This document shows, one piece after another, positions 1 to 63,861 of a stretch of DNA of 63,861 bases. How positions within the stretch are numbered: position 1 is the stretch's first letter; each line of letters starts with the position of its first letter. Both the position numbers and the translations under genes were made by a program. The DNA comes from Halococcus morrhuae DSM 1307 (GTDB lineage Archaea; Halobacteriota; Halobacteria; Halobacteriales; Halococcaceae). The notes below the pieces were generated by a model. It searched no databases and was not told the origin of the DNA. It saw only the letters and a program-made list of their open reading frames with translations. The stretch covers positions 23,189 to 87,049 of the forward strand of contig NZ_AOMC01000074.1 in NCBI RefSeq assembly GCF_000336695.1, written 5' to 3'.

Positions 1-17
1 ATGTGTATAAGAGACAG
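1..17. other. Tn5/Nextera mosaic-end adapter remnant
   Basis: The first 17 bases (ATGTGTATAAGAGACAG) match the last 17 bases of the 19-bp Tn5 mosaic end used in transposase-based library preparation. They are almost certainly adapter carried into the assembly, not genomic DNA. The ATG inside creates a false start codon, and the apparent first residues MCIRDS come from the adapter. The left edge of the window is therefore a contig end. Confidence 0.95.
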
Positions 18-336
18 CGACGTGGTCGCGCTCACCGAGGAGACGATGGCGGAGATGGACGAACCACGATCGGTGCCCTCGCCACAGGCCGTGCTGAAGG
101 AGTTCGACGAGTCGAGCATCGTCCTCGAAGCACGCTTCTGGATCGACGACCCGAGCTCGCGGCGCGTCTGGGGGGCCAAGAGCGCGTTCATTCAGGCGAT
201 CAAAGGGGCGTTCGACCGTGAGGGGATCTCGATCGCCTACCCGCAGCGCGTGCTCGCCGCCCGCGATGAGGGTGGCGAGGTCGGCCCACACGCCGAGCAC
301 GGCAGCCTCACCCCCGCGACGGACGGGGGTGAGTAG
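18..336 (+). CDS. MscS-family mechanosensitive channel, C-terminal fragment
   Basis: Only the last 105 or so codons are present; the 5' part is lost at the contig end. The fragment resembles the C-terminal cytoplasmic vestibule domain of small-conductance mechanosensitive channels. It has a beta-strand stretch ending in EARFWIDD, a helix with AFIQAIKGAFDREGI, and the family-typical segment ISIAYPQRVL near the end. Such channels release osmolytes on hypo-osmotic shock. The membrane-spanning and pore helices are not in the window. The stop lies 1 base before the methyltransferase start, so the two genes are probably cotranscribed. Confidence 0.75.
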
Positions 337-337
337 C

Positions 338-907
338 ATGGGGCTCGACGAGCGCCGCGAGCGCGAGAAGGTCTATCAGCCGGCCGAGGACTCACACCTG
401 CTGGCGACGGCCGCCCGCGACGAGGCCGCCCCCACCGACCGCACGCTCGACGTCGGAACCGGATCGGGCTACGTCGCGACCGCGATGGCCGAGACCGGCG
501 CGACGGTCTACGGCGTCGACCCGAACCCACATGCCTGCCGGCAGGCCCGCGAGAACGGTATCCGAGTGGTGCAGGGCGATCTCACCGAACCCTTTGGGGA
601 CGGGGTGTTCGACCTCGTGACGTTCAACCCGCCCTATCTGCCGACCACGCCCGAGGAAGCGGTCGACGACTGGATGGAGGTGGCGCTCGCTGGCGGCGAG
701 AGCGGGCGTGCGGTGATCGAGCCGTTTCTCGCCGGCGTCGGGCGCGTGCTCACGCCCGAGGGGCGGGTGCTCATGCTCGTGAGCAGTCTGAGTGGGTTCG
801 ACACCGTCGTCGAACTGGCGAACGAGGCCGGCTTCACGGCGACGACCGTCGACCAGGACTCGTTCCCGTTCGAGACGCTCTCGATCCTCCGTCTCGACCA
901 CGAATGA
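338..907 (+). CDS. HemK2-like N5-glutamine/class I methyltransferase
   Basis: This is a 189-residue SAM-dependent methyltransferase. The start is the ATG at 338, right after the channel gene stop; an upstream in-frame start at 218 would lie inside that gene. The SAM-binding motif I reads LDVGTGSGYVA near residues 37-47. The catalytic NPPY motif near residue 97 is typical of HemK/PrmC-type enzymes that methylate an amide nitrogen. Archaeal and eukaryotic homologues of this short form (Mtq2/HemK2) methylate the GGQ glutamine of release factor aRF1/eRF1, the likely role here. It lacks the N-terminal domain of bacterial PrmC, as expected. Confidence 0.85.
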   Translation: MGLDERREREKVYQPAEDSHLLATAARDEAAPTDRTLDVGTGSGYVATAMAETGATVYGVDPNPHACRQARENGIRVVQGDLTEPFGDGVFDLVTFNPPYLPTTPEEAVDDWMEVALAGGESGRAVIEPFLAGVGRVLTPEGRVLMLVSSLSGFDTVVELANEAGFTATTVDQDSFPFETLSILRLDHE

Positions 908-934
908 TTACCCGAGTGCATAATCGCGAGTAGC

Positions 935-943
935 AAATATTAA
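935..943 (+). promoter_or_regulatory. TATA box for the metE pair
   Basis: The AT-rich AAATATTAA stands out in GC-rich sequence about 29 bp before the ATG at 968. That is the usual archaeal TATA-to-start distance for a leaderless or near-leaderless transcript. No Shine-Dalgarno motif precedes the start. Confidence 0.5.
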
Positions 944-967
944 GCGCCGTCATTCCCCATCCCACCT

Positions 968-1972
968 ATGACGGAATTCGTCGCGACGACGCCCGGCGTG
1001 TTTCCGCTGCCCGACTGGGCGAAGGATCAGTTGGGGAGCCTGAAGGGCCACCAGAAGGAGGACCTCGTCGACGGCAGCGAGGGGACCGAGATCACGGACG
1101 TCTACGATGAGACGCGGGCGACCGTCGCCGACTGGCAGGCGACCGCCGGACTCGACAGAGTAGTGGAAGGACAGCTCCGTTGGGACGACATGCTCGCCCA
1201 CCCGCTCTGCGTCCACGACGCCGTCGAGACGCGCGGGATCGTCCGCTACTACGACAACAACAACTTCTACCGCGAGCCGGTCGTCTCCGGCGAACTCACG
1301 TTCGACGGTGACCTCGCCGACGATCTCGACGCGCTCGGCGAGATCGATCCTGACGCCCCGACGCAGGCGGCCGTTCCCGGTCCGTACTCGCTGTCGGAGC
1401 TCGCGACCGACGAGTTCTACGGCGACGAGGGGGAATTCCTCGATGCCATCGCGAACTTCCTCGCGGGCGAGGTCCGGGCGTTCTCGGACGTTGAGACCGT
1501 CTTCGTCCTCGAACCGTCGCTCGTCACGAACCCGCCCGGCGACGGCGAGGACGAACGCGCGAGCGAGGCCATCGATCGCGTGGCCGACGCGACCGACGCC
1601 GACGTCGTGGTCCAGACCTACTGGGGCGCGCTCACCGAGAAGGTCCACGCCCACCTGCTCGACGCGGACATCGACGCCGTGGGCTACGACTTCGTCACGA
1701 ACCACGAGGACAACCTCTACAACATCAACGAGTACGGGACGAAAGAGGAGGTTGCGTTCGGGCTGGCCGACGGCCAGAACACGCTGGTCGAGGAGCCCGA
1801 AAAGATCGCCGAGCGCGTCGCGTGGGTCGACGAGCAGACCCCGGGTGCGGAGTTCGAAACCATGTACATCACCACCAACACCGAACTGTTCTACCTGCCG
1901 GTGAGTCGCTGTATCGAGAAGCTCGAAGCGCTGGCCGCGGGCGCTGCCCGTGCCGCGGAGGTGGCCCAATGA
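968..1972 (+). CDS. MetE-like protein without zinc ligands (methionine synthase partner)
   Basis: A 334-residue TIM-barrel protein of the cobalamin-independent methionine synthase/UROD superfamily. It is paralogous to the next gene, with which it overlaps by 4 bases (ATGA). Where the downstream partner has the zinc ligands HVC and SPDCG, this protein reads VQTYWGAL and TTNTELFYL, so it has no visible zinc site. In full-length MetE the N-terminal barrel likewise lacks zinc and helps bind the folate substrate. I infer that this is the separately encoded N-terminal-like half or a regulatory partner. Paired genes of this type are usual in haloarchaea. The methyl donor cannot be read from sequence. 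Confidence 0.75.
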   Translation: MTEFVATTPGVFPLPDWAKDQLGSLKGHQKEDLVDGSEGTEITDVYDETRATVADWQATAGLDRVVEGQLRWDDMLAHPLCVHDAVETRGIVRYYDNNNFYREPVVSGELTFDGDLADDLDALGEIDPDAPTQAAVPGPYSLSELATDEFYGDEGEFLDAIANFLAGEVRAFSDVETVFVLEPSLVTNPPGDGEDERASEAIDRVADATDADVVVQTYWGALTEKVHAHLLDADIDAVGYDFVTNHEDNLYNINEYGTKEEVAFGLADGQNTLVEEPEKIAERVAWVDEQTPGAEFETMYITTNTELFYLPVSRCIEKLEALAAGAARAAEVAQ

Positions 1973-3024
1973 GCCGCGAGCAGTTCCGGCCGGCCGGCCA
2001 CCCGAACGAGCACTTCATCCTCACCACCGTCGTGGGGAGCTACCCGAAACCGAAGTGGCTCGATCGCGTGCGCGAGCTCCACGACGATCCCGAAGGCGAC
2101 TTCGACGACGGCGAGTGGGAGGAGGCGACCGACGACGCCGCCCGCATCATCACTCACGAACACGAACGCGCGGGGCTCGACGCCGTCGTCGACGGCGAGA
2201 TGCGACGAAACGAGATGGTCGAGTTCTTCGCCGATCGCATCGAGGGCTACGAGTTCAACGGCCCGGTCAAGGTCTGGGGTCACAACTACTTCGACAAACC
2301 CTCCGTCGTGAGCGACGTCGAGTACGACGACTCCTGGCTCGTCTCCGAGTTCGAGTTCACCGATGGCGTGGCCGATCGCCCGGTGAAGGTCCCGATCACG
2401 GGGCCCTACACGCTCGCCAGCTGGAGTTTCAACGAAGCCTACGACGACGATCGCGAGCTCGCGCTCGCGCTCGCGGACCTCGTCAACGAGGAGATCCAGA
2501 AGCTGGTCGACGCTGGCGCGCGCTACATCCAGATCGACGAACCCGCCCTCGCCACGACGCCCGACGACCACGCGATCGTCGGCGAGGCACTCGACCGTAT
2601 CGTCGCCGACCTCCCCGAGGAGGTACGGATCGGCCTGCACGTCTGTTACGGCGACTACTCGCGGATCTACCCCGAGATCCTGGAGTTCCCGATCGACGAG
2701 TTCGACGTCGAGCTCGCCAACGGCGACTACGAGCAGCTCGACGTGTTCAAAGAGCCCGAGTTCGATCTCGATCTCGCGCTCGGCGTCACCGACGTCCACG
2801 TCGCCGAGGTCGAATCGGTCGCCGAGATCAAGGCGAACATCCAGAAGGGCCTGGAGATCGTCCCGCCCGAGCGACTGACGGTGAGCCCCGACTGTGGGGT
2901 GAAGCTCCTCCCGCGCGACGTGGCCTACGGCAAGATGGAGAACATGGTCACGGCCGCCCGCGAGGTCGAGCGCGAACTCGACGCCGGCGAGATCGAAGTC
3001 GGCGCGGCGGTCGCCGACGACTGA
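1969..3024 (+). CDS. metE: Methionine synthase, MetE-type catalytic subunit
   Basis: A 351-residue core MetE protein that transfers a methyl group to homocysteine to give methionine. The start ATG overlaps the stop of the upstream partner gene (ATGA). The zinc ligands expected from the MetE family are present: His224 and Cys226 in HVCYGD, Glu248 in VELAN, and Cys309 in SPDCGVK. Near the N-terminus, TTVVGSYPKP is the usual family start. At about half the length of bacterial MetE (around 750 residues) it corresponds to the C-terminal catalytic barrel only. In archaea such core enzymes may use a methyl donor other than methyltetrahydropteroyl-triglutamate. Confidence 0.85.
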   Translation: MSREQFRPAGHPNEHFILTTVVGSYPKPKWLDRVRELHDDPEGDFDDGEWEEATDDAARIITHEHERAGLDAVVDGEMRRNEMVEFFADRIEGYEFNGPVKVWGHNYFDKPSVVSDVEYDDSWLVSEFEFTDGVADRPVKVPITGPYTLASWSFNEAYDDDRELALALADLVNEEIQKLVDAGARYIQIDEPALATTPDDHAIVGEALDRIVADLPEEVRIGLHVCYGDYSRIYPEILEFPIDEFDVELANGDYEQLDVFKEPEFDLDLALGVTDVHVAEVESVAEIKANIQKGLEIVPPERLTVSPDCGVKLLPRDVAYGKMENMVTAAREVERELDAGEIEVGAAVADD

Positions 3025-3027
3025 GTC

Positions 3028-4359
3028 CTACTGACGCTCGCGGATCGACATCTCGACCGGATCGGCAGGATGGAGCGTCAGCGTCGGCTGGAAGTCGAAC
3101 GAGGCGCTCGATTCGAGATCGAGGTGGTAGTCCTGTGCGACGGTGCCGATGATGAACTTCGCTTCGAGCAGCGAGAGCTGTTTGCCGATACACGACCGTG
3201 GGCCGGCACCGAACGGGAAGTACGAATAGCTCGGGCGCTCGTTCCGGCGCGCGGGTTTCCAGCGGTCGGGGTCGAACGTGTCGGGATCGTCGTACCAGCG
3301 GGGATCGCGGTGGATGGCCCACTGGGGGAGCATGAGTAGCGACCCTTGCGGCAGGCGATAGCCGCCGAGATCGACCGGCTCCTTTGCCGTTCGAAAGAGG
3401 GTGTAGACCGGCGGGTAGAGCCGCATCGCCTCGGAGAGCACGCGATCGGTGTAGTCGAGCCGTCGCACCGTCTCGCTCGTCGGTGGCTCGCCGCCCAGCA
3501 CCGTGTCGAGCTCGTCGTGGAGTCGCGCCTCGATCTCGGGATGGCGCGCGAGGAGATGCCAGGTGTAGGTGAGCGTGAGCGCCGTCGTGTCGTGGCCCGC
3601 GAGCAACATCGTCATCATCTCGTCACGGATCAACTCGCGATCGACCTCGGCGCTCTCTGACTGTGCGCCGAACAGCAGCGAGAGCATGTCCGGCCCGTCG
3701 GCGTGTGGGCCCTGCCGGTCGCGCAGGACGTCCCGAAGGACGTCTTCGAGAACATCGATCGACTGGCGGTATTCGCGCTGTTCGCGCGTCGGCACCCATT
3801 CGGGCATCAGGAAGCCACGGATCGTCGGACTGAACTGGTCGCCGACCGGCTGGAGGCTCTCCTGGACGCGCTCGATCGTCGCGTCGTCGAGATCGACGCC
3901 CATCATCGCGCTGGTGATGATCTGGAGGGTGACTTTCGCCATCTCGATGTCGACCTGGATGGTCTCGCCCGTGTCCCATCCCGCGGCCATCTCCGCGGCG
4001 TACTCGGCCATCAGCCCCGCACAGTCGTCGAGCCGGTTCCTGAGAAACGCCGGCTGCATCCGCTGGCGCTCGCGTTTCCACGTCCCGCCCTCGCTGAGCA
4101 ACAGGCCGTCGCCGAGCAGGTTGCCGAGCGTGTCCGCCTGGAACTGGGGTTTGCGGTAGGCACCCTCGTCGCTGACGAGCACGCGTTCGACGTCGTCCGG
4201 GTTCGTCAGCATGTACGCCTGCTCGGGCCCGAGCGTGAACTGCGCGATGTCGCCGTAGGCGTCCCGGACCGCCGTCATGAACCGCAACGGGTCCTGAGCG
4301 TAGTGATACGAGTTGCCGACCACCGGCAGTCCCTTCGGTCCGGGAGGGGTCGTGCTCAT
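3028..4359 (-). CDS. Cytochrome P450 (soluble, CYP174-like)
   Basis: A 443-residue P450 monooxygenase. It has the proline-rich N-terminus TTPPGPKGLPVVG, the oxygen-activation I-helix motif AGHDTT, the ExxR pair in SEAMR, and the heme-binding loop FPFGAGPRSCIG with Cys390 as thiolate ligand. I chose the ATG at 4359 over the upstream one at 4383 because family proteins begin just before the PPGPKG segment. No transmembrane anchor is visible, so it is probably cytosolic and served by ferredoxin. The substrate is unknown; sterol-like or carotenoid hydroxylation is only a guess. It is convergent with metE, with a 3-bp gap. Confidence 0.9.
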   Translation of the reverse strand: MSTTPPGPKGLPVVGNSYHYAQDPLRFMTAVRDAYGDIAQFTLGPEQAYMLTNPDDVERVLVSDEGAYRKPQFQADTLGNLLGDGLLLSEGGTWKRERQRMQPAFLRNRLDDCAGLMAEYAAEMAAGWDTGETIQVDIEMAKVTLQIITSAMMGVDLDDATIERVQESLQPVGDQFSPTIRGFLMPEWVPTREQREYRQSIDVLEDVLRDVLRDRQGPHADGPDMLSLLFGAQSESAEVDRELIRDEMMTMLLAGHDTTALTLTYTWHLLARHPEIEARLHDELDTVLGGEPPTSETVRRLDYTDRVLSEAMRLYPPVYTLFRTAKEPVDLGGYRLPQGSLLMLPQWAIHRDPRWYDDPDTFDPDRWKPARRNERPSYSYFPFGAGPRSCIGKQLSLLEAKFIIGTVAQDYHLDLESSASFDFQPTLTLHPADPVEMSIRERQ

Positions 4360-4468
4360 ACCCAAAACAGGGGCCAAAACCACTTGAACGGCCGGAATTG
4401 ACGGGAATTCGGTACTTTCGTCTCGGTAGCGAACGGGCGATCATTCGCTCGATGACGCCGTTGGATGC

Positions 4469-4516
4469 TCTCCCTTTTCCCCACCCTCCCACCTCTCGCC
4501 CCCTTTTCCTCCTTCG
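4469..4516 (+). other. Polypyrimidine tract in the divergent promoter gap
   Basis: A run of 48 bases with only three purines (at 4484, 4492 and 4499) lies in the 243-bp gap between the P450 start and the lipoprotein gene. Within GC-rich DNA of mixed composition this strand asymmetry is striking. It may influence local DNA structure. I see no ORF or hairpin in it. Confidence 0.5.
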
Positions 4517-4602
4517 TTCAGACGAGCTCTCTCCGACCGGCAGTATAGTAGACCGGGAATACCGTGGGTAACCGTCTTATTCCCCGGGCCTCTCTCGGGC
4601 TC

Positions 4603-5211
4603 ATGCGTCGTCTCCGTGTCGCGCTCGCGCTTGTCGTTCTCGTCGTGGTGAGCGGCTGTACGCTCCCCGGTGGTCAGCTCACTGCCGAGGCGAACCCCGT
4701 CTCGGTCGGGAACGACACCCTCGATCGAACGGGCTACACGCTCGACGACAGCGCCACGATCGCATTCAACGAGACGGTCGGGATCGACGGCGAGGATCGG
4801 ACGGTCGGTGTGGAAAACCACATCGAGACGTACGCACACGGCGATCACGCGGGGCGATTCGCCGTCTTCAGTACGCCAAGCCCCGAGGCGAACGGAACGC
4901 CGATAAACCCGTTCGCGAAGCCGTCCGAGCGCCGCGACGTGGGCCGGATGCTCGGCGAAGTGAACAACACGAGCGCGCTGGCGGTCGAAAACCGACAGAA
5001 CGTCACGCTGGTCGGCCAGCCGACGGAGCTGGTGACGTACGCGACGACAAACCGATCAGGCGAGGAGACCACACCGGTGTACGTCCACGTCGCGGTCGCC
5101 CAGAACGACGGTGATGCGGTGGTCGCCGTCGGGGTCAATCCACAGTCGGTCGATGCCGGTAATGCGACGAAGCAGCTAATAGAGGGCGTCGAATATGGGG
5201 GATCGTCATGA
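4603..5211 (+). CDS. Haloarchaeal secreted lipoprotein, function unknown
   Basis: A 202-residue protein with a classical lipoprotein signal: basic MRRLR, a hydrophobic stretch of about 14 residues, then the lipobox VSGC with the cysteine near residue 19. The mature part resembles haloarchaeal lipoproteins of the DUF6517 kind (ANPVSVGNDTLDRTGYTLDD), an assignment I hold loosely. Several NxT/NxS sequons could carry N-glycans. TCTTATTCC about 26 bp before the ATG at 4603 may be the TATA element. The stop overlaps the start of the downstream esterase by 4 bases, so the two are translationally coupled. Confidence 0.65.
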   Translation: MRRLRVALALVVLVVVSGCTLPGGQLTAEANPVSVGNDTLDRTGYTLDDSATIAFNETVGIDGEDRTVGVENHIETYAHGDHAGRFAVFSTPSPEANGTPINPFAKPSERRDVGRMLGEVNNTSALAVENRQNVTLVGQPTELVTYATTNRSGEETTPVYVHVAVAQNDGDAVVAVGVNPQSVDAGNATKQLIEGVEYGGSS

Positions 5212-6143
5212 GGGGTGAACTCGATCCACAGGTCGCACAGCTGCTCGATATGCTGAACGAGTACGACATTTCGCTGTCGGGTGACGTCGCCGAATCGCGT
5301 CAGCAGCTCGATCGGATGCTCGAACTCGCGGGTGACGATCCCGTGGACGTGGGACGAGTGTCCGACGTCACGATTCCGGCCGATGGGCGTGAGCTGCCGG
5401 CGCGTGCGTACGTGCCCGATGGCGAAGGACCGTTCCCGACGGTGGCCTTCTTCCACGGCGGTGGGTTCGTGCTCGGGAGCCTGGACGGCTACGACAACCT
5501 CTGTCGATTGCTGGCCAAGCGTAGCGACTGTCTGGTGGTGTCGGTCGACTACCGGCTCGCACCGGAGCATCCGTGGCCGGCGGCGCTGGAGGACGCCTAC
5601 GCGGCGACGAACTGGCTCGCGAGCAACGCCGAGCGGTTTTCGGGCGACGGCGATCGCCTGGCGGTCGCGGGCGACAGCGCCGGCGGGAACCTCTCGGCGA
5701 CGGTCTCGCTGCTGGCCCGCGAGCGCGGGATGCCCGCCATCGACGGACAGATCCTCTTGTACCCGGCGACGGCGTATCTCGAACCGATGGACTCGCGCGC
5801 GGAGAACGCCTCGGGCTACTTCCTCACCGCCGAGGACCTGCTGTGGTTTCTCGATCAGTACATCGAGAACGAACTCGACGCGCACAACCCGCTCGCCTTC
5901 CCGCTCGCGGCGCGCGATCTCACCGACCTCCCGCCGGCATTCGTCATGACCAACGGGTTCGATCCACTACGCGACGAGGGGATCGCCTACGCCGACCGAC
6001 TTCGAGAGGCCGGCGTCGCTGTCGAGCACACGAACTACGAGTCGATGATCCACGGATTCCTCAATATGGAGGGGATTGTCGACCGAACGTACGACGGTAT
6101 CGACGAGATTGCGGCCTATCTCCGCGACGAACTCGGCGAGTGA
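5208..6143 (+). CDS. Alpha/beta hydrolase, HSL-type esterase/lipase
   Basis: A 311-residue carboxylesterase of the hormone-sensitive lipase family (acetyl esterase type). The oxyanion-hole motif HGGGF is near residue 83 and the nucleophile elbow GDSAGGN near residue 156. The remaining triad candidates are Asp in DPLRDEG near residue 252 and His in HGFLN near residue 282. There is no signal peptide, so it is intracellular. It probably hydrolyses short acyl esters. The start ATG overlaps the lipoprotein stop. Confidence 0.9.
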   Translation: MRGELDPQVAQLLDMLNEYDISLSGDVAESRQQLDRMLELAGDDPVDVGRVSDVTIPADGRELPARAYVPDGEGPFPTVAFFHGGGFVLGSLDGYDNLCRLLAKRSDCLVVSVDYRLAPEHPWPAALEDAYAATNWLASNAERFSGDGDRLAVAGDSAGGNLSATVSLLARERGMPAIDGQILLYPATAYLEPMDSRAENASGYFLTAEDLLWFLDQYIENELDAHNPLAFPLAARDLTDLPPAFVMTNGFDPLRDEGIAYADRLREAGVAVEHTNYESMIHGFLNMEGIVDRTYDGIDEIAAYLRDELGE

Positions 6144-6407
6144 TTCGTGGTGGCCGCCACGCGGCAGCGGCGTGGTCGCGGTGTGGTTCCTGGCGGATGA
6201 AGGGCGAGGTCACGAACGGAGTGAGTGACCGAGGGCTTCTGCGGTGCTGTGCGGTTGTGGTGCCGTGATGGGTCAATATCCGCGCGAACGGAGTGAGCGC
6301 GGTTCACCGTGAACGAGCGAAGCGAGTGAGCGGGAGTTTTTAGTCGAGGTTTTTGCAGAGGGTTCGAGGCGAGCGTGGCGAGCCGAGGACCCTCTGTAAA
6401 AAAGTCG
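6144..6407. repeat. Hairpin-rich convergent intergenic region
   Basis: This 264-bp gap between the convergent esterase and korB genes holds several inverted repeats and no ORF. Two hairpins share the identical 11-base loop GAACGGAGTGA with unrelated stems: GGTCAC/GTGACC (6208-6230) and CCGCGC/GCGCGG (6280-6302). GTTCACCGTGAAC is at 6302-6314. A longer inverted repeat with arms CAGAGGGT (6356-6363) and ACCCTCTG (6389-6396) lies just past the korB stop. Nearby T-runs at 6337-6341 and 6350-6354 make this a plausible bidirectional terminator. Confidence 0.7.
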
Positions 6408-7268
6408 TTAGTAGAACTCGCGGACGAGGTCGGTGGCGTCTTCGGGAGCGCCGTCGGGGATGTCGGCCATGTTCGAGTCGAGGCCGTGGCGTTCGTTGTA
6501 GGGAACCGAGTCCTCGTCCTGGTAGATGACGCCCTGGTATTCGGTGTCGTTGGTGATCTTCTCGCGGGCGGCGTCACGATCAGTCGGATCGTGGTCCTCG
6601 TCGTCGACGTCGACGATGGTGTCGCGGAAGTAGTCGTAGGTATCGACGTCGTTGAACGTCACGCAGGGGCTGTAGACGTTGACGAAGCCGAAGCCGTCGT
6701 GTTCGACCGCCTGCTGGACGATCTCCTCGTGGCGCTGGGCGTCCGAGGAGAACGACTGGGCGATGAAGGTGCCGTCGGCCGCGAGCGCGAGCGCGAGCGG
6801 GTTGACGGGCGACTGCTTGGGACCGTCCGGCGAGGTCGACGTCTCGAAGTCCTCGCGGGAGGTCGGCGAGAACTGGCCTTTGGTGAGGCCGTAGATGCGG
6901 TTGTCCATCACGACGTAGGTCATGTCCATGTTGCGTCGCGCCGCGTGGACGAAGTGGCCCGCGCCGATAGAGTAGCCGTCGCCGTCGCCGCCCGAGACCA
7001 TCACTTCGAGGTCGGGATTGGCGCTTTTGACGCCGATGCCGACGGGGAGTGCGCGCCCGTGGACGCCGTGGAGCGCGTAGCTGTGCATGTACGTGCCGAT
7101 CTTGCCCGAGCAGCCGATGCCGGCGACGATGAAGGTGTTGTCGGGATCGTTGCCCGTGTTGGCGAGCGCCTTCATCATCCCGTTCATGGTGCCGAAGTCG
7201 CCGCAGCCCGGACACCACGTCGGCTGTTTGTCGGACTTGAAGTCGGTGAATCTGACGTCTGAGCTCAT
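6408..7268 (-). CDS. korB: 2-oxoacid:ferredoxin oxidoreductase beta subunit (KorB-type)
   Basis: A 286-residue beta subunit that binds thiamine diphosphate. CPGCG near residue 19 and GCSGK near residue 53 supply cysteines expected to hold the single [4Fe-4S] cluster of two-subunit archaeal enzymes, with a further Cys in YSPCVT. The ThDP/Mg region reads GGDGDGYSIGAG followed by MDNRIYGLTKGQ. With KorA it oxidatively decarboxylates a 2-oxoacid to acyl-CoA and reduces ferredoxin. The 286/587-residue subunit pair fits my recollection of the Halobacterium KOR (2-oxoglutarate) enzyme better than POR; substrate choice is less certain than family. It overlaps korA by 4 bases. Confidence 0.85.
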   Translation of the reverse strand: MSSDVRFTDFKSDKQPTWCPGCGDFGTMNGMMKALANTGNDPDNTFIVAGIGCSGKIGTYMHSYALHGVHGRALPVGIGVKSANPDLEVMVSGGDGDGYSIGAGHFVHAARRNMDMTYVVMDNRIYGLTKGQFSPTSREDFETSTSPDGPKQSPVNPLALALAADGTFIAQSFSSDAQRHEEIVQQAVEHDGFGFVNVYSPCVTFNDVDTYDYFRDTIVDVDDEDHDPTDRDAAREKITNDTEYQGVIYQDEDSVPYNERHGLDSNMADIPDGAPEDATDLVREFY

Positions 7269-9028
7269 GTGGGGACCTCCTGTGGCGTGTCGAGTTCGTC
7301 GGTGATCCGCTCGGCCAGCTCGTCGGCCTTGAACCGCACGCCATTATATTTGTTTATCCGTTTCAGTCGTGTAAGTGTGTCGTGTTCGATGACGTCGGCG
7401 AACTGGCCCGTCGCGTTACACTCGACGACGATGGCGTCGTCGGCGGCCTCGATCTCCTCGGTGAGATCCGGCCGCGGGAACAGATACGGCACCGAGATGA
7501 ACCGGACCGAGATGTCCGCCTCATCGAGAAAGCCGATCGCCTCGCGCATCGCGCCCTCGTTCGAGCCCCACGAGAGCACGAGCGTGTCGGCATCGGGGTC
7601 GCCGAACTCGCGATAGTCCCACTCCTCCTCTTCTTTCGCGGTCTCGACCTTCTGGTTTCGCTTGTCGACCTGTTCGATGCGCACCTCCTGTTCTTCGGTG
7701 CGTCGACCGAGTTCGTCGTGTTCGAGCCCCGTCGTCATGTGTGCGCCGCCCGACGTTCCGGGTAGCGTCCGCGGGCTGATACCGTCGGCGGCGGGGAAAT
7801 GTGGCTGGAACTGATCGCTGTCGTTGAGCCACGTGTCGATCTCGTCCTCGCCGACGAGCTTGCCGCGGTCGATCTCGACGGCGTCCATGTCGAACTCCTC
7901 GGGGGCGAACGTCTGTTCGGTGACCGCCAGCGCGAGGTCCGAGACCAGATAGACGGGCGTCTGATATTTCTCGGCGTAGTTGAACGCCTCGATCGTCTTG
8001 TGGAAACACTCCGATACCGTCGTCGGCGCGACCACGAACCGCGGGATCTCGCCGTGGCCGCCGAACAGCGTCATGTTGAGATCGCCCTGTTCCTGCTTGG
8101 TCGGCATCCCCGTCGAGGGGCCCGAGCGCATCACGTCACAGATCACGAGCGGCGTTTCGCTCTGGGCGACGAGGCCGAACGTCTCGGCCATCAGGTCGAT
8201 GCCCGGACCCGAGGTGGCGGTCATCGCCCGCGCGCCGGCCCGCGCCGCGCCGAGCGCCATGTTGATCGCCGAGAGTTCGTCTTCCGTCTGCATCACGTGG
8301 CCGCCGTAGCGTTCGAGTCGCCCCTTGAGGTACTCCATCACGTCCGTCGCGGGGGTGATGGGGTAGCCCGAATAGAACCGACAGCCGGCGGCGATCGCGC
8401 CCATACCGATGGCTTCGTCGCCGTTCAGGAGGACGTAGTCGTTGTCGGTGGTCTCGATGTCGTAGCTGAACTCTTCGTCGTACTCCTCCTGGACGTACTC
8501 CTCGCCGAGGCGGGCAGCATCCTGGTTGTTGTCGATGATCGATTGGCCCTTGTCGCCGAACCGTTTTTCGAGCGCCTCGTCGAGGTTGTCGATCGGGAAG
8601 TTCGCGACCTCGCAGGCCGCCCCGAGCGCGACGATGTTCTGCATGATCGCGCCGCCGGCGTCCTCGGCGAGCGATTTGAGCGGCACGGCCAGATCGATCA
8701 TCCCCTCGGGGGCCTCGAAGTCCTCCATCATCGTCCGCTCGCCGTCGTAGATGATGACCGAGCCCTCGTGGAGTTCGTCCATGTTTTCTTCCACTGTTCG
8801 CTGTGTGAGCGCGATGAGGACGTCGAGCCTATCGACGACCGACTCGACGCGTTCGGTCGAACTGCGGACCTTGTAGGCGGTGTAGCCGCCACGGATGCGC
8901 GAGGCGAAATCCTTCGAGGTGAAGACCTGTCGGCCCGCGCGCGAGAGCGCTTGGGCGAAGATCTTCCCCGTCGAATTGATGCCGTCGCCGGCCTCCCCAC
9001 CGATGGCCCAGTTCAAATCATCTGGCAT
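7265..9028 (-). CDS. korA: 2-oxoacid:ferredoxin oxidoreductase alpha subunit (KorA-type)
   Basis: A 587-residue fused gamma-alpha subunit. The N-terminal gamma domain begins with AIGGEAGDGINSTG and SRIRGGYTAYK. The alpha (pyrimidine-binding) domain begins near residue 200 with YSGYPITPATDVMEYL, the signature YPITP being diagnostic. It forms the oxidoreductase with KorB, whose gene follows with a 4-base overlap, to run the ferredoxin-linked TCA-cycle step typical of haloarchaea. A flavin reductase gene diverges upstream and may use the reduced ferredoxin pool; that link is only contextual. Confidence 0.85.
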   Translation of the reverse strand: MPDDLNWAIGGEAGDGINSTGKIFAQALSRAGRQVFTSKDFASRIRGGYTAYKVRSSTERVESVVDRLDVLIALTQRTVEENMDELHEGSVIIYDGERTMMEDFEAPEGMIDLAVPLKSLAEDAGGAIMQNIVALGAACEVANFPIDNLDEALEKRFGDKGQSIIDNNQDAARLGEEYVQEEYDEEFSYDIETTDNDYVLLNGDEAIGMGAIAAGCRFYSGYPITPATDVMEYLKGRLERYGGHVMQTEDELSAINMALGAARAGARAMTATSGPGIDLMAETFGLVAQSETPLVICDVMRSGPSTGMPTKQEQGDLNMTLFGGHGEIPRFVVAPTTVSECFHKTIEAFNYAEKYQTPVYLVSDLALAVTEQTFAPEEFDMDAVEIDRGKLVGEDEIDTWLNDSDQFQPHFPAADGISPRTLPGTSGGAHMTTGLEHDELGRRTEEQEVRIEQVDKRNQKVETAKEEEEWDYREFGDPDADTLVLSWGSNEGAMREAIGFLDEADISVRFISVPYLFPRPDLTEEIEAADDAIVVECNATGQFADVIEHDTLTRLKRINKYNGVRFKADELAERITDELDTPQEVPT

Positions 9029-9207
9029 GTGCTGGCCCCGACTACGCCATCTGCGGACGAAAAGGCTTCGGAACGACCATCAACATTTTCGACGGATACA
9101 GTTCCGCTGCGGCCCGCAGCACCCGCCGAATCGATAGATGCGACGTGTTTGCGCCGCGCTGCTCGCCGAATCGAAGTCCATTTGCCCGGGCCACACCGAG
9201 CGTCGAC

Positions 9208-9849
9208 ATGGAGCCAACACGCACTCGCATCCGCGCCGTCCGGGACGTCGGCCCGGACGCCATCGCGCTCGATCTCGAAACGCCGGAGGAGTTCGACGCC
9301 CGACCAGGTCAGTTCGTCAAACTCTCGCTCGACATCGACGGCGAGCGCCTCTCGCGGTTCTACACGCTCTCCTCGCCGAGCGTCGAGGAGGCGTTCGAGA
9401 TCACCGTCGCCGTCGATCCCGAGGGCGACGTCGGCCCGAAACTCGCTTCCTTGGAACTCGACGACACGATCGTCGTCGCCGGCCCCTTCGGCAACGCCTA
9501 CTACGAGAACGAATCCCGAACGACCGTCCTCGCCGGCGGGCCGGGCGTTGGCCCCGCCATCGGTATTGCCGAGCGTACACTTGCCGATGGCGGGGACAGC
9601 GCCGTCGTCTACCGTGACGACGAGCCCATTCACGACGAGCGCCTCGCGGCCCTCGACGAGGCGGGCGCTGCCGTCACCGTTCTCGACGGCGACGAACCGA
9701 TGACCGACGCCGTCGCCGATGTGCTCGCGGGCACGCCCGACGAACAGGTGCTCGTCTACGGCTTCGCCGACTTCCTCGACGCCGCCACCGACGCACTCCA
9801 GGCCGCCGGTGGCGATCCCGACCGCGCGAAAGTCGAGAACTTCGGCTGA
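9208..9849 (+). CDS. FAD/NAD(P)-binding oxidoreductase, FNR superfamily
   Basis: A 213-residue flavin reductase-like protein. RFYTLSSPS near residue 50 is the FAD-binding RxYTxxS motif. LAGGPGVGPAIGIAE near residue 110 is the pyridine-nucleotide loop. It lacks the C-terminal cysteine cluster of dihydroorotate dehydrogenase electron-transfer subunits, so it is probably a stand-alone ferredoxin or flavin reductase. The start at 9208 is preferred because the in-frame upstream start at 9145 precedes a stretch that does not look like family sequence. It diverges from korA across 179 bp. Confidence 0.8.
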   Translation: MEPTRTRIRAVRDVGPDAIALDLETPEEFDARPGQFVKLSLDIDGERLSRFYTLSSPSVEEAFEITVAVDPEGDVGPKLASLELDDTIVVAGPFGNAYYENESRTTVLAGGPGVGPAIGIAERTLADGGDSAVVYRDDEPIHDERLAALDEAGAAVTVLDGDEPMTDAVADVLAGTPDEQVLVYGFADFLDAATDALQAAGGDPDRAKVENFG

Positions 9850-9924
9850 ATTTTCGCTCCGGAGTCATGTGGATGTCGGGCGAAAGCCGCGATCGTTCTT
9901 CACCTCTGGTCGTACTGTCGCCCC

Positions 9925-11259
9925 TCAATCGTCGTCCGATTCGTCCTCCTCAGCTCCATCGTCTTTCTCGTCTTCCCTGTCATCTCCATCCTCCTCGTCT
10001 TCATCTTCTTCGCGGTCTTCGTCTCCGTCGTCTTCATCGCCATCGTCCTGTTCGGGGTCGTCCTCCGCGTCCTCGCGCTCAATCGGGACGTTTGCCCAGA
10101 CGAGTCGGTGATCCGAGGCGGTACGGACGGCGTCGAGCAACCCTCGCTCGGTCGTCGCCGCGCTCGGCCAGATGACCGACGACTGGTCGCGACCGAGATC
10201 GGGCGACGGGAGCACGTAGTCGACCTGGGAGCCGAACTCGGCGGTCCAGAAGCGCGAGCGCGGCTTGTTCTTCGCCGCGCCGCCGGGGCTCGTCGGGAAC
10301 GGCGTGGCGACGAACCCGTCGTTCTCGACGAAATACTCCGTGGCGGCGTTGAGGCTCTCCGCATCGCCGGGTGCGGCGTTCATATCGCCCATCAGCACGT
10401 ACGAGTCGTCGTCGAGACCGCCCTGTCGCCCGCTGTCGTCGTAGATGTAGTCGGCACCGGCGGCGTAGTCGGCCAGCAGGCGGATCTCGTCGTGGTTTCG
10501 CTTGCCGTTGAAGTTCCCCTCGCCGTCGAAGACGGGCGGCGTCGGGTGGGCGGCGAGGGCGTGGACGACCTCGTCGCCGATCTCGATCGGGACGTCGATA
10601 TGCGTCTTCGAGGAGAGGCGGAACTCCTCGGCCTCGGCGTCCGAGAGGTAGTTGTTCGTGTTCGGATCGCGTGGGAGCAGGTTGTCCGGCATGTCCTCCC
10701 AGAGGAATTTTCGAAAGGTTCGGATCGCGTCCCGCCGGATGGGAAATCGACTGAGAATCGCCAGACCGTACTTGCCGGGGAATTCCCCGAACCCGTAGGC
10801 GTCGTTGCCGTACGTTCGATCGCCGGGCGTCTCGTCGACCGTGCCGTTGTTGTCGAGATCGAGCCCGCTGGCGACGCCCGTGTTCGTCGTCGGCATGACC
10901 GTCTGTGGATAGTCGATTCCCTGGAGATCGGAGCGCTGGGGGACGCTGAGGTAGTTCTCGACGAACGCGCGGGCGTTCGAGGGCGACGACGGGACGTCCT
11001 TGACACGACTCGCCTGACGGTTGTTGGTCAGCTCGTTGAGCACCAGTACGTCCGGACGGATTTCCTGAATGACGCGTGCTGCGGCGGCGGCCTGTTCGTC
11101 GCCCGACGACTGGACCTGTTCGGTGCGGAGGTCGACGACGTTGTAGGTCGCGAACGTGACCGGTTCGTCATCCCCGTCGTCCGCACTGACGGTTCCGGTC
11201 CCGATGGCGACTGTGCCGGCGATCGCGAGGAAATCACGTCGTGTGATAGTCTGTCGCAT
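9925..11259 (-). CDS. Secreted endonuclease/exonuclease/phosphatase-family protein
   Basis: A 444-residue protein with an N-terminal Tat signal (TRRDFLAIAGTVAIGTG, residues 6-22) followed by an EEP fold. Catalytic landmarks are ATYNV near residue 38, LNELT for the metal-binding Glu, LMGDMNAAPGD near residue 290 and SDHRLVWA near residue 384. The last 50 or so residues are nearly all Asp and Glu, an acidic tail typical of exported haloarchaeal proteins. Likely substrates are extracellular DNA or phosphoesters. The AT-rich stretch 11281-11320 upstream probably holds the promoter. Confidence 0.8.
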   Translation of the reverse strand: MRQTITRRDFLAIAGTVAIGTGTVSADDGDDEPVTFATYNVVDLRTEQVQSSGDEQAAAAARVIQEIRPDVLVLNELTNNRQASRVKDVPSSPSNARAFVENYLSVPQRSDLQGIDYPQTVMPTTNTGVASGLDLDNNGTVDETPGDRTYGNDAYGFGEFPGKYGLAILSRFPIRRDAIRTFRKFLWEDMPDNLLPRDPNTNNYLSDAEAEEFRLSSKTHIDVPIEIGDEVVHALAAHPTPPVFDGEGNFNGKRNHDEIRLLADYAAGADYIYDDSGRQGGLDDDSYVLMGDMNAAPGDAESLNAATEYFVENDGFVATPFPTSPGGAAKNKPRSRFWTAEFGSQVDYVLPSPDLGRDQSSVIWPSAATTERGLLDAVRTASDHRLVWANVPIEREDAEDDPEQDDGDEDDGDEDREEDEDEEDGDDREDEKDDGAEEDESDDD

Positions 11260-11438
11260 GAACGCGTGTCGTGCCGGAACTACAAAAAACCTGCCGAAAA
11301 TAGTAAAAATATAACATCTTTTGGCAACGATTTCTGTCCGTCAACCGTAGAGGACAAACTCTCGATCGGTGGCGATCATCCGGCGAGATGTCGGCGATCG
11401 CATTGTCGAACCGCACCGCCGTCGACCACGAGCGAAGC

Positions 11439-11446
11439 CCTATAAC
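11439..11446 (+). promoter_or_regulatory. TATA box for the XPD-like helicase gene
   Basis: CCTATAAC lies about 30-37 bp before the ATG at 11476 in otherwise GC-rich sequence. An earlier ATG at 11469 leads to a stop within six codons and is unlikely to be used. Confidence 0.45.
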
Positions 11447-11475
11447 GAATGGCGCATGAACCTGGCACATGACCG

Positions 11476-13848
11476 ATGAGCGGTGAGGAATCCGCCGCCA
11501 CCCACGGGAACGACGAGCCGTCATGGCGGGCGCGCTTCGGCTACGAGCAGCCCTACGATGGCCAGGCCGACGCCATCGAGACGGCCATCGAAACGGGGGC
11601 CGAGGGCGGCTATCTCGTCATGGAGGGTGCCTGCGGGACGGGCAAAACGATGGCCGCGCTCACCGCCGCGGGGACGCTGCTCCGCGAGACCGACCGCTAC
11701 GACAACGTGCTGGTCGTGACGCCGGTCAAACAGCAGCGCCGGCAGTTCATCGACGACCTACGGGCGATCAACGCTGGGCTCGACGACCCTCTCTCCGGGC
11801 TCGCACTCGTCGGCAAGCCCACCCTCTGTCCCTACGAGCGCGCGGGTGCGCTCGATCGGGGCACTCAGGACGCCTGCGAGGATCTCCGGGAGAACACCGC
11901 TGGCCTAGTCGCCCACGACGGCGGTGGCGATGTCTGGTGGGACAGCGCCCGCGCGGGCGAACTCGTGTCCGAGGCCCGCACAGATGCCGACTCGTGGCGC
12001 ACGCTCGACGACAACCTCTCGACGGCCGGCCAGACGGCTCCCTATCCGACCGCACGACCGACCGCACCCGACTCGCTCAGTGAGAGCGATCAGTCCTACT
12101 GTCCGTTCGAGGCCGACTGGTACGCCCGCGAGAAATCCGTCCCCGTGGCCTTCGACGACGACGAAAACCACGTCGTCACCACCGACGAACTGCTCGCCGG
12201 TGCGGTCCCCCGAGGAACCTGCCCACATCGTGCGATGGGGACGCTGCTCGCCGACGCCGACGTGGTGGTCGGCAACTACAACCACCTGTTCGACCCGCGA
12301 ACGCGCGCGCTCACCGACGGCGTAGTCGACGATCGGACGTTCGTCATCGTCGACGAGGCCCATCGGCTGGAGGGGCGCGTCCGCGATCTTCTGAGCGATC
12401 GAATCGGGATCCAGTCGCTCCGGCGCGCGCGAAACGACGTCTCCCATCTCAGCACGCTCGCGGGCCAGTCGCGCGAGCATCGCGAGGAGGTCGCCACCGA
12501 ACTCGCCAGCTACGAGGTCGGTACCGACGAGCTCCAGCGAGCGAGGGAGTTCTTCGACGACGCCATCGACTGGCTCGACCGCCGCGTCGAGCGCCATCTC
12601 GCGGACGAGTACGGTGATCTCGACCGCGCGGCCGAGGAGGGACGACTGCCCGAGGACGTCGAGATCCCGCTGCGCGATCCCGAGACGGACGAGACCGACG
12701 CGTTCTCAGAGTGGGCGAACGAGCAGTATTCGCCCGGGTTCTGCAAATCACTCCATACCATCGGCGCGGCCGTCGCGGACGCGCTCGATTCGCTCGATCC
12801 CCAGCGCTCGACGGTCTGTGGCGACGTCGGCCGCATCGTGACTCGCTGGTGGACGCGCGACCACGCGAGCTACTTCCGGGAGATCACGCTCTCGCGGACC
12901 GATCGCGAGCGCGTCGAGGGCTGGGAGCGCTACTACACCGCCGGACTGGTCTGTTACGACTGCCTACCCGCCGAGGATCTCCGCGAGCGATTTTCGGATC
13001 TCGGCGGCGGCGTGCTGATGAGCGCGACGCTCGAACCGATGGACGTCCTGCGCGAGTGCATCGGTCTCGATCGCCTCGTCGAGACCACGGACGACGAGAG
13101 CGACGATCGCGAGCGGCCGATCGCCACGCGGACCTACGATCTCGCCTATCCCGAGACAAATCGTGCGAGCTGGATCGTCGACGCACCGGCCTTCACCGCG
13201 CGCAACCGCGGGCCACCCGGCGAGGAAAGCGAAGTTCGGGAGACCTATGCCTACGCGCTCCGGGAACTCGCCCGCAGCCCGGGCAACGTCCTAGTCTGTA
13301 TGCCGAGCTATCGCGAGGCCGCGTGGGCACACGACCGCCTCGCCGACGCGGTGGCGAAACCGGTGCTTCTGGACGAGCCATCGAGCGACGAAGCCACCGA
13401 AAAACTCAAACAGAAGTTCTTCGCCGGCGACGGCAAAGTCCTCGTCACCTCCACGCGCGGCACGCTCACAGAGGGTGTCGATTACGACGGCGAAAAACTG
13501 AGCGCGTGTGCGGTCGTCGGCGTCCCGCTCGTCAACGTGGCCTCGCCGCGGATCCGGGCCGTGCGGCGGGCCTATGGTTCGGAGTTCGGCGACGAGCACG
13601 CCTTCGAGTACGCGCTCACGGTGCCCGCCGTGCGCCGTGCGCGACAGGCTATCGGCCGAGTGATCAGGGGCCCCGAGGAGATCGGGGTGCGCGCGCTCGT
13701 CGACGAACGCTACACGCCGGATGCACCCCGGTCGGTCCACGAATATCTCCCGCCCGCCGAGCGCGACGAGTGGCGCACGATGACCCCGATGTTTCTCGAC
13801 TCACAGCTCGAACGGTTCTGGAGCGATCACGAGCGGCCGGATCAGTAG
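11476..13848 (+). CDS. XPD/Rad3-family DNA helicase
   Basis: A 790-residue superfamily 2 helicase. Walker A is GACGTGKT with Lys57. Cysteines expected for the [4Fe-4S] domain lie between motifs I and II: LCPYERAG, DACEDL, SYCPFEAD and TCPHRAMG. Walker B/DEAH is VDEAHRLE with His296. Motif VI is RRARQAIGRVIRGPEE near residue 720. These proteins unwind DNA 5' to 3' in repair. Haloarchaea usually carry more than one Rad3-like gene, so the exact paralogue is not fixed. The gene stands alone between divergent and convergent neighbours. Confidence 0.9.
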   Translation: MSGEESAATHGNDEPSWRARFGYEQPYDGQADAIETAIETGAEGGYLVMEGACGTGKTMAALTAAGTLLRETDRYDNVLVVTPVKQQRRQFIDDLRAINAGLDDPLSGLALVGKPTLCPYERAGALDRGTQDACEDLRENTAGLVAHDGGGDVWWDSARAGELVSEARTDADSWRTLDDNLSTAGQTAPYPTARPTAPDSLSESDQSYCPFEADWYAREKSVPVAFDDDENHVVTTDELLAGAVPRGTCPHRAMGTLLADADVVVGNYNHLFDPRTRALTDGVVDDRTFVIVDEAHRLEGRVRDLLSDRIGIQSLRRARNDVSHLSTLAGQSREHREEVATELASYEVGTDELQRAREFFDDAIDWLDRRVERHLADEYGDLDRAAEEGRLPEDVEIPLRDPETDETDAFSEWANEQYSPGFCKSLHTIGAAVADALDSLDPQRSTVCGDVGRIVTRWWTRDHASYFREITLSRTDRERVEGWERYYTAGLVCYDCLPAEDLRERFSDLGGGVLMSATLEPMDVLRECIGLDRLVETTDDESDDRERPIATRTYDLAYPETNRASWIVDAPAFTARNRGPPGEESEVRETYAYALRELARSPGNVLVCMPSYREAAWAHDRLADAVAKPVLLDEPSSDEATEKLKQKFFAGDGKVLVTSTRGTLTEGVDYDGEKLSACAVVGVPLVNVASPRIRAVRRAYGSEFGDEHAFEYALTVPAVRRARQAIGRVIRGPEEIGVRALVDERYTPDAPRSVHEYLPPAERDEWRTMTPMFLDSQLERFWSDHERPDQ

Positions 13849-13855
13849 ATCTCCA

Positions 13856-13999
13856 TCAGTTGTCGTCGTCACCGACGAATCGGAGTGCCACGCCCGCGAT
13901 GATGACGCCGACACCGGCGACGGCGCTCAGAATGGGTGGCACTGGTAGGAAGAGAAGGGCGACACCGGCGAGGATCAACCACGTCGAACGAGCGACCAT
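13856..13999 (-). CDS. Small two-helix membrane protein
   Basis: A 47-residue ORF starting MVARSTWLILAG. It has two hydrophobic segments (about residues 6-20 and 26-41) and an acidic tail GDDDN. A longer in-frame reading upstream is basic and low-quality, so the ATG at 13999 is the sensible start. The protein is typical of small haloarchaeal membrane proteins of unknown role. It is convergent with the helicase and lies downstream of the CAP gene. Confidence 0.55.
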   Translation of the reverse strand: MVARSTWLILAGVALLFLPVPPILSAVAGVGVIIAGVALRFVGDDDN

Positions 14000-14040
14000 A
14001 CCCGAACTCCACGCGCGGCCCACATACCGTTTTTGCTTGC

Positions 14041-14886
14041 TCAACAGAAGTTCTGGGTCGCGTAGACGCGCGTCCGGCCGTCGATCTGCTCGATGTGGAC
14101 TCCGATGGCCTCGTTCTCCCAGTAGGGTTTGAGCAGGTTCTTCCGGTGGCTCGTCGAGTTCATCCAGCCGTTGACGATGCCGTGGGCGAGCTCCTCCTGG
14201 GAATCGTACTGCACCGTACGATTGTCCATCGAGACCGGTGCGTCGTAGTAGGTGTAGAGGATGTTCTCGCCGCCGGTCGCGTACCGAAGGGTGCCCGTTT
14301 TGACACGACACTGGTAGTCGAAGCGTCGGTAGCGATCGGCGAGCGTCTCGCCGTCGGGGCCCACGTGCGAGAAGTAGCTCCGATTGGCCATGTCGGTGCT
14401 GTGATAGCGCGCGACCGGCCGGAGATCGGTGTCGAACGACAGGTTCGACTTGCCGCGCTCGGCGCGCTCCTCGTTGACGTTTCGATGAATGAGATATTCG
14501 AGTTTGGTGCCGTTGAGCTCGCTCGTCTCCGATGCCGAAACGGTCGACGCGTTCGTGCCCGCACCAGCAGTTCCACCCGACCCATCGGCTTCATCGTCGA
14601 CGATGCTGCCGATACCGCCGACCCCGCCGGCGCTGTCGTTGTCGACGGCACCGAGCGCGCCGATGTCGCCCACATCGGCTGGCACACCGAGATCGCCGAG
14701 CAGATCGCCGACGCCACCGTCGACCGGGAGACCGCCGAACGCGATGCTGGCGGCGAAGACGACGACGGCGACCACGAACGCGAGCCGGACGAGGAGCGAC
14801 AGCAGCCACCCGAGCGTCCGGAACAACCACCGGAACATCACTCGCGGGTTGGCCCTCGGCGAGTATGTATCTGTCTCCCTGCTCAT
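14041..14886 (-). CDS. CAP/SCP-domain secreted or membrane-anchored protein
   Basis: A 281-residue protein with one N-terminal transmembrane segment (about residues 22-48), then a Gly/Asp/Ser-rich linker and a C-terminal CAP domain of about 130 residues. Domain landmarks are IHRNVNEERAERG, YHSTDMANRSYFSHVGPDG with the conserved His-Ser-Asp-Met and His, and a final NGWMNSTSHRKNLL. CAP domains act outside the cell, but their reaction is rarely known. Either the ATG at 14886 or the one at 14838 could be the start; the first lies inside a 16-bp inverted repeat arm. Confidence 0.75.
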   Translation of the reverse strand: MSRETDTYSPRANPRVMFRWLFRTLGWLLSLLVRLAFVVAVVVFAASIAFGGLPVDGGVGDLLGDLGVPADVGDIGALGAVDNDSAGGVGGIGSIVDDEADGSGGTAGAGTNASTVSASETSELNGTKLEYLIHRNVNEERAERGKSNLSFDTDLRPVARYHSTDMANRSYFSHVGPDGETLADRYRRFDYQCRVKTGTLRYATGGENILYTYYDAPVSMDNRTVQYDSQEELAHGIVNGWMNSTSHRKNLLKPYWENEAIGVHIEQIDGRTRVYATQNFC

Positions 14887-14984
14887 ACTGTCGGACGGAA
14901 GTACGTGAAGTTCAGATTGCGAAAATCTACTGCAACGAGTGACATTTCACCTTACGATTTCCGATCAGTTCCGTCCGACAGTAT
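14885..14984. repeat. 16-bp perfect inverted repeat spanning stop-to-start gap
   Basis: ATACTGTCGGACGGAA at 14885-14900 is exactly complementary to TTCCGTCCGACAGTAT at 14969-14984, with a 68-base spacer. Read on the minus strand, one arm begins inside the Nudix stop codon and the other ends inside the possible CAP start codon. The element therefore fills the whole gap between the two genes. It could fold in the mRNA and occlude the CAP start, or be a small mobile-element footprint with terminal inverted repeats. Confidence 0.8.
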
Positions 14985-15493
14985 CAGATGGCCAGCACGC
15001 CGGCGTCGAGACGATCGGTCGGGCGGCTGCTGCGCCAGCGAACGGGGCTCTCGCCACATTCGACGCGCTCGTCGGGGCCCGACGAGCCGACGAACCGCAC
15101 GACCAGACAGTACACCTGCGGGCGCTCGCGGTCGGTCTCGTCACCGATGCCGACGATGGTGATCCGCTCGACGGCATCGATCGAACAGTCGATACCGGTC
15201 GCTTCGCGGACGTTTCGTTTCGCACCCGCTTCGAGCGATTCGCCGGGTTCGACGGGGCCGCGCGGACAGGCCCACTCGTCGTGACCGTCGCGGATCAAGA
15301 GGACCTCGTCGGCGTCGTTGGTCACGTGAACGCCCGCGACTGCTCGTTCGATCCCGTCGGCGTCAGCCGCTCGCTCGTAGCGCGTCGGGGGAACGGTCCA
15401 GCCGAGTTGGTGGACCGGCGCGGAGCCGTAGACCTCCTCCAGCCGGTCGAGCTGGTCCGTCACCCACTGTTCGGACCGTTCGGCCTCGTTCAT
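14984..15493 (-). CDS. Nudix-family protein with imperfect Nudix box
   Basis: A 169-residue protein. The Nudix box region GPVEPGESLEAGAKRNVREATG matches the G-x5-E-x7 spacing, but the REUxEExGU core reads RNVREATGI. The first Glu is Asn and one of the paired metal-binding Glu residues is Ala. The fold is convincing (TRYERAADADG before, GIGDETDRERPQVYCLVVRF after), but catalysis may be weakened or altered. The upstream part WVTDQLDRLEEVYG resembles a conserved haloarchaeal Nudix subgroup. It is upstream of the CAP gene on the same strand. Confidence 0.75.
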   Translation of the reverse strand: MNEAERSEQWVTDQLDRLEEVYGSAPVHQLGWTVPPTRYERAADADGIERAVAGVHVTNDADEVLLIRDGHDEWACPRGPVEPGESLEAGAKRNVREATGIDCSIDAVERITIVGIGDETDRERPQVYCLVVRFVGSSGPDERVECGESPVRWRSSRPTDRLDAGVLAI

Positions 15494-15598
15494 ATCACGA
15501 AACGACGTCGACTCACAATAAAAACGGAGGTTCGTTCATCACCGTGTGAACACGTTTCACGCCGTTTTCCGCGATTTCATTCGTGCCCTGTGGACCCG

Positions 15599-17386
15599 TC
15601 AGACGTGCTCGGCGAGGAAGTCGGCGATCGCGGTGTAGGCTTCGATGCGATTGTCGCGCTTGACGATGCCGTGGCCCTCGTCGTCGAAGATCAGTGTTTC
15701 GACGGGAACGCGCTCGCCGACGCGCGCGGCGACCTGCTCGGCCTCGCCGACGGGCACTCGTGGGTCGTTCTCGCCGTGCAGGACGAACAGCGGCGCGTCG
15801 ATGCGATCGATGCTGTTGAGCGGACTGATCGATTCGAGGAGTTCGCGGTCATCCGCCAGCGAGCCGTATTCGGCCTCGCGCAGCGCGCGCCGCCAGGAGC
15901 CGGTGTTTTCGAGAAAGGTCGTGAAATCCGCGATGCCGACGATGTCTACACCGGCGGCCCACAGGTCGGGATACTCGGTGAGCGACGCGAGCGTCATGAA
16001 CCCACCATACGAACCCCCCATCACCGCGATGCGTTCCGGATCGACGGCCGAGTGCTCGTGGAGCCAGGCGACGCCGCGCTCGATGTCGGCGACCGAATCC
16101 ATCCGCTTGTCCCGGTCGTCGAGATGCGTGTAGGCCTTCCCGTAGCCCGTTGAACCGCGCACGTTCGGCTCGAAGACCGCGTAGCCAGCGTCAAGGAGAT
16201 ACTGCGTGACGGGGCTGAACGAGGGCCGGCGCTGGCTCTCGGGTCCCCCGTGGATGTCGACGACGACCGGCGTTGCGCCCTCCTCGGCGTCCGCCGGCAG
16301 CGAGAAGAAGGCTGGAATCTCACGGCCGTCGAAGCTCTCGTACCGGACGAGTTCCGGCGTACGGAAGGATTCGCGATCGAGACCCGCAGTCGAGGCGTTC
16401 GTCCAGCGCTCGCTCTCGCCCGTCTCGACATCGACGACGTGAACGTTCGTGTTCTCGCGACGACCGGTGACGGTGACGGCGAAGCGCCCGGCGTCGGCGT
16501 CGAAGGCGATGCCGCCGGCGACGCCCTCCGGGAGATCGGGCGCTGGGAACTCCTCGATCCCGCCGTCGGTGAGTCGGCCAACGGTGAGCTCGGTGTAGCC
16601 GTCGACGTTGCGTGCGTACACCAGTCGGCCGGTGTCCTCGTCGAGCGTGATTCCCTCGACGTTCCAGCCGTCGCCGTCGGCCACGATTTCGAGGTCGCCG
16701 GTGGCGAGATCGAGTCTGGCGAGCGAGAGCGTGTCGGACTCACGGTCGGTCACGAGATAGAGCGCGTCGCCGGCCGGGCTCCAAGAGGGATCGAGAAATC
16801 GCACGTTACCGTCGTGTGGTGTGACGTGTTCGATCTCCTGAGTGTCGAGATCGAGCACGTGAAGATCCTGATCGAAGCTCGACTGCGATTCGCTCACGAG
16901 CAGTCGGTCGTCGCTCGGCGAGAACCCCGCGACCGTGAGCCAGCCGTCGCCCTCGTGGACGCGCGTGGCGTCGTCACCGGTCTCTGTGCGTCCCTGCGTG
17001 TAGACGTCGAAGACGGACTTGTCACGTCGGTTGGCGGCGAAGGCGAAGCGTTCGCCGTCGTGGCTCCAGCCGCCCCAGCGATGCTTCGTGTCGGGATCGT
17101 CGGTGAGCGGTTGGATCTCGCCATCCGGGGCGAGCCGGAAGAGCTGTGCGCGCTCGTTGCCGCCTTCGTCCATGCCGAAGATCAGCTCCTCACGCTCGGG
17201 CGAGAACGCGACGGTAGTGACGCGCTCGTCGGAGAAGGTTCGCTGATCGGGCCACCGGCCGGGCTCCGAGAGCGACCAGACCTGTGGCGTACCTGTCGCG
17301 TCGAACAGGAAGGCGAGATCGCCGGCGGGCGAAAAGCTCGCGCCGTAGGCGCTACGGACGTTGAGATACCGTTCGATCGATCGCAT
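15599..17386 (-). CDS. S9-family peptidase (prolyl oligopeptidase/acylaminoacyl peptidase type)
   Basis: A 595-residue serine peptidase. An N-terminal beta-propeller of TolB-like blades (FSPAGDLAFLFD, FSPEREELIFG, WSPAGDALYLV) covers about residues 1-340. The C-terminal alpha/beta hydrolase domain carries GGSYGGF with the nucleophile Ser, Asp in GENDPRVP, and His in DEGHGI. There is no signal peptide, so it is cytoplasmic peptide turnover. The ATG at 17386 (MRSIERYLNVR) is preferred over one at 17440, because sequence upstream of it is not family-like. Confidence 0.9.
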   Translation of the reverse strand: MRSIERYLNVRSAYGASFSPAGDLAFLFDATGTPQVWSLSEPGRWPDQRTFSDERVTTVAFSPEREELIFGMDEGGNERAQLFRLAPDGEIQPLTDDPDTKHRWGGWSHDGERFAFAANRRDKSVFDVYTQGRTETGDDATRVHEGDGWLTVAGFSPSDDRLLVSESQSSFDQDLHVLDLDTQEIEHVTPHDGNVRFLDPSWSPAGDALYLVTDRESDTLSLARLDLATGDLEIVADGDGWNVEGITLDEDTGRLVYARNVDGYTELTVGRLTDGGIEEFPAPDLPEGVAGGIAFDADAGRFAVTVTGRRENTNVHVVDVETGESERWTNASTAGLDRESFRTPELVRYESFDGREIPAFFSLPADAEEGATPVVVDIHGGPESQRRPSFSPVTQYLLDAGYAVFEPNVRGSTGYGKAYTHLDDRDKRMDSVADIERGVAWLHEHSAVDPERIAVMGGSYGGFMTLASLTEYPDLWAAGVDIVGIADFTTFLENTGSWRRALREAEYGSLADDRELLESISPLNSIDRIDAPLFVLHGENDPRVPVGEAEQVAARVGERVPVETLIFDDEGHGIVKRDNRIEAYTAIADFLAEHV

Positions 17387-17525
17387 GCCGTTCGGTTCCG
17401 CAGTCGGGCGCAAATCCCTTCGGGTCGCGGCGGCGCACACCTGTTCTCACGGAAAACTCGTCAGCAGAGTACCAGTAAACGAACGGAGAAGACAGATAAG
17501 GCAACGGCCCCTATCGACGGCGACC

Positions 17526-18614
17526 GTGATCGAACCGGGACCGGAATCGGATTCGGGGTTGCTCGACCGCGAGGAGCTCTCGAACGTCGAGAAGTGGTTA
17601 GCGCCGGCCGTCGGCGTCGTCGTCGTGCTCGTCCTGCTGGCCGGCGTGGGCTTTCTCGTCACCGACTATCTCGGCGGCACTCCGAGCGGCCCGGACGACG
17701 CTGACCGCGCTGGCGTCGCCGCCCCGGGGAACAACACGACGACCGCGGCGACCACCACGAACGCCACGGCGACGACCGCCCAGCCGACCGCGACGACCGC
17801 GGCGACCACCACGACAGCCACGCCGACCCCAACACCGACGGCAACTGATACGCCGACGGACACACCGACCGAGACGGAAACCCCGACGCCGACCGAAACC
17901 GATACAGAAACACCGACCGCGACGCCAACGCCGGAACCGACGGCCACGGCGACGCCGACGTCCGAGGCGACCGAAACGCCGACGGAGACGCCCACGCCAA
18001 CCCCGACGCCGACCGAAACGGCAACCCCCACGGAAACGCCGACGGCAACCGAAACGCCGACGCCAACTGATACGCCGCCACCGGAGGCGGCCGCCCAGAG
18101 TGCGACGGAGACGACCTCCCAAACGACGACCGACGAACCGACGACCGAAGCCGAAACCCAAACCGCGACGAGTTCTGCGACGACCACGACCTCAACAGCG
18201 ACGGCCACGGACGCGCCGACAGCGGAGGCGACCGAAACGCCGACGCCGACCGACACGCCACCGCCGGAGACGGACAGCCAACGCGCGAGCGAATCCACCG
18301 AATCATCGAGCGAAACCCCGACCGACGAACCAACGACCGAGACGCCGACCGAAACCCCTTCTCCGACGGAAACGTCGACCGCGACGCCGACTTCGACGCC
18401 AACCGCAACTCAAACTCCGACAGCTACCGCGGCCGAGACATCAACGCCAACTCCGACTGACTCGGCAGCGACGGCTGCGACTGCCGAGACGGTGAGTCAG
18501 ACAGCAGAACCGACGACGCAGACGGCGGAGCCAACAGCGGAACGCACGACGACAGCAACGCAGACGGCGACCGCAACCACGACCGCGACGCGTAGTTCCG
18601 CAACGGCAGCCTAA
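17526..18614 (+). CDS. Membrane-anchored Thr/Pro-rich mucin-like stalk protein
   Basis: About 362 residues if read from the GTG at 17526 ([11 protein letters not shown]). A short acidic cytoplasmic head is followed by one transmembrane helix (about residues 22-42). Beyond residue 60 nearly everything is Thr, Pro, Ala, Glu and Ser in TPTPT-like runs, with a few NTT/NAT sequons. No folded domain is visible. It is probably a glycosylated extracellular stalk or spacer. The codon pattern produces imperfect CCGACG-like repeats, so length may vary between strains. The gene converges on folCP with a 4-base overlap of the two ends. Confidence 0.6.
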
Positions 18615-21058
18615 TGATGTGAGCCATCGAATTCGTTCGGCGCGTTCGCCGCCTCGCTGACGCCGACGGCAGCGACGCTCTCGGCGACGTCGTGGACGCG
18701 GACGATGTCCGCACCACGCTCGGCGGCCAGCGCGCTCGCAGCCACCGTCGCCGACAGGCGATCGTTCGCCTCGCTGCCGACGAGATCGAACATCGACTTG
18801 TGCGAGTGACCGAACAGGATCGGGCAGTCGAGCGCGCGGAACTCGGCTAGACGGTCGAGGATCGCGAAGTTTTCCCGCTTGCTCTTGCCGAAGCCGATGC
18901 CGGGATCGACGATGATCTGCTCGCGGTCGAGGCCCGCCTTCTCGGCGAGCAGCACGCGCTCGCGCAGTTCGCGGATCGTGTCCCCGACCACGTCGTCGTA
19001 TTCGGGAGTCGAGTCGGGATCGACGGGTGCGTCGATGCTGTGCATCACGACGAGCGGGCAGTCGTAGTCGGCGGCGACGAACCGCATCTCCGGATCATCG
19101 AGCCCCGTGACGTCGTTGATGATGTCCGCGCCGGCACCGAGCGCCGCGCGCGCGACCGCCGCCTTCCGGGTGTCGATCGAGACGAGAGCGTCGAACTCCG
19201 CGATGCGCTCGATGACGGGAACTATCCGGTCGCACTCCTCCTCGTCCGAGACGGGTTCCGCGCCGGGGCGGGTGCTCTCGCCACCCACGTCGATGATGTC
19301 GACGCCTTCGTCGACCATCGTCTCGGCCTGCCGGACCGCTGCCTCCGTAGTATCGAACTCGCCGCCGTCGTGGAAGCTGTCGGGCGTCACGTTCAGAATT
19401 CCCATCACCGCCGTCCCCTCCTCCCAGGGGTAGCCCCGTACCTCCGGACTGACACCGATCGAGAGCGCCTCACGGATGTCGTCGGCGAGCGGTGCCAACC
19501 CGTAGGGCTGGCCGGCGAGTTTCTCGGTGAGACGTTTGAACTGCGCGAGCGTGGCGAGCATGAGCACGTCGAGCGATTCCTCGTCCTGATCGTTGAGCCC
19601 CGAGATCGAACACTCGCCGCCGAGCGAGAGCAGTTCCTCCTTGAGATACTGTGCCTGTCGCGGGCGCACGCGGGTCTTCAGCGCTCGATGGACGGCCTTG
19701 CCGCGCATCCGATAGGCCCCCGCGTCGGTCACGTGCGTCCCCTTGATCGCGCGCCGGGCGTCGTCGAGTCCGTCGATCTCCTTGGGGACGTCGAGGCGAC
19801 TCCAGCGCGTCCGTGCCTCGCGGACGACATAAAGTGAACCGCAGACGAGCACGCAGTCGTCCGGCTCGGTGGCATCGAGAGCGGTCTGGAGCGCGTCGGT
19901 GACGTCGCTGCTGGTCTCGACGCGACTGTCGTCGAACACCTCCGCGAGAACTGCGTTGTCCTCGGCGCGCGGGACGTCCGGCCGACAGGCGACGACGTGC
20001 TCGGGCGTCGGCAGCGCGTCGACCATTCCCCGGTGGTCCTTGTCCGCGAGCGCGCCGAACACGAGATGAAGGTTCTCGAAGTCGAACTCGTCGAGCGTGT
20101 CGGCGAGGCGCTCGCATGCACCAGGGTTGTGTGCACCGTCGAGCACCACCAATGGATCGCGTTCGAGAACTTCGAACCGACCGGGCCAGTAGGCCGCGCG
20201 CAACCCGCGCGCGAGCGCTTCCTCGCCACACTCGACGTCGAACTCATCGGTGACCTGTCGGGAGAGCGCCGCCGCGATGCCAGCGTTCTCGGCCTGATGA
20301 GCTCCAAGCAGGGAGAGTCGGGTCTCGACGGTCCAGTCCGCACCAGAGAGGCGAATAGCGTTCTCGACGCCCGTTCGGCCCTCGTGCGTTACCGAGACGT
20401 CACCATCCGGACCGACCGTCACGGCGTCGCCGGCGCTCTCATCGATGGCCGCGCGCGCGTCGCCGGTTGCGGCGGTCACGATATCGTTTTCGCGGGGCGC
20501 GACGGTGGCCATGTCGCGGCCGATCTCTCCAACCGTGTCGCCGAGCATGTCGGTGTGTTCGAGCGTGACGCTGGTGATGGCGCTGGCCACCGGATCGACG
20601 ACGCTGGTCGCGTCGTAGCGCCCGCCGAGACCGACTTCGAGCACGGCGACGTCGACCGACTGGCGGTGGAACTCCCACAGCGCCATCCCGGTGAGCACCT
20701 CGAAAAAGGTGGGTGCATCGCCGTCGGCGGCCCGATCCAGGACGTAAGGGCGGATCGTTGCGACGTAGTCGGCGAGCGCGCTCTCGGTGATCATGCGGCC
20801 GTCGACACGGACGCGCTCGCGGACGGAATCGAGATGTGGCGAGGTGTAGAGACCGACGTCGAGCCCCGCTTCTCGGAGCACTGATGCGACCATCCTGGCC
20901 GTGCTCCCCTTGCCATTGGAACCGGCGATCTGGACGAACGCGATCCCCTCGTGTGGATCGTCGAGAACGGAGAGCAGGTCGTCGGTGGCGTCCAGGCCCG
21001 GGCGGGGCGGATACCGACGCAGGTCGAAGAGGAAGTTTGCCGCCTCGTGGAACTCCAT
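18611..21058 (-). CDS. folCP: Bifunctional folylpolyglutamate/dihydrofolate synthase - dihydropteroate synthase
   Basis: An 815-residue fusion. The N-terminal FolC domain (to about residue 420) has the P-loop GSNGKGSTA near residue 44 and YTSPHLDSVRERV. The C-terminal FolP domain has GILNVTPDSFHDGGEF, DVGGESTRPGAEPVS, GFGKSKRENF and GHSHKSM. Between them, about 100 residues (YLKEELLSLGGEC to EKLAGQPYGL) resemble the N-terminal extension of long bacterial dihydropteroate synthases. FolC-FolP fusions are known in haloarchaea, where they make folates. The start is the ATG at 21058 (MEFHEAANF); a longer reading from 21118 is not family-like. Confidence 0.9.
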   Translation of the reverse strand: MEFHEAANFLFDLRRYPPRPGLDATDDLLSVLDDPHEGIAFVQIAGSNGKGSTARMVASVLREAGLDVGLYTSPHLDSVRERVRVDGRMITESALADYVATIRPYVLDRAADGDAPTFFEVLTGMALWEFHRQSVDVAVLEVGLGGRYDATSVVDPVASAITSVTLEHTDMLGDTVGEIGRDMATVAPRENDIVTAATGDARAAIDESAGDAVTVGPDGDVSVTHEGRTGVENAIRLSGADWTVETRLSLLGAHQAENAGIAAALSRQVTDEFDVECGEEALARGLRAAYWPGRFEVLERDPLVVLDGAHNPGACERLADTLDEFDFENLHLVFGALADKDHRGMVDALPTPEHVVACRPDVPRAEDNAVLAEVFDDSRVETSSDVTDALQTALDATEPDDCVLVCGSLYVVREARTRWSRLDVPKEIDGLDDARRAIKGTHVTDAGAYRMRGKAVHRALKTRVRPRQAQYLKEELLSLGGECSISGLNDQDEESLDVLMLATLAQFKRLTEKLAGQPYGLAPLADDIREALSIGVSPEVRGYPWEEGTAVMGILNVTPDSFHDGGEFDTTEAAVRQAETMVDEGVDIIDVGGESTRPGAEPVSDEEECDRIVPVIERIAEFDALVSIDTRKAAVARAALGAGADIINDVTGLDDPEMRFVAADYDCPLVVMHSIDAPVDPDSTPEYDDVVGDTIRELRERVLLAEKAGLDREQIIVDPGIGFGKSKRENFAILDRLAEFRALDCPILFGHSHKSMFDLVGSEANDRLSATVAASALAAERGADIVRVHDVAESVAAVGVSEAANAPNEFDGSHH

Positions 21059-21187
21059 ATCTGACACCGGTGGGGCCGTGGTTTGAGCGTATCGGACGTT
21101 CCCGTTCACCGCTCGCACGACGACCGCCGCCGATATGGAAAACAGTGTTCACTACGACAGGCCGTTTTCCGTCGCAACGTGGCGGGA

Positions 21188-22036
21188 TCAGCAGTACGTC
21201 GATAGCGCCTCGTAGGCTTCGCTGGCGGCTCTGTCCGGTTCGTCGGGATAGGTGTAGAGTTCGAGCGTGGCGAACCCCTCGTAGCCGATCCCGTCAAGCG
21301 CGTCGAAGATCGCCCGGAAATCGAGATCGCCCTTGCCGGGGATGCGGTGGTAGTGTTTGCCGCGGACACCACCGACGATGTCCTCCAGATGGACGCCCGT
21401 GATGTGGCCCGCACACCGCCGGATCGCCTCCGCAGGATTCTCCCCGTAGACGGCCGCGTGGCCGACGTCGAGGTTGACGCCGAGCGCCTCGTAACCGACG
21501 TCCTCGATCAGTTCCAGGACCTCTTCAGTACACTCGACGAGCAGTTCGGGTTCGTATTCGATCCCCACCTCGACGTCGTGCTCGGCGGCGTATTCACAGA
21601 TCGTCCCGAGCGAGTCGAGCAGGTACTCGTAGGCCTGGTCCGGTTGATTTCCTGGCAGCGGGCGACCGGTGGCCAGACAGATCGCGGGCGCACCGACCTC
21701 GTCGGCGAGGTCGATAGCTCGCTTCGTGTAGTCGATACGCCACTCCCTCCCCTCGTCGTCGGCGGTGACGACGCTCGGGTCGAAAAAGGACGACGGCGGT
21801 GCATCGTCGTAGTAGCCCGTCGCGGTGTTCGCGTTGACGTTCGAAACGGCCAGCCCGGTGCTGTCGAGCGTATTCGACAGCTCTTCTCGATCGTCCTCGC
21901 CGAAATCGGGGAAGTAGGCGTGTGGCTCGTCACCTAAAATCTCGACGCCAGCGTAGCCGTGCTCGGCGATGCGTTCGACCGCGTCCGGCAGCGCGTGGCG
22001 CGTGTAGGCGTTCGTCGAAAATGCCAGTTCGACCAT
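21188..22036 (-). CDS. Sugar phosphate isomerase/epimerase, EboE-like TIM barrel (copy 2)
   Basis: A 282-residue AP-endonuclease-2-type TIM barrel starting MVELAFSTNAYTR. Metal-site landmarks are Glu in GIEYEPELLVE, Asp/His in NLDVGHAAV, HLEDI and the last-strand Glu in TLELYTYP. It is a paralogue of the gene at 23007-23837, sharing the motifs HLEDI, GY(D/E)GF and VELYxY. It lies 42 bp after the UbiA-type gene on the same strand, the last gene of the four-gene ebo-like run. The reaction is unknown; cyclitol or sugar isomerisation, epimerisation or dehydration is the family norm. An upstream ATG at 22066 is less likely. Confidence 0.75.
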   Translation of the reverse strand: MVELAFSTNAYTRHALPDAVERIAEHGYAGVEILGDEPHAYFPDFGEDDREELSNTLDSTGLAVSNVNANTATGYYDDAPPSSFFDPSVVTADDEGREWRIDYTKRAIDLADEVGAPAICLATGRPLPGNQPDQAYEYLLDSLGTICEYAAEHDVEVGIEYEPELLVECTEEVLELIEDVGYEALGVNLDVGHAAVYGENPAEAIRRCAGHITGVHLEDIVGGVRGKHYHRIPGKGDLDFRAIFDALDGIGYEGFATLELYTYPDEPDRAASEAYEALSTYC

Positions 22037-22078
22037 GGCGAAGGCAGGGCCGGCCTCCCGAAACACCTTCCGACGATG

Positions 22079-23020
22079 TTACGAGACGTCGAACAGACGG
22101 GAGAGGCCGACTGCGGGGATGAGAAAGACGAGGACGGCGAGTGCCCACTCGACGCCCGCGAGCGCCGCGAACGCCCCATCGAGCACGACGAGCGCGAGGA
22201 TACAGGTCCCGACCGCCGGGCCGACGGTATCGGGTCGGGGAGTCGCGTACGCCGGCCCGAGCGCGCGCCCAGTCCAGACCAGGAAGCCACCAGTGAGTCC
22301 GACCGCGAACGCGGTCCGGACGAGCGACGGCCCGGTCGTCACGACCGCCGCGAGCACGCCGAGAACGGCCAGCAACACGCCCGCGGCCGCCGCCGCGACC
22401 GCACCGCGCTCGGTCGTCGTCGCCTCGTTGTCGGCCATGTACGTCACGGCAGCGATATACAGCGCGATGGCGACCGGGATCGCGAGCGCCCACGCGGGAA
22501 GCGGGGCTGTCGCCGCCGTCGCCCCCGCCGCCGTACCGAGCAGTACGTCGAGCCCGCGCGCGCTACCCATCGCGAGAAATCCGGCAGGGCTTCCCTTGAG
22601 AACGCCGTCATAGAGCGCGATGACGGTCGCAAGCGCTGCCGCGAACAGCCCGGCTCGTGGTCCGGCGGCCCCGAGCGCGACGAGAACACCGCCGATCAGC
22701 AGCGTCGCGCCGAGCGCGCCCGCCGTCCGACGTGGAATCCTGCCCGATGGGATCGGTCGTTCCGGTCGCTCGCGCGCGTCGATCGCCGCGTCGAAGTAGT
22801 CGTTCAGCGTCGTGCCGCCGGCGTACAGCAACATCGACGCGACCGCGAGCCCGGCGAGTGCAGGTATCGAAACCGTCGTTCCTGTGGCGGCGACGAGCGC
22901 ACCACCGAGCAGGATATCTGGTGGGGTGCTGAAGAGGTTCGGAACGCGCACCAGCGCTGCGTAGGCTGCGAGTTTCCCGCGCGAGTCGGCCTCGCGCGCG
23001 GCTCCCTCAGACCCACCCAC
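22079..23020 (-). CDS. UbiA-family prenyltransferase, EboC-like
   Basis: A 313-residue polytopic membrane protein with about eight or nine transmembrane helices. The first Asp-rich motif is NDYFDAAID at residues 73-81, followed by ARERPERPIPSGR, the prenyl-diphosphate Mg site of UbiA enzymes. The second motif region reads YDGVLKGSPAGFLAMGSARGLDVLLG, close to the EboC-type pattern rather than to menaquinone, heme or archaeol synthases. The start overlaps the preceding isomerase gene by 14 bases. Neighbours suggest that the prenyl acceptor or transported product is a cyclitol or related polar compound; this is inference. Confidence 0.8.
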   Translation of the reverse strand: MGGSEGAAREADSRGKLAAYAALVRVPNLFSTPPDILLGGALVAATGTTVSIPALAGLAVASMLLYAGGTTLNDYFDAAIDARERPERPIPSGRIPRRTAGALGATLLIGGVLVALGAAGPRAGLFAAALATVIALYDGVLKGSPAGFLAMGSARGLDVLLGTAAGATAATAPLPAWALAIPVAIALYIAAVTYMADNEATTTERGAVAAAAAGVLLAVLGVLAAVVTTGPSLVRTAFAVGLTGGFLVWTGRALGPAYATPRPDTVGPAVGTCILALVVLDGAFAALAGVEWALAVLVFLIPAVGLSRLFDVS

Positions 23021-23837
23021 CGTCTTCGAGGTAGGCCATCGCCTCGCGGGCGGTCTCGGCCGCCGTCTCCTCGTACGGGTAGAGCTCGACCGTCACGAAC
23101 CCGTCGTAGCCTCGCGAATCGAGCGCACTGAGGAACTCGCCGATCGGTAGCGCGCCGTCGCCGAGTTGGGTGTGTTCGTGGCGGCGATTCTCGGGGATGT
23201 CCTCAAGATGAACGTGATCGACGTACTCGGCGAGCCGATCGAACGCTGCCACGGGATTCTCGCCGACGCTGAACAGGTGGCCAGCGTCGAAGTTGCAGCG
23301 AATCCGGGGATGGTCGATGCGCTCGGCGAACTCTAAGAATTCCTCCGAAGTCTCGATGAGCAGGTCCGGTTCGGGTTCGACGTGCAGATCCACCCCTACC
23401 TCCTCGGCGATCGGCAGGACTGCTTCGAGGCTCTCGACGAACGTCTCGACCGCCCACTCGCGGGATTTTTCCTCCGGGATGGGGCCACCGGGTTCGATCG
23501 AGATGTAGTCGTGGTCGAGTTCGGCCGCCGTCCGAAGGGCAGCTTTCGTGTAATCGATGCGCTTCTGGCGGTAGTCCGTGTCCGGTTCGATGTAGGAGGG
23601 ATGGTGGAACCCCTCGATGGCCGTCAGCATGAACGCGTTGCAGTTGCCGATGGCGAGATCGTTCGCGTCGAGGGCTTGCCTGATCTCCTCGATATCGTCC
23701 TCGCTCGCGTCGGGCGGGTAGAGGTGGGGCTCGTCGAACAGCAGTTCGATGCCGTTGTAGCCCGCATCGGCGACGATCTCGATCGCCTCGCCTGCGTCAT
23801 ACTCGCGAAAGGCGTTCGCGGAGAAGCCGAACTTCAT
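23007..23837 (-). CDS. Sugar phosphate isomerase/epimerase, EboE-like TIM barrel (copy 1)
   Basis: A 276-residue TIM barrel beginning MKFGFSANAFREYDAGEAIE. Metal and substrate residues expected for the IolE/IolI/xylose-isomerase-like family appear as SIEPGGPI, HVEPEPDLLIE, NFDAGHLFS, VHLEDI and TVELYPY. The ATG at 23837 overlaps the stop of the TatD gene by 4 bases (ATGA). A much longer reading frame upstream is spurious. It is second in the eboB-eboE-eboC-like run. The exact substrate is unknown. Confidence 0.8.
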   Translation of the reverse strand: MKFGFSANAFREYDAGEAIEIVADAGYNGIELLFDEPHLYPPDASEDDIEEIRQALDANDLAIGNCNAFMLTAIEGFHHPSYIEPDTDYRQKRIDYTKAALRTAAELDHDYISIEPGGPIPEEKSREWAVETFVESLEAVLPIAEEVGVDLHVEPEPDLLIETSEEFLEFAERIDHPRIRCNFDAGHLFSVGENPVAAFDRLAEYVDHVHLEDIPENRRHEHTQLGDGALPIGEFLSALDSRGYDGFVTVELYPYEETAAETAREAMAYLEDGGWV

Positions 23838-24634
23838 CGTTCGTAGGTGAAGTTCGGCGACTGGTCGAAGAACTCGTAGGGGTTGTCGAAGACGACCTTC
23901 TTCACGTCCTCGCGATCCCAGCCCCGATCGAGCATCTTGTCGCGCGCCTTGGGGACCGCGAGCGGGTCCGAGGGGTCCCAGTCGGCGGCGCTGTTGAACA
24001 GCATCTTGTCGGTGCCGTACTCTTCGAGGAGGTCGATGGCCGCCTCGTCCTCGATCTTGCCGGGGTAGAGCGTGAACCCGACCCAGCAGTCCGTGGTGAG
24101 GGAGGTCTCGATCGTCTCTGCGGTGTTGTGGTCGATGACGATGCGTTCCTGGGTGACGCCCTCGTCTTCGATGATGTCGACGATGCGCTCGGTGCCCTCG
24201 GGTTTGTCCGTGTGAGGTGTGTGGATGATGACGGGGAGCTCGCGCTCCTCGGCCATCCGCAACTGGGTGCGGAACGCCCACTCCTCGTCGTCGGTGCCCT
24301 GGTCGAACCCGATCTCGCCGAGGCCGACGACGTTCTCGCGGTCGAGATACTCCGGCAGGCGATCGAGGACCTCCTCGGCCATCTCGCGGTAGTTCGCCTC
24401 CTTCGGTTCGAGGCCGATCGTTACATAGTGATCCATCCCGCCGGCGCGCTCGGCGCGCGCGGTCTCGAAGTCGATGATCTGCTCGAAGTAGTCGAAAAAC
24501 GAGCCCGCGTGCCGTTTGTCCGTACCGCTCCAGAACGCGGGTTCGATGCAGCACTCGATGCCGGCCCGACGCGCCCGTGCGTAGTCGTCGGCCGAGCGCG
24601 AGACCATGTGCATGTGCGGATCGATGATCTCCAT
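23834..24634 (-). CDS. TatD-family metal-dependent hydrolase, EboB-like
   Basis: A 266-residue amidohydrolase-fold protein. Metal ligands are HxH at residues 7 and 9 in IDPHMHMVSR, Glu in GLGEIGFDQG, His in VIIHTPH, His in VIDHNTA and Asp in SAADWDPSD. The N-terminal DPHMHMVSRSADDY and IEPAFWSG segments are, to my knowledge, characteristic of the EboB branch rather than of nuclease TatD. It is the first gene of the minus-strand operon, with a TATA-like element and a palindrome upstream. The reaction is unknown. Confidence 0.8.
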   Translation of the reverse strand: MEIIDPHMHMVSRSADDYARARRAGIECCIEPAFWSGTDKRHAGSFFDYFEQIIDFETARAERAGGMDHYVTIGLEPKEANYREMAEEVLDRLPEYLDRENVVGLGEIGFDQGTDDEEWAFRTQLRMAEERELPVIIHTPHTDKPEGTERIVDIIEDEGVTQERIVIDHNTAETIETSLTTDCWVGFTLYPGKIEDEAAIDLLEEYGTDKMLFNSAADWDPSDPLAVPKARDKMLDRGWDREDVKKVVFDNPYEFFDQSPNFTYER

Positions 24635-24663
24635 GTCCGCGAGTGGGTGCCGGACGCACTACT

Positions 24664-24680
24664 ATGTACTGATCGTACAT
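24664..24680. promoter_or_regulatory. Candidate operator palindrome before the ebo-like operon
   Basis: ATGTACTGATCGTACAT has perfect 6-bp arms around a 5-bp centre. It lies 30-46 bp upstream of the TatD start and overlaps the probable TATA/BRE region (TACATAGTA on the minus strand). A regulator bound here would block TBP/TFB loading. No matching copy was noticed before the divergent inositol-phosphate synthase gene. Confidence 0.5.
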
Positions 24681-24724
24681 TCTCGGGTCGCGATCCGACT
24701 CCCATTATGGCGGTTGGCGCGCGC

Positions 24725-24907
24725 TCGCGCTCGTGTGCGAGCCAAGCGAGCACACGAGCGCGAACACTGCGCGAGGGATGAGCACCGCAGCGAGCGAAGC
24801 GAGGCGCGAACAGCGTGAGCGCCTCGATGCGAACGGGGAGGGACGACCCGTGAGCGAAGCGAGCGAGGAGCGCAGTCGGCTGGGGAGGTATGTGGGCTGT
24901 TGCGGTT
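24725..24907 (+). repeat. Structured intergenic repeat, copy A
   Basis: This element lies in the 512-bp divergent gap between the TatD and inositol-phosphate synthase genes. A 14-bp perfect stem (24725-24738 with 24750-24763) closes the 11-nt loop GAGCCAAGCGA. A second stem, CGAGGCGC/GCGCCTCG (24800-24826), closes the loop GAACAGCGTGA. The element ends in GGGGAGGTATGTGGGCTGT, a tail shared with copies at 33796-33915 and 35501-35622. The remainder of the gap, 24908-25146, shows no ORF and no clear TATA box. Confidence 0.75.
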
Positions 24908-25146
24908 CTCATTTGAGTCAGGATTCGTCGCGTTGGGGTCGCTGCTGTGGAACTAATTGATCATCCCGCAAAACCATCCGGCCAACGATCGAACAGTTCG
25001 GTGCCGACATCACAAAGTAGGTGTGTCTCGGAATCGTGGTTTGAGAGGATGCAGCGACGGACTTCCGAGCCGATCGGAAAACAGGGGATCGAATCGCAAT
25101 CGAATCGGGATGGACGATCGAACGCCACGACGGTCGGGTGGTCGCG

Positions 25147-26376
25147 ATGAGCGCGAGCATCGGGGTTTGGCTCGTCGGCGCACGCGGGAACGTCGCCACG
25201 ACGGCGATGATCGGTGCACGCGCCATCGCCCACGGCGCGACCGACACGACGGGGATGGTCACCGAGCGCGCGCCGTGTACGGACCTCGATCTGCCATCCG
25301 TCGACTCGCTGGTCTTCGGCGGTCACGACGTCCAGGACGGCAGCGTCGCCGAGACGGCCGAGCGCCTCGCGGAGCGCAACGGCATTCCCGATCGCGCGAC
25401 GCTCGACGCCGTTCGTGACGATCTCGCCGTGATCGACGAGCGCATCGAGACCGGCACGGCACGCAACTGCGGGCAGGCGGTCGAGAAACTCGCCGACGGG
25501 GAAACTGACGAATCGCTCTCGCTGCGGGCGATCGTCGGGGACATCCAGGATGACTACGAGAGGTTTCGCGAGGCGAACGATTTGGAGCGGGTCGTCGTCA
25601 TCAACGTCGCCTCCTCCGAACCGTTGCCGGCCGATCCCGAGAAGTACGACTCGATCGAGGCCATCGAGCGCGCGCTCGACGAGGACGAACCGCTGCCGGC
25701 GAGTTCGCTGTACGCCTACGCCGCGCTTGCCGGCGGCCATCCGTTCGTGAACTTCACGCCGAACGCCGCGAACGCGCTCGGTGGATTGCACGAGCTGGCC
25801 GAGCGTGAGGGCGTCCCGCACATGGGCAAGGACGGCAAGACGGGCGAGACACTGATGAAATCCACGCTCGCGCCGATGTTCGCTCAGCGCAATCTCCGGG
25901 TGCGCTCGTGGGAGGGTCACAACATCCTCGGGAACAAAGACGGTGAAGTGCTTGAGGACGATGCAAACAAAGCTGGAAAGTTGGCGAGCAAGGGTGGTGT
26001 GCTCGATGGCATCCTCGACGAGGACCTCCACAACCGGGTCCGAATCGACTACACGCCCGCGCTCGGCGACTGGAAGACCGCGTGGGACGACATCCGTTTT
26101 CGCGGCTTTCTCGACACGGACATGAAGCTCCAGTTCACCTGGGAGGGCTCCGATTCGGCGCTCGCCGCGCCGCTCGTGCTCGATCTCGCGCGATTGCTCG
26201 CGTTCGCCGACGAACAGGGCGAGTCGGGACTGCAGCCCCAGCTCGCTTCCTTCTTCAAAGCGCCGCTCGGCGTCGACGAACACGGCCTCTCGAAACAGTT
26301 CGGGATGCTTGAAGAGTACGTCGAAGCACACACCGCACGGCCGACCGCGGTCGGCGCGGAGGACGGCGATGACTGA
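25147..26376 (+). CDS. ino1: myo-Inositol-1-phosphate synthase (sugar-phosphate cyclase)
   Basis: A 409-residue NAD-dependent cyclase converting glucose 6-phosphate to inositol 1(3)-phosphate. It has the N-terminal dinucleotide motif VWLVGARGNVATT, the family block MGKDGKTGETLMKS, and the signature GHNILGNKDGEVLEDD followed by KAGKL. The ATG at 25147 is chosen; an in-frame GTG at 25138 is possible. It overlaps the EboF-like gene by 8 bases and diverges from the EboB/E/C-like run. This position suggests that it stands in for EboD, the sugar-phosphate cyclase of bacterial ebo clusters. It may also feed inositol phospholipid synthesis. Confidence 0.9.
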   Translation: MSASIGVWLVGARGNVATTAMIGARAIAHGATDTTGMVTERAPCTDLDLPSVDSLVFGGHDVQDGSVAETAERLAERNGIPDRATLDAVRDDLAVIDERIETGTARNCGQAVEKLADGETDESLSLRAIVGDIQDDYERFREANDLERVVVINVASSEPLPADPEKYDSIEAIERALDEDEPLPASSLYAYAALAGGHPFVNFTPNAANALGGLHELAEREGVPHMGKDGKTGETLMKSTLAPMFAQRNLRVRSWEGHNILGNKDGEVLEDDANKAGKLASKGGVLDGILDEDLHNRVRIDYTPALGDWKTAWDDIRFRGFLDTDMKLQFTWEGSDSALAAPLVLDLARLLAFADEQGESGLQPQLASFFKAPLGVDEHGLSKQFGMLEEYVEAHTARPTAVGAEDGDD

Positions 26377-27721
26377 CAACGACGCGGGACGGGCGATCGT
26401 CCTCGACGTGATCGGGCTCGAACGCGAGCACGTCGAGTCGGGGCTCGCGCCGAACATCGCCGATCTCGTGGCCGACGGCGCGCGTGCGGACCTCCAGTCA
26501 CCGTTCCCGGCCGTGACGCTGCCCGTCCAGAGCACGCTCGCCACAGGTCAATCGCCCGCAAACCACGGCGACGTGGCCAACGGCGAGTACGACAGGGAGA
26601 ACGACACGGCGGCGCTCTGGGAGCGCGACAGCGAGAGCCGGGATCGCCTCTGGGAGAGCGCGAGCGAGGCGGGGCTCACTACTGGAGTGTTCTGCTTCCA
26701 GCATCTCATCGGCACGACGGCGGACGTCGCGCTCACGCCCTCGCCGATCGAGGACGAGGAGAACAACATCCTGGAGATGAACTGCTGGACCAACCCCGAC
26801 GGATTTTACGACGAGCTCGAAGCCGAATACGGCCACTTCCCGCTCCACACGTACTGGGGTCCCGGCGCGAACGAGGAATCGACCGCGTGGATCCTCGACG
26901 CCGCCCGCGAGGCCATCGACCGCTACGATCCCGACCTGCTCTGGATCTACATCCCGTATCTCGACTACGCCGGACTGGCCCACGGCGCGAGCAGCGACGA
27001 ACTCCGCGAGGCGATCGGCGTCGCCGACGAGCTCGTCGGAGACTTCCTCGACTTCCTGCGCGCTGACGAGCGCTGGGGTGAAACAGCAGTGAACGTCGTC
27101 AGCGAGTACGGCTTCCACGATGTCGACACACCCGTGTTCCCGAACCGCGCGCTACGCGAGGCCGGACTGCTCTCGGTTCAGGACGATGGCGAGGGCGGCG
27201 AGGAACTCGATCTGCCGAATTCGCGGGCGTTCGCGCTGGTCGACCATCAGGTGACCCACGTCTACGCCGACGAGGACGTCGTCGACGAGGCACGTGAGGC
27301 GCTCACCGGACTCGATGGCGTCGAACGCGTGCTCGGCGAGGAAGGAAAAAAAGAGTACGGCGTCGCCCATCCGAACGCCGGCGACCTCGTCTGCGTTGCC
27401 GAGCGATCGGGCTGGTTCCAGTATTACTGGTGGTTCGACGACGCGAACGCACCGTACTACGCCCGCGACATGGATATCCACGCGAAACCCGGCTTCGATC
27501 CCGTCGAACTGTTCTTCGGCGACGAGGGGCTCGTCTCGCTCGATGCCTCGAAGGTCGGCGGGTCGCACGGTCGCGCCGACGTCGACGGGTTCTACGGGCT
27601 GGGCGGTCCCGCCGCCCCCGACTCGGTGCCCGACGACGTGGACGCACGGACGGTCGCGCCAACGCTGACCGACCTGCTCGATATCGAAGTCGAAACGGCA
27701 TTCGAGCGCGACGCGCTGTAA
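26369..27721 (+). CDS. Alkaline-phosphatase-superfamily phosphodiesterase, EboF-like
   Basis: A 450-residue metalloenzyme of the nucleotide pyrophosphatase/phosphodiesterase type. The metal Asp is in VLDVIG, and the nucleophile is Thr50 in FPAVTLPVQSTLATG, followed by SPANHGDVANGEYD. Further landmarks are IYIPYLDYAGLAHG, SEYGFHDV and HGRADVDGFYG. It has no signal peptide or membrane helix. It is translationally coupled to the inositol-phosphate synthase gene by an 8-base overlap. EboF proteins are annotated in this family, and a phosphomonoester or diester of the cluster's product is the natural substrate guess. Only 4 bp separate its stop from the convergent sugar dehydrogenase. Confidence 0.8.
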   Translation: MTDNDAGRAIVLDVIGLEREHVESGLAPNIADLVADGARADLQSPFPAVTLPVQSTLATGQSPANHGDVANGEYDRENDTAALWERDSESRDRLWESASEAGLTTGVFCFQHLIGTTADVALTPSPIEDEENNILEMNCWTNPDGFYDELEAEYGHFPLHTYWGPGANEESTAWILDAAREAIDRYDPDLLWIYIPYLDYAGLAHGASSDELREAIGVADELVGDFLDFLRADERWGETAVNVVSEYGFHDVDTPVFPNRALREAGLLSVQDDGEGGEELDLPNSRAFALVDHQVTHVYADEDVVDEAREALTGLDGVERVLGEEGKKEYGVAHPNAGDLVCVAERSGWFQYYWWFDDANAPYYARDMDIHAKPGFDPVELFFGDEGLVSLDASKVGGSHGRADVDGFYGLGGPAAPDSVPDDVDARTVAPTLTDLLDIEVETAFERDAL

Positions 27722-27725
27722 AAAT

Positions 27726-29777
27726 CTATTCTTTGCGTCCGGACAGCAACCGGGCCGCACCGATCGTCAGCCCCGACAGCGCCGCCAGGACGCCGAACCC
27801 GGGGCCGGAGTCGCTGCTCGTCCCCGCCGACACGCCGCCTTCGCCGCCCGCCTGCGTCCCCTCGGTCGCCGTCCGTGGGCTCGTCCCGTCAGTCGACGAT
27901 GTCGTGGCGTCTGTCCGGCCGACCCCGGTCGTCCCGGCGGCCGTCGTGTTCGTGGTGGCCGTCGCATTCAGGGTTGTCGCCGAGCCGTTCGGGGCGGTCG
28001 CGTTGCCAGTCGCGGTCGCTCCCTGGGATTGGGGTGGCACGATACGGTGGACCGCGCCGGTCGCCTCGCTGCCCGGATTCGCAGTCGTCAACACGTAGAG
28101 CCGGTCGTCGTTGTCGCGGCCCATCGCGAGGATGTAGCCGCCGACGAACCCGCTGTCGGTGTTCTCGACCGAGAGCTCCGCGATGTCCCAGAGACCGTCG
28201 TCCTCGGCGGGCGTGGCCGCCAGCAGCGACCCCGTCGGCGTCTCGGTCTCCTTCGATTTGCGGAAGTCGCCGAAGACGTAGTCGCCCTGGAGCTCGGGGA
28301 TCGCGTCGCGCTGGTAGAGATAGCCCCCCATGGCTGCCGAACCGACACCCTGCCCGTCGGCGCTGTGTGGATACTCGATCACGGGATCGATGAGCTGTTC
28401 GCCGCCACGCACGTCCGACGGGAGTTTGCTCGGGCAGTTCTCGGGCGGGTTGCGACTGCCCTCGGGACCGGGTTTGAAACAATGAGTCCCCTCACGGACG
28501 TTCCACCCGTAGTTCTTGTTCTTCTCGACGATATCGATCTCCTCGAACCCGTTCTGGCCGACGTCGGAGGTGAACAGCTTCCCGTCGGAAAAGCCCATCC
28601 GCCACGGGTTACGGAACCCCCACGCGAACTGCTCGTTCAGTCCGTCCCTCCCCACGAGCGGGTTGTCGTCGGGAATCCCGTAGGCCTTGTCGCCCTCCTG
28701 GCTGTCGACGTCGATGCGCAGGATCGAGCCGAGCAGGTTCTCGGTGACGTCCTGGCCGTTGCCACCCTCGTTGCGGTCGTACCAGTCGCTGACGTGACCC
28801 AGGTCGGTGTCGTGTGCGCCGCCACCGTCGCCCATCGCCACGTAGAGATAGCCGTCGTCGGGCCCGAAGACGATCGCGCCGGCGTTGTGCGTGTCGTACG
28901 GCGAGGGGATTTCGAGGATCGTCCGTTCCGAGTCGACGTTCCCGGTCGAGCCGTCCTCGCTCGCCTCGAACTCGGAGAGCACCTCGGTGTGCGAGAACTC
29001 GTCGGGCGTCCCCTCCCGCGAGGGGGCGCTGTATCGCAGGTAGAACTTCCGGTTGTCCGCGAAGTTCGGATGAAACGCCATCCCGAGCAGCCCCATCTCG
29101 CCAGTGATCTCGGTCAGCTGCTCGCTCACGTCGATGAACGGCTCCTCGTTCAGGCTTCCCGACTCGTGGACGTAGACCTGTCCGATGCGATCGGCAATGA
29201 AGTAGCGACCGCTCTCGCCCGGCGGGACGCCGAAATCGAGCGGTGCGGTGAGTGTCCCCTCCGTCACCGTCTCGATGCGCACCGTCGGACCGTCACCGAA
29301 ATACGATGACGAGCCGCCGCTCTCGGTCGTGGTCCGGGTTGCGGTCTCCTCGCCGAAGGCGATCGAGCCGTGCATCGAGCTTCGGTGTGGCTCACAGATG
29401 TACTCGGCCATCTCCTCGCGCGCGGTGAATGCGATCGTCTGGGTCGCGCCCTGCTCGTTCATCACTTCGGTGCGCTTGAGCACCTCACCCTTATCGTCGA
29501 GCAACGCGATGTTGTGGCCCTGGCCATCGATGTTCTTCCAGGTGATGCGGTAGTCGACGCCGGCGTCGAGCTGGAGCGTCGGATTGCTCTCGCCGGCGAT
29601 CGATTCGGGCTTGCGACCCTTCCAGCCGCCGATCTCGCCGCCGAGACGGATCTGCGTCGGCTGGGACTGTGCACCCGCGATCCCCCCTGCACCGACGAGC
29701 GCACCGGCCGCCGCGCTCGCGCGGAGGAATCGTCTGCGGGTCGTTGCGTGTCGGTCTGTCGCGGCGTTCGTTCTCAT
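27726..29777 (-). CDS. Secreted cupredoxin / PQQ-type sugar dehydrogenase with PGF-CTERM anchor (copy 1)
   Basis: A 683-residue exported protein. Order: Tat signal (TTRRRFLRASAAAGALVGAG, about residues 12-31), then a cupredoxin-like domain with copper-ligand candidates His in GHNIAL and Cys, His and Met in YICEPHRSSMHG. A six-bladed glucose/sorbosone dehydrogenase propeller follows (GLLGMAFHPNFADNRKFY, NAGAIVFGPD, WGFRNPWRMGF, GYNYGWNVREG-like). Then come a Thr/Ala-rich linker and a C-terminal PGFGVLAALSG-helix-RK archaeosortase signal. Copper and dehydrogenase domains in one chain suggest direct electron transfer to the membrane chain. The start ATG at 29777 is chosen over one at 29846. Confidence 0.85.
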   Translation of the reverse strand: MRTNAATDRHATTRRRFLRASAAAGALVGAGGIAGAQSQPTQIRLGGEIGGWKGRKPESIAGESNPTLQLDAGVDYRITWKNIDGQGHNIALLDDKGEVLKRTEVMNEQGATQTIAFTAREEMAEYICEPHRSSMHGSIAFGEETATRTTTESGGSSSYFGDGPTVRIETVTEGTLTAPLDFGVPPGESGRYFIADRIGQVYVHESGSLNEEPFIDVSEQLTEITGEMGLLGMAFHPNFADNRKFYLRYSAPSREGTPDEFSHTEVLSEFEASEDGSTGNVDSERTILEIPSPYDTHNAGAIVFGPDDGYLYVAMGDGGGAHDTDLGHVSDWYDRNEGGNGQDVTENLLGSILRIDVDSQEGDKAYGIPDDNPLVGRDGLNEQFAWGFRNPWRMGFSDGKLFTSDVGQNGFEEIDIVEKNKNYGWNVREGTHCFKPGPEGSRNPPENCPSKLPSDVRGGEQLIDPVIEYPHSADGQGVGSAAMGGYLYQRDAIPELQGDYVFGDFRKSKETETPTGSLLAATPAEDDGLWDIAELSVENTDSGFVGGYILAMGRDNDDRLYVLTTANPGSEATGAVHRIVPPQSQGATATGNATAPNGSATTLNATATTNTTAAGTTGVGRTDATTSSTDGTSPRTATEGTQAGGEGGVSAGTSSDSGPGFGVLAALSGLTIGAARLLSGRKE

Positions 29778-29842
29778 TGATGTCTCGCTGTCGTCGGTCG
29801 GATCGTCGCGGTGCTGGGATGGGGTCGAACGGCCACGGCGGC

Positions 29843-31885
29843 TCATCGATCGTCACCATCCAGCAGGCGTGCGACGCCGAGCGCGATCGCGGCGAGCCCG
29901 GCGAGAATGCCGAATCCCGGCCCGTCGCCGCTCACGATACCGCCGCTCTCGCCCGTCCGTGCCGTGTCCGACTCGTTCGTCGTCTCGGTCGGCGTTGCCG
30001 TCGCCGTTGCCGTTGCGGTCGGTGTCGGCGTCGGTTCGGGAGTCGCCGTCGCGGTCGCCGGTCGAGCTGGCGTCTCGGTCGTCGCGGTCGAGCGTTCCTC
30101 GGCCTCCGGTGGCCGAAGACGATGGACGGCACCCGTCTCACCCTCGACGCCGAGGTTGTCGGTCGTCAGCGCGTAGAGCTCGCCGTCGTTATCGCGGGCG
30201 ACACAGAGGAGATAGGCACCGAGCTCGCCGTTCTCGCCGTTGCCGATCGAGATCTCCTCGACCGACCACGAGTCGCCCTCGACTGGCGTGGCGGCGAACA
30301 GCGATCCGCGTGGTGTGCCGTCCTTGCTGTAATCGCCGAACACGTACTTGTTTCGAAGACCGGGAATGGTCGCGTTCCGGTAGATGTAGCCGCCGATGAC
30401 GGCGACGCCGACGCCGTTCGTCTCGTAGGTGTGCGGATACTCGATCACGGGATCGATGAGCGGCTCCCCGCCGCGGACGTTCGGCGGCGTCTTCGTGGGA
30501 CAGTTGGCGCGATACGGGTCCGATCCCTGCGTGGCGACGAAACAGTGGCCGCCCTCGCGGACGTTCCAGCCGTAGTTGCCACCCTTGCGAACGACGTTGA
30601 CCTCCTCGTAACGGCGCTGACCGACGTCGGCGGCCATCAGCTTCCCGTCAGAGAAGCCGATGCGCCACGGGTTGCGAAAGCCCCAGGCGTAGTGTTCGTC
30701 CAGACCCTCTTTGCCGACGAGCGGGTTGTCGCCGGGGATGCCGTAGGCCTTGTCGCCGTCGCGGCCATCGACGTCGATGCGCAGGATCGATCCCATGAGG
30801 TTCTGAGTGACGTCCTGGCCGTTGCCGCCGAGGTTCGCACCGTACCAGTCGTCGGGCTGTTTCGACGATTTGAGTGCGCCGCCGCCGTTGCCGATGCCGA
30901 TATACAGGTAGTCGTCGGGCCCGAAGACGATCGCGCCGCCGTTGTGCGTGTAGTACGGCGAGGGGATTTCGAGGATCGTCCGCTGGGAGTCCGCGACCGC
31001 CCCAGTCACATCCTCGTTGGCTTCGAACTCGGCGATGACCTGCGTATGCGTGTAGTTCCCGGGCGTTCCGGGGCGTGATTTGGCGCTGAAGTGGACGTAG
31101 AACTTCCGATTGTCCGCGAAGTTCGGATGAAAGGCCAGCCCGAGCAGCCCGCGTTCATCGATCGTCTTGATCTCGGGGAGGTTGTCGAAATCGATGAGCT
31201 GATCGCGCACGTCGAGGAAGACGTCGCCGCCGCTGCCGTCGGCCCCGTACCGACGGATGACGCCGATCTGGTCGACGATGAAGAACGCGTCGCGCTCGCC
31301 GGGTGGGGCTTCGAGCCCGAGCGGGGCGGTGATGCCGCCGTCGACGACGGTATCGGTCCTGACCGTCGGGCCCGTCGGGAAGAACCCCTCCGGCTCGCTC
31401 GATTCGGCCGTCGTCGTCTCGGTCGTGCCGCTCTCGCTCGACAGCGTGATGTCGCCGCGCATCGAGTTGAGGTGGGCCTGACAGACGTACTCGTCCATCG
31501 CCTCGGTCGCCGTGAACTCCAGTGTCTGCGTCTGCCCCTCGTCGGACATGTACTGGGTGCGCTCGATGACGGCGTCGTCGGCATCGAGCAGGGCGACGTT
31601 GTGCTGTGCGCCGTCGACGTTCTTCCACGTCAGTCGGTAGGTCGTCCCGATGTCGAGTTCGAGCGTTGGGTTGGTCGTCCCCTGAATCCCAGAGGGCTTG
31701 CGACCGACCCAACCGGTCGTCTCGCCGCCGAGACGGATCGTCTCGGGCTGGGACTGGGCGCGTGCACCCGTGATGCTTCCGACGCCGGCGAGACCGGTCA
31801 CGCCGGCAGCGGTGGCAGCGAGAAAGCGCCGGCGGGAGGGCCGACCGGACGGAATGGAGGTCTCTCCGTTGGTTCCCTTCGTCAT
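29843..31885 (-). CDS. Secreted cupredoxin / PQQ-type sugar dehydrogenase with PGF-CTERM anchor (copy 2)
   Basis: A 680-residue paralogue of the downstream gene, in tandem with a 65-bp gap. The Tat signal is PSRRRFLAATAAGVTGLAG. The cupredoxin segment keeps the His in QHNVAL and reads YVCQAHLNSMRG in the ligand loop, retaining Cys, His and Met. The propeller reads GLLGLAFHPNFADNRKFYV and WGFRNPWRIGF. A Thr/Pro-rich linker leads to DGPGFGILAGLAAIALGVARLL, a clear PGF-CTERM. The ATG at 31885 is preferred over the GTG at 31891. The 170-bp gap upstream (31886-32055) shows no gene. Confidence 0.85.
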   Translation of the reverse strand: MTKGTNGETSIPSGRPSRRRFLAATAAGVTGLAGVGSITGARAQSQPETIRLGGETTGWVGRKPSGIQGTTNPTLELDIGTTYRLTWKNVDGAQHNVALLDADDAVIERTQYMSDEGQTQTLEFTATEAMDEYVCQAHLNSMRGDITLSSESGTTETTTAESSEPEGFFPTGPTVRTDTVVDGGITAPLGLEAPPGERDAFFIVDQIGVIRRYGADGSGGDVFLDVRDQLIDFDNLPEIKTIDERGLLGLAFHPNFADNRKFYVHFSAKSRPGTPGNYTHTQVIAEFEANEDVTGAVADSQRTILEIPSPYYTHNGGAIVFGPDDYLYIGIGNGGGALKSSKQPDDWYGANLGGNGQDVTQNLMGSILRIDVDGRDGDKAYGIPGDNPLVGKEGLDEHYAWGFRNPWRIGFSDGKLMAADVGQRRYEEVNVVRKGGNYGWNVREGGHCFVATQGSDPYRANCPTKTPPNVRGGEPLIDPVIEYPHTYETNGVGVAVIGGYIYRNATIPGLRNKYVFGDYSKDGTPRGSLFAATPVEGDSWSVEEISIGNGENGELGAYLLCVARDNDGELYALTTDNLGVEGETGAVHRLRPPEAEERSTATTETPARPATATATPEPTPTPTATATATATPTETTNESDTARTGESGGIVSGDGPGFGILAGLAAIALGVARLLDGDDR

Positions 31886-32055
31886 GATCACTCCCGGACC
31901 GCTCGTCGCACGGTGGCGGTGCCGGTGACTGTCTGAACGGGGGGTCGGTGCTCACTTAGGGGTTGTGATACGCCCATCAGCCGACGGAAATCGCCCCGCT
32001 AAGAACTGAACACCGCGATCGTCGAACACCCCTCCGTTCACCCATTCTCGCCCGT

Positions 32056-33642
32056 TCAATCGTGGCGGAACGCGCGCTGGCCGGTGTGAGCCATCGCGAT
32101 CCCGGCCTCGTCGGCGGCCGCGATCACGTCGTCGTCGTTGACCGACCCGCCGGGCTGGACGACCGCCTCGATGCCCGCGTCGACGGCCGCCTCGATTCCG
32201 TCGGGGAACGGGAAGAAGGCGTCCGAGGCCATCACCGCGCCCGCTGCGGATTTCCCATCGGCATGTTCGTCGGCCTTCATCGCGGCGAGGCGCACCGCAT
32301 CGACCCGCGAGACCTGTCCCATGCCGATGCCCACGGTCTCGGTCCCGTCGGCGAAGACGATGGCGTTCGATTTGACGTGTTTGATGACCTGCCACGCGAA
32401 ACACATCGTCTTCAGCTGGGCGTCGCTCGGTTCGCGCTCGGTGACGATCTCCAGATCCGCGGGCGTGATTACCTGCTCATCACGTTCCTGGATCAGTCGC
32501 CCGCCGGCAAGCGGTTTTTCGACCAGCGGGGATGGATCGGTATCGAAGTCCTCGATGTCGAGCACTCGGAGGTTGTCCTTCTCGCGCAGCACCGCGAGTG
32601 CGTCCTCGGTGTAGTCCGGCGCGAGGACGACCTCCTTGAACGACTCGACGATTTGCTCGGCGGTCGCCTCGTCGCACTCGCGGTTCAGCGCGACGATCCC
32701 CCCGAACGCGCTCATCGGATCGGTAGCGAGCGCGTCCTCGTAGGCCGCCGCGAGCGTGTCGGCGGTCGCACAGCCCGCGGGGTTGGTGTGCTTTATCACT
32801 GCGGCCGCTGGCTCGTCGAACTCGCGGACCAGCCCGAGCGCGCCGTCGGCGTCGTTGTAGTTGTTGTACGAGAGCGCCTTCGCACCGGGGTTCAGCTGTG
32901 GCGCATCGACGACGCTCGCCCCCGCGTCCGCGTCGGCGTAGAGCGCGGCCGACTGGTGTGGGTTCTCGCCGTAACGGAGTTCCGCCGCGCGCTCGCTGCC
33001 TCGGACGCGTCGGGTTGGAAACGAACGGTTTCGATCGCCTGCGATCCGTACCTCGCGCTCGTCGCCCTCGCCTTCGATGGTCAGTTTTCCCTCGGCGAAC
33101 AGCCTGACGGCGCGCGGATAGGCCGCGAACTCGGCCTCGTGGAGCACGCGCTCCTTCAGCGATTCCGGATCGTCGTCGGCATAGACCGCGACCGGCTCCT
33201 GGGTGACGATCGGGCCGGCGTCGACCTCTTCGGTGACGAGATGGACGGTACAACCGGTGACGTCGACGTCGGCGTCGAGGACCTGCTCGTGGGCGTCGAT
33301 CCCCGGGAACGCCGGGAGAAGGGACGGATGGACGTTGAACGCCGGTGGCGCAGCCTCGACGAACCCGTCGGTGAGCACGCGCATGTAGCCGTCGAGACAG
33401 ACCAGTTCGGCGTCGTACTCGTCGAGTCGGTCGAGCAGTCGTCGTTCGTGACTCTCCCGGGACTCTCCATCCTCGGGTTCGACGACCTCGGTGGGAATCC
33501 CGCGCTCGGCGGCCGCGTCAAGCACCGGCGCGTCGGCGTCATTGGTGAGAACGACGCTCAGTTCCGCGCCGCCGGGCGCGCGGTCGGCGATCCGAACGAG
33601 GTTGCGGCCGCGATTACCCGCCAGTCCCGCGATCGGTGTCAT
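32056..33642 (-). CDS. purNH: PurN - PurH(AICAR transformylase) fusion
   Basis: A 528-residue purine biosynthesis fusion. Residues 1 to about 190 are glycinamide ribonucleotide formyltransferase: LAGNRGRNL, NVHPSLLPAFPGIDAH with the catalytic Asn/His, and TVHLVTEEVDAGPI. From about residue 205 (LRYGENPHQSAALY) the protein is the AICAR formyltransferase half of PurH: YNNYNDADGAL, KHTNPAGCA, SDAFFPFPDGIE and QPGGSVNDDDVI. The N-terminal IMP cyclohydrolase half of PurH is absent, so IMP ring closure must be done elsewhere (archaeal PurO type). The ATG at 33642 is chosen; the frame runs further upstream into repeat sequence. Confidence 0.85.
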   Translation of the reverse strand: MTPIAGLAGNRGRNLVRIADRAPGGAELSVVLTNDADAPVLDAAAERGIPTEVVEPEDGESRESHERRLLDRLDEYDAELVCLDGYMRVLTDGFVEAAPPAFNVHPSLLPAFPGIDAHEQVLDADVDVTGCTVHLVTEEVDAGPIVTQEPVAVYADDDPESLKERVLHEAEFAAYPRAVRLFAEGKLTIEGEGDEREVRIAGDRNRSFPTRRVRGSERAAELRYGENPHQSAALYADADAGASVVDAPQLNPGAKALSYNNYNDADGALGLVREFDEPAAAVIKHTNPAGCATADTLAAAYEDALATDPMSAFGGIVALNRECDEATAEQIVESFKEVVLAPDYTEDALAVLREKDNLRVLDIEDFDTDPSPLVEKPLAGGRLIQERDEQVITPADLEIVTEREPSDAQLKTMCFAWQVIKHVKSNAIVFADGTETVGIGMGQVSRVDAVRLAAMKADEHADGKSAAGAVMASDAFFPFPDGIEAAVDAGIEAVVQPGGSVNDDDVIAAADEAGIAMAHTGQRAFRHD

Positions 33643-34072
33643 GGCTGAAGGGGACGCGCCGTGCGCAAAGTGCGTTCGGATTCGAGAACGGCGGCCACGG
33701 GCCATCCTTCGATGAAATTCGTGAGAAATTCGACGTCCCACATGGCGCGCGCTCGTGCTCGTGTGCGAACGAAGTGAACACCGAGCGCGAACACTGTGCG
33801 AGGTCTGCACGAACGCAGCGAGTGCAGGCTCGTCAGAGCGAAGCTCTGACGGTGGATGAGTGAGCGACCGCAGGAAGCGAGCGAATCGGCTGGGGAGGCG
33901 TGTGGGCTGTGCGGGATTCATTGTCGTCAGGTAGTGCGGTCACAACTGCTCTACTGACCGAGACTGAATTTGACGACCCGAGAAGCCAATATGGCACCTG
34001 AAATCGAATCGAACACATGAGAGCGATCAGTGATTCGACACCCATTTCACCGGACTCGGGTCAGTCGTACGC
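33643..34072. other. 430-bp divergent gap between purNH and purB
   Basis: No credible gene is seen here. It contains structured repeat copy B, then an AT-richer stretch (about 33916-34020) that probably holds the purB promoter. The region upstream of purNH, 33643-33748, shows no strong TATA box. Confidence 0.6.
33749..33915 (+). repeat. Structured intergenic repeat, copy B
   Basis: Several hairpins occur in order. A bulged stem pairs GCTCGTGT with ACACCGAGC around GAACGAAGTGA. CTGCAC/GTGCAG (33805-33827) closes the loop GAACGCAGCGA. GTCAGAGC/GCTCTGAC (33832-33850) closes a GAA triloop. The element ends with GGGGAGGCGTGTGGGCTGT. The stretch 33796-33915 aligns with the reverse complement of 35501-35622 at roughly 85-90 percent identity by eye, so the two copies form an inverted pair around purB. 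Confidence 0.8.
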
Positions 34073-35455
34073 ATGACAGACCGCGGCCCGCTTTCGTCCG
34101 TGTCGCCGCTCGATGGCCGGTACGCACGCTACACCGAACCGCTCGTCGAGTACGCGAGCGAGACAGCCCTGCTGCGCGCTCGCGTCCGCGTCGAAGTCGA
34201 GTATCTCGTCGCGCTCGCGGATCTCGACGCCACTCCGCTCAACATCGACGCCGATGACCGGGAAAGTCTCAGAGAACTCTACGAGGAGTTCTCCGAAGAG
34301 GACGCGGCGCGAATCAAGCGTATCGAAACCGAGGGCACCGCCGAGCACTCGGCGACCAATCACGACGTGAAGGCCGTCGAGTATTTCGTCCGCGACGGGC
34401 TCCCCGATCCGGACGTCGCGCCGTGGGTCCACTTCGGCCTGACGAGCGAGGACGTCAACAACCTCGCGCGCCGACTGCTGCTCAAGCCCGCCGTCGAGGT
34501 GGTGCTGGTGCCCGAACTCGACGCGATCCGGGAGTCGTTCGCAGAAATGGCGCGCGAGCACGGCGATAGCCCGATGCTGGCGCGCACGCACGGCCAACCG
34601 GCGACGCCGACGACGTTCGGCAAGGAGATGGCCGTCTACGCCGGTCGGCTGGAGAGAGTCATCGAGCGCATCGAACACGCTGCCGACGATCTCGCGGGCA
34701 AACTCGCAGGCGCGAGCGGGACCTATGCCGCCCACCACGCCGCCTATCCCGATGTCGACTGGCGGGCCTTTGCACAGGATTTCGTCCGCTCGCTGGGGCT
34801 CGCCCATGTTGAGCCCGTCACGCAGATCAACCCGTGTGACGATCTTGCGGCACTGTTCGACGCACTCCGCGGTGCGAACACGATCCTGCTCGACGCCGAT
34901 CGGGACATGTGGCGCTACGTCTCGGATGGCTATCTCGGCCAGGAGAGCGACGCGGGCGAGACGGGCTCGTCGACGATGCCGCACAAGGTCAACCCGATCG
35001 ACTTCGAGAACAGCGAGGGGAACCTCTCGAAGGCCGACAGCGATCTCTCCTTCCTCGCCGAGACCCTCACCACCTCGCGCCTCCAGCGCGACCTCTCGGA
35101 CTCGACGGTCAAGCGGAACGTGGGCGCGGCGCTCGCCCACAGCCTGATCGGCTATCGGAAGACGCAGACCGGCCTCTCGAAGATCGTCCCGAACGAGCGG
35201 GTGATGCGCGAGGAGTTGGAGAAAAATCCCGAGGTCATCGGCGAGGCGGTCCAGACGATCCTCCGCCGCGAAGGCCACACCGACGCCTACGAGCGGGTGA
35301 AGAAGCTCACCCGCGGGCGACGCACTAGCCTCGACGATTTCCGCGAGCTGTTCGCCGACCTCGACGTCGACGAGACGACGCGTGCGGAACTGCGCGCGCT
35401 CACGCCCGCCGACTACATTGGGCTGGCGGCAGAACTGGCCGATTCGATGGAATGA
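34073..35455 (+). CDS. purB: Adenylosuccinate lyase
   Basis: A 460-residue fumarase/aspartase-superfamily enzyme. It cleaves SAICAR to AICAR and adenylosuccinate to AMP. The signature SSTMPHKVNPIDFEN is near residue 302. Other active-site pieces are TNHDVKAVE near residue 95, LTSEDVNN and ARTHGQPATP near residue 170. The length is normal for the family. It diverges from purNH, giving two purine genes around one promoter gap. It is bracketed by inverted copies of the structured repeat. Confidence 0.95.
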   Translation: MTDRGPLSSVSPLDGRYARYTEPLVEYASETALLRARVRVEVEYLVALADLDATPLNIDADDRESLRELYEEFSEEDAARIKRIETEGTAEHSATNHDVKAVEYFVRDGLPDPDVAPWVHFGLTSEDVNNLARRLLLKPAVEVVLVPELDAIRESFAEMAREHGDSPMLARTHGQPATPTTFGKEMAVYAGRLERVIERIEHAADDLAGKLAGASGTYAAHHAAYPDVDWRAFAQDFVRSLGLAHVEPVTQINPCDDLAALFDALRGANTILLDADRDMWRYVSDGYLGQESDAGETGSSTMPHKVNPIDFENSEGNLSKADSDLSFLAETLTTSRLQRDLSDSTVKRNVGAALAHSLIGYRKTQTGLSKIVPNERVMREELEKNPEVIGEAVQTILRREGHTDAYERVKKLTRGRRTSLDDFRELFADLDVDETTRAELRALTPADYIGLAAELADSME

Positions 35456-35500
35456 AATTCGGTCACGAACGCGACTGAAACGATCACTACGGCTCACACG

Positions 35501-35622
35501 AACCGCAACAGCCCACATACCTCCCCAACCGATTCGCTCGCTCCCTTCGGTCGCCCACTCATCCACCGTCAGAGCTTTGCTCTGACGAGCCTGCACTCGC
35601 TGTGCTCGTGCAGATCTCGCAC
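35501..35622 (-). repeat. Structured intergenic repeat, copy C (inverted)
   Basis: This is the reverse-strand counterpart of copy B, lying in the 240-bp gap between purB and the ferritin-like gene. Read on the minus strand it has CTGCAC/GTGCAG closing the loop GAGCACAGCGA (35591-35613). GTCAGAGC/GCTCTGAC closes an AAA triloop (35568-35586). The tail is GGGGAGGTATGTGGGCTGT. The short stems are conserved while their loops have changed. Confidence 0.8.
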
Positions 35623-35695
35623 GCCGATCCGCGTCCGGCGTTCGCTATCACTCTCGCCGGACGCGAGCGCGCCCGTGTGAAAATCAGTCGCTGCG

Positions 35696-36157
35696 TCAGC
35701 TGTCGTACTCTTTCCGATAGCCTTCGAACTCGGTGAGATGCTCCTCCTCGTCGGCGAGCAGCTCCGTCGCGAGGTCCTCGGTCACGGGGTCGTCTGCCTC
35801 ATCGGCAACGGTGACGAGTTCGCGGTAGGTCTCGACCGCACCCTCTTCGGCCTCGATGACACCGTCGATCACCGCGAGCGTGTCGGTCGGGTCCTCGGGC
35901 GGCTGGAGGCTCTCTTGGCCCATTTCGATCTCGTACGAGCCCTTCGGCTGGTCGCCCAACTGGACGATCCGCTCGCCGAGCTCCTCGGCGTGGCCGAGCT
36001 CCTCCTCGACATCGGCGCTCAGGCTGTCGGCGACCTCCTCGGCGGCGACGCCCGCGAGCGCGATCGCATCGCTCTGGTAGTTGATGACGGTCTCGAACTC
36101 GTCGTTGCGTGCCTCGTGCAGCAGGTCGAGCACCTGCTCGTCACCCTCCATACTCAT
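35696..36157 (-). CDS. Ferritin-like four-helix protein
   Basis: A 153-residue acidic helical protein. Carboxylate/His pairs expected of a di-iron ferritin-like fold appear as DEFETVINY, EELGHAEEL (ExxH), VIEAEEGAVETY and ADEEEHLTEFEGY (ExxH). It resembles the bacterioferritin/rubrerythrin-like proteins common in haloarchaea, involved in iron handling or oxidative stress. The start is at 36157 (MSMEGDE) or 36151 (MEGDE). It lies 24 bp after the last gene of the lysine operon and may be read through from it. Confidence 0.7.
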   Translation of the reverse strand: MSMEGDEQVLDLLHEARNDEFETVINYQSDAIALAGVAAEEVADSLSADVEEELGHAEELGERIVQLGDQPKGSYEIEMGQESLQPPEDPTDTLAVIDGVIEAEEGAVETYRELVTVADEADDPVTEDLATELLADEEEHLTEFEGYRKEYDS

Positions 36158-36181
36158 GGGTTCGATTCGAGCGCCGCGTTC

Positions 36182-37279
36182 TTAAGTCCCAGTCCTCCGG
36201 AAGAGCGATACGAGAACCCGGTCGAGCAGTTCCGCCGCGCGTTCGACCTCGGGAAGGCGGACGTACTCGCGCTCGGCGTGGGCCACCGGGCCATCCGCGT
36301 CGGCGAGGACGCCCGGCCCGAACACCACGGTCGGAGCTTCACGGGCGAAATACGACGCCTCGGTCGCGGCCGTGAACGGGCGGGGTTCACAGCCCGCGTC
36401 CTGAAATTCCTTGACCACTCCCGAATCGGCCGACGTCTCGAACGCCTCCAGAAACGGCGTCTCGCGCTCGGTGAGGGTGAACGACACGGACGAGCCGAGC
36501 CGTTCGCGGAGGTAGTCGTCGAGATCGCGCTCGAAACCCGCCGCCGTCTCCGGCGGCACACTCCGACGATCGACGACGATCTCGCAGCCAGCGGGCACCT
36601 GATTCGTCGCGGTTCCACCCTCGACGACCGTCGGTGTGAGCGTCGGCACACCGAGATCGGGATGGGCCGAGAGCGCGTCGGAGCGCTCGCCAAACTCGTC
36701 GATGGCCTCGATGGCGACTGCGGCCCCTGTGATCGCGTTCGTCCCGGTGTGGGGTTCGGCGGCGTGGGCGCTCTCGCCCTCGACACTCACCGTTCCCTCG
36801 AAACGTCCCTTGCCGGCGGTACAGACGTCCAAACCGGTCGGTTCGCCGACGATAACTGCGTCACCGCGCTCGCCATCGAGATCGAGTGATGGTACGAGCG
36901 CCGCCGCACCGTGCGATCTGAGTTCCTCGTCCGGCGTCACCGCGAGCGTGAGCCGTCCCCGATCGGGCTCGCAATCGAGAAACGCCGCCAGCATCGCCGC
37001 GAGCGGCCCCTTCGCGTCGCAGGAGCCTCGACCGTGGAGCACGTCGCCATCCCGCTCGGCGGGCACGTGCGGCGCGACCGTATCGAGATGGGTGTTCAGA
37101 ACGATATGCGGCCCGTCCATCTCTCCCTTGCTCGCCAGCACGCTCCCCCCGTCGTGGACGGTCGGTTCGACGCCGTTGGCGGCGAGGCAGTCACACAGCA
37201 GCGCGCGCATCGGCTCGACGGTCTCGTGCGAGGGTGTCTCGACGGCCGTTTCGAGAAATTCGAGCGGGTCGAACCCCAT
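36182..37279 (-). CDS. dapE: M20-family deacylase, succinyl-diaminopimelate desuccinylase type
   Basis: A 365-residue zinc amidohydrolase. Metal ligands are His and Asp in NTHLDTVAPH, Asp in GRGSCDAKGP, Glu in TPDEELRSHG (general base and ligand), Asp/Glu in VGEPTG, and the final His in PVAHAEREYV. Its place as last enzyme of a dap operon points to N-succinyl-L,L-diaminopimelate as substrate; by sequence alone it could also be an acetyl-ornithine or acetyl-lysine deacylase. The ATG at 37279 overlaps the dapF stop by one base (TGATG). Confidence 0.8.
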   Translation of the reverse strand: MGFDPLEFLETAVETPSHETVEPMRALLCDCLAANGVEPTVHDGGSVLASKGEMDGPHIVLNTHLDTVAPHVPAERDGDVLHGRGSCDAKGPLAAMLAAFLDCEPDRGRLTLAVTPDEELRSHGAAALVPSLDLDGERGDAVIVGEPTGLDVCTAGKGRFEGTVSVEGESAHAAEPHTGTNAITGAAVAIEAIDEFGERSDALSAHPDLGVPTLTPTVVEGGTATNQVPAGCEIVVDRRSVPPETAAGFERDLDDYLRERLGSSVSFTLTERETPFLEAFETSADSGVVKEFQDAGCEPRPFTAATEASYFAREAPTVVFGPGVLADADGPVAHAEREYVRLPEVERAAELLDRVLVSLFRRTGT

Positions 37280-38148
37280 CAGTCGCCGGCCGCCCCGTCG
37301 GTCCCGCCCTTGACGACCGGTGAGGCAGCCATCGAGACGCTCCCGGCGAACTCGCGCTCGGTCGGACCGGCGAGCGTCGCACCGCGCGCGGTGAACCGAA
37401 CGTCGAGGCGGCCACCCGGCGGACGGACGGCGACCGAATCGCGCTCGGTCAGGCCGAGCTCGCGGGCGACCGCCGCGATCGCCACGGCACCGGTTCCACA
37501 CGAGCGGGTCTCGCCCTCGACGCCACGCTCGTAGGTCCGTTGGTCGAACCCGTCGTCGCGCGGGCTGGCGAGCGTCACGTTCGCCCCATGCGGGAACCGA
37601 TTGGCATGGCGCACCGGCGGTGCGAGCGCGTCGAGATCGACGGTCGCAACGTCGTCGACGAACGCCACGGCGTGGGGAACGCCGGTGTCGACCGCCGTCA
37701 CGGACAGATCCTCGACTGACTCGTCGAGTAACGGTTCGTCGCCGGCAAGCGGGACGGCATCGGGTGCGAAGCTCGCTGCACCCATCTCGACGGTCACACC
37801 TTCAGCGTCGTCGACGGTCGCGCGCCGAGTGCCGGCCTGGGTGTCGACCATCACCGTCTCCGCGGCCGTTCGCTCGGCCGCCCACGCCGCCGCACAGCGT
37901 GCGCCGTTGCCACACATCGGCGCGGTCGAGCCGTCGGGTTGGACGAGCGTCATCACCACGCGCGGCGACGCGTAGCCGTCTTCGAGCGCGAGGAAGAGCA
38001 CGCCGTCGGCACCCGTCCGCTCGCCGACCGCAAGCCCATCGTCACTATCGCAGAGCTCGATCGCGAGCGCCCGCCGGTCGGCGACGGGTTCGCTCGCGTC
38101 GATCACGAAGAAGTCGTTGCCCGTGCCGTGGTACTTCTCGACGTTCAT
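37279..38148 (-). CDS. dapF: Diaminopimelate epimerase
   Basis: A 289-residue enzyme interconverting L,L- and meso-diaminopimelate. The two catalytic cysteines are in MCGNGARC (about residue 78) and RSCGTGAVA (about residue 233). The N-terminus EKYHGTGNDFFVID is the usual DapF start. It overlaps lysA by 4 bases upstream and dapE by 1 base downstream. An earlier start at 38193 would lie inside lysA and is unlikely. Confidence 0.95.
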   Translation of the reverse strand: MNVEKYHGTGNDFFVIDASEPVADRRALAIELCDSDDGLAVGERTGADGVLFLALEDGYASPRVVMTLVQPDGSTAPMCGNGARCAAAWAAERTAAETVMVDTQAGTRRATVDDAEGVTVEMGAASFAPDAVPLAGDEPLLDESVEDLSVTAVDTGVPHAVAFVDDVATVDLDALAPPVRHANRFPHGANVTLASPRDDGFDQRTYERGVEGETRSCGTGAVAIAAVARELGLTERDSVAVRPPGGRLDVRFTARGATLAGPTEREFAGSVSMAASPVVKGGTDGAAGD

Positions 38149-39395
38149 CGTTCGAGCCTCCCGAGATCCGCGATCGTCTCGCGGCGCACGCACAGCTCGC
38201 CCCCGTCGCCGTCGAGCGCGACGATCGCTGGCCGTGGGCGCGAGTTGTACGTGCTCGCCATCTCGTAGCCGTAGGCTCCGGCGTTGCCGACGGCGAGGAA
38301 ATCACCGCGTTCGGGTGCTGGCAGCTCGCGATCGCGCCCAAGCACGTCGCCGGATTCACAGACCGGCCCGGCGACCGTCGCCGCGACCGTCTCGCGACCC
38401 TCGACAGTCGCTACGAGCGATCGAATTTCGTGGAAGGCGTCGTAGAGTGCCGGCCGGGCGAGAGTCGTCATCCCGGCGTCGACGCCGACCACGGTCGTCT
38501 CGGGTGTCGGCTTCACCGTCGTCACCTCGGCGAGGAGCACGCCCGCGTCGGCGACGAGATAGCGTCCCGGCTCGATCCCCAGTCGGGCGTCGGCCGAGAA
38601 CGCCTCGCGGGTCGCACGGGCGAGAGTGTCCACGTCGAGCGGTGCTTCCGTATCGCGGTATGGAACGCCGAACCCGCCGCCGACGCTCACCGTATCGAGG
38701 TCGATATTCGCAGCGGCGATCTCGTCGGCGAGATCGCTCATCCGTTCGACGAGTGCGCGATGAGCCGCGAGATCCTCGGTCTCCAGGATGCCGCTGCCGG
38801 CGTGGGCGTGGAGACCCTCGACCGCAAAGCCGCGCTCGTCGGCGTCACGTACGGCCGCCGCGGCACGATCGATCGGGATCCCGAACTTCGGATCCGCCCC
38901 TGTCCGGACTTTCTCGTGGTGGCCAGCGCCGACGCCGGGGTTCACGCGCACGTAGATCTCCCCGGACCAGTCACGCTCCGCGAGCGCGTCGAGCGTGTCG
39001 AGCGCGCCGACCGTGATCGTGATCTCGTGCTCGTCGGCACATTCGACGACCCTGTCGAGATCGCGGGCGGGCGGGTTGACGGCCGTATAGCGCACGTCGG
39101 CAAACCCTGCCTCGCACGCGCGGACGACCTCACCGGCCGACGCGCACTCGGCACCGAAGCCCACCTCGGCGATCGCAGCGAGCACCGGTGTTCGAGCGTT
39201 TGCCTTCACCGCGTAGTCGATGGCGGCATCCGGGAACGACTCCCGGAGGCGTGCGGCGTTCTCGCGCACTCGCTCGATGTCGACGACGTACAGCGGCGTC
39301 CCGTGTTCGTCGGCGAACTCGCGCAGACGGTCCGCCGACCAGTCCGCGAGCCGTCGGACGGGCGGGTTCGCCGTCGTTACGGCAGCACCCGTCAT
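38145..39395 (-). CDS. lysA: Diaminopimelate decarboxylase
   Basis: A 416-residue fold-type III PLP enzyme producing lysine from meso-diaminopimelate. The PLP lysine is in DYAVKANA near residue 64. HAGSGI binds the phosphate region, GGGFGVPY follows, and CESGDVLG is the active-site cysteine segment. It shares ATGA overlaps with dapD and dapF. The length is normal for the family. Confidence 0.95.
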   Translation of the reverse strand: MTGAAVTTANPPVRRLADWSADRLREFADEHGTPLYVVDIERVRENAARLRESFPDAAIDYAVKANARTPVLAAIAEVGFGAECASAGEVVRACEAGFADVRYTAVNPPARDLDRVVECADEHEITITVGALDTLDALAERDWSGEIYVRVNPGVGAGHHEKVRTGADPKFGIPIDRAAAAVRDADERGFAVEGLHAHAGSGILETEDLAAHRALVERMSDLADEIAAANIDLDTVSVGGGFGVPYRDTEAPLDVDTLARATREAFSADARLGIEPGRYLVADAGVLLAEVTTVKPTPETTVVGVDAGMTTLARPALYDAFHEIRSLVATVEGRETVAATVAGPVCESGDVLGRDRELPAPERGDFLAVGNAGAYGYEMASTYNSRPRPAIVALDGDGGELCVRRETIADLGRLER

Positions 39396-40219
39396 CGAAG
39401 CGCGTCCTCGCGTTCGGTCGCTTCGAGAGTTCGGTCCTCGACGGCCGTCGCCACCACCGCCGGCTTGTACGCCCCGCCGTCGAAGAGGTCGTGGTCGCCG
39501 ATCGAGGATTCGACGAACCGTGTGAACGCCCGCCGTTCGGGCGGCAGTTCACCGTAGACGACCGCCTCCTCGACGAGGTCGTAGACCGGAATTCGCGGCG
39601 TGAGCAGCGTGTTCTCGCCGACCACCGAATCGTGACCGACGACGAACCCGGAGGTGACGCGACAGCCAGCACCCAACGAGACGCCCTCCTCGACGATCAC
39701 GGGCGTGTCCTCGACCGGTTCGAGCACGCCACCGATGAGCGTGTTCGCCCCGAGCTTCACGTCCGCACCGATCTGCGCACAGGAACCGACCGTATCACAG
39801 GAGTCGATGAGCGTGCCGTCGCCGACGTACGCGCCCGCGTTGACGAAGCTCGGACTCATCATGATCGCGTCGCCACCGAGATGCGCACCGCGCCTGATGA
39901 CCGTCCCGTCGGGCGTGTTGCGGGTGCCACGCTCGCCGAGGTCACTCGTGGAGCGGAGCGGCAGCACGTCGTGATAGCCGACGTCGCCGTACTCCCGGCG
40001 CTCGGTCTCGCGAAGGCTGAAATTGAGCAGGATGCCCTGCTTCACCCACTCGTTGGCCACCCATTTGTCACCACTCTGCTCGGCGGCGCGCACCTCACCG
40101 GCTTCGAGCGCGTCGAGGAACGCGTCGAGCGTCGCCCGCTCGTCCGATCCCGCGTCACTCGCCGTCAGACCGTCCTCGGAGCGCTGCCAGAGGGCCTCGA
40201 CGTCCGACTGGAGGCTCAT
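39392..40219 (-). CDS. dapD: Tetrahydrodipicolinate N-succinyltransferase
   Basis: A 275-residue left-handed beta-helix acyltransferase using succinyl-CoA. Hexapeptide-repeat turns are evident (VIRRGAHLGGDAIM, VNAGAYVGDGTLID, AQIGADVKLGANTLIGG, VIVEEGVSLGAGC). MMSPSFVNAGA and DTVGSCAQIG are DapD features. Its presence means the pathway uses succinylated intermediates, consistent with dapE. It overlaps both neighbours by 4 bases. Confidence 0.92.
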   Translation of the reverse strand: MSLQSDVEALWQRSEDGLTASDAGSDERATLDAFLDALEAGEVRAAEQSGDKWVANEWVKQGILLNFSLRETERREYGDVGYHDVLPLRSTSDLGERGTRNTPDGTVIRRGAHLGGDAIMMSPSFVNAGAYVGDGTLIDSCDTVGSCAQIGADVKLGANTLIGGVLEPVEDTPVIVEEGVSLGAGCRVTSGFVVGHDSVVGENTLLTPRIPVYDLVEEAVVYGELPPERRAFTRFVESSIGDHDLFDGGAYKPAVVATAVEDRTLEATEREDALR

Positions 40220-40980
40220 GCGAGCACCTCCCCGAACTCGTAGAATCCCGGATCGCGCTCGGCGAGCCAGACTGCCGCATCGAGCGCACCCGAGGCGAAC
40301 ACCGCCCGGCTCTCGGCGCGATGGGTGAACGTGAGCACCTCGTCGTTGCCCGCGAACAACACCTCGTGTTCGCCGCGGATGCCGCCCGCACGGCGGACGT
40401 GAACGCCGATCTCGCCGTCAGCACGTGGCTGGTCGCCCTCGCGACCGTAGGTTCGGTCGTGCTCGCCACCGCTCGCGTCGTCGATGCCGTCAAGGAGGGT
40501 CTTGGCTGTCCCGCTCGGTGCGTCCTGCTTGCGATTGTGATGGGTCTCAGTCATTTCGATATCATAGTCCGAAAGCGTCTCCGTGATCTCGCCGAGTGCC
40601 TCGCCAAGCGCGTGGATCCCCTGCGAGAAGTTCGTCGCCCACAGCAGGGGCACCCGCTCGGCGCTCGTCTCTAGTGCGTCGCGACCGTCCGCGTCGAAAC
40701 CGGTCGTCCCCGTGACGAAGCCGACGCCCGCCTCCGCACAGGCCGCGGCGTACTCGATCGCCGATTCGGGACCGGTAAAATCGACCACCACGTCGGTGGG
40801 TCGATCGGCCAGCAGCGTCGGCAGATCGGCCGCGTCGTGGACCCCCTGGCCGGCGACGCGCTCGCCGTCTGCCCCGCGATTGACCGCGACGTTCACATCT
40901 ATCTCCTCGCGGTCGGTGGCCGTCTCCAAGACTGCGGTCCCCATCGTTCCTGTCGCTCCCGTGACACCGATCGCCGTCAT
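40216..40980 (-). CDS. dapB: 4-Hydroxy-tetrahydrodipicolinate reductase
   Basis: A 254-residue NAD(P)H-dependent reductase. The dinucleotide loop is GVTGATGTMGTAV at the N-terminus. The active-site segment ETHHNRKQDAPSGTAKTL near residue 145 contains the catalytic His pair and Lys. VVDFTGPES and GTTGFD are typical. It is second in the operon, overlapping dapA and dapD by 4 bases each. Confidence 0.95.
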   Translation of the reverse strand: MTAIGVTGATGTMGTAVLETATDREEIDVNVAVNRGADGERVAGQGVHDAADLPTLLADRPTDVVVDFTGPESAIEYAAACAEAGVGFVTGTTGFDADGRDALETSAERVPLLWATNFSQGIHALGEALGEITETLSDYDIEMTETHHNRKQDAPSGTAKTLLDGIDDASGGEHDRTYGREGDQPRADGEIGVHVRRAGGIRGEHEVLFAGNDEVLTFTHRAESRAVFASGALDAAVWLAERDPGFYEFGEVLA

Positions 40981-41888
40981 CGCTCGGCCTCCAAGAGTCG
41001 ATCGGCATCGTCGAGATCGGCGAGCACGGATTCGAGTTCCTCGCGATGGTTGGACGAGAGTCGCGACAGCGGCGGGCGCATCCGTGGCGAGACGTGCCCG
41101 CGGATCGAGAGCGCCTCCTTCAGCGGGATGGGGTTGGTCTCCCAGAACAGCGCCCGAAAGAGCGGCCCGAGTTCGAGATGGTGCTCGCGTGCCCGCTCGA
41201 AATCGCCGTCGAGGGCTGCGTGGACCATCTCGCCGACACGCTCGGGTTCGACGTTCGCCGCGACGCTGATGGTGCCGCGCGCGCCCGCCGCGAGCGCCGG
41301 CAGCGTGAGCCCGTCCTCGCCCGACAGAACGGCGAACTCCGCCTCGCGCGTCCGCTCGACGAGTTCGCTCAGTCGCCCGAGATCGCCGCTCGCCGACTTG
41401 AAGCCGACGACGTTCTCGTTCTCGGCGAGCGCCGCCGCCGTGTCGATCTCGATCGTGCGCCCCGTGCGCCCGGGGACGTTGTAGACGATCTGCGGGAGAT
41501 CGACGGCGTCGGCGATCGTGCGGTAGTGATCCTCCATCCCGGCGGGTTCGGGCTTGTTGTAGTACGGTGAGATCAGGAGGAGGGCATCCGCGCCGGCGTC
41601 GCGCGTCCGCTCGGCGAGGGCGAGCGCCTCGTGGGTGGCGTTCGAGCCGGCCCCCGCGATCACGGGGATCGAGACCGCGTCGACCACCGTCTCGACGACC
41701 GAGACGTGCTCGTCGTGCGAAAGGGTAGCGCTCTCGCCGGTGGTACCGACGGGAACGAGCCCGTCGACGCCTGCCCGTTCGAGCCGTTCGGCTTCCGCTC
41801 GTAGTCCGTCGAAGTCGATGCTGTCGTCCGCTTCTAACGGCGTGACCATCGCAGGGAACACGCCGTCGAGATCGATGTCGTGTGTCAT
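40977..41888 (-). CDS. dapA: 4-Hydroxy-tetrahydrodipicolinate synthase
   Basis: A 303-residue TIM-barrel aldolase condensing pyruvate with aspartate semialdehyde. It has VPVGTTGESATLSHDE, the YYNKPEP segment, the active-site Tyr in IVYNVPGRTGR, and the Schiff-base lysine in VVGFKSASGD near residue 160. It is the first gene of the six-gene lysine operon; no aspartate kinase, semialdehyde dehydrogenase or aminotransferase gene is adjacent. The start is the ATG at 41888. Confidence 0.95.
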   Translation of the reverse strand: MTHDIDLDGVFPAMVTPLEADDSIDFDGLRAEAERLERAGVDGLVPVGTTGESATLSHDEHVSVVETVVDAVSIPVIAGAGSNATHEALALAERTRDAGADALLLISPYYNKPEPAGMEDHYRTIADAVDLPQIVYNVPGRTGRTIEIDTAAALAENENVVGFKSASGDLGRLSELVERTREAEFAVLSGEDGLTLPALAAGARGTISVAANVEPERVGEMVHAALDGDFERAREHHLELGPLFRALFWETNPIPLKEALSIRGHVSPRMRPPLSRLSSNHREELESVLADLDDADRLLEAER

Positions 41889-41998
41889 GTGGGTGGTGTC
41901 GCTACTCGGAGATCGATGCTGATCGAAAACAGCGCGCGACGGGGACGCTACGCCCGCCGCGAGCTACCCGCCGCCCGTTTGGTCGCGCGAACGGGACC

Positions 41999-42040
41999 GT
42001 CACACCCGCCGCTCTGCCCGCTCGCTCGCTCGGGTGTGAC
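41999..42040. promoter_or_regulatory. Perfect 10-bp inverted repeat upstream of the lysine operon
   Basis: GTCACACCCG (41999-42008) pairs with CGGGTGTGAC (42031-42040) across 22 bases. It sits about 110-150 bp before dapA and about 130 bp before the divergent NYN gene. It could be an operator or a leader-RNA hairpin of the dap transcript. No known lysine riboswitch core was recognised. Confidence 0.4.
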
Positions 42041-42137
42041 GCGTCGCATACCCGATCAACTGTACCCGGCACACTTAGGAATTGCGTCGTACGCGATACC
42101 TGCCGGCCGATCCATCCCGTTCTTTCGGTGACGAAAC

Positions 42138-42145
42138 GCTTTAGC
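42138..42145 (+). promoter_or_regulatory. TATA box for the NYN gene
   Basis: GCTTTAGC lies about 27 bp before the ATG at 42168, spacing expected of a leaderless haloarchaeal transcript. Confidence 0.4.
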
Positions 42146-42167
42146 GGACACTCCGAGGAATGCCCGC

Positions 42168-42668
42168 ATGTCGAACGTCGTTCAACCGGGCCAGCGCGTC
42201 GCGGTGCTCGTCGATTCACAGAACCTCTATCACACCACCCAGAGCGTCTATTCGCGCAACATCGACTACGAGGAACTGCTCGACGAAGCCGTGGCCGGGC
42301 GCGAGCTGACTCGTGCCATCGCCTACGTCATCCGGGCGAACTCGCCGAACGAGGAGAACTTCTTCGAGGCACTTCAGGAGATCGGCTTCGAGACCAAGAT
42401 CAAGGAGATCAAGACCCACGCCGACGGCTCCAAATCGGCCGACTGGGACGTCGGCATGATCCTCGACGCGGTGACGCTCGCGCCGAACCTCGACAGCGTC
42501 GTCATCTGTACGGGCGACGGCGATTTCTCCAGACTCTGCTCGCATCTGCGCCACGAGGGCGTCCGTATCGAGGCGATGGCGTTCGGCGAATCGACCTCCG
42601 AAGAACTCGTCGACGCCGCCGATGCCTTCACCGACCTCTCGGCGCGCTCCGACCGGTTCCTGCTCTAA
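42168..42668 (+). CDS. NYN/LabA-like PIN-fold nuclease
   Basis: A 166-residue protein of the NYN (LabA/DUF88) family. Conserved acidic residues appear in RVAVLVDSQNLYH near residue 10, SADWDVGMILDA near residue 87 and VICTGDGDFSRLC near residue 108. These form the metal site of a PIN-like ribonuclease. The physiological target is unknown. Its stop overlaps the stop of the convergent small membrane protein by 4 bases. Confidence 0.85.
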   Translation: MSNVVQPGQRVAVLVDSQNLYHTTQSVYSRNIDYEELLDEAVAGRELTRAIAYVIRANSPNEENFFEALQEIGFETKIKEIKTHADGSKSADWDVGMILDAVTLAPNLDSVVICTGDGDFSRLCSHLRHEGVRIEAMAFGESTSEELVDAADAFTDLSARSDRFLL

Positions 42669-42850
42669 ACCGTTCCTTCGGAGGTACCGATGAGCAGCGA
42701 GCCGGCGGCCATCGCGAGCGCCGCGACGACCGCCAGCGGGATCGGTACCGCGAACCCGAGCGTCGAGGCGGGAAACGCGAACAGCATGACGATTATCGCC
42801 CCGACCACCAGGAGTACGCCACCCGCGCCGATCTGCGTCCGTTCGTTCAT
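42665..42850 (-). CDS. Small two-helix membrane protein
   Basis: A 61-residue ORF starting MNERTQIGAGG with two hydrophobic segments (about residues 9-27 and 31-53). The minus strand carries the TATA-like TTTATACC about 25 bp upstream (42870-42878), supporting the ATG at 42850. Function unknown. Confidence 0.6.
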   Translation of the reverse strand: MNERTQIGAGGVLLVVGAIIVMLFAFPASTLGFAVPIPLAVVAALAMAAGSLLIGTSEGTV

Positions 42851-42950
42851 GACTCCCACTGCGACCCACGGGGTATAAATGGCTTCGAAAGCCTCGCGCC
42901 GATCGACGCGGGATGGGCGCGTTTTTGCCGACCGACGCGCGAACGGCAGT

Positions 42951-43433
42951 ATGGACGATTTCGCACGGCTGCGCACGGTCGCCGACTACCAGTTCGGCGC
43001 GGGCGCTGGCGCGGCACTCTTTCCACCCGACGGCTCGTTTTCGGTACGACGATCACGAACCGGCCGGCCACAGCAGATCTTCGCCGACGGCGAACGCCTC
43101 GTCTCCTACGGCACCGACGGCCGCTTCACGCTTGGACTGGCCGGCGGCGAACGACTCCGAACGGCGCTCGCTGCGCCACAGGTACGCGTCGTCGTCGGCA
43201 CGGAGAGCGATCCGTTCGTCAGGGAGGGGAAAAACGCCTTCGCGAAATTCGTCCGCGACGTCGATCCGGCGATCAGACCGGGCGACGCGGTCTGCATCGT
43301 CGGACCGGACAACGATCTCTTCGGCGTGGGACGGGCGGAGCTCTCGGCCGACGCGATGGCGGAGTTCGAGACGGGTGTCGCCGTCAAAACACGAGAAGGA
43401 GCCGCGACGACAGAGCAGTCGGATCGGTCGTAG
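42951..43433 (+). CDS. PUA-domain protein
   Basis: A 160-residue protein. The C-terminal half (from about residue 75, RVVVGTESDPFVREGKNAFAKFV to GPDNDLFGVGRAELSADAM) looks like a PUA RNA-binding domain of the archaeosine transglycosylase-associated type. The N-terminal half (FSVRRSRTGRPQQIFADGERLVSY) matches the small domain found with it in archaea. It probably binds structured RNA. The ATG at 42951 is used; in-frame ATG codons upstream would extend it into the promoter of the small membrane protein. Confidence 0.75.
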   Translation: MDDFARLRTVADYQFGAGAGAALFPPDGSFSVRRSRTGRPQQIFADGERLVSYGTDGRFTLGLAGGERLRTALAAPQVRVVVGTESDPFVREGKNAFAKFVRDVDPAIRPGDAVCIVGPDNDLFGVGRAELSADAMAEFETGVAVKTREGAATTEQSDRS

Positions 43434-43442
43434 CGACGCGAT

Positions 43443-44654
43443 TCAGGCGAACGTCTTCGAGACGTCCGCGTCGACCTCGTCGGTGTCGATCTTCGTCCAC
43501 GCCTCGTGGAAGTCCTCCATCCGCACCTCGGTCCGGTCGTCGCGGATGGCGAACATACCGGCCTCGGTACAGATCGCCTTGATGTCGGCCCCGCTGGCCT
43601 CGGCGATGTCGGTGGCGAGCTCCTCGAACGTGACGTCGTCGGCGAGATTCATCCCGCGCGTGTGGATCTCGAAGATCTTCTCGCGACCCTCGGCGTTCGG
43701 TTTCGGCACCTCGATGAGGCGATCGAACCGTCCCGGACGGAGAATCGCCCGATCGAGCATGTCGAAGCGGTTCGTTGCGGCGATGATTCTGACCTCGCCG
43801 CGCTCCTCGAAGCCGTCCATCTCCGAGAGGAGCTGCATCATCGTGCGCTGGACCTCGGCGTCGCCGGAGGTCTTCGAGTCCGTCCGTTTGGAGGCGATGG
43901 CGTCGATCTCGTCGATGAAGATGACGGCGGGCTCGTGCTCGCGGGCGACCTCGAAGAGATCGCGGACGAGCTTCGCGCCCTCGCCGATGAACTTGTGGAC
44001 GAGCTCGGAGCCGGCCATCTTGATGAAGGTCGCGTCGGTCTGGTTGGCGACAGCCTTGGCGAGCATCGTCTTGCCCGTGCCGGGCGGACCGTGCAACAGC
44101 ACGCCGGAGGGTGGTTCGATACCCACGTCGGTGAACATCTCCGGCGATTCGAGCGGGAGTTCGACGGTCTCGCGCACCTCGTTCATCTGCTCTTCGAGCC
44201 CGCCGATGTCCTCGTAGTTCACGCCGGGGCTCTCTTCGACTTCCATCACGCGCGCCCGGACGTCGGTCTCGTCCGAGAGATCGGTGACGACCGACAGCGA
44301 GTTGTTCACCGCCACCCGGGAACCGGGCTCGATCTCCTCGCGGGTCTCCGGCGTGACCTCGGTGACTGCCTCCTGGTTGTTGCCGTGCTGTTTGATGATG
44401 ACGCCGTCGTCGGTCATCTCCTGGACGGTGGCGACGAACAGCGGCGACTGTTTCAGCTTCTTGTTCTCGTGGGTGAGCCGTTCGAGCTTCTGTTTGTACT
44501 TGTTGTTCTCGGCGTTCGCGTCGAGCAGCTTGTCGCGCATCTCCTCGTTCTGGCCGTCGAGGATGTCGATGCGTTCCTCAAGCGATTCGATCTTCTCCTG
44601 TTGTGAGGCGTCGGTATCGTACGGTTGGTCCACGTCGTCGACCGTATCGGTCAT
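43443..44654 (-). CDS. pan: Proteasome-activating nucleotidase (PAN AAA+ ATPase)
   Basis: A 403-residue AAA+ unfoldase feeding the 20S proteasome. Order: N-terminal coiled coil (about residues 15-70), OB-fold, Walker [14 protein letters not shown] near residue 192, Walker [33 protein letters not shown], and a helical lid domain. The C-terminus reads DADVSKTFA, so the hydrophobic-Tyr-X tail that docks PAN into the proteasome is not visible. Haloarchaea usually have two Pan paralogues; which one this is cannot be settled here. It is convergent with the PUA gene. Confidence 0.9.
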
Positions 44655-44739
44655 TGGCCTCGGTAGGGCACACTTTCATAAGAGCGTTCGGGTCGTCACG
44701 GACGATCGACTGCCGGCGTGATGGCCGTGACAGCCCGTC

Positions 44740-45957
44740 TCAGCGCCCGTCGTAGCGGATCGGCAGCGACTCGACGCCGTAGATGAACGAACTCCGCGTC
44801 GGCGAGAGATCGGCGTCGGCGAGCGTCAACCCGTCGAGTGAGAGCAGTTCCGAGAGTGCAACTCGGGCTTCCAGACGAGCCAGCGGCGCGCCGAGACAGT
44901 AGTGGGTGCCGTGGCCGAAGCCGAGATGGCCCGTCGGCGCGCGGTCGACGACGAACTCGTCGGCGTTGTCGAAGGCACGCTCGTCACGGTTCGCCGAGCC
45001 GAGCCACGCCACCACGCGATCGCCTTCCTCGATCGTCGCGTCGCCGAGCGTCACGTCGCTGCGCGCGATGCGCGTCATCGCCTGGACGGGCGCGCGGTAG
45101 CGCAGCGCCTCCTCGATTGCCGGCCCGACGGCGTTCTCGTCGCCGGCGAGCTCGGAAAGGACGCCCTGATTGCCGAAACAGCGCACGGCGTTCGTGATGA
45201 GGTTCGTTGTGGTGATGTTGCCGGCGATGAGCAACAGCATGCACATCCCGAGCGCCTCCTCTTGGGGCAGTTTGCTCCCGTCGTCGAGCTCGGCGGTCGC
45301 GATCGTCGTGAGGAGGTCGTCGCGGGGCTCCTCGCGGCGCTGCTGGAGCTGATCGAGGAAATACATCGCCATCTCCTGCTGGCTCTGCTGCTGGCGCTCG
45401 GCGATCTCCTCGTCGCTCGCGGCCGCGACGAGCGAGTCCGACCACTCCTTGAACTGCGCGCGATCCTCGGCAGGCACTCCCAGCAGCTCGGCGATGACGA
45501 TGACCGGGAACGGGTAGGAGATCTCCTCGACGAGATCCATCTCGCCGTCGTTCGCCGCGAGCGCGTCGTCCAGAAGCTCGCTCATCAGGTCGCGCAGGCG
45601 CGGCTCCATTTCGGCGACCGTCCGCGGGCTGAAGGCGTCGTCGACGACCGCGCGGAGATCGTCGTGACGCGGCGGATCCTGGAACAGCATCGTATCGAGG
45701 ATCAGCCCCTCACCCTCGCCGCTCAGCCCCTCGAAATCGCTCGCCGTCCGCGGGTTCACCGAGAACGCCTCGTCGTCGCTGATGACGCGTTTGACGTCAG
45801 CGTGGCGGAAGACGTCCCAGGAGCCGCGCGAAGCGTCGTACCGGACTGGCGAATCGTCGCGCATCTCGCGATACCAGTCGAACGGTTCGAGCCACGCATC
45901 GGGTTCGGAGAGTGCTTCGGGAAACGCCTGCAGTCCCTGCGGGTCAGCGGAACTCAT
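44740..45957 (-). CDS. Cytochrome P450 with atypical I-helix
   Basis: A 405-residue class I bacterial-type P450. The heme loop is FGHGTHYCLGAPLAR with Cys354, and the ExxR pair is in EEALRYRAP. The I-helix motif reads IAGNITTTN: the usual acidic residue before Thr-Thr (AGNETT) is Ile. This acid normally helps protonate the bound dioxygen, so turnover may differ. The start ATG at 45957 (MSSADPQG) is preferred over 45987. It diverges from the TFB gene. Substrate unknown. Confidence 0.9.
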   Translation of the reverse strand: MSSADPQGLQAFPEALSEPDAWLEPFDWYREMRDDSPVRYDASRGSWDVFRHADVKRVISDDEAFSVNPRTASDFEGLSGEGEGLILDTMLFQDPPRHDDLRAVVDDAFSPRTVAEMEPRLRDLMSELLDDALAANDGEMDLVEEISYPFPVIVIAELLGVPAEDRAQFKEWSDSLVAAASDEEIAERQQQSQQEMAMYFLDQLQQRREEPRDDLLTTIATAELDDGSKLPQEEALGMCMLLLIAGNITTTNLITNAVRCFGNQGVLSELAGDENAVGPAIEEALRYRAPVQAMTRIARSDVTLGDATIEEGDRVVAWLGSANRDERAFDNADEFVVDRAPTGHLGFGHGTHYCLGAPLARLEARVALSELLSLDGLTLADADLSPTRSSFIYGVESLPIRYDGR

Positions 45958-45975
45958 AGCTGTTAGTAGTTGCCT

Positions 45976-45984
45976 ACTGACTAT
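45976..45984. promoter_or_regulatory. Candidate operator shared with the TetR gene
   Basis: The minus strand reads ATAGTCAGT here, 19-27 bp before the P450 start and just downstream of a probable TATA element. The same 9-mer occurs at 54711-54719, immediately before the TetR-family gene. TGAC/GTCA-containing sites are common for TetR regulators, so this may be its target. Confidence 0.3.
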
Positions 45985-46066
45985 CAATCTTTCCCGTCGG
46001 CGAACGCGGCCGATTCGCGTCGCTGAGCGACGCTCTGGCGAGGTTCCTCGGCGTGGTTATCCGAGA

Positions 46067-46075
46067 TATTTAAGT
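46067..46075 (+). promoter_or_regulatory. TATA box for the TFB gene
   Basis: TATTTAAGT lies about 26 bp upstream of the in-frame GTG at 46097. The distance supports a leaderless transcript starting at that GTG. The ATG at 46093 is in a different frame. Confidence 0.55.
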
Positions 46076-46096
46076 ATCTCCATCCCTTACCTATGG

Positions 46097-47167
46097 GTGA
46101 ACACCGACCCGTTGTACCGTCAGACAACCTACCCATCCGAGCACGCGCTCACCAACCCGATATTGGAAGGCACTACCCACATCCGACAGCGAGAACCGAG
46201 CGAACAGGACGAACGAGCCACCGAGGACGCCAAGACGGACGAGTCCGAGCGAGTCTGTCCCGAGTGCGGCGGCCGACTGGCCGAGGACGAAGCCCACGGC
46301 GAGACCACCTGCACGGAGTGCGGGCTCGTGGTCTCGACCGACGAGATCGACCACGGTCCCGAATGGCGCGCCTTCGACAGCGCCGAACGCGACCGCAAGA
46401 AGCGCACCGGCGCGCCCACCACCAAGATGATGCACGACAAGGGGCTGTCGAGCCAGATCGGCTGGCAGAACAAGGACGCCTACGGCAACACGCTGAGCGC
46501 ACGCAAGCGCCAGCGGATGCAGCGCCTGCGCACCTGGGACGAACGCTTCCGCACGCGTGACTCCAAGGAGCGCAATCTGAAGCAGGCACTCGGCGAGATC
46601 GAGCGCATGGCCAGCGCGCTCGGCGTCCCGAAGGACGTTCGCGAGACCGCGTCGGTCATCTACCGCCGCGCGCTCTCCGAGGATCTCCTGCCCGGACGAT
46701 CGATCGAGGGCGTCTCGACCGCCGCGCTGTACGCGGGCATCCGCCAGATGGGGCTGCCCCGCAGCGTCGAGGAGGTCGGGGCGGTCTCGCGGGTCGACGA
46801 GATGGAGTTCAAGCGCGCCTACCGCTACATCAACCAGGAACTCGATCTGGAGATCGGCCCGCCGAACCCGAAACAGTACGTCTCGCGGTTCGCCTCCGAT
46901 CTCGACGTGAGCGAGGAGACCGAACGCCGTGCGCGTGACCTGCTCGAAACGGCCGAACGGCAAGCCGTCCACAGCGGCAAGAGCCCCGTCGGGCTGGCCG
47001 GCGCGGCGCTCTACGCCGCCGGCATCCTCACCAACCGCAAGCTCACCCAGGACGAGGTCAGCGAGGTCGCCGAGGTCAGCAACGTGACGATCCGGAACCG
47101 CTATCACGAACTGATGGAGGTCGCCGAGGAGACCGACGCCAACGGTCAGCCCGCGGCGGCCGTCTAA
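46097..47167 (+). CDS. tfb: Transcription initiation factor IIB (TFB)
   Basis: A protein of about 356 residues that recruits RNA polymerase to TBP-bound promoters. An N-terminal zinc ribbon (VCPECGG and TTCTECGLV) is followed by the B-finger region (DHGPEWRAFDSAERDRKKRTG) and two cyclin-like repeats (about residues 155-250 and 250-340), with a recognition-helix segment near SEVAEVSNVTIRNRYHEL. No in-frame ATG occurs before the zinc ribbon. The GTG at 46097 (MNTDPLYRQTTYPSEH) fits the TATA spacing, but a later TTG is possible. Haloarchaea carry several TFBs; this one has an unusually long N-terminal lead. Confidence 0.9.
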   Translation: MNTDPLYRQTTYPSEHALTNPILEGTTHIRQREPSEQDERATEDAKTDESERVCPECGGRLAEDEAHGETTCTECGLVVSTDEIDHGPEWRAFDSAERDRKKRTGAPTTKMMHDKGLSSQIGWQNKDAYGNTLSARKRQRMQRLRTWDERFRTRDSKERNLKQALGEIERMASALGVPKDVRETASVIYRRALSEDLLPGRSIEGVSTAALYAGIRQMGLPRSVEEVGAVSRVDEMEFKRAYRYINQELDLEIGPPNPKQYVSRFASDLDVSEETERRARDLLETAERQAVHSGKSPVGLAGAALYAAGILTNRKLTQDEVSEVAEVSNVTIRNRYHELMEVAEETDANGQPAAAV

Positions 47168-47218
47168 GACCACGCGGACGACAGCAACCGTTTAGTAGCC
47201 CGGTGGCCACGATTTCGT

Positions 47219-47908
47219 ATGCCGAGTTCGAAGGCCGAGGACTACCTCAAAGCGATCTATCAGCTCCGTGAGGGCGAGGAGCCGGTCGCCACCTCGACCA
47301 TCGCCGAGCGCCTCGACGTGACGGCCCCGACGGTGACCGCGACGATGAAGCGCCTCGAAGGCCACGGACTCGTCGATCGCGAGGAGTACAAGGGCGTCCG
47401 TCTCACCGAGGACGGCGAACTGGTCGCACTCGAAACGATCCGCCACCACCGCCTGCTCGAACTGTTTCTCGCCGAACACCTGAACTACGACTGGGCGGAG
47501 GTCCACGAGGAGGCCGATCGGCTCGAACACCACATCAGCGAGCGTCTCGAAACCGAACTCGCCGCGAGCCTCGGCGACCCCAGCGCCGATCCCCACGGCG
47601 CGCCGATCCCGACCGAGGACCTCGAACCCACCGAGGCCGACGACGAACCGCTCACCGAGTACGCGGCGGGCGAGACGCTCGTCGTCGCGCAGGTCGCCGA
47701 CAGCGATCCCGAGGTGCTCTCCTATCTCGCCGACGCCGGCATCACGCCCGATACTCGCCTCACCGTCCGCGAGGTCGCACCGTTCGGGATGCTCACCGTC
47801 GCGCCGGAGGGCGAAGACGAGACCGTCTCGCTGCCGGCCGAGATCGCCGCCGAGGTGCGGGTGCGGGCCGACGACGAGCGTTCGACGGACGAACTGGCCG
47901 CCGACTGA
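47219..47908 (+). CDS. DtxR-family metal-dependent repressor
   Basis: A 229-residue regulator of the DtxR/MntR/IdeR/SirR family. The winged helix is at residues 1-62 (STIAERLDVTAPTVTATMKRLEGHGLV). The dimerisation and metal domain has HHRLLELFLAEHL and EEADRLEHHIS. A C-terminal SH3/FeoA-like domain runs from about residue 150 (GETLVVAQVADSDPEVLSYL). It represses metal-uptake genes when Fe or Mn is plentiful. CGTTTAGTAG about 25 bp before the ATG is a possible TATA box. It lies upstream of an ABC transporter, but regulation of that operon is not shown. Confidence 0.9.
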   Translation: MPSSKAEDYLKAIYQLREGEEPVATSTIAERLDVTAPTVTATMKRLEGHGLVDREEYKGVRLTEDGELVALETIRHHRLLELFLAEHLNYDWAEVHEEADRLEHHISERLETELAASLGDPSADPHGAPIPTEDLEPTEADDEPLTEYAAGETLVVAQVADSDPEVLSYLADAGITPDTRLTVREVAPFGMLTVAPEGEDETVSLPAEIAAEVRVRADDERSTDELAAD

Positions 47909-47971
47909 TCGCCGGCTGTCCTGAAGCCGCGTTTCCCGTTGTCATTCCGTCACGCACCGGCGACCGTGACG

Positions 47972-47981
47972 ACAGTTTTAA
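47972..47981 (+). promoter_or_regulatory. TATA box for the ABC transporter operon
   Basis: An AT-rich TTTTAATTA element sits about 30 bp before the ATG at 48008, in the 99-bp gap after the DtxR-type gene. Confidence 0.45.
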
Positions 47982-48007
47982 TTACCACTCGTCGAAACCA
48001 CTCGGTA

Positions 48008-49162
48008 ATGGATAGACGGCAGTTCCTTCGACGGTCGAGCGCAGGCGTCGCCGGGCTGGCGATGCTGGCGGGCTGTACGGGTGCGGGCGAGGGTGACAAC
48101 GGCTCCGGAGCGAACGGCTCGGGAACGAACGGATCGGGCAACGGAACCACCGAGGCGGGAGCCGACAGTACGGCGACGACCGGCAGCGCGTCGTCCGGCG
48201 GCACGCTACGGGTCGCGACCTACTCGTCGTTCACCGGCGAGGACACGGCGGGCAACTGGCTCAAATCCGCCTTCGAGACGGAGCAGTCGGGGACGACCGT
48301 CGAGTTCCTCACGCCGGAGAACGGCGTCAATCAGTACGTCCAGCGGGCCAAGCAGGGCGCGCCGATCGACGCCGATATCTACCTCGGTCTGAACACGGCC
48401 GAGCTCGTCCGTGCGCGGAAGAAGCTCGACAAGCCACTCTTCCAGTCGGTCGGTGAGGATCTCGACGGTGCCGACGGGCTGAAGAAGCCGCTGCGTATCG
48501 ATCCCAAGAAGCGCGCCGTGCCGTACGACACGGGTTACATCTCGCTCGTTTACAACGAAAACGAGGTCGAGGAGCCGAAGACGTTCGACTCGCTGCTCGA
48601 ATCGCGTTACGAGGGGGATCTCATCACCGAAAACGCCCAGCAGTCCGATCCCGGGCGGGCGTTCTTGCTCTGGTCGATCATCGCCAAGGGCGAGGAGAAC
48701 TATCTCGACTACTGGAAGCAGCTCGTCGGCAACGGCGTGACGGTGCTCTCGGACTGGGAACCGGCCTATCAGGCCTACTCGGACGGCGAAGCGCCGATGG
48801 TGGTCTCGTACTCGACCGATCAGGTCTACTACCACGGCCCCGACGTCGACATGGCGAAACACCAGCTCGGCTTCCTCAACGATCAGGGCTACGCGAACCC
48901 CGAGACGATGGCGCTGTTCGAGAGCGCGAACAACCCGCAGCTCGGCCGGACGTTCATGGAGTTCGTGCTCACCGAGACGGCTCAGTCGAAGATCGCGGTC
49001 AAGAACGTCCAGTTCCCGGCGGTGAAGGGCGTCACGCCGAGCAAGGAGTTCGATAAGTACGCGAAGGAGCCGCCAGAGACGGTGACGCACTCCTACGACG
49101 AACTCGCCGGCTCGGTCGAGTCGTGGGTCGAGGAGTGGTCGCGGCTGGTCGCGAGCGAGTGA
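48008..49162 (+). CDS. ABC transporter substrate-binding lipoprotein, thiamine-type
   Basis: A 384-residue exported binding protein. The signal combines a Tat-like RRQFLRRSSAG with the lipobox MLAGC near residue 22. A Gly/Asn/Ser-rich spacer of about 40 residues follows. The mature part (LRVATYSSFTGEDTAGNWLK, DADIYLGLNTAELVRARK, YDTGYISLVYNE, VLSDWEPAYQAYSDGEAPMVVSYSTDQVYYHG) resembles thiamine-binding TbpA/ThiB more than iron-binding proteins. The gene overlaps the permease gene by 4 bases. Confidence 0.75.
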   Translation: MDRRQFLRRSSAGVAGLAMLAGCTGAGEGDNGSGANGSGTNGSGNGTTEAGADSTATTGSASSGGTLRVATYSSFTGEDTAGNWLKSAFETEQSGTTVEFLTPENGVNQYVQRAKQGAPIDADIYLGLNTAELVRARKKLDKPLFQSVGEDLDGADGLKKPLRIDPKKRAVPYDTGYISLVYNENEVEEPKTFDSLLESRYEGDLITENAQQSDPGRAFLLWSIIAKGEENYLDYWKQLVGNGVTVLSDWEPAYQAYSDGEAPMVVSYSTDQVYYHGPDVDMAKHQLGFLNDQGYANPETMALFESANNPQLGRTFMEFVLTETAQSKIAVKNVQFPAVKGVTPSKEFDKYAKEPPETVTHSYDELAGSVESWVEEWSRLVASE

Positions 49163-50946
49163 ACGTGCGGCGCTGGGGCGAGCGACTCGCCGTCCCGACC
49201 GCGTTCGTCCTCACCGTCGCGATCCTGGCGGTCGTCTTCTACTACCCCGTCCTGAGCGTGCTGCGCGAGGCGGTCGTCCGTGCCGGCTCGCTGACGGCGG
49301 CCCCGCTGGTCGACGTGCTCGGCGATCCCTTCTATACCGGCGTCGCCCACCACCTGTTCACTGCACCGCTCTCGATTCCGGCTGGCGTGCTCGACTGGAT
49401 CCGAGCCGGGTTCCCGTCGGTCGAGTTCGGTCTGTTCGGCTTCACCGCTTTCCAGGCGTTCCTCTCGACGCTGGCGAGCGTCGTCGTCGGGCTGCCGGGG
49501 GCGTATCTGCTCGCGCGCTTCGAGTTCCGCGGCCGACGGACGCTCCGCTCGCTCACCATCCTCCCGTTCGTATTGCCGTCGATCATGGTGGCGGTCGGCT
49601 TCCTCGCCATGTTCGGGCAGAACGGCCTGCTCAATGATATTCTGGGCGCGCTCGGTCTCGGGCAGGTGAATCTGCTGTTCACGCTCGAAATCATCGTGCT
49701 CGCGCATGCGTTCTACAACGCGCCACTCGTGACGCGGCTCGTGACGACCGCCTGGGAGAGCGTCGATGCCCGACGCGTCGAGACGGCCCGGGCACTCGGT
49801 GCCGGCCCGTTTCGTGCCTTTCGCGACATCGTGGTGCCACAGCTGCTTCCCGCACTGCTGACCGCCGCGCTGCTCACGTTCGTCTTCACCTTCCTCTCCT
49901 TTCCGATCGTGCTCGCGCTCGGCGGGTTGCGCCTCGCCACCGTCGAGGTCTGGCTCTACGCGCGCGTCCAGGACCTCGAACTCGCCGAGGCGGCGACGCT
50001 CGGCACCATCGAGACGGTGCTCTCGCTCGCGCTCACCTATCTCTACCTCCGGTACGAGGCACGACAGACGACCACGGGCGGTGGAACGACTCTCCCGCGG
50101 CGCGCGCTCGCAGTCGGTTGGAAGACCCTTCGTGATCCGGTTCGGATCGGGCTCGCGGTCTACGGCGTCGGAGTCCTCGTCCTGTTCGTCGGTCCGCTCG
50201 TGAGCATGATCGTCGAGAGCGTCACCGGCCCGAACGGGCTGACGGGCGCGTACTACGAGTTCCTGCTCAACCAGCAGGCGACGACGGCGGCCGGCACGAC
50301 GAAACCGCTGCCGGCGATCGCGAACTCGCTGGCCTTCGGCGTCGGCACGCTCGCGCTCGCGGTGCCGATGGGGATCGTCGTCTCAGTGATGGTGACCCGC
50401 GGCGGGACCGGTTCGCGGCTGGCCGAGACGCTGATGAGTGCGCCGCTGGCGGTCAGCGGCGTCGTCGTCGGTCTCGGGTTGCTCCAGACGCTCGTCTTCG
50501 GGACGACGATCGCCGGCTATCGGGTCACCGCCGGCGGCGCACTCGCCATCGTCGTCGCGCACGCGGTCGCGGCCTACCCGTTCGTGACGCGCAACGTCAC
50601 CCCGGCGCTCGCCGGCATCGACTCACAGCTCGTCGATTCGGCGCGCTCGCTCGGCGCGAGTCGGTTTCGGACTCTGCTCGACGTCGAGCTTCCACTGGTT
50701 TGGACAGCGGTGCTCGCCGGCGGCGCGTTCGCCTTCGCCATCTCGATCGGCGAGTTCGATACGACGGTTTTACTCGCCGAGGGTGTCGAAAGCTACACGA
50801 TGCCGGTCGCGCTCGAACGGTATATCGGCAATCGGTCGCTCGGGCCGAGTCTCGGACCAGCGACCGCGATGGGCACCGTCCTCCTCCTGGTGACGGCCGC
50901 GAGCTTCCTCGTCATCGAGCGCCTCGGCGGGCGGTGGGAGCCATGA
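49159..50946 (+). CDS. ABC transporter permease, fused two-domain ThiP-type
   Basis: A 595-residue protein with about twelve transmembrane helices in two homologous halves. Each half carries an EAA-type cytoplasmic loop (ARALGAGPFRAFRDIVVPQLLPAL and SARSLGASRFRTLLDVELPLVWTA). Fusion of both permease halves is normal for ThiP and ferric-ion FbpB transporters. Translation probably starts at the GTG at 49159, which overlaps the stop of the binding-protein gene (GTGA). Confidence 0.85.
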   Translation: MNVRRWGERLAVPTAFVLTVAILAVVFYYPVLSVLREAVVRAGSLTAAPLVDVLGDPFYTGVAHHLFTAPLSIPAGVLDWIRAGFPSVEFGLFGFTAFQAFLSTLASVVVGLPGAYLLARFEFRGRRTLRSLTILPFVLPSIMVAVGFLAMFGQNGLLNDILGALGLGQVNLLFTLEIIVLAHAFYNAPLVTRLVTTAWESVDARRVETARALGAGPFRAFRDIVVPQLLPALLTAALLTFVFTFLSFPIVLALGGLRLATVEVWLYARVQDLELAEAATLGTIETVLSLALTYLYLRYEARQTTTGGGTTLPRRALAVGWKTLRDPVRIGLAVYGVGVLVLFVGPLVSMIVESVTGPNGLTGAYYEFLLNQQATTAAGTTKPLPAIANSLAFGVGTLALAVPMGIVVSVMVTRGGTGSRLAETLMSAPLAVSGVVVGLGLLQTLVFGTTIAGYRVTAGGALAIVVAHAVAAYPFVTRNVTPALAGIDSQLVDSARSLGASRFRTLLDVELPLVWTAVLAGGAFAFAISIGEFDTTVLLAEGVESYTMPVALERYIGNRSLGPSLGPATAMGTVLLLVTAASFLVIERLGGRWEP

Positions 50947-52043
50947 GCGACGCCGTGCCCGAACGCGACCCCACCACGACGGACGCCGGCGTGGCGCTCG
51001 ACAACATCACCGTCGAGTTCAGCGGCGTCACCGCTCTCGAAGACGTCTCGCTGTCGGTCGACGAGGGCGAGTTCTTCACGCTCGTCGGCCCGTCGGGTTG
51101 TGGGAAGACCACGACGCTCCGGGCCGTCGCAGGCTTCGAGGAACCGGCCACGGGCGAGGTCCACATCGATGGCGGGCGCGTCACCGATCTCGCACCCGAA
51201 CGGCGCGATGTCGGCGTCGTCTTCCAGCACTACGCGCTGTTTCCGCACATGACGGTTCGCGAGAACGTCGCCTACGGACTCCGCTTTCGCGACCCGCCGG
51301 GCGGCGTCGCCGACGACGAGCGCGTCGACGAACTGCTCTCGCTGGTCGACATGGCGGGGATGGGCGAGCGCGAGCCGGAACAGCTCTCGGGCGGGCAACA
51401 GCAACGGATCGCGCTCGCACGGGCGCTCGCGCCCGGACCCGACGTACTCCTGCTCGACGAACCGCTGTCGGCGCTCGATGCCCGCCTCCGCGAGCGCCTC
51501 CGAGTGACGATCCGGGAGATCCAACAGGAGCTCGGGATCACCACGATCTACGTGACTCACGATCAGAGCGAGGCGCTCGCCATCAGCGATCGCGTCGCCG
51601 TCGTCAGTGGGGGACGCATCGAACAGGTCGCCCCGCCCGAAACCGTCTATCGGGAGCCCCAGTCCCGGTTCGTCGCGGAGTTCGTCGGCGAGAACAACCT
51701 CTTCGACGGCGAGGTGACAGCGACGGCCCCACCGCGTGCGACCGTCGACGGCGTCGAGATCGCGCTCCCCGAGAGCGCCGCGGTCGACACCGGCGATTCC
51801 GTGGCGCTCTGTGTACGGCCCGAGGTACTCTCGCTCGGCGAGAACGATACGGCCTCGAACGCAACGACGCTAACGGCGACCGTCGAGCACCGCGAGTTTC
51901 TCGGCGATGCCTACCGAGTTCACTGCTCGTGGAACGGACGATCGCTGCTCGTCAAGACCGATAGCCGGGAGCCGCCCGAGGGGACCGTGACGCTGACCGT
52001 CGATACGGACGACATCCATCTGTTGTCGGATAGCGGACGCTGA
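50943..52043 (+). CDS. ABC transporter ATP-binding protein
   Basis: A 366-residue ATPase. Walker A GPSGCGKTTTLRA is near residue 47, the Q-loop follows, and the signature is LSGGQQQRIALARA. Walker B is VLLLDEPLSALD and the H-loop YVTHDQSEA. A C-terminal TOBE domain covers about residues 245-366. It energises import with the two upstream proteins. The family (CysA/PotA/FbpC/ThiQ-like) does not itself reveal the substrate. The start overlaps the permease stop by 4 bases. Confidence 0.9.
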   Translation: MSDAVPERDPTTTDAGVALDNITVEFSGVTALEDVSLSVDEGEFFTLVGPSGCGKTTTLRAVAGFEEPATGEVHIDGGRVTDLAPERRDVGVVFQHYALFPHMTVRENVAYGLRFRDPPGGVADDERVDELLSLVDMAGMGEREPEQLSGGQQQRIALARALAPGPDVLLLDEPLSALDARLRERLRVTIREIQQELGITTIYVTHDQSEALAISDRVAVVSGGRIEQVAPPETVYREPQSRFVAEFVGENNLFDGEVTATAPPRATVDGVEIALPESAAVDTGDSVALCVRPEVLSLGENDTASNATTLTATVEHREFLGDAYRVHCSWNGRSLLVKTDSREPPEGTVTLTVDTDDIHLLSDSGR

Positions 52044-52061
52044 GTCGCCCGAATCGTCCAT

Positions 52062-52709
52062 TTACCGGACGCGTTCGAGATCGTCCTGCGTGTCGATATC
52101 CATGACGACGCCCGCGTCGTCGGTATCGAGCAGCACGCCGTCATCGAGCAGAACATCTTTACCGCCGACGTCGCCGTCGACCGCACACAGCGCGTCGAAA
52201 TGATCGGCCCCGAACAGTACTGGATTGCCGCGCTGTCCCTCGTAGGCGGCAGCCGCGGCATCGGCGACGCCACCGGCGAAACAATCGACGAGCAGGTCGA
52301 CGGTCGCACTCTCGACGAACGGCATGTCGCCGGGGAGGAAGATCGCGGCGTCCGCATCGCCGTCGGCGGCCGCACGCGCGCCACGCTCGACGGAGGTCGA
52401 GAGTCCGTGCTCGTAGGCGTCGTTTGCGACGAACGCGACGTCGAAGTCGGCGAGCACTTCCTGAACGGCGCTCGACTGGTGGCCGAGCACAGCGACGACG
52501 CGCGACACTCGCGAGTCGAGCAGCGTGCGGGCGGCGCGGCGGACGAGCGGTTTCCCGTCGATCTCGGCGAGGAGCTTGTTCCGCTCGCCGAAACGGCTGC
52601 TCCCGCCCGCGGCGAGCAGCACGCCGACGACGGTCGGATCGTGATCTGTCCGCTCTGGGAGCGGTTCGTGGACTGTCTCCACGTCGATACGACGGAGTTC
52701 CTCGTTCAT
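52062..52709 (-). CDS. MobA/MocA-like nucleotidyltransferase
   Basis: A 215-residue Rossmann-type nucleotidyltransferase. VVGVLLAAGGSSRFGERNKLL near residue 27 is the NTP-binding signature, followed by AAIFLPGDMPFV (metal Asp) and GQRGNPVLFG. MocA and MobA attach CMP or GMP to molybdopterin. Adjacency to moeA (4-base overlap) supports a molybdenum-cofactor role. The first 25 residues (MNEELRRIDVETVHEPLPE) are an extra lead before the fold. Confidence 0.8.
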   Translation of the reverse strand: MNEELRRIDVETVHEPLPERTDHDPTVVGVLLAAGGSSRFGERNKLLAEIDGKPLVRRAARTLLDSRVSRVVAVLGHQSSAVQEVLADFDVAFVANDAYEHGLSTSVERGARAAADGDADAAIFLPGDMPFVESATVDLLVDCFAGGVADAAAAAYEGQRGNPVLFGADHFDALCAVDGDVGGKDVLLDDGVLLDTDDAGVVMDIDTQDDLERVR

Positions 52710-53896
52710 GCGAGCACCCGATACGGAACGACCGCGATCGGTTGACCGGCGTCGAGCGAGCGCTCGGCGAGGACGATTCCGTCCGCGGTCGTCGTTCTCG
52801 TGTTGGCGGAGACGAGCCCCGGCGCGAACCGCTCGTCGTAGATCGGCAGCGACGAGTCGGCGTGGCCGAGCGGGATGGCCTCGTTCCCGTCGAGGACGAC
52901 CGGCACCGCGTACTCGCGCTCGTCGTCGGGGATCTCGACGGTGCTCGTCAGCCCGGCGGTGATCGATGGCAGTCGCCGCTGGCCCGTGAAGAACGATCGG
53001 GCGACGAGCACGGCGGCGGTGTGGGCCGCGAGCGGTTTGCCCGGAAGTCCCACAACGAGCGCACCGTCGACGACCGCCGCCAGCACCGGCCTGCCGGGCT
53101 GGAGGCGCACGCTCTCGAACAGCGGGTCGTGGGCTTCGAGCACCGTGGCGACGTGGTCGGCGCTCCCGACGCTCGTCCCACCAGTCGTGAGAACCACGTC
53201 GTGGGTCGCGGCGGCGCTCTCGATGGCGCGGCGCACGGCCCCGGAGTCGTCGGGCACGCTCTCGCGGATCGTCGGCTCGTGGCCCCATTCCCGGACGAGC
53301 CCGGCGAGGAACTCCGAGTCGCGGTCGGGCTGGCGACCCTCGTGGATCTCGGTGCCGGTCGCCACGATGCCCACCGAGAACCGTTCGTGAACGGTCACGG
53401 ACTCGATGCCGATGTCGCTCAGGAGCGCCGCATGCCGGGCGGCGAGTCGCGTGCCGGCGTCGAACAGCGTCTCGCCCGCCTGTGCCGTCCCGCCGCGCGG
53501 CGAGACGTTCGTCCCCGGGGCAAGTTGCGGTCCCGAAATCCGTTCGTCGTCGACGGTCGCGTCCTCGACTTTCAGCACGGCATCGGTCCGGGCGGGCAGC
53601 GGCGCGCCGGTAGCGATGCGGGCAGCCTCCCCCTCGTCGAGTTCCGGTGGTTCGTCCTCGGGGAACACCTCCGCGGCGACCGCCAGCGACTCGTCGTCGG
53701 TGGCGATCGCGAACCCGTCCATCGTCGCGTAGTCGTGCGGCGGTACGTCGGTTGGGGCGCGCACGTCCTCGGCGAGCGTGCGGCCGGCGAGCGCGTCGAG
53801 GGAGACGATTTCGCTGGAGCAGCTATCGAGCGCCGTGGAGCGGTGGTCGAGCAGTCGTTCGACCGCGTCCGCGCGGGCGAGATCCGTTCTGGCCAT
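52706..53896 (-). CDS. moeA: Molybdopterin molybdenumtransferase MoeA
   Basis: A 396-residue protein that inserts molybdate (or tungstate) into adenylylated molybdopterin. It has VPPHDYATMDGFAI near residue 55, IATGAPLPARTDAVLKVED near residue 95, the MoCF-binding domain VGIVATGTEI and VVLTTGGTSVGSADHV, and LPGKPLAAHTAAVLV. The start at 53896 (MARTDLARADAV) is chosen. It diverges from the HTH_10 regulator across 99 bp. Confidence 0.92.
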   Translation of the reverse strand: MARTDLARADAVERLLDHRSTALDSCSSEIVSLDALAGRTLAEDVRAPTDVPPHDYATMDGFAIATDDESLAVAAEVFPEDEPPELDEGEAARIATGAPLPARTDAVLKVEDATVDDERISGPQLAPGTNVSPRGGTAQAGETLFDAGTRLAARHAALLSDIGIESVTVHERFSVGIVATGTEIHEGRQPDRDSEFLAGLVREWGHEPTIRESVPDDSGAVRRAIESAAATHDVVLTTGGTSVGSADHVATVLEAHDPLFESVRLQPGRPVLAAVVDGALVVGLPGKPLAAHTAAVLVARSFFTGQRRLPSITAGLTSTVEIPDDEREYAVPVVLDGNEAIPLGHADSSLPIYDERFAPGLVSANTRTTTADGIVLAERSLDAGQPIAVVPYRVLA

Positions 53897-53995
53897 GCGC
53901 CATCGAGGAACGAACGCGGCATATTCCTTCCCCCGATCCGTGGCGCTCCGAAAGCGTGTCAGGGAATTTTTGCCGGACGGACGCGAACGCCGACC

Positions 53996-54673
53996 ATGTC
54001 CAACGCCTGCATCGTCCGGGGAGAGATCCCGGCTGAGGAGTTCGCGCTGTACGAGGCGCTCGACGCGCTGCCCGACGTCGAGTTCGAGGTCGAACGCATC
54101 GTCCAGAGCGGCGACGAGGCGGCCATGCCGCTGATGTGGATCCGCAACGCCACGGTCGAGGCCGTCGGAGAGGCCTTCGGGGACGATCCGAGCATCGATG
54201 AACTCGAACTGCTGTCCGCGTTCGACGAGGAGCAACTCTACCGCATGCAGTGGGTCTCGGAGGTCGAGGTGGTGCTCCAGATGCTGACGAACTCGCACGC
54301 GACCATCACCGACGCCTACGGGACCGATGGTCGATGGTATCTCCGCGTGCTCTACCCCAACCGCGAATCGCTCTCGAAGACCGTCCAGTTCGCCGACGAC
54401 AGCGGACTCACCTTCGACGTCACGGCCATCCGGCAGCTCGAAGGCGAGCCCGCCGGCCGCTTCGGACTCACCGAGGCGCAGTTCGAGGCGCTCGAAACCG
54501 CGCTCGAAGCGGGCTACTACCAGGTCCCGCGCGAGACCGATCAGAGCGAACTCGCCGACCAGTTGAACATCTCCCATCAGGCGCTCTCCGAGCGGCTCCG
54601 GCGGGCAACGGGTGCGCTCATCGAGGACGCGCTGTTGGTCGGTGCGGTGGAGGCACGGCAGGACGGCTCATGA
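53996..54673 (+). CDS. HTH_10 (bacterio-opsin activator-like) transcription regulator
   Basis: A 225-residue regulator. The N-terminal about 150 residues form the sensor domain seen in haloarchaeal Bat-like proteins (ACIVRGEIPAEEFALYEAL, AIRQLEGEPAGRFGLT). The C-terminal HTH_10 domain reads LTEAQFEALETALEAGYYQVPR, then SELADQLNISHQALSERLRRA. Many copies exist per haloarchaeal genome, with mostly unknown targets. Position suggests possible control of moeA, but no site was recognised. Confidence 0.85.
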   Translation: MSNACIVRGEIPAEEFALYEALDALPDVEFEVERIVQSGDEAAMPLMWIRNATVEAVGEAFGDDPSIDELELLSAFDEEQLYRMQWVSEVEVVLQMLTNSHATITDAYGTDGRWYLRVLYPNRESLSKTVQFADDSGLTFDVTAIRQLEGEPAGRFGLTEAQFEALETALEAGYYQVPRETDQSELADQLNISHQALSERLRRATGALIEDALLVGAVEARQDGS

Positions 54674-54710
54674 CGTACACGAGCGACAGGATATAACCGT
54701 CCGCCGCCGA

Positions 54711-54719
54711 ATAGTCAGT
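54711..54719. promoter_or_regulatory. Candidate autoregulatory operator of the TetR gene
   Basis: ATAGTCAGT lies 4-12 bp before the ATG at 54723, downstream of the TATA-like GGATATAACC (about 54689-54698). The same 9-mer occurs in the promoter of the P450 gene at 44740-45957. Confidence 0.3.
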
Positions 54720-54722
54720 CAA

Positions 54723-55337
54723 ATGAGTTCGTCAGAGGGTGGATCGGAGCCGACCGACACCCGCGAGGAGATCATGGAGGCGACCTACCGTGCGCTCTGC
54801 GAGCACGGCTACGCCAATCTCACGATGCAGGCGATCGCCGACGAGTTCGAGAAGACCAAGGCCGTTCTGCACTACCACTACGACACGAAAAACGAGCTGC
54901 TCGCGGCCTTTCTGGAGCATCTCCTCGACCGATTCACGAGCCGCCTCGACGTCGATAGCGACGATCCGAACGCACGCCTCGACGCCCTCGTCGACGAACT
55001 GCTGCTCGGGCTCGACGACGAAAGCGGCGAGGATCGCGAGTTCCACACGGCACTGCTCGAACTGCGCGCGCAGGCACCGCACAACGCCGCCTTCCGCGAA
55101 CAGCTCGCGGCGAACTACGATCTCCTGCTCGACATGCTCACGACCATCATCGACGACGGCATCGAACAGGGCGTCTTTCACGACGTCGATGCCGAGCGGC
55201 TGTCGGCGCTGATCATGGCGACGATGCTCGGCGGGCGTGTCCACCAGATCACCCTCGACCGCGAGGCGATCGCCCTCGACGTGCGCGAGGTGCTCGAAGA
55301 CGAGATCCTCGCCGATCTCCGCAGCGAAGCTGAATAA
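54723..55337 (+). CDS. TetR-family transcriptional regulator
   Basis: A 204-residue regulator. The N-terminal HTH (residues about 10-60) reads TREEIMEATYRALCEHGYANLTMQAIADEFEKTKAVLHYHYDTKNEL in pieces typical of TetR/AcrR. The C-terminal ligand-binding domain is helical and acidic. TATA spacing supports the ATG at 54723. It is convergent with the sugar dehydrogenase downstream (6-bp gap). No transporter gene is adjacent, so the target is not obvious. Confidence 0.9.
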   Translation: MSSSEGGSEPTDTREEIMEATYRALCEHGYANLTMQAIADEFEKTKAVLHYHYDTKNELLAAFLEHLLDRFTSRLDVDSDDPNARLDALVDELLLGLDDESGEDREFHTALLELRAQAPHNAAFREQLAANYDLLLDMLTTIIDDGIEQGVFHDVDAERLSALIMATMLGGRVHQITLDREAIALDVREVLEDEILADLRSEAE

Positions 55338-55343
55338 CCGCTT

Positions 55344-57401
55344 TCAGCGCCGGAGACGGCGCGCGGCGAGACCGCCGATGCCGGCGAGCGCGGCGAGCAC
55401 GCCGAAGCCCGCCCCGTCGCCGCTCGTCTCGGTTCCGCTCGCGTTGCCCGACCCATCCGTAGCGCCCGATCCGCTCGCCGTACCGTTTCCAGCCGCCGAC
55501 CGAACGCCCGCCGTCGCGTTCGCGTCGGTATCGGTCGCGTCGGTGCCCAGTGCGGTCGTGGTGGAGCCCGTTGCGTTCGCGGTCGCGTTCGTCCCGTCCG
55601 GGGTCGTTGCGGTGCCCGTCGCTTCGGTCGCCGTGATCCGGTTCACCGCACCGCCGAGCTCGCCGGCGGAGGTCAGCGCGAACAGTTCGCCGTCGGCATC
55701 GCGGGCGATGGCGATGAGATAGCCCTCGACTGCGCCGCCCTCTGCGCCCTCGACTTGAAGCCGTTCGAGATCCCAGAGCCCGTCTTCGGTGGGGGTGGCC
55801 GCGAACAGCGACGAGCGTGGGTCGCCCTCCTTGCTGTAGTCGCCGAAGACGTATTTCCCGTCGAGGGCGTCGATCGAGCCGTCGTAGAGATAGCCACCGA
55901 TGACCGAGATGCCGATGGTCTCACCGTTGCGGGCGTGGGGGTACTCGATGACGGGATCGCGGAGCGGTTCGCCGCCCCGGACATCCGGCGGCGTTCGGCT
56001 CGGGCAGTTCTTCGGCATGTCGCTCAGGCTCTCGGTGCCGTAGCAGTGGGTACCTTCGCGGACGTTCCAGCCGTAGTTGCCGCCCTTCACGACGCGGTCG
56101 ATCTCCTCGTAGCGGTTCTGGCCGACGTCGGCGACGTAGAGCTCGCCGTCGTTGAAGCTCATCCGCCAGGGGTTGCGAAAGCCCCAGGCGTACTGTTCGT
56201 CCAGACCCTCTTTGCCGACGAGCGGGTTGTCGTCGGGGATCGCGTAGGGGTTCTCTCCACCCTGGCTGTCGACGTCGAGACGCAGGATCGATCCCCGGAG
56301 ATTCTCGGTGACGTCCTGACCGTTGCCGCCGCGATTGCGATCGTACCAGTCGCTGGCGTGGCCGGGGCCCGTATCCCGTGGGCCGCCGCCGTCGCCGTAG
56401 GAGGTGTAGAGATAGCCATCGGGACCGAACGCGACCGCGCCGCCGTTGTGGACCTTGCGGGGTTCGTGGACTTCGAGCAGCACTCGCTCGGAGTCGGGAC
56501 GCGCACTCGTGCCGTCCTCGTTGGCCTCGAACTCCGAGAGGACCTCCGTGTGTGAGAACTCGTCGGGTGCGTCGTCGGCGGGCGGGGCGCTGTAGCGCAC
56601 GTAGAAGCGCCGGTTCTGCTCGTAGTCGGGATGTGGCGCGAGTCCGAGAAAGCCACGCTCGCCGGTGATCTCGGCGAGGCGATCGCGCAGATCGAGAAAC
56701 GGCTCGTCGCGCAACTGATCGCCCTCGTTGAGCTGGGCGATCCCGTAGAGATCGACGACGACTCGCTGGTCGTCGCCCGGCAGCAGCGCCATATCAGTCG
56801 GTACCTGGAAGCCGCCGACGAGCCGTTCGAGGCCGATCGTCGGCCCGGTCGGGACGGCCTGCTCGGTGGTCGTGGCGTCCGTCGTGGCCGACGAGCCGGA
56901 GCCGAAGCGCACGCTCCCGCGCATCGACGACCGGTGTGGCTCGCAGATGTATTCGGCCATCTCCTCGCGAGCGGTAAATTCGATCGTCTGGGTCGCGCCC
57001 TGCTCGCTCATCACCTCGGTACGCTTCAGGACGTCGTCGTTCTCGTCGATCAGCGCGATGTTGTGACCCATCCCGTCGAGATTCGTCCACGTGATGCGGT
57101 AGTCGACGCCGGCTTCGAGGGCGAGCGTGGGATTTTCTTCACCAGCGATCGACTCGGGCGTGCGACCCTGCCAGCCGGCGATCTTCCCGCCGAGTTCGAT
57201 CGTGCGACTGCTCTGTGCGCGCCCGCGCCCGGCGGTGGCGACGCCCGCGAGCGCGCCGGCCGCCGTCAGCCCGAGAAATCGCCGTCGGCCGACGGTTCGT
57301 GCCGTCGAGTGTCCGTCCTGTGTGTGCTGTATCGGGTTCACGTGAGCGTTCGGTCGGAGGGAACGGCGCTCGGGACAAAATCGTGACGACTTGCCGGTCA
57401 T
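55344..57401 (-). CDS. Secreted cupredoxin / PQQ-type sugar dehydrogenase (copy 3, AGF C-terminus)
   Basis: A 685-residue paralogue of the genes at 27726-29777 and 29843-31885, closer to copy 1. The Tat signal is TVGRRRFLGLTAAGALAG. The cupredoxin domain keeps GHNIAL and YICEPHRSSMRG. The propeller has RGFLGLAPHPDYEQNRRFYV and WGFRNPWRMSF. The C-terminal anchor reads GDGAGFGVLAALAGIGGLAARRLRR: the expected PGF tripeptide is AGF. The ATG at 57401 is used; a GTG at 57341 would give a shorter lead before the Tat motif. It is separated from the other copies by about 23 kb. Confidence 0.82.
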   Translation of the reverse strand: MTGKSSRFCPERRSLRPNAHVNPIQHTQDGHSTARTVGRRRFLGLTAAGALAGVATAGRGRAQSSRTIELGGKIAGWQGRTPESIAGEENPTLALEAGVDYRITWTNLDGMGHNIALIDENDDVLKRTEVMSEQGATQTIEFTAREEMAEYICEPHRSSMRGSVRFGSGSSATTDATTTEQAVPTGPTIGLERLVGGFQVPTDMALLPGDDQRVVVDLYGIAQLNEGDQLRDEPFLDLRDRLAEITGERGFLGLAPHPDYEQNRRFYVRYSAPPADDAPDEFSHTEVLSEFEANEDGTSARPDSERVLLEVHEPRKVHNGGAVAFGPDGYLYTSYGDGGGPRDTGPGHASDWYDRNRGGNGQDVTENLRGSILRLDVDSQGGENPYAIPDDNPLVGKEGLDEQYAWGFRNPWRMSFNDGELYVADVGQNRYEEIDRVVKGGNYGWNVREGTHCYGTESLSDMPKNCPSRTPPDVRGGEPLRDPVIEYPHARNGETIGISVIGGYLYDGSIDALDGKYVFGDYSKEGDPRSSLFAATPTEDGLWDLERLQVEGAEGGAVEGYLIAIARDADGELFALTSAGELGGAVNRITATEATGTATTPDGTNATANATGSTTTALGTDATDTDANATAGVRSAAGNGTASGSGATDGSGNASGTETSGDGAGFGVLAALAGIGGLAARRLRR

Positions 57402-57414
57402 CGAGACAGCGTGA

Positions 57415-57969
57415 TTACTGGCGAGCTGATCTCGATCCCCATAGATAGATGACAGCCCGAGCAGATGTGTAGCCAGCAATGCTGCCGACTCCCACCGCCA
57501 GAAACACGATAACGAACACTATCGCTGCAAACGCAAATCCGACAAGCAAGGCCAACAAGATAAGGCCCATTGCCGCTATTACGACCAGAGGAGTCTCGAT
57601 TGGGCCGCTAACTGTAATTACGAGTGCCATCCCGACGGCAGCAATCACGTAAGTGGCAAACGCCATCAACAGTGGGATACCATTGATCCCGCCGACGATC
57701 ACAACGTCGTCCCATGTAGAATCCAGCCCCCACTGCCGAGCACAAACGATTCCGCCGAACGTGATCAACCACGACGGCATTGTCAGAACTAGCATGTGGT
57801 ATCCGAGCGACCTGCCCATCGCACTCGTAACAATGCGAGTGAGGTCAGTAAAGTCACCCGTGGCTAACGGGAGAACGATGTATCCGAGAAACCCAGAGAG
57901 GGCGACAATGCCACCACAAACGAGATTTATCTTCACATCCCGATCCATTTTGCGCTCAGTTAGTGACAT
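57415..57969 (-). CDS. Polytopic membrane protein, unknown function, lower GC
   Basis: A 184-residue protein with about five hydrophobic segments (INLVCGGIVALSGFLGYIVLP, MLVLTMPSWLITFGGIVC and others). I do not recognise the family. Codon use and base composition are clearly less GC-rich than flanking genes, continuing through the adjacent gap to about 58200. This suggests recent acquisition. Starts at 58023 (GTG), 57969 (ATG, used here) and 57948 (ATG) are all possible. Confidence 0.6.
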   Translation of the reverse strand: MSLTERKMDRDVKINLVCGGIVALSGFLGYIVLPLATGDFTDLTRIVTSAMGRSLGYHMLVLTMPSWLITFGGIVCARQWGLDSTWDDVVIVGGINGIPLLMAFATYVIAAVGMALVITVSGPIETPLVVIAAMGLILLALLVGFAFAAIVFVIVFLAVGVGSIAGYTSARAVIYLWGSRSARQ

Positions 57970-58023
57970 TCGATGTACTTGTACGTTCGTCCCATCCAAT
58001 CGCGCTCCTGACTCACTACTCAC

Positions 58024-58216
58024 GTCAACTTGTATCAGTGATGATCGCTTTTGATGGTAGATATCTCAGTAGCCAAGCAAGCAGTGTTTTGCATCGCAGA
58101 TCTGCTATCGGCGAAAATCGGTCGTCACTTCTTAGCTGTGATACACTTCCTACGTATCACACCGGTCTCGCCAATTCCGATCGTTTCAACAGAGCCACGG
58201 AAAGGAAGAGTGTGGC
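58024..58216. other. AT-richer gap without a gene
   Basis: This roughly 190-bp gap between the membrane-protein gene and alkaline phosphatase has the same lower GC as the membrane-protein gene. No credible ORF, tRNA or transposase fragment was recognised. Confidence 0.4.
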
Positions 58217-59701
58217 TCAGTCGCCGTTCAGCCGCTTTCGGATCGCGTCGGCGATGTCCGTGTTGTCGACGGTGCCGTCGAAGAACTCGGCGTTCGGGCC
58301 GGTGGCGAAGGTCGGGACGTTCTCGGCGGTGTGGCCGGTCGACGTCCAGCCGATCCGTATCCGCTCGTTGAGGATCTCCGCGACCGGTGTGTTGTACGCA
58401 CGCAGTTCGTCGAGTTCGGTGTCGAGCAGTTCGACACCCATCTGCTCGGCCATGATCGAGGCGACCTCCTCACGCGATTCGGCCTCCTCGATCTGCGGGA
58501 CGACCGTGGCCGTGCTCGCGTTCATCCCGTCGAGTACGTCGAAGTTCACGTCGTACGGACCACCGGATCCGAGCGAGAGACCGCCCGTCTCGTGGTCGGC
58601 GGTCGTGATGACTGACGTCTCGCCGTGGGAGTCCTCGGCGTAATCGAGCAGTCGGCCGATCACGTCGTCGGCTTCGAGCTGTTCGTGGGCGACGACCGGG
58701 TAGTTCGAGTGGCTCGCGTGGTCGATGCGGCCGGATTCGACCAGCAGGAAGAAGCCCTTTCGCCCGCCCCGGGCTTCGAGCAGTTCGATCGCCGTCTCGG
58801 CCATCGCGCCGAGACCGGGCTGCGTCGAGTCATCGTTATCCTGCCGATCAAGCGTGTAGCTCAGGTGGTCGGACTCGCTGAACAGGCCGAGTGCTGGCGC
58901 GCTGTCGAGCGAGTCGAGTTCGCTCGCGGTCGTGACGTAGTTGTAGCCGTTGCGTTTGGCCTCGGCGACCAGATTCGCGCTGTCGCTCTCGCGGCCATCG
59001 GGCAGGAAGTACGAGCGCGCGCCGCCGAAGAGCACGTCGACGCCGCTGTCACGGACGTACTGTTTGGCGATCTTCTCCTCCTCGTCGCGGGACGGAACGT
59101 GGCTGGCGAACGATGCCGGCGTCGCGTGCGTCATCCGCGCCGTCGTCACCAGCCCGACGGCGTAGCCCATATCGCGGGCTTGCTCCAGTACAGTCTGCTT
59201 GGGGACGAACTCGCCCGCGTCGTTCTTCACGCCGGCGATCGCACCATTGTAGCTCTTGTGGCCTGTCGACATCGCGGTCGCCGTCGCCGCCGAATCGGCG
59301 ACGAACTCCTCGGGATCGTCCGGATACGTCATCGCCGAGCCGTGCGCGTCGTGGCGATCGACGTTGTAGGTCACGTCGGCAGCATTCAGCGGGAACTTCT
59401 CCGAGTTCTTCCGATAGGCCTTCAGATATCGGCCCAGATCGAGCTGTGCGCGACCCTGTCCGTCGCCGACGAACAGAATGACGTTCGTCGGTCCGTCGTC
59501 GCCCCCGCCATCGTCGTCCTCGTCCTCGTCCGCGTCGTCGGTGTCGTTCGCGTTCGCTTGGTCGGTCCCCTGGAATCCGAGCGCTGCCATGCCGGCCGCC
59601 GCGCTCGATCCCTTGAGGAACGTTCGGCGCGTCGTGTTCGGGCCGTCATCTGCATCGTTGTCGGTGCCACTCGCCCGTTCCGTCGATGGTCTCTCCGACA
59701 T
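58217..59701 (-). CDS. phoA: Secreted alkaline phosphatase
   Basis: A 494-residue exported phosphomonoesterase. The Tat signal TTRRTFLKGSSAAAG lies near residues 24-38, followed by an acidic Asp/Glu linker. The catalytic core has LFVGDGQGRAQ (metal Asp), the nucleophile Ser in ADSAATATAMSTGHKSYNGA, VESGRIDHASH, TTADHETGG and the final metal His in STGHTAENVP. It probably scavenges phosphate at the cell surface. A TATA-like TTTTATGA about 25 bp before the ATG at 59701 and repeats upstream suggest regulated expression. Confidence 0.9.
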   Translation of the reverse strand: MSERPSTERASGTDNDADDGPNTTRRTFLKGSSAAAGMAALGFQGTDQANANDTDDADEDEDDDGGGDDGPTNVILFVGDGQGRAQLDLGRYLKAYRKNSEKFPLNAADVTYNVDRHDAHGSAMTYPDDPEEFVADSAATATAMSTGHKSYNGAIAGVKNDAGEFVPKQTVLEQARDMGYAVGLVTTARMTHATPASFASHVPSRDEEEKIAKQYVRDSGVDVLFGGARSYFLPDGRESDSANLVAEAKRNGYNYVTTASELDSLDSAPALGLFSESDHLSYTLDRQDNDDSTQPGLGAMAETAIELLEARGGRKGFFLLVESGRIDHASHSNYPVVAHEQLEADDVIGRLLDYAEDSHGETSVITTADHETGGLSLGSGGPYDVNFDVLDGMNASTATVVPQIEEAESREEVASIMAEQMGVELLDTELDELRAYNTPVAEILNERIRIGWTSTGHTAENVPTFATGPNAEFFDGTVDNTDIADAIRKRLNGD

Positions 59702-59737
59702 CGGACAAATCCCCACCCACCTGCATCATAAAACTTG

Positions 59738-59779
59738 TTACATGTGTCAGAATTCCACATGGTGTTATGTGTCATGTAA
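59738..59779. promoter_or_regulatory. Candidate phosphate-response element upstream of alkaline phosphatase
   Basis: ATGTGTCA occurs twice in the same orientation, at 59742-59749 and 59767-59774. The pair lies within inverted arms TTACATG (59738-59744) and CATGTAA (59773-59779). The block sits directly upstream of the TATA-like element at 59726-59733, where archaeal activators bind. A Pho-type role is inferred from the gene, not from a known consensus. Confidence 0.4.
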
Positions 59780-59834
59780 ACATTCAACATGGGGGCCGCT
59801 CGGATGGCACCGATCCACGCGAACCGCGTTCCGA

Positions 59835-60875
59835 TCAGCGCTCGCTGTCGGGGATCACGACGACCTTGCCGAACCCCTCGCGTTCTTCGAGCATCTCGTG
59901 GGCACGAGTGGCCTCGCTCATCGGCAGCGTCTCGCGGATCCGGGGCTCGAAGGTGCCGTCCCAGACCAGCGAGAGCACATCGTCGACCTCGCCGAGGGTG
60001 GCCATCGTCGATCCCAGGATGTCGATCTGCTTCCAGAAGACGCGGTTGATGTTCGTCTCGGCCTTCGGGCCGGTGGTCGCCCCACAGGTGACGAGCCGAC
60101 CGCCCTTGGCGAGACATTTCGTCGAGTCGTCCCACGTCTCCGGACCGACGTAGTCGACGACGACGTCGACGCCGCGCCCGTCCGTGAGCTCGCGCATCTC
60201 GCTTGCGAAATCGTTCTCGGCGTAGTTGATCGTGTGATCGGCCCCACACTCCTCGGCGTATTCCAGTTTCTCGTCGGTGCTCGCGGTCGCGTAGACCTCC
60301 GCGCCGGCGTAGTCGGCGATCTGGACCGCCGCCTGGCCCACTCCCCCGGAGGCACCGAGAATCAGAATGGATTCGCCGGCCTCGATGTCGGCGCGGGTCA
60401 TCAGCATGCGCCACGCGGTCTGGAAGGTCAGCGGCGCGGCCGCCGCCGTCACCCAGTCCACGTCGTCGGGAACGTGGACGAGGTTCGAGGCAGGGACGGC
60501 CGCCCGTTCTGCGTGTACCCCACGGACGTGCTCGCCGATGAGGTGGTAGCTCTCACAGAGCGAGTGTTCGCCGTGGCGGCAGAACTCGCACTCGCCACAG
60601 GAGACGCCGGCGGTGACGGCCACGCGATCGCCGACCTCGACGCGCGTGACGTCTTCTCCAATGTCGGTGACGACACCGGCGGCGTCGCTGCCGGGGATAT
60701 GTGGCATCTCGAGATCGACGCCCGGCAGTCCGCGGCGCGTGAAGACGTCGAGGTGGTTCAACGCACCGGCCTTCACGTCGACGAGGGCTTCGTCCTTCCC
60801 TGGTTCGGGGTCGGGGAAGTCGCCGTACTCGATGACGTCACGGTCGCCGTGCTCGGTGAACTGGACTGCCTGCAT
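59835..60875 (-). CDS. Zinc-binding MDR-family alcohol dehydrogenase/quinone oxidoreductase
   Basis: A 346-residue medium-chain dehydrogenase. The catalytic-zinc region is IPGSDAAGVV preceded by ALNHLDVFTRRG. Structural-zinc cysteines appear in CGECEFCRHGEHSLCE. The NAD(P) fold is LILGASGGVGQAAVQIA. The start is set at the ATG at 60875 (MQAVQFTEHGDRD), where the family begins; an upstream ATG at 60950 would add a non-conserved lead. Substrate unknown. It lies 71 bp after the membrane protein gene on the same strand. Confidence 0.88.
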   Translation of the reverse strand: MQAVQFTEHGDRDVIEYGDFPDPEPGKDEALVDVKAGALNHLDVFTRRGLPGVDLEMPHIPGSDAAGVVTDIGEDVTRVEVGDRVAVTAGVSCGECEFCRHGEHSLCESYHLIGEHVRGVHAERAAVPASNLVHVPDDVDWVTAAAAPLTFQTAWRMLMTRADIEAGESILILGASGGVGQAAVQIADYAGAEVYATASTDEKLEYAEECGADHTINYAENDFASEMRELTDGRGVDVVVDYVGPETWDDSTKCLAKGGRLVTCGATTGPKAETNINRVFWKQIDILGSTMATLGEVDDVLSLVWDGTFEPRIRETLPMSEATRAHEMLEEREGFGKVVVIPDSER

Positions 60876-60946
60876 GTCACCGGATGACAGCGACGCGCGC
60901 ATAGCGGTTTCGGTCGTTGATGACAGATCGTTCAGTTCGGCGTCGC

Positions 60947-62275
60947 TCACAGCGTCACGAGAACCGCCGCCGCGAGCGAACCGGCTAGGAGAACGGCGCT
61001 CCAGAGCGCGACACGGGAGGCGAACGACCGACTCGGTCCGGCGGCGGTCAGCGCGGCCTTGACGACGATGCTCGACGCGGTGGCGAGCAGGACGGCGATG
61101 ACGGCCGTCTCGCCGGCCAGACTGCCCGTGCGATAGAGCGAGACAGTCGAGGCGGTCGCGCCCGCACTGGAGACGAGCCCCGAGAGGACGGCGGTCACGT
61201 AGAAGCCCACCTCGCCGAACTCCGACTGGGCGATGCCGCCGGCCAGAATGATGACGGCGAACATCGCACCGAAGGCGAGCACGTTGCGCAGCGAGAACGG
61301 GCTGTCGAGCTCCATCTCCACCGGTGTGTTCCAGTCGGCGGTGACAGCGGCGATGGCGACGCTGCCGACGACGACCACGACGAGCGGCACGAGCGCGCCC
61401 ACGAGCACGTCGGGGAGAGTGAACGCGAGCACGATGGCGAGATTGCGCAGCGCCATCGCGGCGTCGGCGAGCAGGACGGCCGCCACCGCATACGAGGTCG
61501 CCGAGGGATGCTGGCGCACCGAATCGAGCATCGTGCCCACGACCGCCGTCGAGGAGGCCAGCCCGCCGAAAAACCCCGTGACGGCGATGCCTCGGCCGCC
61601 GTACGTCCGCACGATGGCGTAGTTAACGATGCCGATGGCGGCGACCGCGACCACCATCAGCCAGACGACGCGCGGTTCGAGTTCGACCGCCAGCGGGCCG
61701 GAGCCGAGCGTGACGTCGCCGGTCGGGAGCAGCGGGTAGATGACGAACGCGAGGATGGCGAACTCGGTCGTCGAGCGGAGCTCCTCGCGCGAGAGCGCGC
61801 CGGCGAACGTGTGGAGTTCGCGCTTGAGCACGAGCAGCAGCGAGGAGAGAACGGCGACAGTAACGCTCTCGATGACGAACCCGGCGGCGGTCAGCGCGCC
61901 GACGCCGTAGGCGACCAGCATCGACACCGAAGTGGTGAGCGAGAGGCCGAGGTCCTCGTCACGCAGCCCCTGGATCGCCAGAACCGTGCCCTGGACGATG
62001 ACGAGCACGCCGCCGACCGCCAGCAGTCCGTCGCGCCCGAGCGTGGTGAAGACGGCCCCGAGCAGGCTGATGAGCGAGAACGTCCGAACGCCGGCGGGCT
62101 TGTCCGACCACTCGCGTTCGAGCCCCAGAAACAGCCCGAGCGCGCCCGCGAGCGCGATCCTCGCGACGGGGCTGTCGAGCGGGACGGCCAGCTGGACGAC
62201 GGGGCTCACGCTTCGGGGTTCTCCCGCTGACATATAAACGTCCGTCGTCCTCGCCCGGGTAGTGTGTCCGACCAT
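60947..62275 (-). CDS. MgtC/SapB - DUF4010 family membrane protein
   Basis: A 442-residue protein with about twelve transmembrane helices. The N-terminal MgtC/SapB-like half contains ALGLFLGLEREWSDKPAGVRTFSLISLLGA in pieces typical of that domain. The DUF4010 half follows from about residue 200 (VRTYGGRGIAVTGFFGGLASSTAVV, LSGLVSSAGATASTVSLY). Transport or envelope-stress roles are proposed for the family; the substrate is not known. The ATG at 62275 sits about 28 bp from the TATA element at 62303-62310; the ATG at 62233 is the alternative. Confidence 0.8.
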   Translation of the reverse strand: MVGHTTRARTTDVYMSAGEPRSVSPVVQLAVPLDSPVARIALAGALGLFLGLEREWSDKPAGVRTFSLISLLGAVFTTLGRDGLLAVGGVLVIVQGTVLAIQGLRDEDLGLSLTTSVSMLVAYGVGALTAAGFVIESVTVAVLSSLLLVLKRELHTFAGALSREELRSTTEFAILAFVIYPLLPTGDVTLGSGPLAVELEPRVVWLMVVAVAAIGIVNYAIVRTYGGRGIAVTGFFGGLASSTAVVGTMLDSVRQHPSATSYAVAAVLLADAAMALRNLAIVLAFTLPDVLVGALVPLVVVVVGSVAIAAVTADWNTPVEMELDSPFSLRNVLAFGAMFAVIILAGGIAQSEFGEVGFYVTAVLSGLVSSAGATASTVSLYRTGSLAGETAVIAVLLATASSIVVKAALTAAGPSRSFASRVALWSAVLLAGSLAAAVLVTL

Positions 62276-62302
62276 CGCGGACCGTTGCCGGCGGTCGCCA
62301 AC

Positions 62303-62310
62303 TTTATAAT
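62303..62310. promoter_or_regulatory. Shared divergent TATA element (thiC and membrane protein)
   Basis: TTTATAAT on the plus strand reads ATTATAAA on the minus. It lies 24 bp before the thiC ATG at 62334 and 28 bp before the membrane-protein ATG at 62275. One near-palindromic box could direct both leaderless transcripts. Further A/T-rich bases (TAGTATAACTAG) follow on the thiC side. Confidence 0.5.
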
Positions 62311-62333
62311 TAGGTAGTATAACTAGATTGTCG

Positions 62334-63779
62334 ATGGCGAAGACACAGCTCCAGTCCGCCCGCGAGGGTATCGTCACGCCGGCGATCGAGCGCGTCGCCG
62401 AGCGCGAGAACCGCGACTCCGAGTTCGTCCGCGAGCAGGTCGCCGCGGGAGAGGCGGTGATTCCCGCGAACCACGCTCACGAGGGGCTCGACCCGATGAT
62501 CATCGGTCGCGAGTTCGCCACGAAGGTCAACGCCAACATCGGCAACAGCGAGACCACGAGCGACCGGACCGAGGAGCTCCGCAAGCTCCACGCGGCGGTC
62601 CACTACGGCGCGGATACCGTGATGGATCTGAGTACCGGCGACGAACTCGACACGATCCGCGAGGCGAACGTCGAGCACTCGCCCGTGCCGATCGGGACGG
62701 TTCCGATCTACGAGGCGGTCAAGCGCGCGGCAAGTCCCGAGGAGATCACCCACGAGCTCCTGCTCGATGTGATCGAAAAGCAGGCCGAACAGGGCGTCGA
62801 CTACATGACGATCCACGCCGGCGTCCTGATGGAACACCTCCCGCTGACCGACGGCCGGGTGACGGGGATCGTCTCGCGCGGCGGCTCGATTCTCGCCCAG
62901 TGGATGGAGGAGAACGCGATGCAGAACCCCCTCTACACCGAGTTCGAGGCGATCTGCGAGATCTTCGCCGAACACGACGTTACCTTCAGTCTCGGCGATG
63001 GGCTTCGGCCGGGCAGTCTCGCGGACGCGAGCGACGAGGCTCAGTTCGCCGAGTTGGACACGCTCGGCGAGCTCACTCGAACCGCGTGGGATCACGGCGT
63101 CCAGGTGATGGTCGAGGGACCGGGCCACGTGCCGATGGATCAGATCAGGGGTAACGTCGAGCGCCAGCAGGAGGTCTGTGACGGCGCGCCGTTCTACGTG
63201 CTCGGGCCGCTCGTGACCGACGTCGCGCCGGGCTACGACCATATCACGAGCGCGATCGGGGCGACCGAGGCTGCCCGCGCGGGCGCGGCGATGCTCTGCT
63301 ACGTCACACCCAAGGAGCACCTCGGGCTACCCGACGCCGAGGACGTCCGTGAGGGGCTCGCGGCCTACCGGATCGCGGCCCACGCCGGCGACGTGGCCAA
63401 CGGGCTGCCCGGTGCACGCGACTGGGACGACGCGCTCTCGCAGGCCAGATACGATTTCGACTGGCGCGAGCAGTTCGATCTCGCGCTCGATCCCGATCGC
63501 GCCCGGGACTCACACGACCAGACGTTGCCGGGTGACAACTACAAGGAGGCACGCTTCTGCTCGATGTGTGGCGTCGAGTTCTGCTCGATGCGGATCGACC
63601 AGGACGCCCGCGACGCCGACGGCGAGATGGACGCGCTCGATACGGGTGTCGATCTCGATGCCTCGCCGGCCGCGGCGGTCAACCTCCCGCCAGTAGGTAC
63701 CCACGACACGAGCGCCATCCCCGAACTGCCCGAGATCGACGCGGCGGCCCACGGCGAGGGCGAACCCGCCGACGACTGA
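62334..63779 (+). CDS. thiC: Phosphomethylpyrimidine synthase ThiC
   Basis: A 481-residue radical-SAM enzyme that rearranges aminoimidazole ribotide to the hydroxymethylpyrimidine phosphate of thiamine. The N-terminal half has [15 protein letters not shown] and the later core [30 protein letters not shown] and [12 protein letters not shown]. The C-terminal [4Fe-4S] motif CSMCGVEFC is near residue 410. The ATG at 62334 fits the TATA spacing. There is no room for a riboswitch leader, so control must be at promoter level. Confidence 0.95.
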
Positions 63780-63861
63780 CCTCCCCTCTACCTCTTTCTC
63801 GTTCCATTCTTGCGGTGTGTGGACTGTCTGTTCACGGTGGGGTTCGGGCACTTCGGCGGGG
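63780..63861 (+). terminator. Pyrimidine-rich thiC 3' region
   Basis: The last 82 bases contain a T/C-rich run (CCCCTCTACCTCTTTCTCG) just after the thiC stop, consistent with archaeal U-rich termination. No gene start is visible before the window ends, and no adapter sequence is seen at this edge. Confidence 0.35.

Follow-up and report, generated by a model that had tools for sequence, protein, structure and literature searches.

The ebo operon (eboA-F) has been described from Bacteroidota, Cyanobacteriota, Pseudomonadota, Deinococcota and the plastids of eustigmatophytes (PMC5133447). According to the accessible part of PMC6282210, ebo genes act in the transport of the scytonemin monomer. 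In vitro, 8-hydroxyquinoline-2-carboxylic acid is farnesylated by Ubi-297, an EboC protein of marine Flavobacteria, and the available portion of that study reports farnesylated quinolines, with 14 aromatic acceptors tried and no cyclitol named (PMC9235831). The word inositol does not occur in the main text of PMC5133447, PMC6282210 or PMC9235831, and the accessible parts of these papers give no natural substrate or product for any Ebo enzyme. A form of ebo with myo-inositol-1-phosphate synthase (Ino1) was not found in the literature searched, with subscription papers and preprints outside its reach. Haloarchaea are described in the accessible part of PMC8305020 as having polar lipids whose head group derives from myo-inositol.

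Here, we analyzed a window of 63,861 nucleotides from Halococcus morrhuae DSM 1307 (contig NZ_AOMC01000074.1). Like the described ebo operon (PMC5133447), it contains apparent relatives of EboB, EboC and EboF in a tight operon arrangement. It differs in that EboA, EboD and EboE were not found in the cluster, in having Ino1 and two short TIM barrels, and in being split into two divergent operons.

Layout of the locus

Six open reading frames occupy positions 21188-27721 (coordinates as in the earlier note) in two divergent, tightly packed groups, and Pfam supports the broad family name given to each of the six proteins. The minus-strand group consists of a xylose-isomerase-like TIM barrel, TIM1 (21188..22036, 282 aa; AP_endonuc_2, 152 bits), an EboC-like UbiA prenyltransferase (22079..23020, 313 aa; UbiA), a second xylose-isomerase-like TIM barrel, TIM2 (23007..23837, 276 aa; AP_endonuc_2, 168 bits), and an EboB-like hydrolase of the TatD/amidohydrolase family (23834..24634, 266 aa; TatD_DNase). 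TIM2 and TatD overlap by 4 nt and UbiA and TIM2 by 14 nt, with a gap of 42 nt between TIM1 and UbiA. On the plus strand, Ino1 (25138..26376, 412 aa; both Ino1 Pfam domains; a later ATG at 25147 is a possible alternative start) overlaps by 8 nt with an EboF-like type I phosphodiesterase/phosphohydrolase (26369..27721, 450 aa; Phosphodiest). Neither operon leaves space inside for another gene. Between them lie 503 bp (24635..25137) that presumably hold both promoters; an alignment of this region from three genomes, in which the L038 stretch is probably non-matching, was informative only up to the TatD start and established no conserved element. Reading frames, coordinates and Pfam families thus agree with the earlier note, which had described six genes in two divergent, tightly overlapping operons.

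Comparison with EboB, EboC and EboF

The window proteins were scored with Ebo profiles built solely from bacterial ebo clusters with EboD. The TatD protein reached 338 bits against the EboB profile, compared with 27 bits for E. coli YcfH, and the EboB tree set it apart from E. coli TatD and YcfH with a support of 100/99. In a first quick tree, the other TatD protein of this genome (L148) fell within the Ebo group; because it had no phmmer match to Ebo TatDs, we took this placement as an artefact and omitted the protein from the final tree.

The UbiA protein scored 175.7 bits against the EboC family NF035940 over positions 1-291 of 292, below the NCBI cut-off of 250, with the SCO3242-family prenyltransferases (NF045897) second at the slightly lower score of 164 bits, likewise below their cut-off (260). 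Against a profile of 42 EboC sequences from EboD-type clusters it reached 185.6 bits, compared with 73 bits for the best paralogue, the DGGGP synthase of the same genome. The first Asp-rich motif (N73, D74, D77, D81) is present in 59/59 aligned sequences, and the second is replaced as in other EboC proteins (T193 in 59/59, E199 in 56/59). As with TatD, the tree placed the protein in a way that does not speak against an ebo link, here with a weakly supported split from other UbiA proteins (76).

The phosphodiesterase scored 330 bits against the EboF profile in a run without a non-Ebo control, and an alignment of 10 sequences shows a shared C-terminal signature (WF.YY.W, AP and IH.KPG.DP.E.F); the only outgroup in the EboF tree was one stray relative from genome G020. 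Judged from these profiles, motifs and trees, the TatD, UbiA and phosphodiesterase proteins very probably belong to the families of EboB, EboC and EboF; the earlier note had called them EboB-, EboC- and EboF-like.

Its description of both TIM barrels as EboE-like did not hold. The window TIM barrels scored 24 and 30 bits against NF035939 (cut-off 250), our own EboE profile gave at most 20 bits (TIM2) or no match within the haloarchaeal loci, and both TIM barrels lie outside the EboE clade, TIM2 in a haloarchaeal clade of its own (97). We therefore rejected EboE as the identity of TIM1 and TIM2, although TIM2 may stand in for it. The 13 haloarchaeal TIM1 sequences group with the cluster isomerases of two bacterial loci, L048 and L051 (SH-aLRT 99), and the actinobacterial and haloarchaeal isomerases form separate clades. 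The L048 isomerase adjoins Ino1; that of L051 lies at a contig start, with no Ino1 seen in the stretch.

Ino1 and the search for EboA and EboD

Lysines K281, K285, K313 and K374, which we take to be the catalytic lysines of myo-inositol-1-phosphate synthase, are present in 29/29 aligned Ino1 sequences of ebo loci. The window Ino1 matches Archaeoglobus fulgidus Ino1 (1u1i) over residues 10-394 of 412 with agreeing lysines (phmmer, 315 bits), and K285 aligns with the residue altered from K to A in 3qvw. In sequence it is a canonical-looking myo-inositol-1-phosphate synthase. In the Ino1 tree, the haloarchaeal ebo Ino1s group with those of bacterial ebo clusters (99/96), and 26 other archaeal Ino1s form a separate clade. 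The Ino1 of Gemmatirosa falls outside the grouping of the other ebo Ino1s.

No EboD was matched in 14 haloarchaeal loci and no member of the dehydroquinate synthase family (PF01761) in the 10 genomes that carry the cluster. In agreement with the earlier note, no sugar-phosphate cyclase other than Ino1 was seen in the cluster. Across 116 Halobacteria genomes, PF01761 gave weak matches in 12 (21-25 bits, 2 of them above the cut-off), none of which is a cluster genome. EboA, also reported as not seen, was likewise not found here: NF035938 matched 0/116 Halobacteria genomes, in a search that left the control genomes unmatched too; a separate positive control recovered 2/4 records, and neither the EboA profile nor a Deinococcus small protein, probably EboG, had a match in the haloarchaeal loci. 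That protein was among the EboA queries used on the EboB loci described below, where it gave the top score in 1/42 EboD loci and in no Ino1 locus. A search of this genome found no transaldolase and a borderline 22-bit match to transketolase, a weak hint of little sedoheptulose 7-phosphate.

Distribution in Halobacteria

Searches with UbiA, Ino1 and the phosphodiesterase each picked out one and the same set of 10 genomes among 116 Halobacteria, spread across 7/45 genera and 4 family codes, a co-occurrence that exceeds chance. We examined 14 haloarchaeal UbiA loci, from these 10 genomes and 4 named plasmids. TatD, TIM2 and UbiA occur together in all 14, EboF and TIM1 in 13 each, and Ino1 in 12. 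The two operons, whose joint conservation the earlier note had raised as a point to check, have mostly stayed together, the divergent layout being kept in 11/14 loci. In Haladaptatus (L014), the cluster is present without an adjoining Ino1. In G020, Ino1 lies 242 kb from the cluster and is flagged for one TAA within the match; the stretch read contains no TIM1, and the sole EboF relative (39%) is on another contig. The Ino1 of Halomarina (L015) is located outside any ebo cluster and adjoins a glycosyltransferase gene.

Alternation of EboD and Ino1 across ebo clusters

To place the locus among bacterial ebo clusters, we read gene presence around EboB relatives within at most 9 kb on each side, often less near contig ends, with score thresholds that were chosen after the score list had been seen. 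Among the best 80 of 444 EboB loci, a biased sample of EboB relatives containing no haloarchaeal locus, 42 had EboD, 16 had Ino1 and none had both. The TIM-barrel isomerase was present in 16/16 Ino1 loci and 0/42 EboD loci of this sample. One of the Ino1 matches (L098) is a 69-bit piece at a contig start. Two ebo clusters (L061 and L113, the latter with the isomerase) showed no cyclase within the stretch, as did L051, L087 and L088, which are near contig ends. In L071, L093 and L110, the isomerase and EboA occupy a single reading frame.

Actinobacteria, Gemmatirosa and a deltaproteobacterial MAG carry Ino1 and a TIM-barrel isomerase where other clusters carry EboD. The Streptomyces cluster, for example on a plasmid of Streptomyces sp. 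NBC_00826, has the order Ino1-UbiA-TIM-EboA-TatD-EboE-EboF without EboD, its UbiA belonging to the SCO3242 family. Like the window, the actinobacterial clusters have Ino1 and an isomerase, retain EboB, EboC and EboF, and have Ino1s of the same grouping; they differ in keeping EboA and EboE, in place of which the haloarchaeal clusters contain another short TIM barrel, and in the separate clade of their isomerases. The exchange is therefore not confined to archaea, which corrects the earlier note. In Gemmatirosa, Ino1 and the isomerase stand with EboE, EboB, EboC and EboF.

The closest bacterial kin of the Halococcus cluster among the best 80 of 444 loci is the deltaproteobacterial MAG locus L048 (Ino1-TIM-TatD-UbiA), whose TatD is 53% identical and sister to the window TatD (98/92), and whose TIM barrel lies within the TIM1 clade. 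Its genes are on one strand, in contrast to the window, with no EboF or second TIM barrel within 13 kb.

Because the Gemmatirosa EboB is sister to EboB of EboD-type Deinococcus (100/97), EboD and Ino1 were probably exchanged more than once, and repeated exchange is what this tree suggests. The bacterial Ino1 label requires at least 3 forced changes on it. Independent pairs on its starred branches numbered 4 (p 0.5), too few for a sign test.

Discussion

The window has Ino1 in the cluster, an isomerase beside ebo genes and no EboD. We consider it fairly probable that the six genes represent, in a haloarchaeon, an Ino1-type variant of ebo in which a cyclitol derived from glucose 6-phosphate feeds a module of EboB, EboC and EboF, and quite likely that Ino1 and the isomerase functionally fill the place of EboD. 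In such a pathway, Ino1 would convert glucose 6-phosphate to inositol 1-phosphate, and TIM1, perhaps together with TIM2, would act as the isomerase of this compound or of a keto form. Within the membrane, the EboC-like UbiA would link a polyprenyl chain to the cyclitol, phosphorylated or not. Dephosphorylation would fall to the EboF-like enzyme, and trimming of the product to the EboB-like hydrolase. The end product would be a prenylated or lipid-linked cyclitol serving as a small molecule or carrier; we propose a lipid-linked cyclitol only tentatively. Weighing against the Ino1-type reading are the EboC score below the NCBI cut-off and the weak UbiA split, the ebo clusters with no adjoining Ino1 or no cyclase in the stretch, the Halomarina Ino1 away from ebo, the outlying Gemmatirosa Ino1 and the separate clades of actinobacterial and haloarchaeal isomerases.

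The earlier note had read the locus as a convergent pathway, that is, an archaeal inositol pathway that independently gathered a UbiA, a TatD and isomerases merely resembling the ebo set. Such a reading could draw on the two of six proteins that are not EboE, on the failure to find EboA and EboD, and on the weakly supported separation of UbiA from its outgroups. It is nevertheless very improbable, and we rejected it on the Ino1 tree, the EboB tree and the profile scores: profiles from EboD-type bacteria match the window EboB, EboC and EboF, the haloarchaeal Ino1s side with bacterial ebo Ino1s, away from the remaining 26 archaeal sequences sampled, and the bacterium L048 has the same set of Ino1, TIM1, EboB and EboC. 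With three window proteins related to EboB, EboC and EboF, the relation to ebo is one of homology.

Ino1 might instead be an ordinary source of inositol phosphate, destined for a compatible solute or for the head groups of inositol lipids, with the adjoining ebo-type module a coincidence. Inositol-derived head groups of haloarchaeal lipids, in the accessible part of PMC8305020, and the Halomarina Ino1 next to a glycosyltransferase gene and away from ebo fit this idea. We regard it as unlikely, given that Ino1 among the 116 genomes is confined to the 10 with the cluster UbiA and that none of the best 80 of 444 EboB loci, bacterial and archaeal, carries EboD together with Ino1. Improbable to a similar degree is a prenylated aromatic or other non-cyclitol product, for which Ino1 and the TIM barrels would only provide a cofactor or alter a sugar moiety. 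The accessible accounts of quinoline farnesylation by Ubi-297 (PMC9235831) and of scytonemin monomer transport (PMC6282210) would suit such a product, but the same position in the cluster is taken by one or the other of two cyclitol-forming enzymes that are unrelated. Their mutual exclusion points to a cyclitol as a required component of the product.

Extending the Ino1-type reading of the window, there may be a second form of ebo, occurring in haloarchaea, actinobacteria, a gemmatimonadote and a deltaproteobacterial MAG, that uses inositol 1-phosphate made from glucose 6-phosphate by Ino1 and the isomerase instead of the EboD product made from sedoheptulose 7-phosphate. In that case ebo would yield a cyclitol linked to polyprenyl, with a ring that may stem from either source.

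The ebo cluster is spread over numerous phyla and extends to the plastids of algae, and the Ino1 swap offers a new handle on its product, as the reaction of Ino1 is known, unlike that of EboD. If the Ino1-type reading is true, ebo could run in a haloarchaeon in which no transaldolase was found, and archaea would have lipid-linked cyclitols of a new class. As haloarchaea and Streptomyces are tractable hosts, the ebo product may become accessible by single-gene deletion combined with inositol labelling.

An ebo cluster in haloarchaea

The six genes at window positions 21188-27721 lie where the earlier note placed them, in two tight divergent groups: two xylose-isomerase-like TIM barrels (TIM1 and TIM2), a UbiA protein and a TatD protein on the minus strand, and myo-inositol-1-phosphate synthase (Ino1) and a phosphodiesterase on the plus strand. 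Pfam bore out the broad family names of all six. The window is part of contig C74; the whole genome comprises 2.99 Mb over 167 contigs, and related clusters occur in named haloarchaea.

Ebo profiles were made solely from EboD-carrying bacterial clusters and were thus shaped by neither archaea nor Ino1-type clusters. Scores of the window proteins were 338 bits (TatD against EboB), 186 (UbiA against EboC) and 330 (phosphodiesterase against EboF, in a run without any EboF control); the nearest controls were E. coli YcfH for EboB (27 bits) and the DGGGP synthase of this genome for EboC (73 bits). In NCBIfam, EboC was the best match of the window UbiA (175.7 bits), followed by the SCO3242 family (164), both below cut-off; two further haloarchaeal UbiA proteins scored 178 each against EboC, and the DGGGP synthase paralogue 71. 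UbiA motif I (N73, D74, D77, D81) is kept in 59/59 ebo loci, and the second Asp-rich motif is replaced (T193 in 59/59, E199 in 56/59).

In the EboB tree, 81 cluster TatDs separated from E. coli TatD and YcfH (100/99), the 14 haloarchaeal ones joining L048, a locus of a deltaproteobacterial MAG (98/92). An initial quick tree had put L148, another TatD protein encoded here, within the Ebo group; this protein was omitted from the later tree because it had no phmmer match to Ebo TatDs. The haloarchaeal UbiA clade (99) grouped with bacterial Ebo proteins, with a support of only 76 for the split from other UbiA proteins. Judged by these profiles and trees, the cluster is homologous to ebo and not, as had been proposed, convergent with it. 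The phylogenies thus placed TatD and, more weakly, UbiA with Ebo, but set the TIM barrels apart: at ≤20 bits against the EboE profile and a large distance from EboE in the tree, they are not the two EboE-like isomerases of the earlier note.

Profile searches detected no EboD in any haloarchaeal locus examined, and the DHQ synthase family had no match in the 10 cluster-bearing genomes described below. EboA, previously unseen, likewise had no family match in 116 Halobacteria genomes, in a search that recovered EboA in 2 of 4 control records and missed Deinococcus and Gemmatirosa. Deinococcus has the unrelated EboG in place of EboA (PMC5133447).

Among solved structures, TIM1 and TIM2 matched MJ1311 (79 and 81 bits), with ketose 3-epimerases as further matches for TIM1 and IolI for both. 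The best structure for the EboB profile was AF_1765 (3guw, 144 bits), and for EboF phosphodiesterase-nucleotide pyrophosphatases (62 bits). These point to reaction types, without indicating the substrate.

Distribution and gene neighborhoods

Across the 116-genome sample of the class Halobacteria, UbiA, Ino1 and the phosphodiesterase each matched the same 10 genomes, spanning 7 of 45 genera; at the limits applied, no genome had one of the three without the others. G020 is the poorer case, with Ino1 located 242 kb from UbiA, one TAA flagged within the match, and a phosphodiesterase relative of 39% on a separate contig. A lone EboF-like protein of this genome (L179, 9274-10707) scored 388 bits with bacterial EboF versus 233 with the window EboF, and no further ebo gene was found within the surrounding 19.9 kb.

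We compared 14 haloarchaeal loci, from these 10 genomes and from four plasmids (Halocatena, Haladaptatus, Natronococcus and Halobaculum). TatD-TIM2-UbiA was present in all 14, TIM1 and EboF in 13 each and Ino1 in 12, with no adjoining Ino1 at the Haladaptatus plasmid cluster; in genome G024, TIM1 has moved to the opposite side. Joint conservation of the two operons held for the most part: the divergent arrangement recurs in 11/14 loci, but in Natronococcus all six genes share one strand.

Two adjacent glucose/sorbosone dehydrogenase genes, secreted-looking and with a copper-binding domain, lie at window 27726-31891 (-). Counted at ebo loci only, 6 of the 14 haloarchaeal ones include a member of this phmmer group within the sequence covered; upstream of Ino1, L048 has a cytochrome c and a weak relative that scores 23.6 bits, under the cut-off of 25. 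A long frame at window 18611-21118 (-) resembles a folylpolyglutamate synthase fused to dihydropteroate synthase, from motifs recognized by eye. A third, more distant TIM-barrel protein lies close to the cluster in 4/14 loci (L013, 9887-10942; L032, 13871-14872; frames in L044 and L045), some with a putative Tat signal by eye.

Elsewhere, a contig named Nitrososphaerales archaeon TH5894 (L122) carries an EboB-like TatD gene (8986-9807, 244 bits), with no other ebo genes found in the 9.8 kb covered. A MAG titled Rickettsia typhi, apparently a doubtful label, carries EboB, EboF and a piece of EboD; the term "ebo operon" occurs 19 times in a study of Rickettsiales from eustigmatophyte algae (PMC6092422).

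Probable exchange of EboD for Ino1 and an isomerase

The exchange had been described as archaeal, yet Ino1-type ebo is not confined to archaea, as it also occurs in actinobacteria, Gemmatirosa and L048. A Streptomyces plasmid carries, in order, Ino1, a SCO3242-family UbiA, isomerase, EboA, TatD, EboE and EboF, without EboD; the Gemmatirosa cluster, taken from the plasmid collection, combines Ino1 and isomerase with EboB, EboC, EboE and EboF. Within the fetched stretches of the best 80 of 444 EboB loci, none of them haloarchaeal, 42 had EboD, 16 Ino1, none both and 22 neither. The TIM isomerase accompanied Ino1 in 16/16 loci and EboD in 0/42; L051, L052, L076 and L113 had it with neither cyclase. 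Of the 16 Ino1 loci, 15 carried EboA and 15 were actinobacterial, the remaining one being L048 (Ino1-TIM-TatD-UbiA). Given this exclusion, which rests on Ino1 loci mostly from a single phylum, Ino1 and the isomerase seem jointly to fill the role that EboD has by itself.

By EboB phylogeny, the sister of Gemmatirosa is the EboD-type Deinococcus (100/97), and across starred branches the bacterial Ino1 label changes at least three times; an independent-pairs test was not significant, the pairs being too few. Isomerase and EboA share a single open frame in the actinobacterial loci L071 (7043-9001), L093 (6534-8933) and L110 (6875-9001); fusions of this kind in actinobacteria are noted in PMC5133447, where Ino1 goes unmentioned.

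In an Ino1 tree with just three bacterial members from outside ebo clusters, haloarchaeal, actinobacterial ebo and L048 Ino1s formed one group (30 rows, 99/96), with Gemmatirosa outside it and 26 Ino1s from other archaea of the phylum set apart (96/83). A Halomarina Ino1 (L015, 7004-8248), which adjoins a glycosyltransferase gene and has no ebo cluster there, is nested in the haloarchaeal ebo group. Because K281, K285, K313 and K374 are conserved in 29/29 Ino1s from ebo loci and the window protein scores 315 bits against Archaeoglobus Ino1, it is probably an ordinary inositol-phosphate synthase.

Proposed pathway and precursor supply

Ino1 converts glucose 6-phosphate to inositol 1-phosphate, UbiA proteins attach prenyl chains to acceptors, and decaprenylphosphoryl-phosphoribose synthase links polyprenyl phosphate to a sugar phosphate. 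The latter enzyme is itself a UbiA protein that takes polyprenyl phosphate as substrate (PMC5133447). In haloarchaea, Ino1 would be followed by one or two isomerases, EboC, and then EboF and EboB. This gene set fits proposals that the ebo product is an isoprenoid-cyclitol (PMC5133447) or a lipid carrier aiding transfer of the scytonemin monomer to the periplasm (PMC6282210). Counting against this scheme, the EboC assayed in PMC9235831 took quinolines as acceptors. An acceptor other than a cyclitol, giving for example a prenylated aromatic, appears unlikely.

No description of the Ino1 form was found in the literature searched, which covers the ebo papers in part; it appears new as a variant of the already known ebo. 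Searches of this genome turned up no transaldolase, and the only transketolase match scored 22 bits, so that EboD's proposed precursor may be in short supply here. A cyclase using glucose 6-phosphate would remove the dependence on it.
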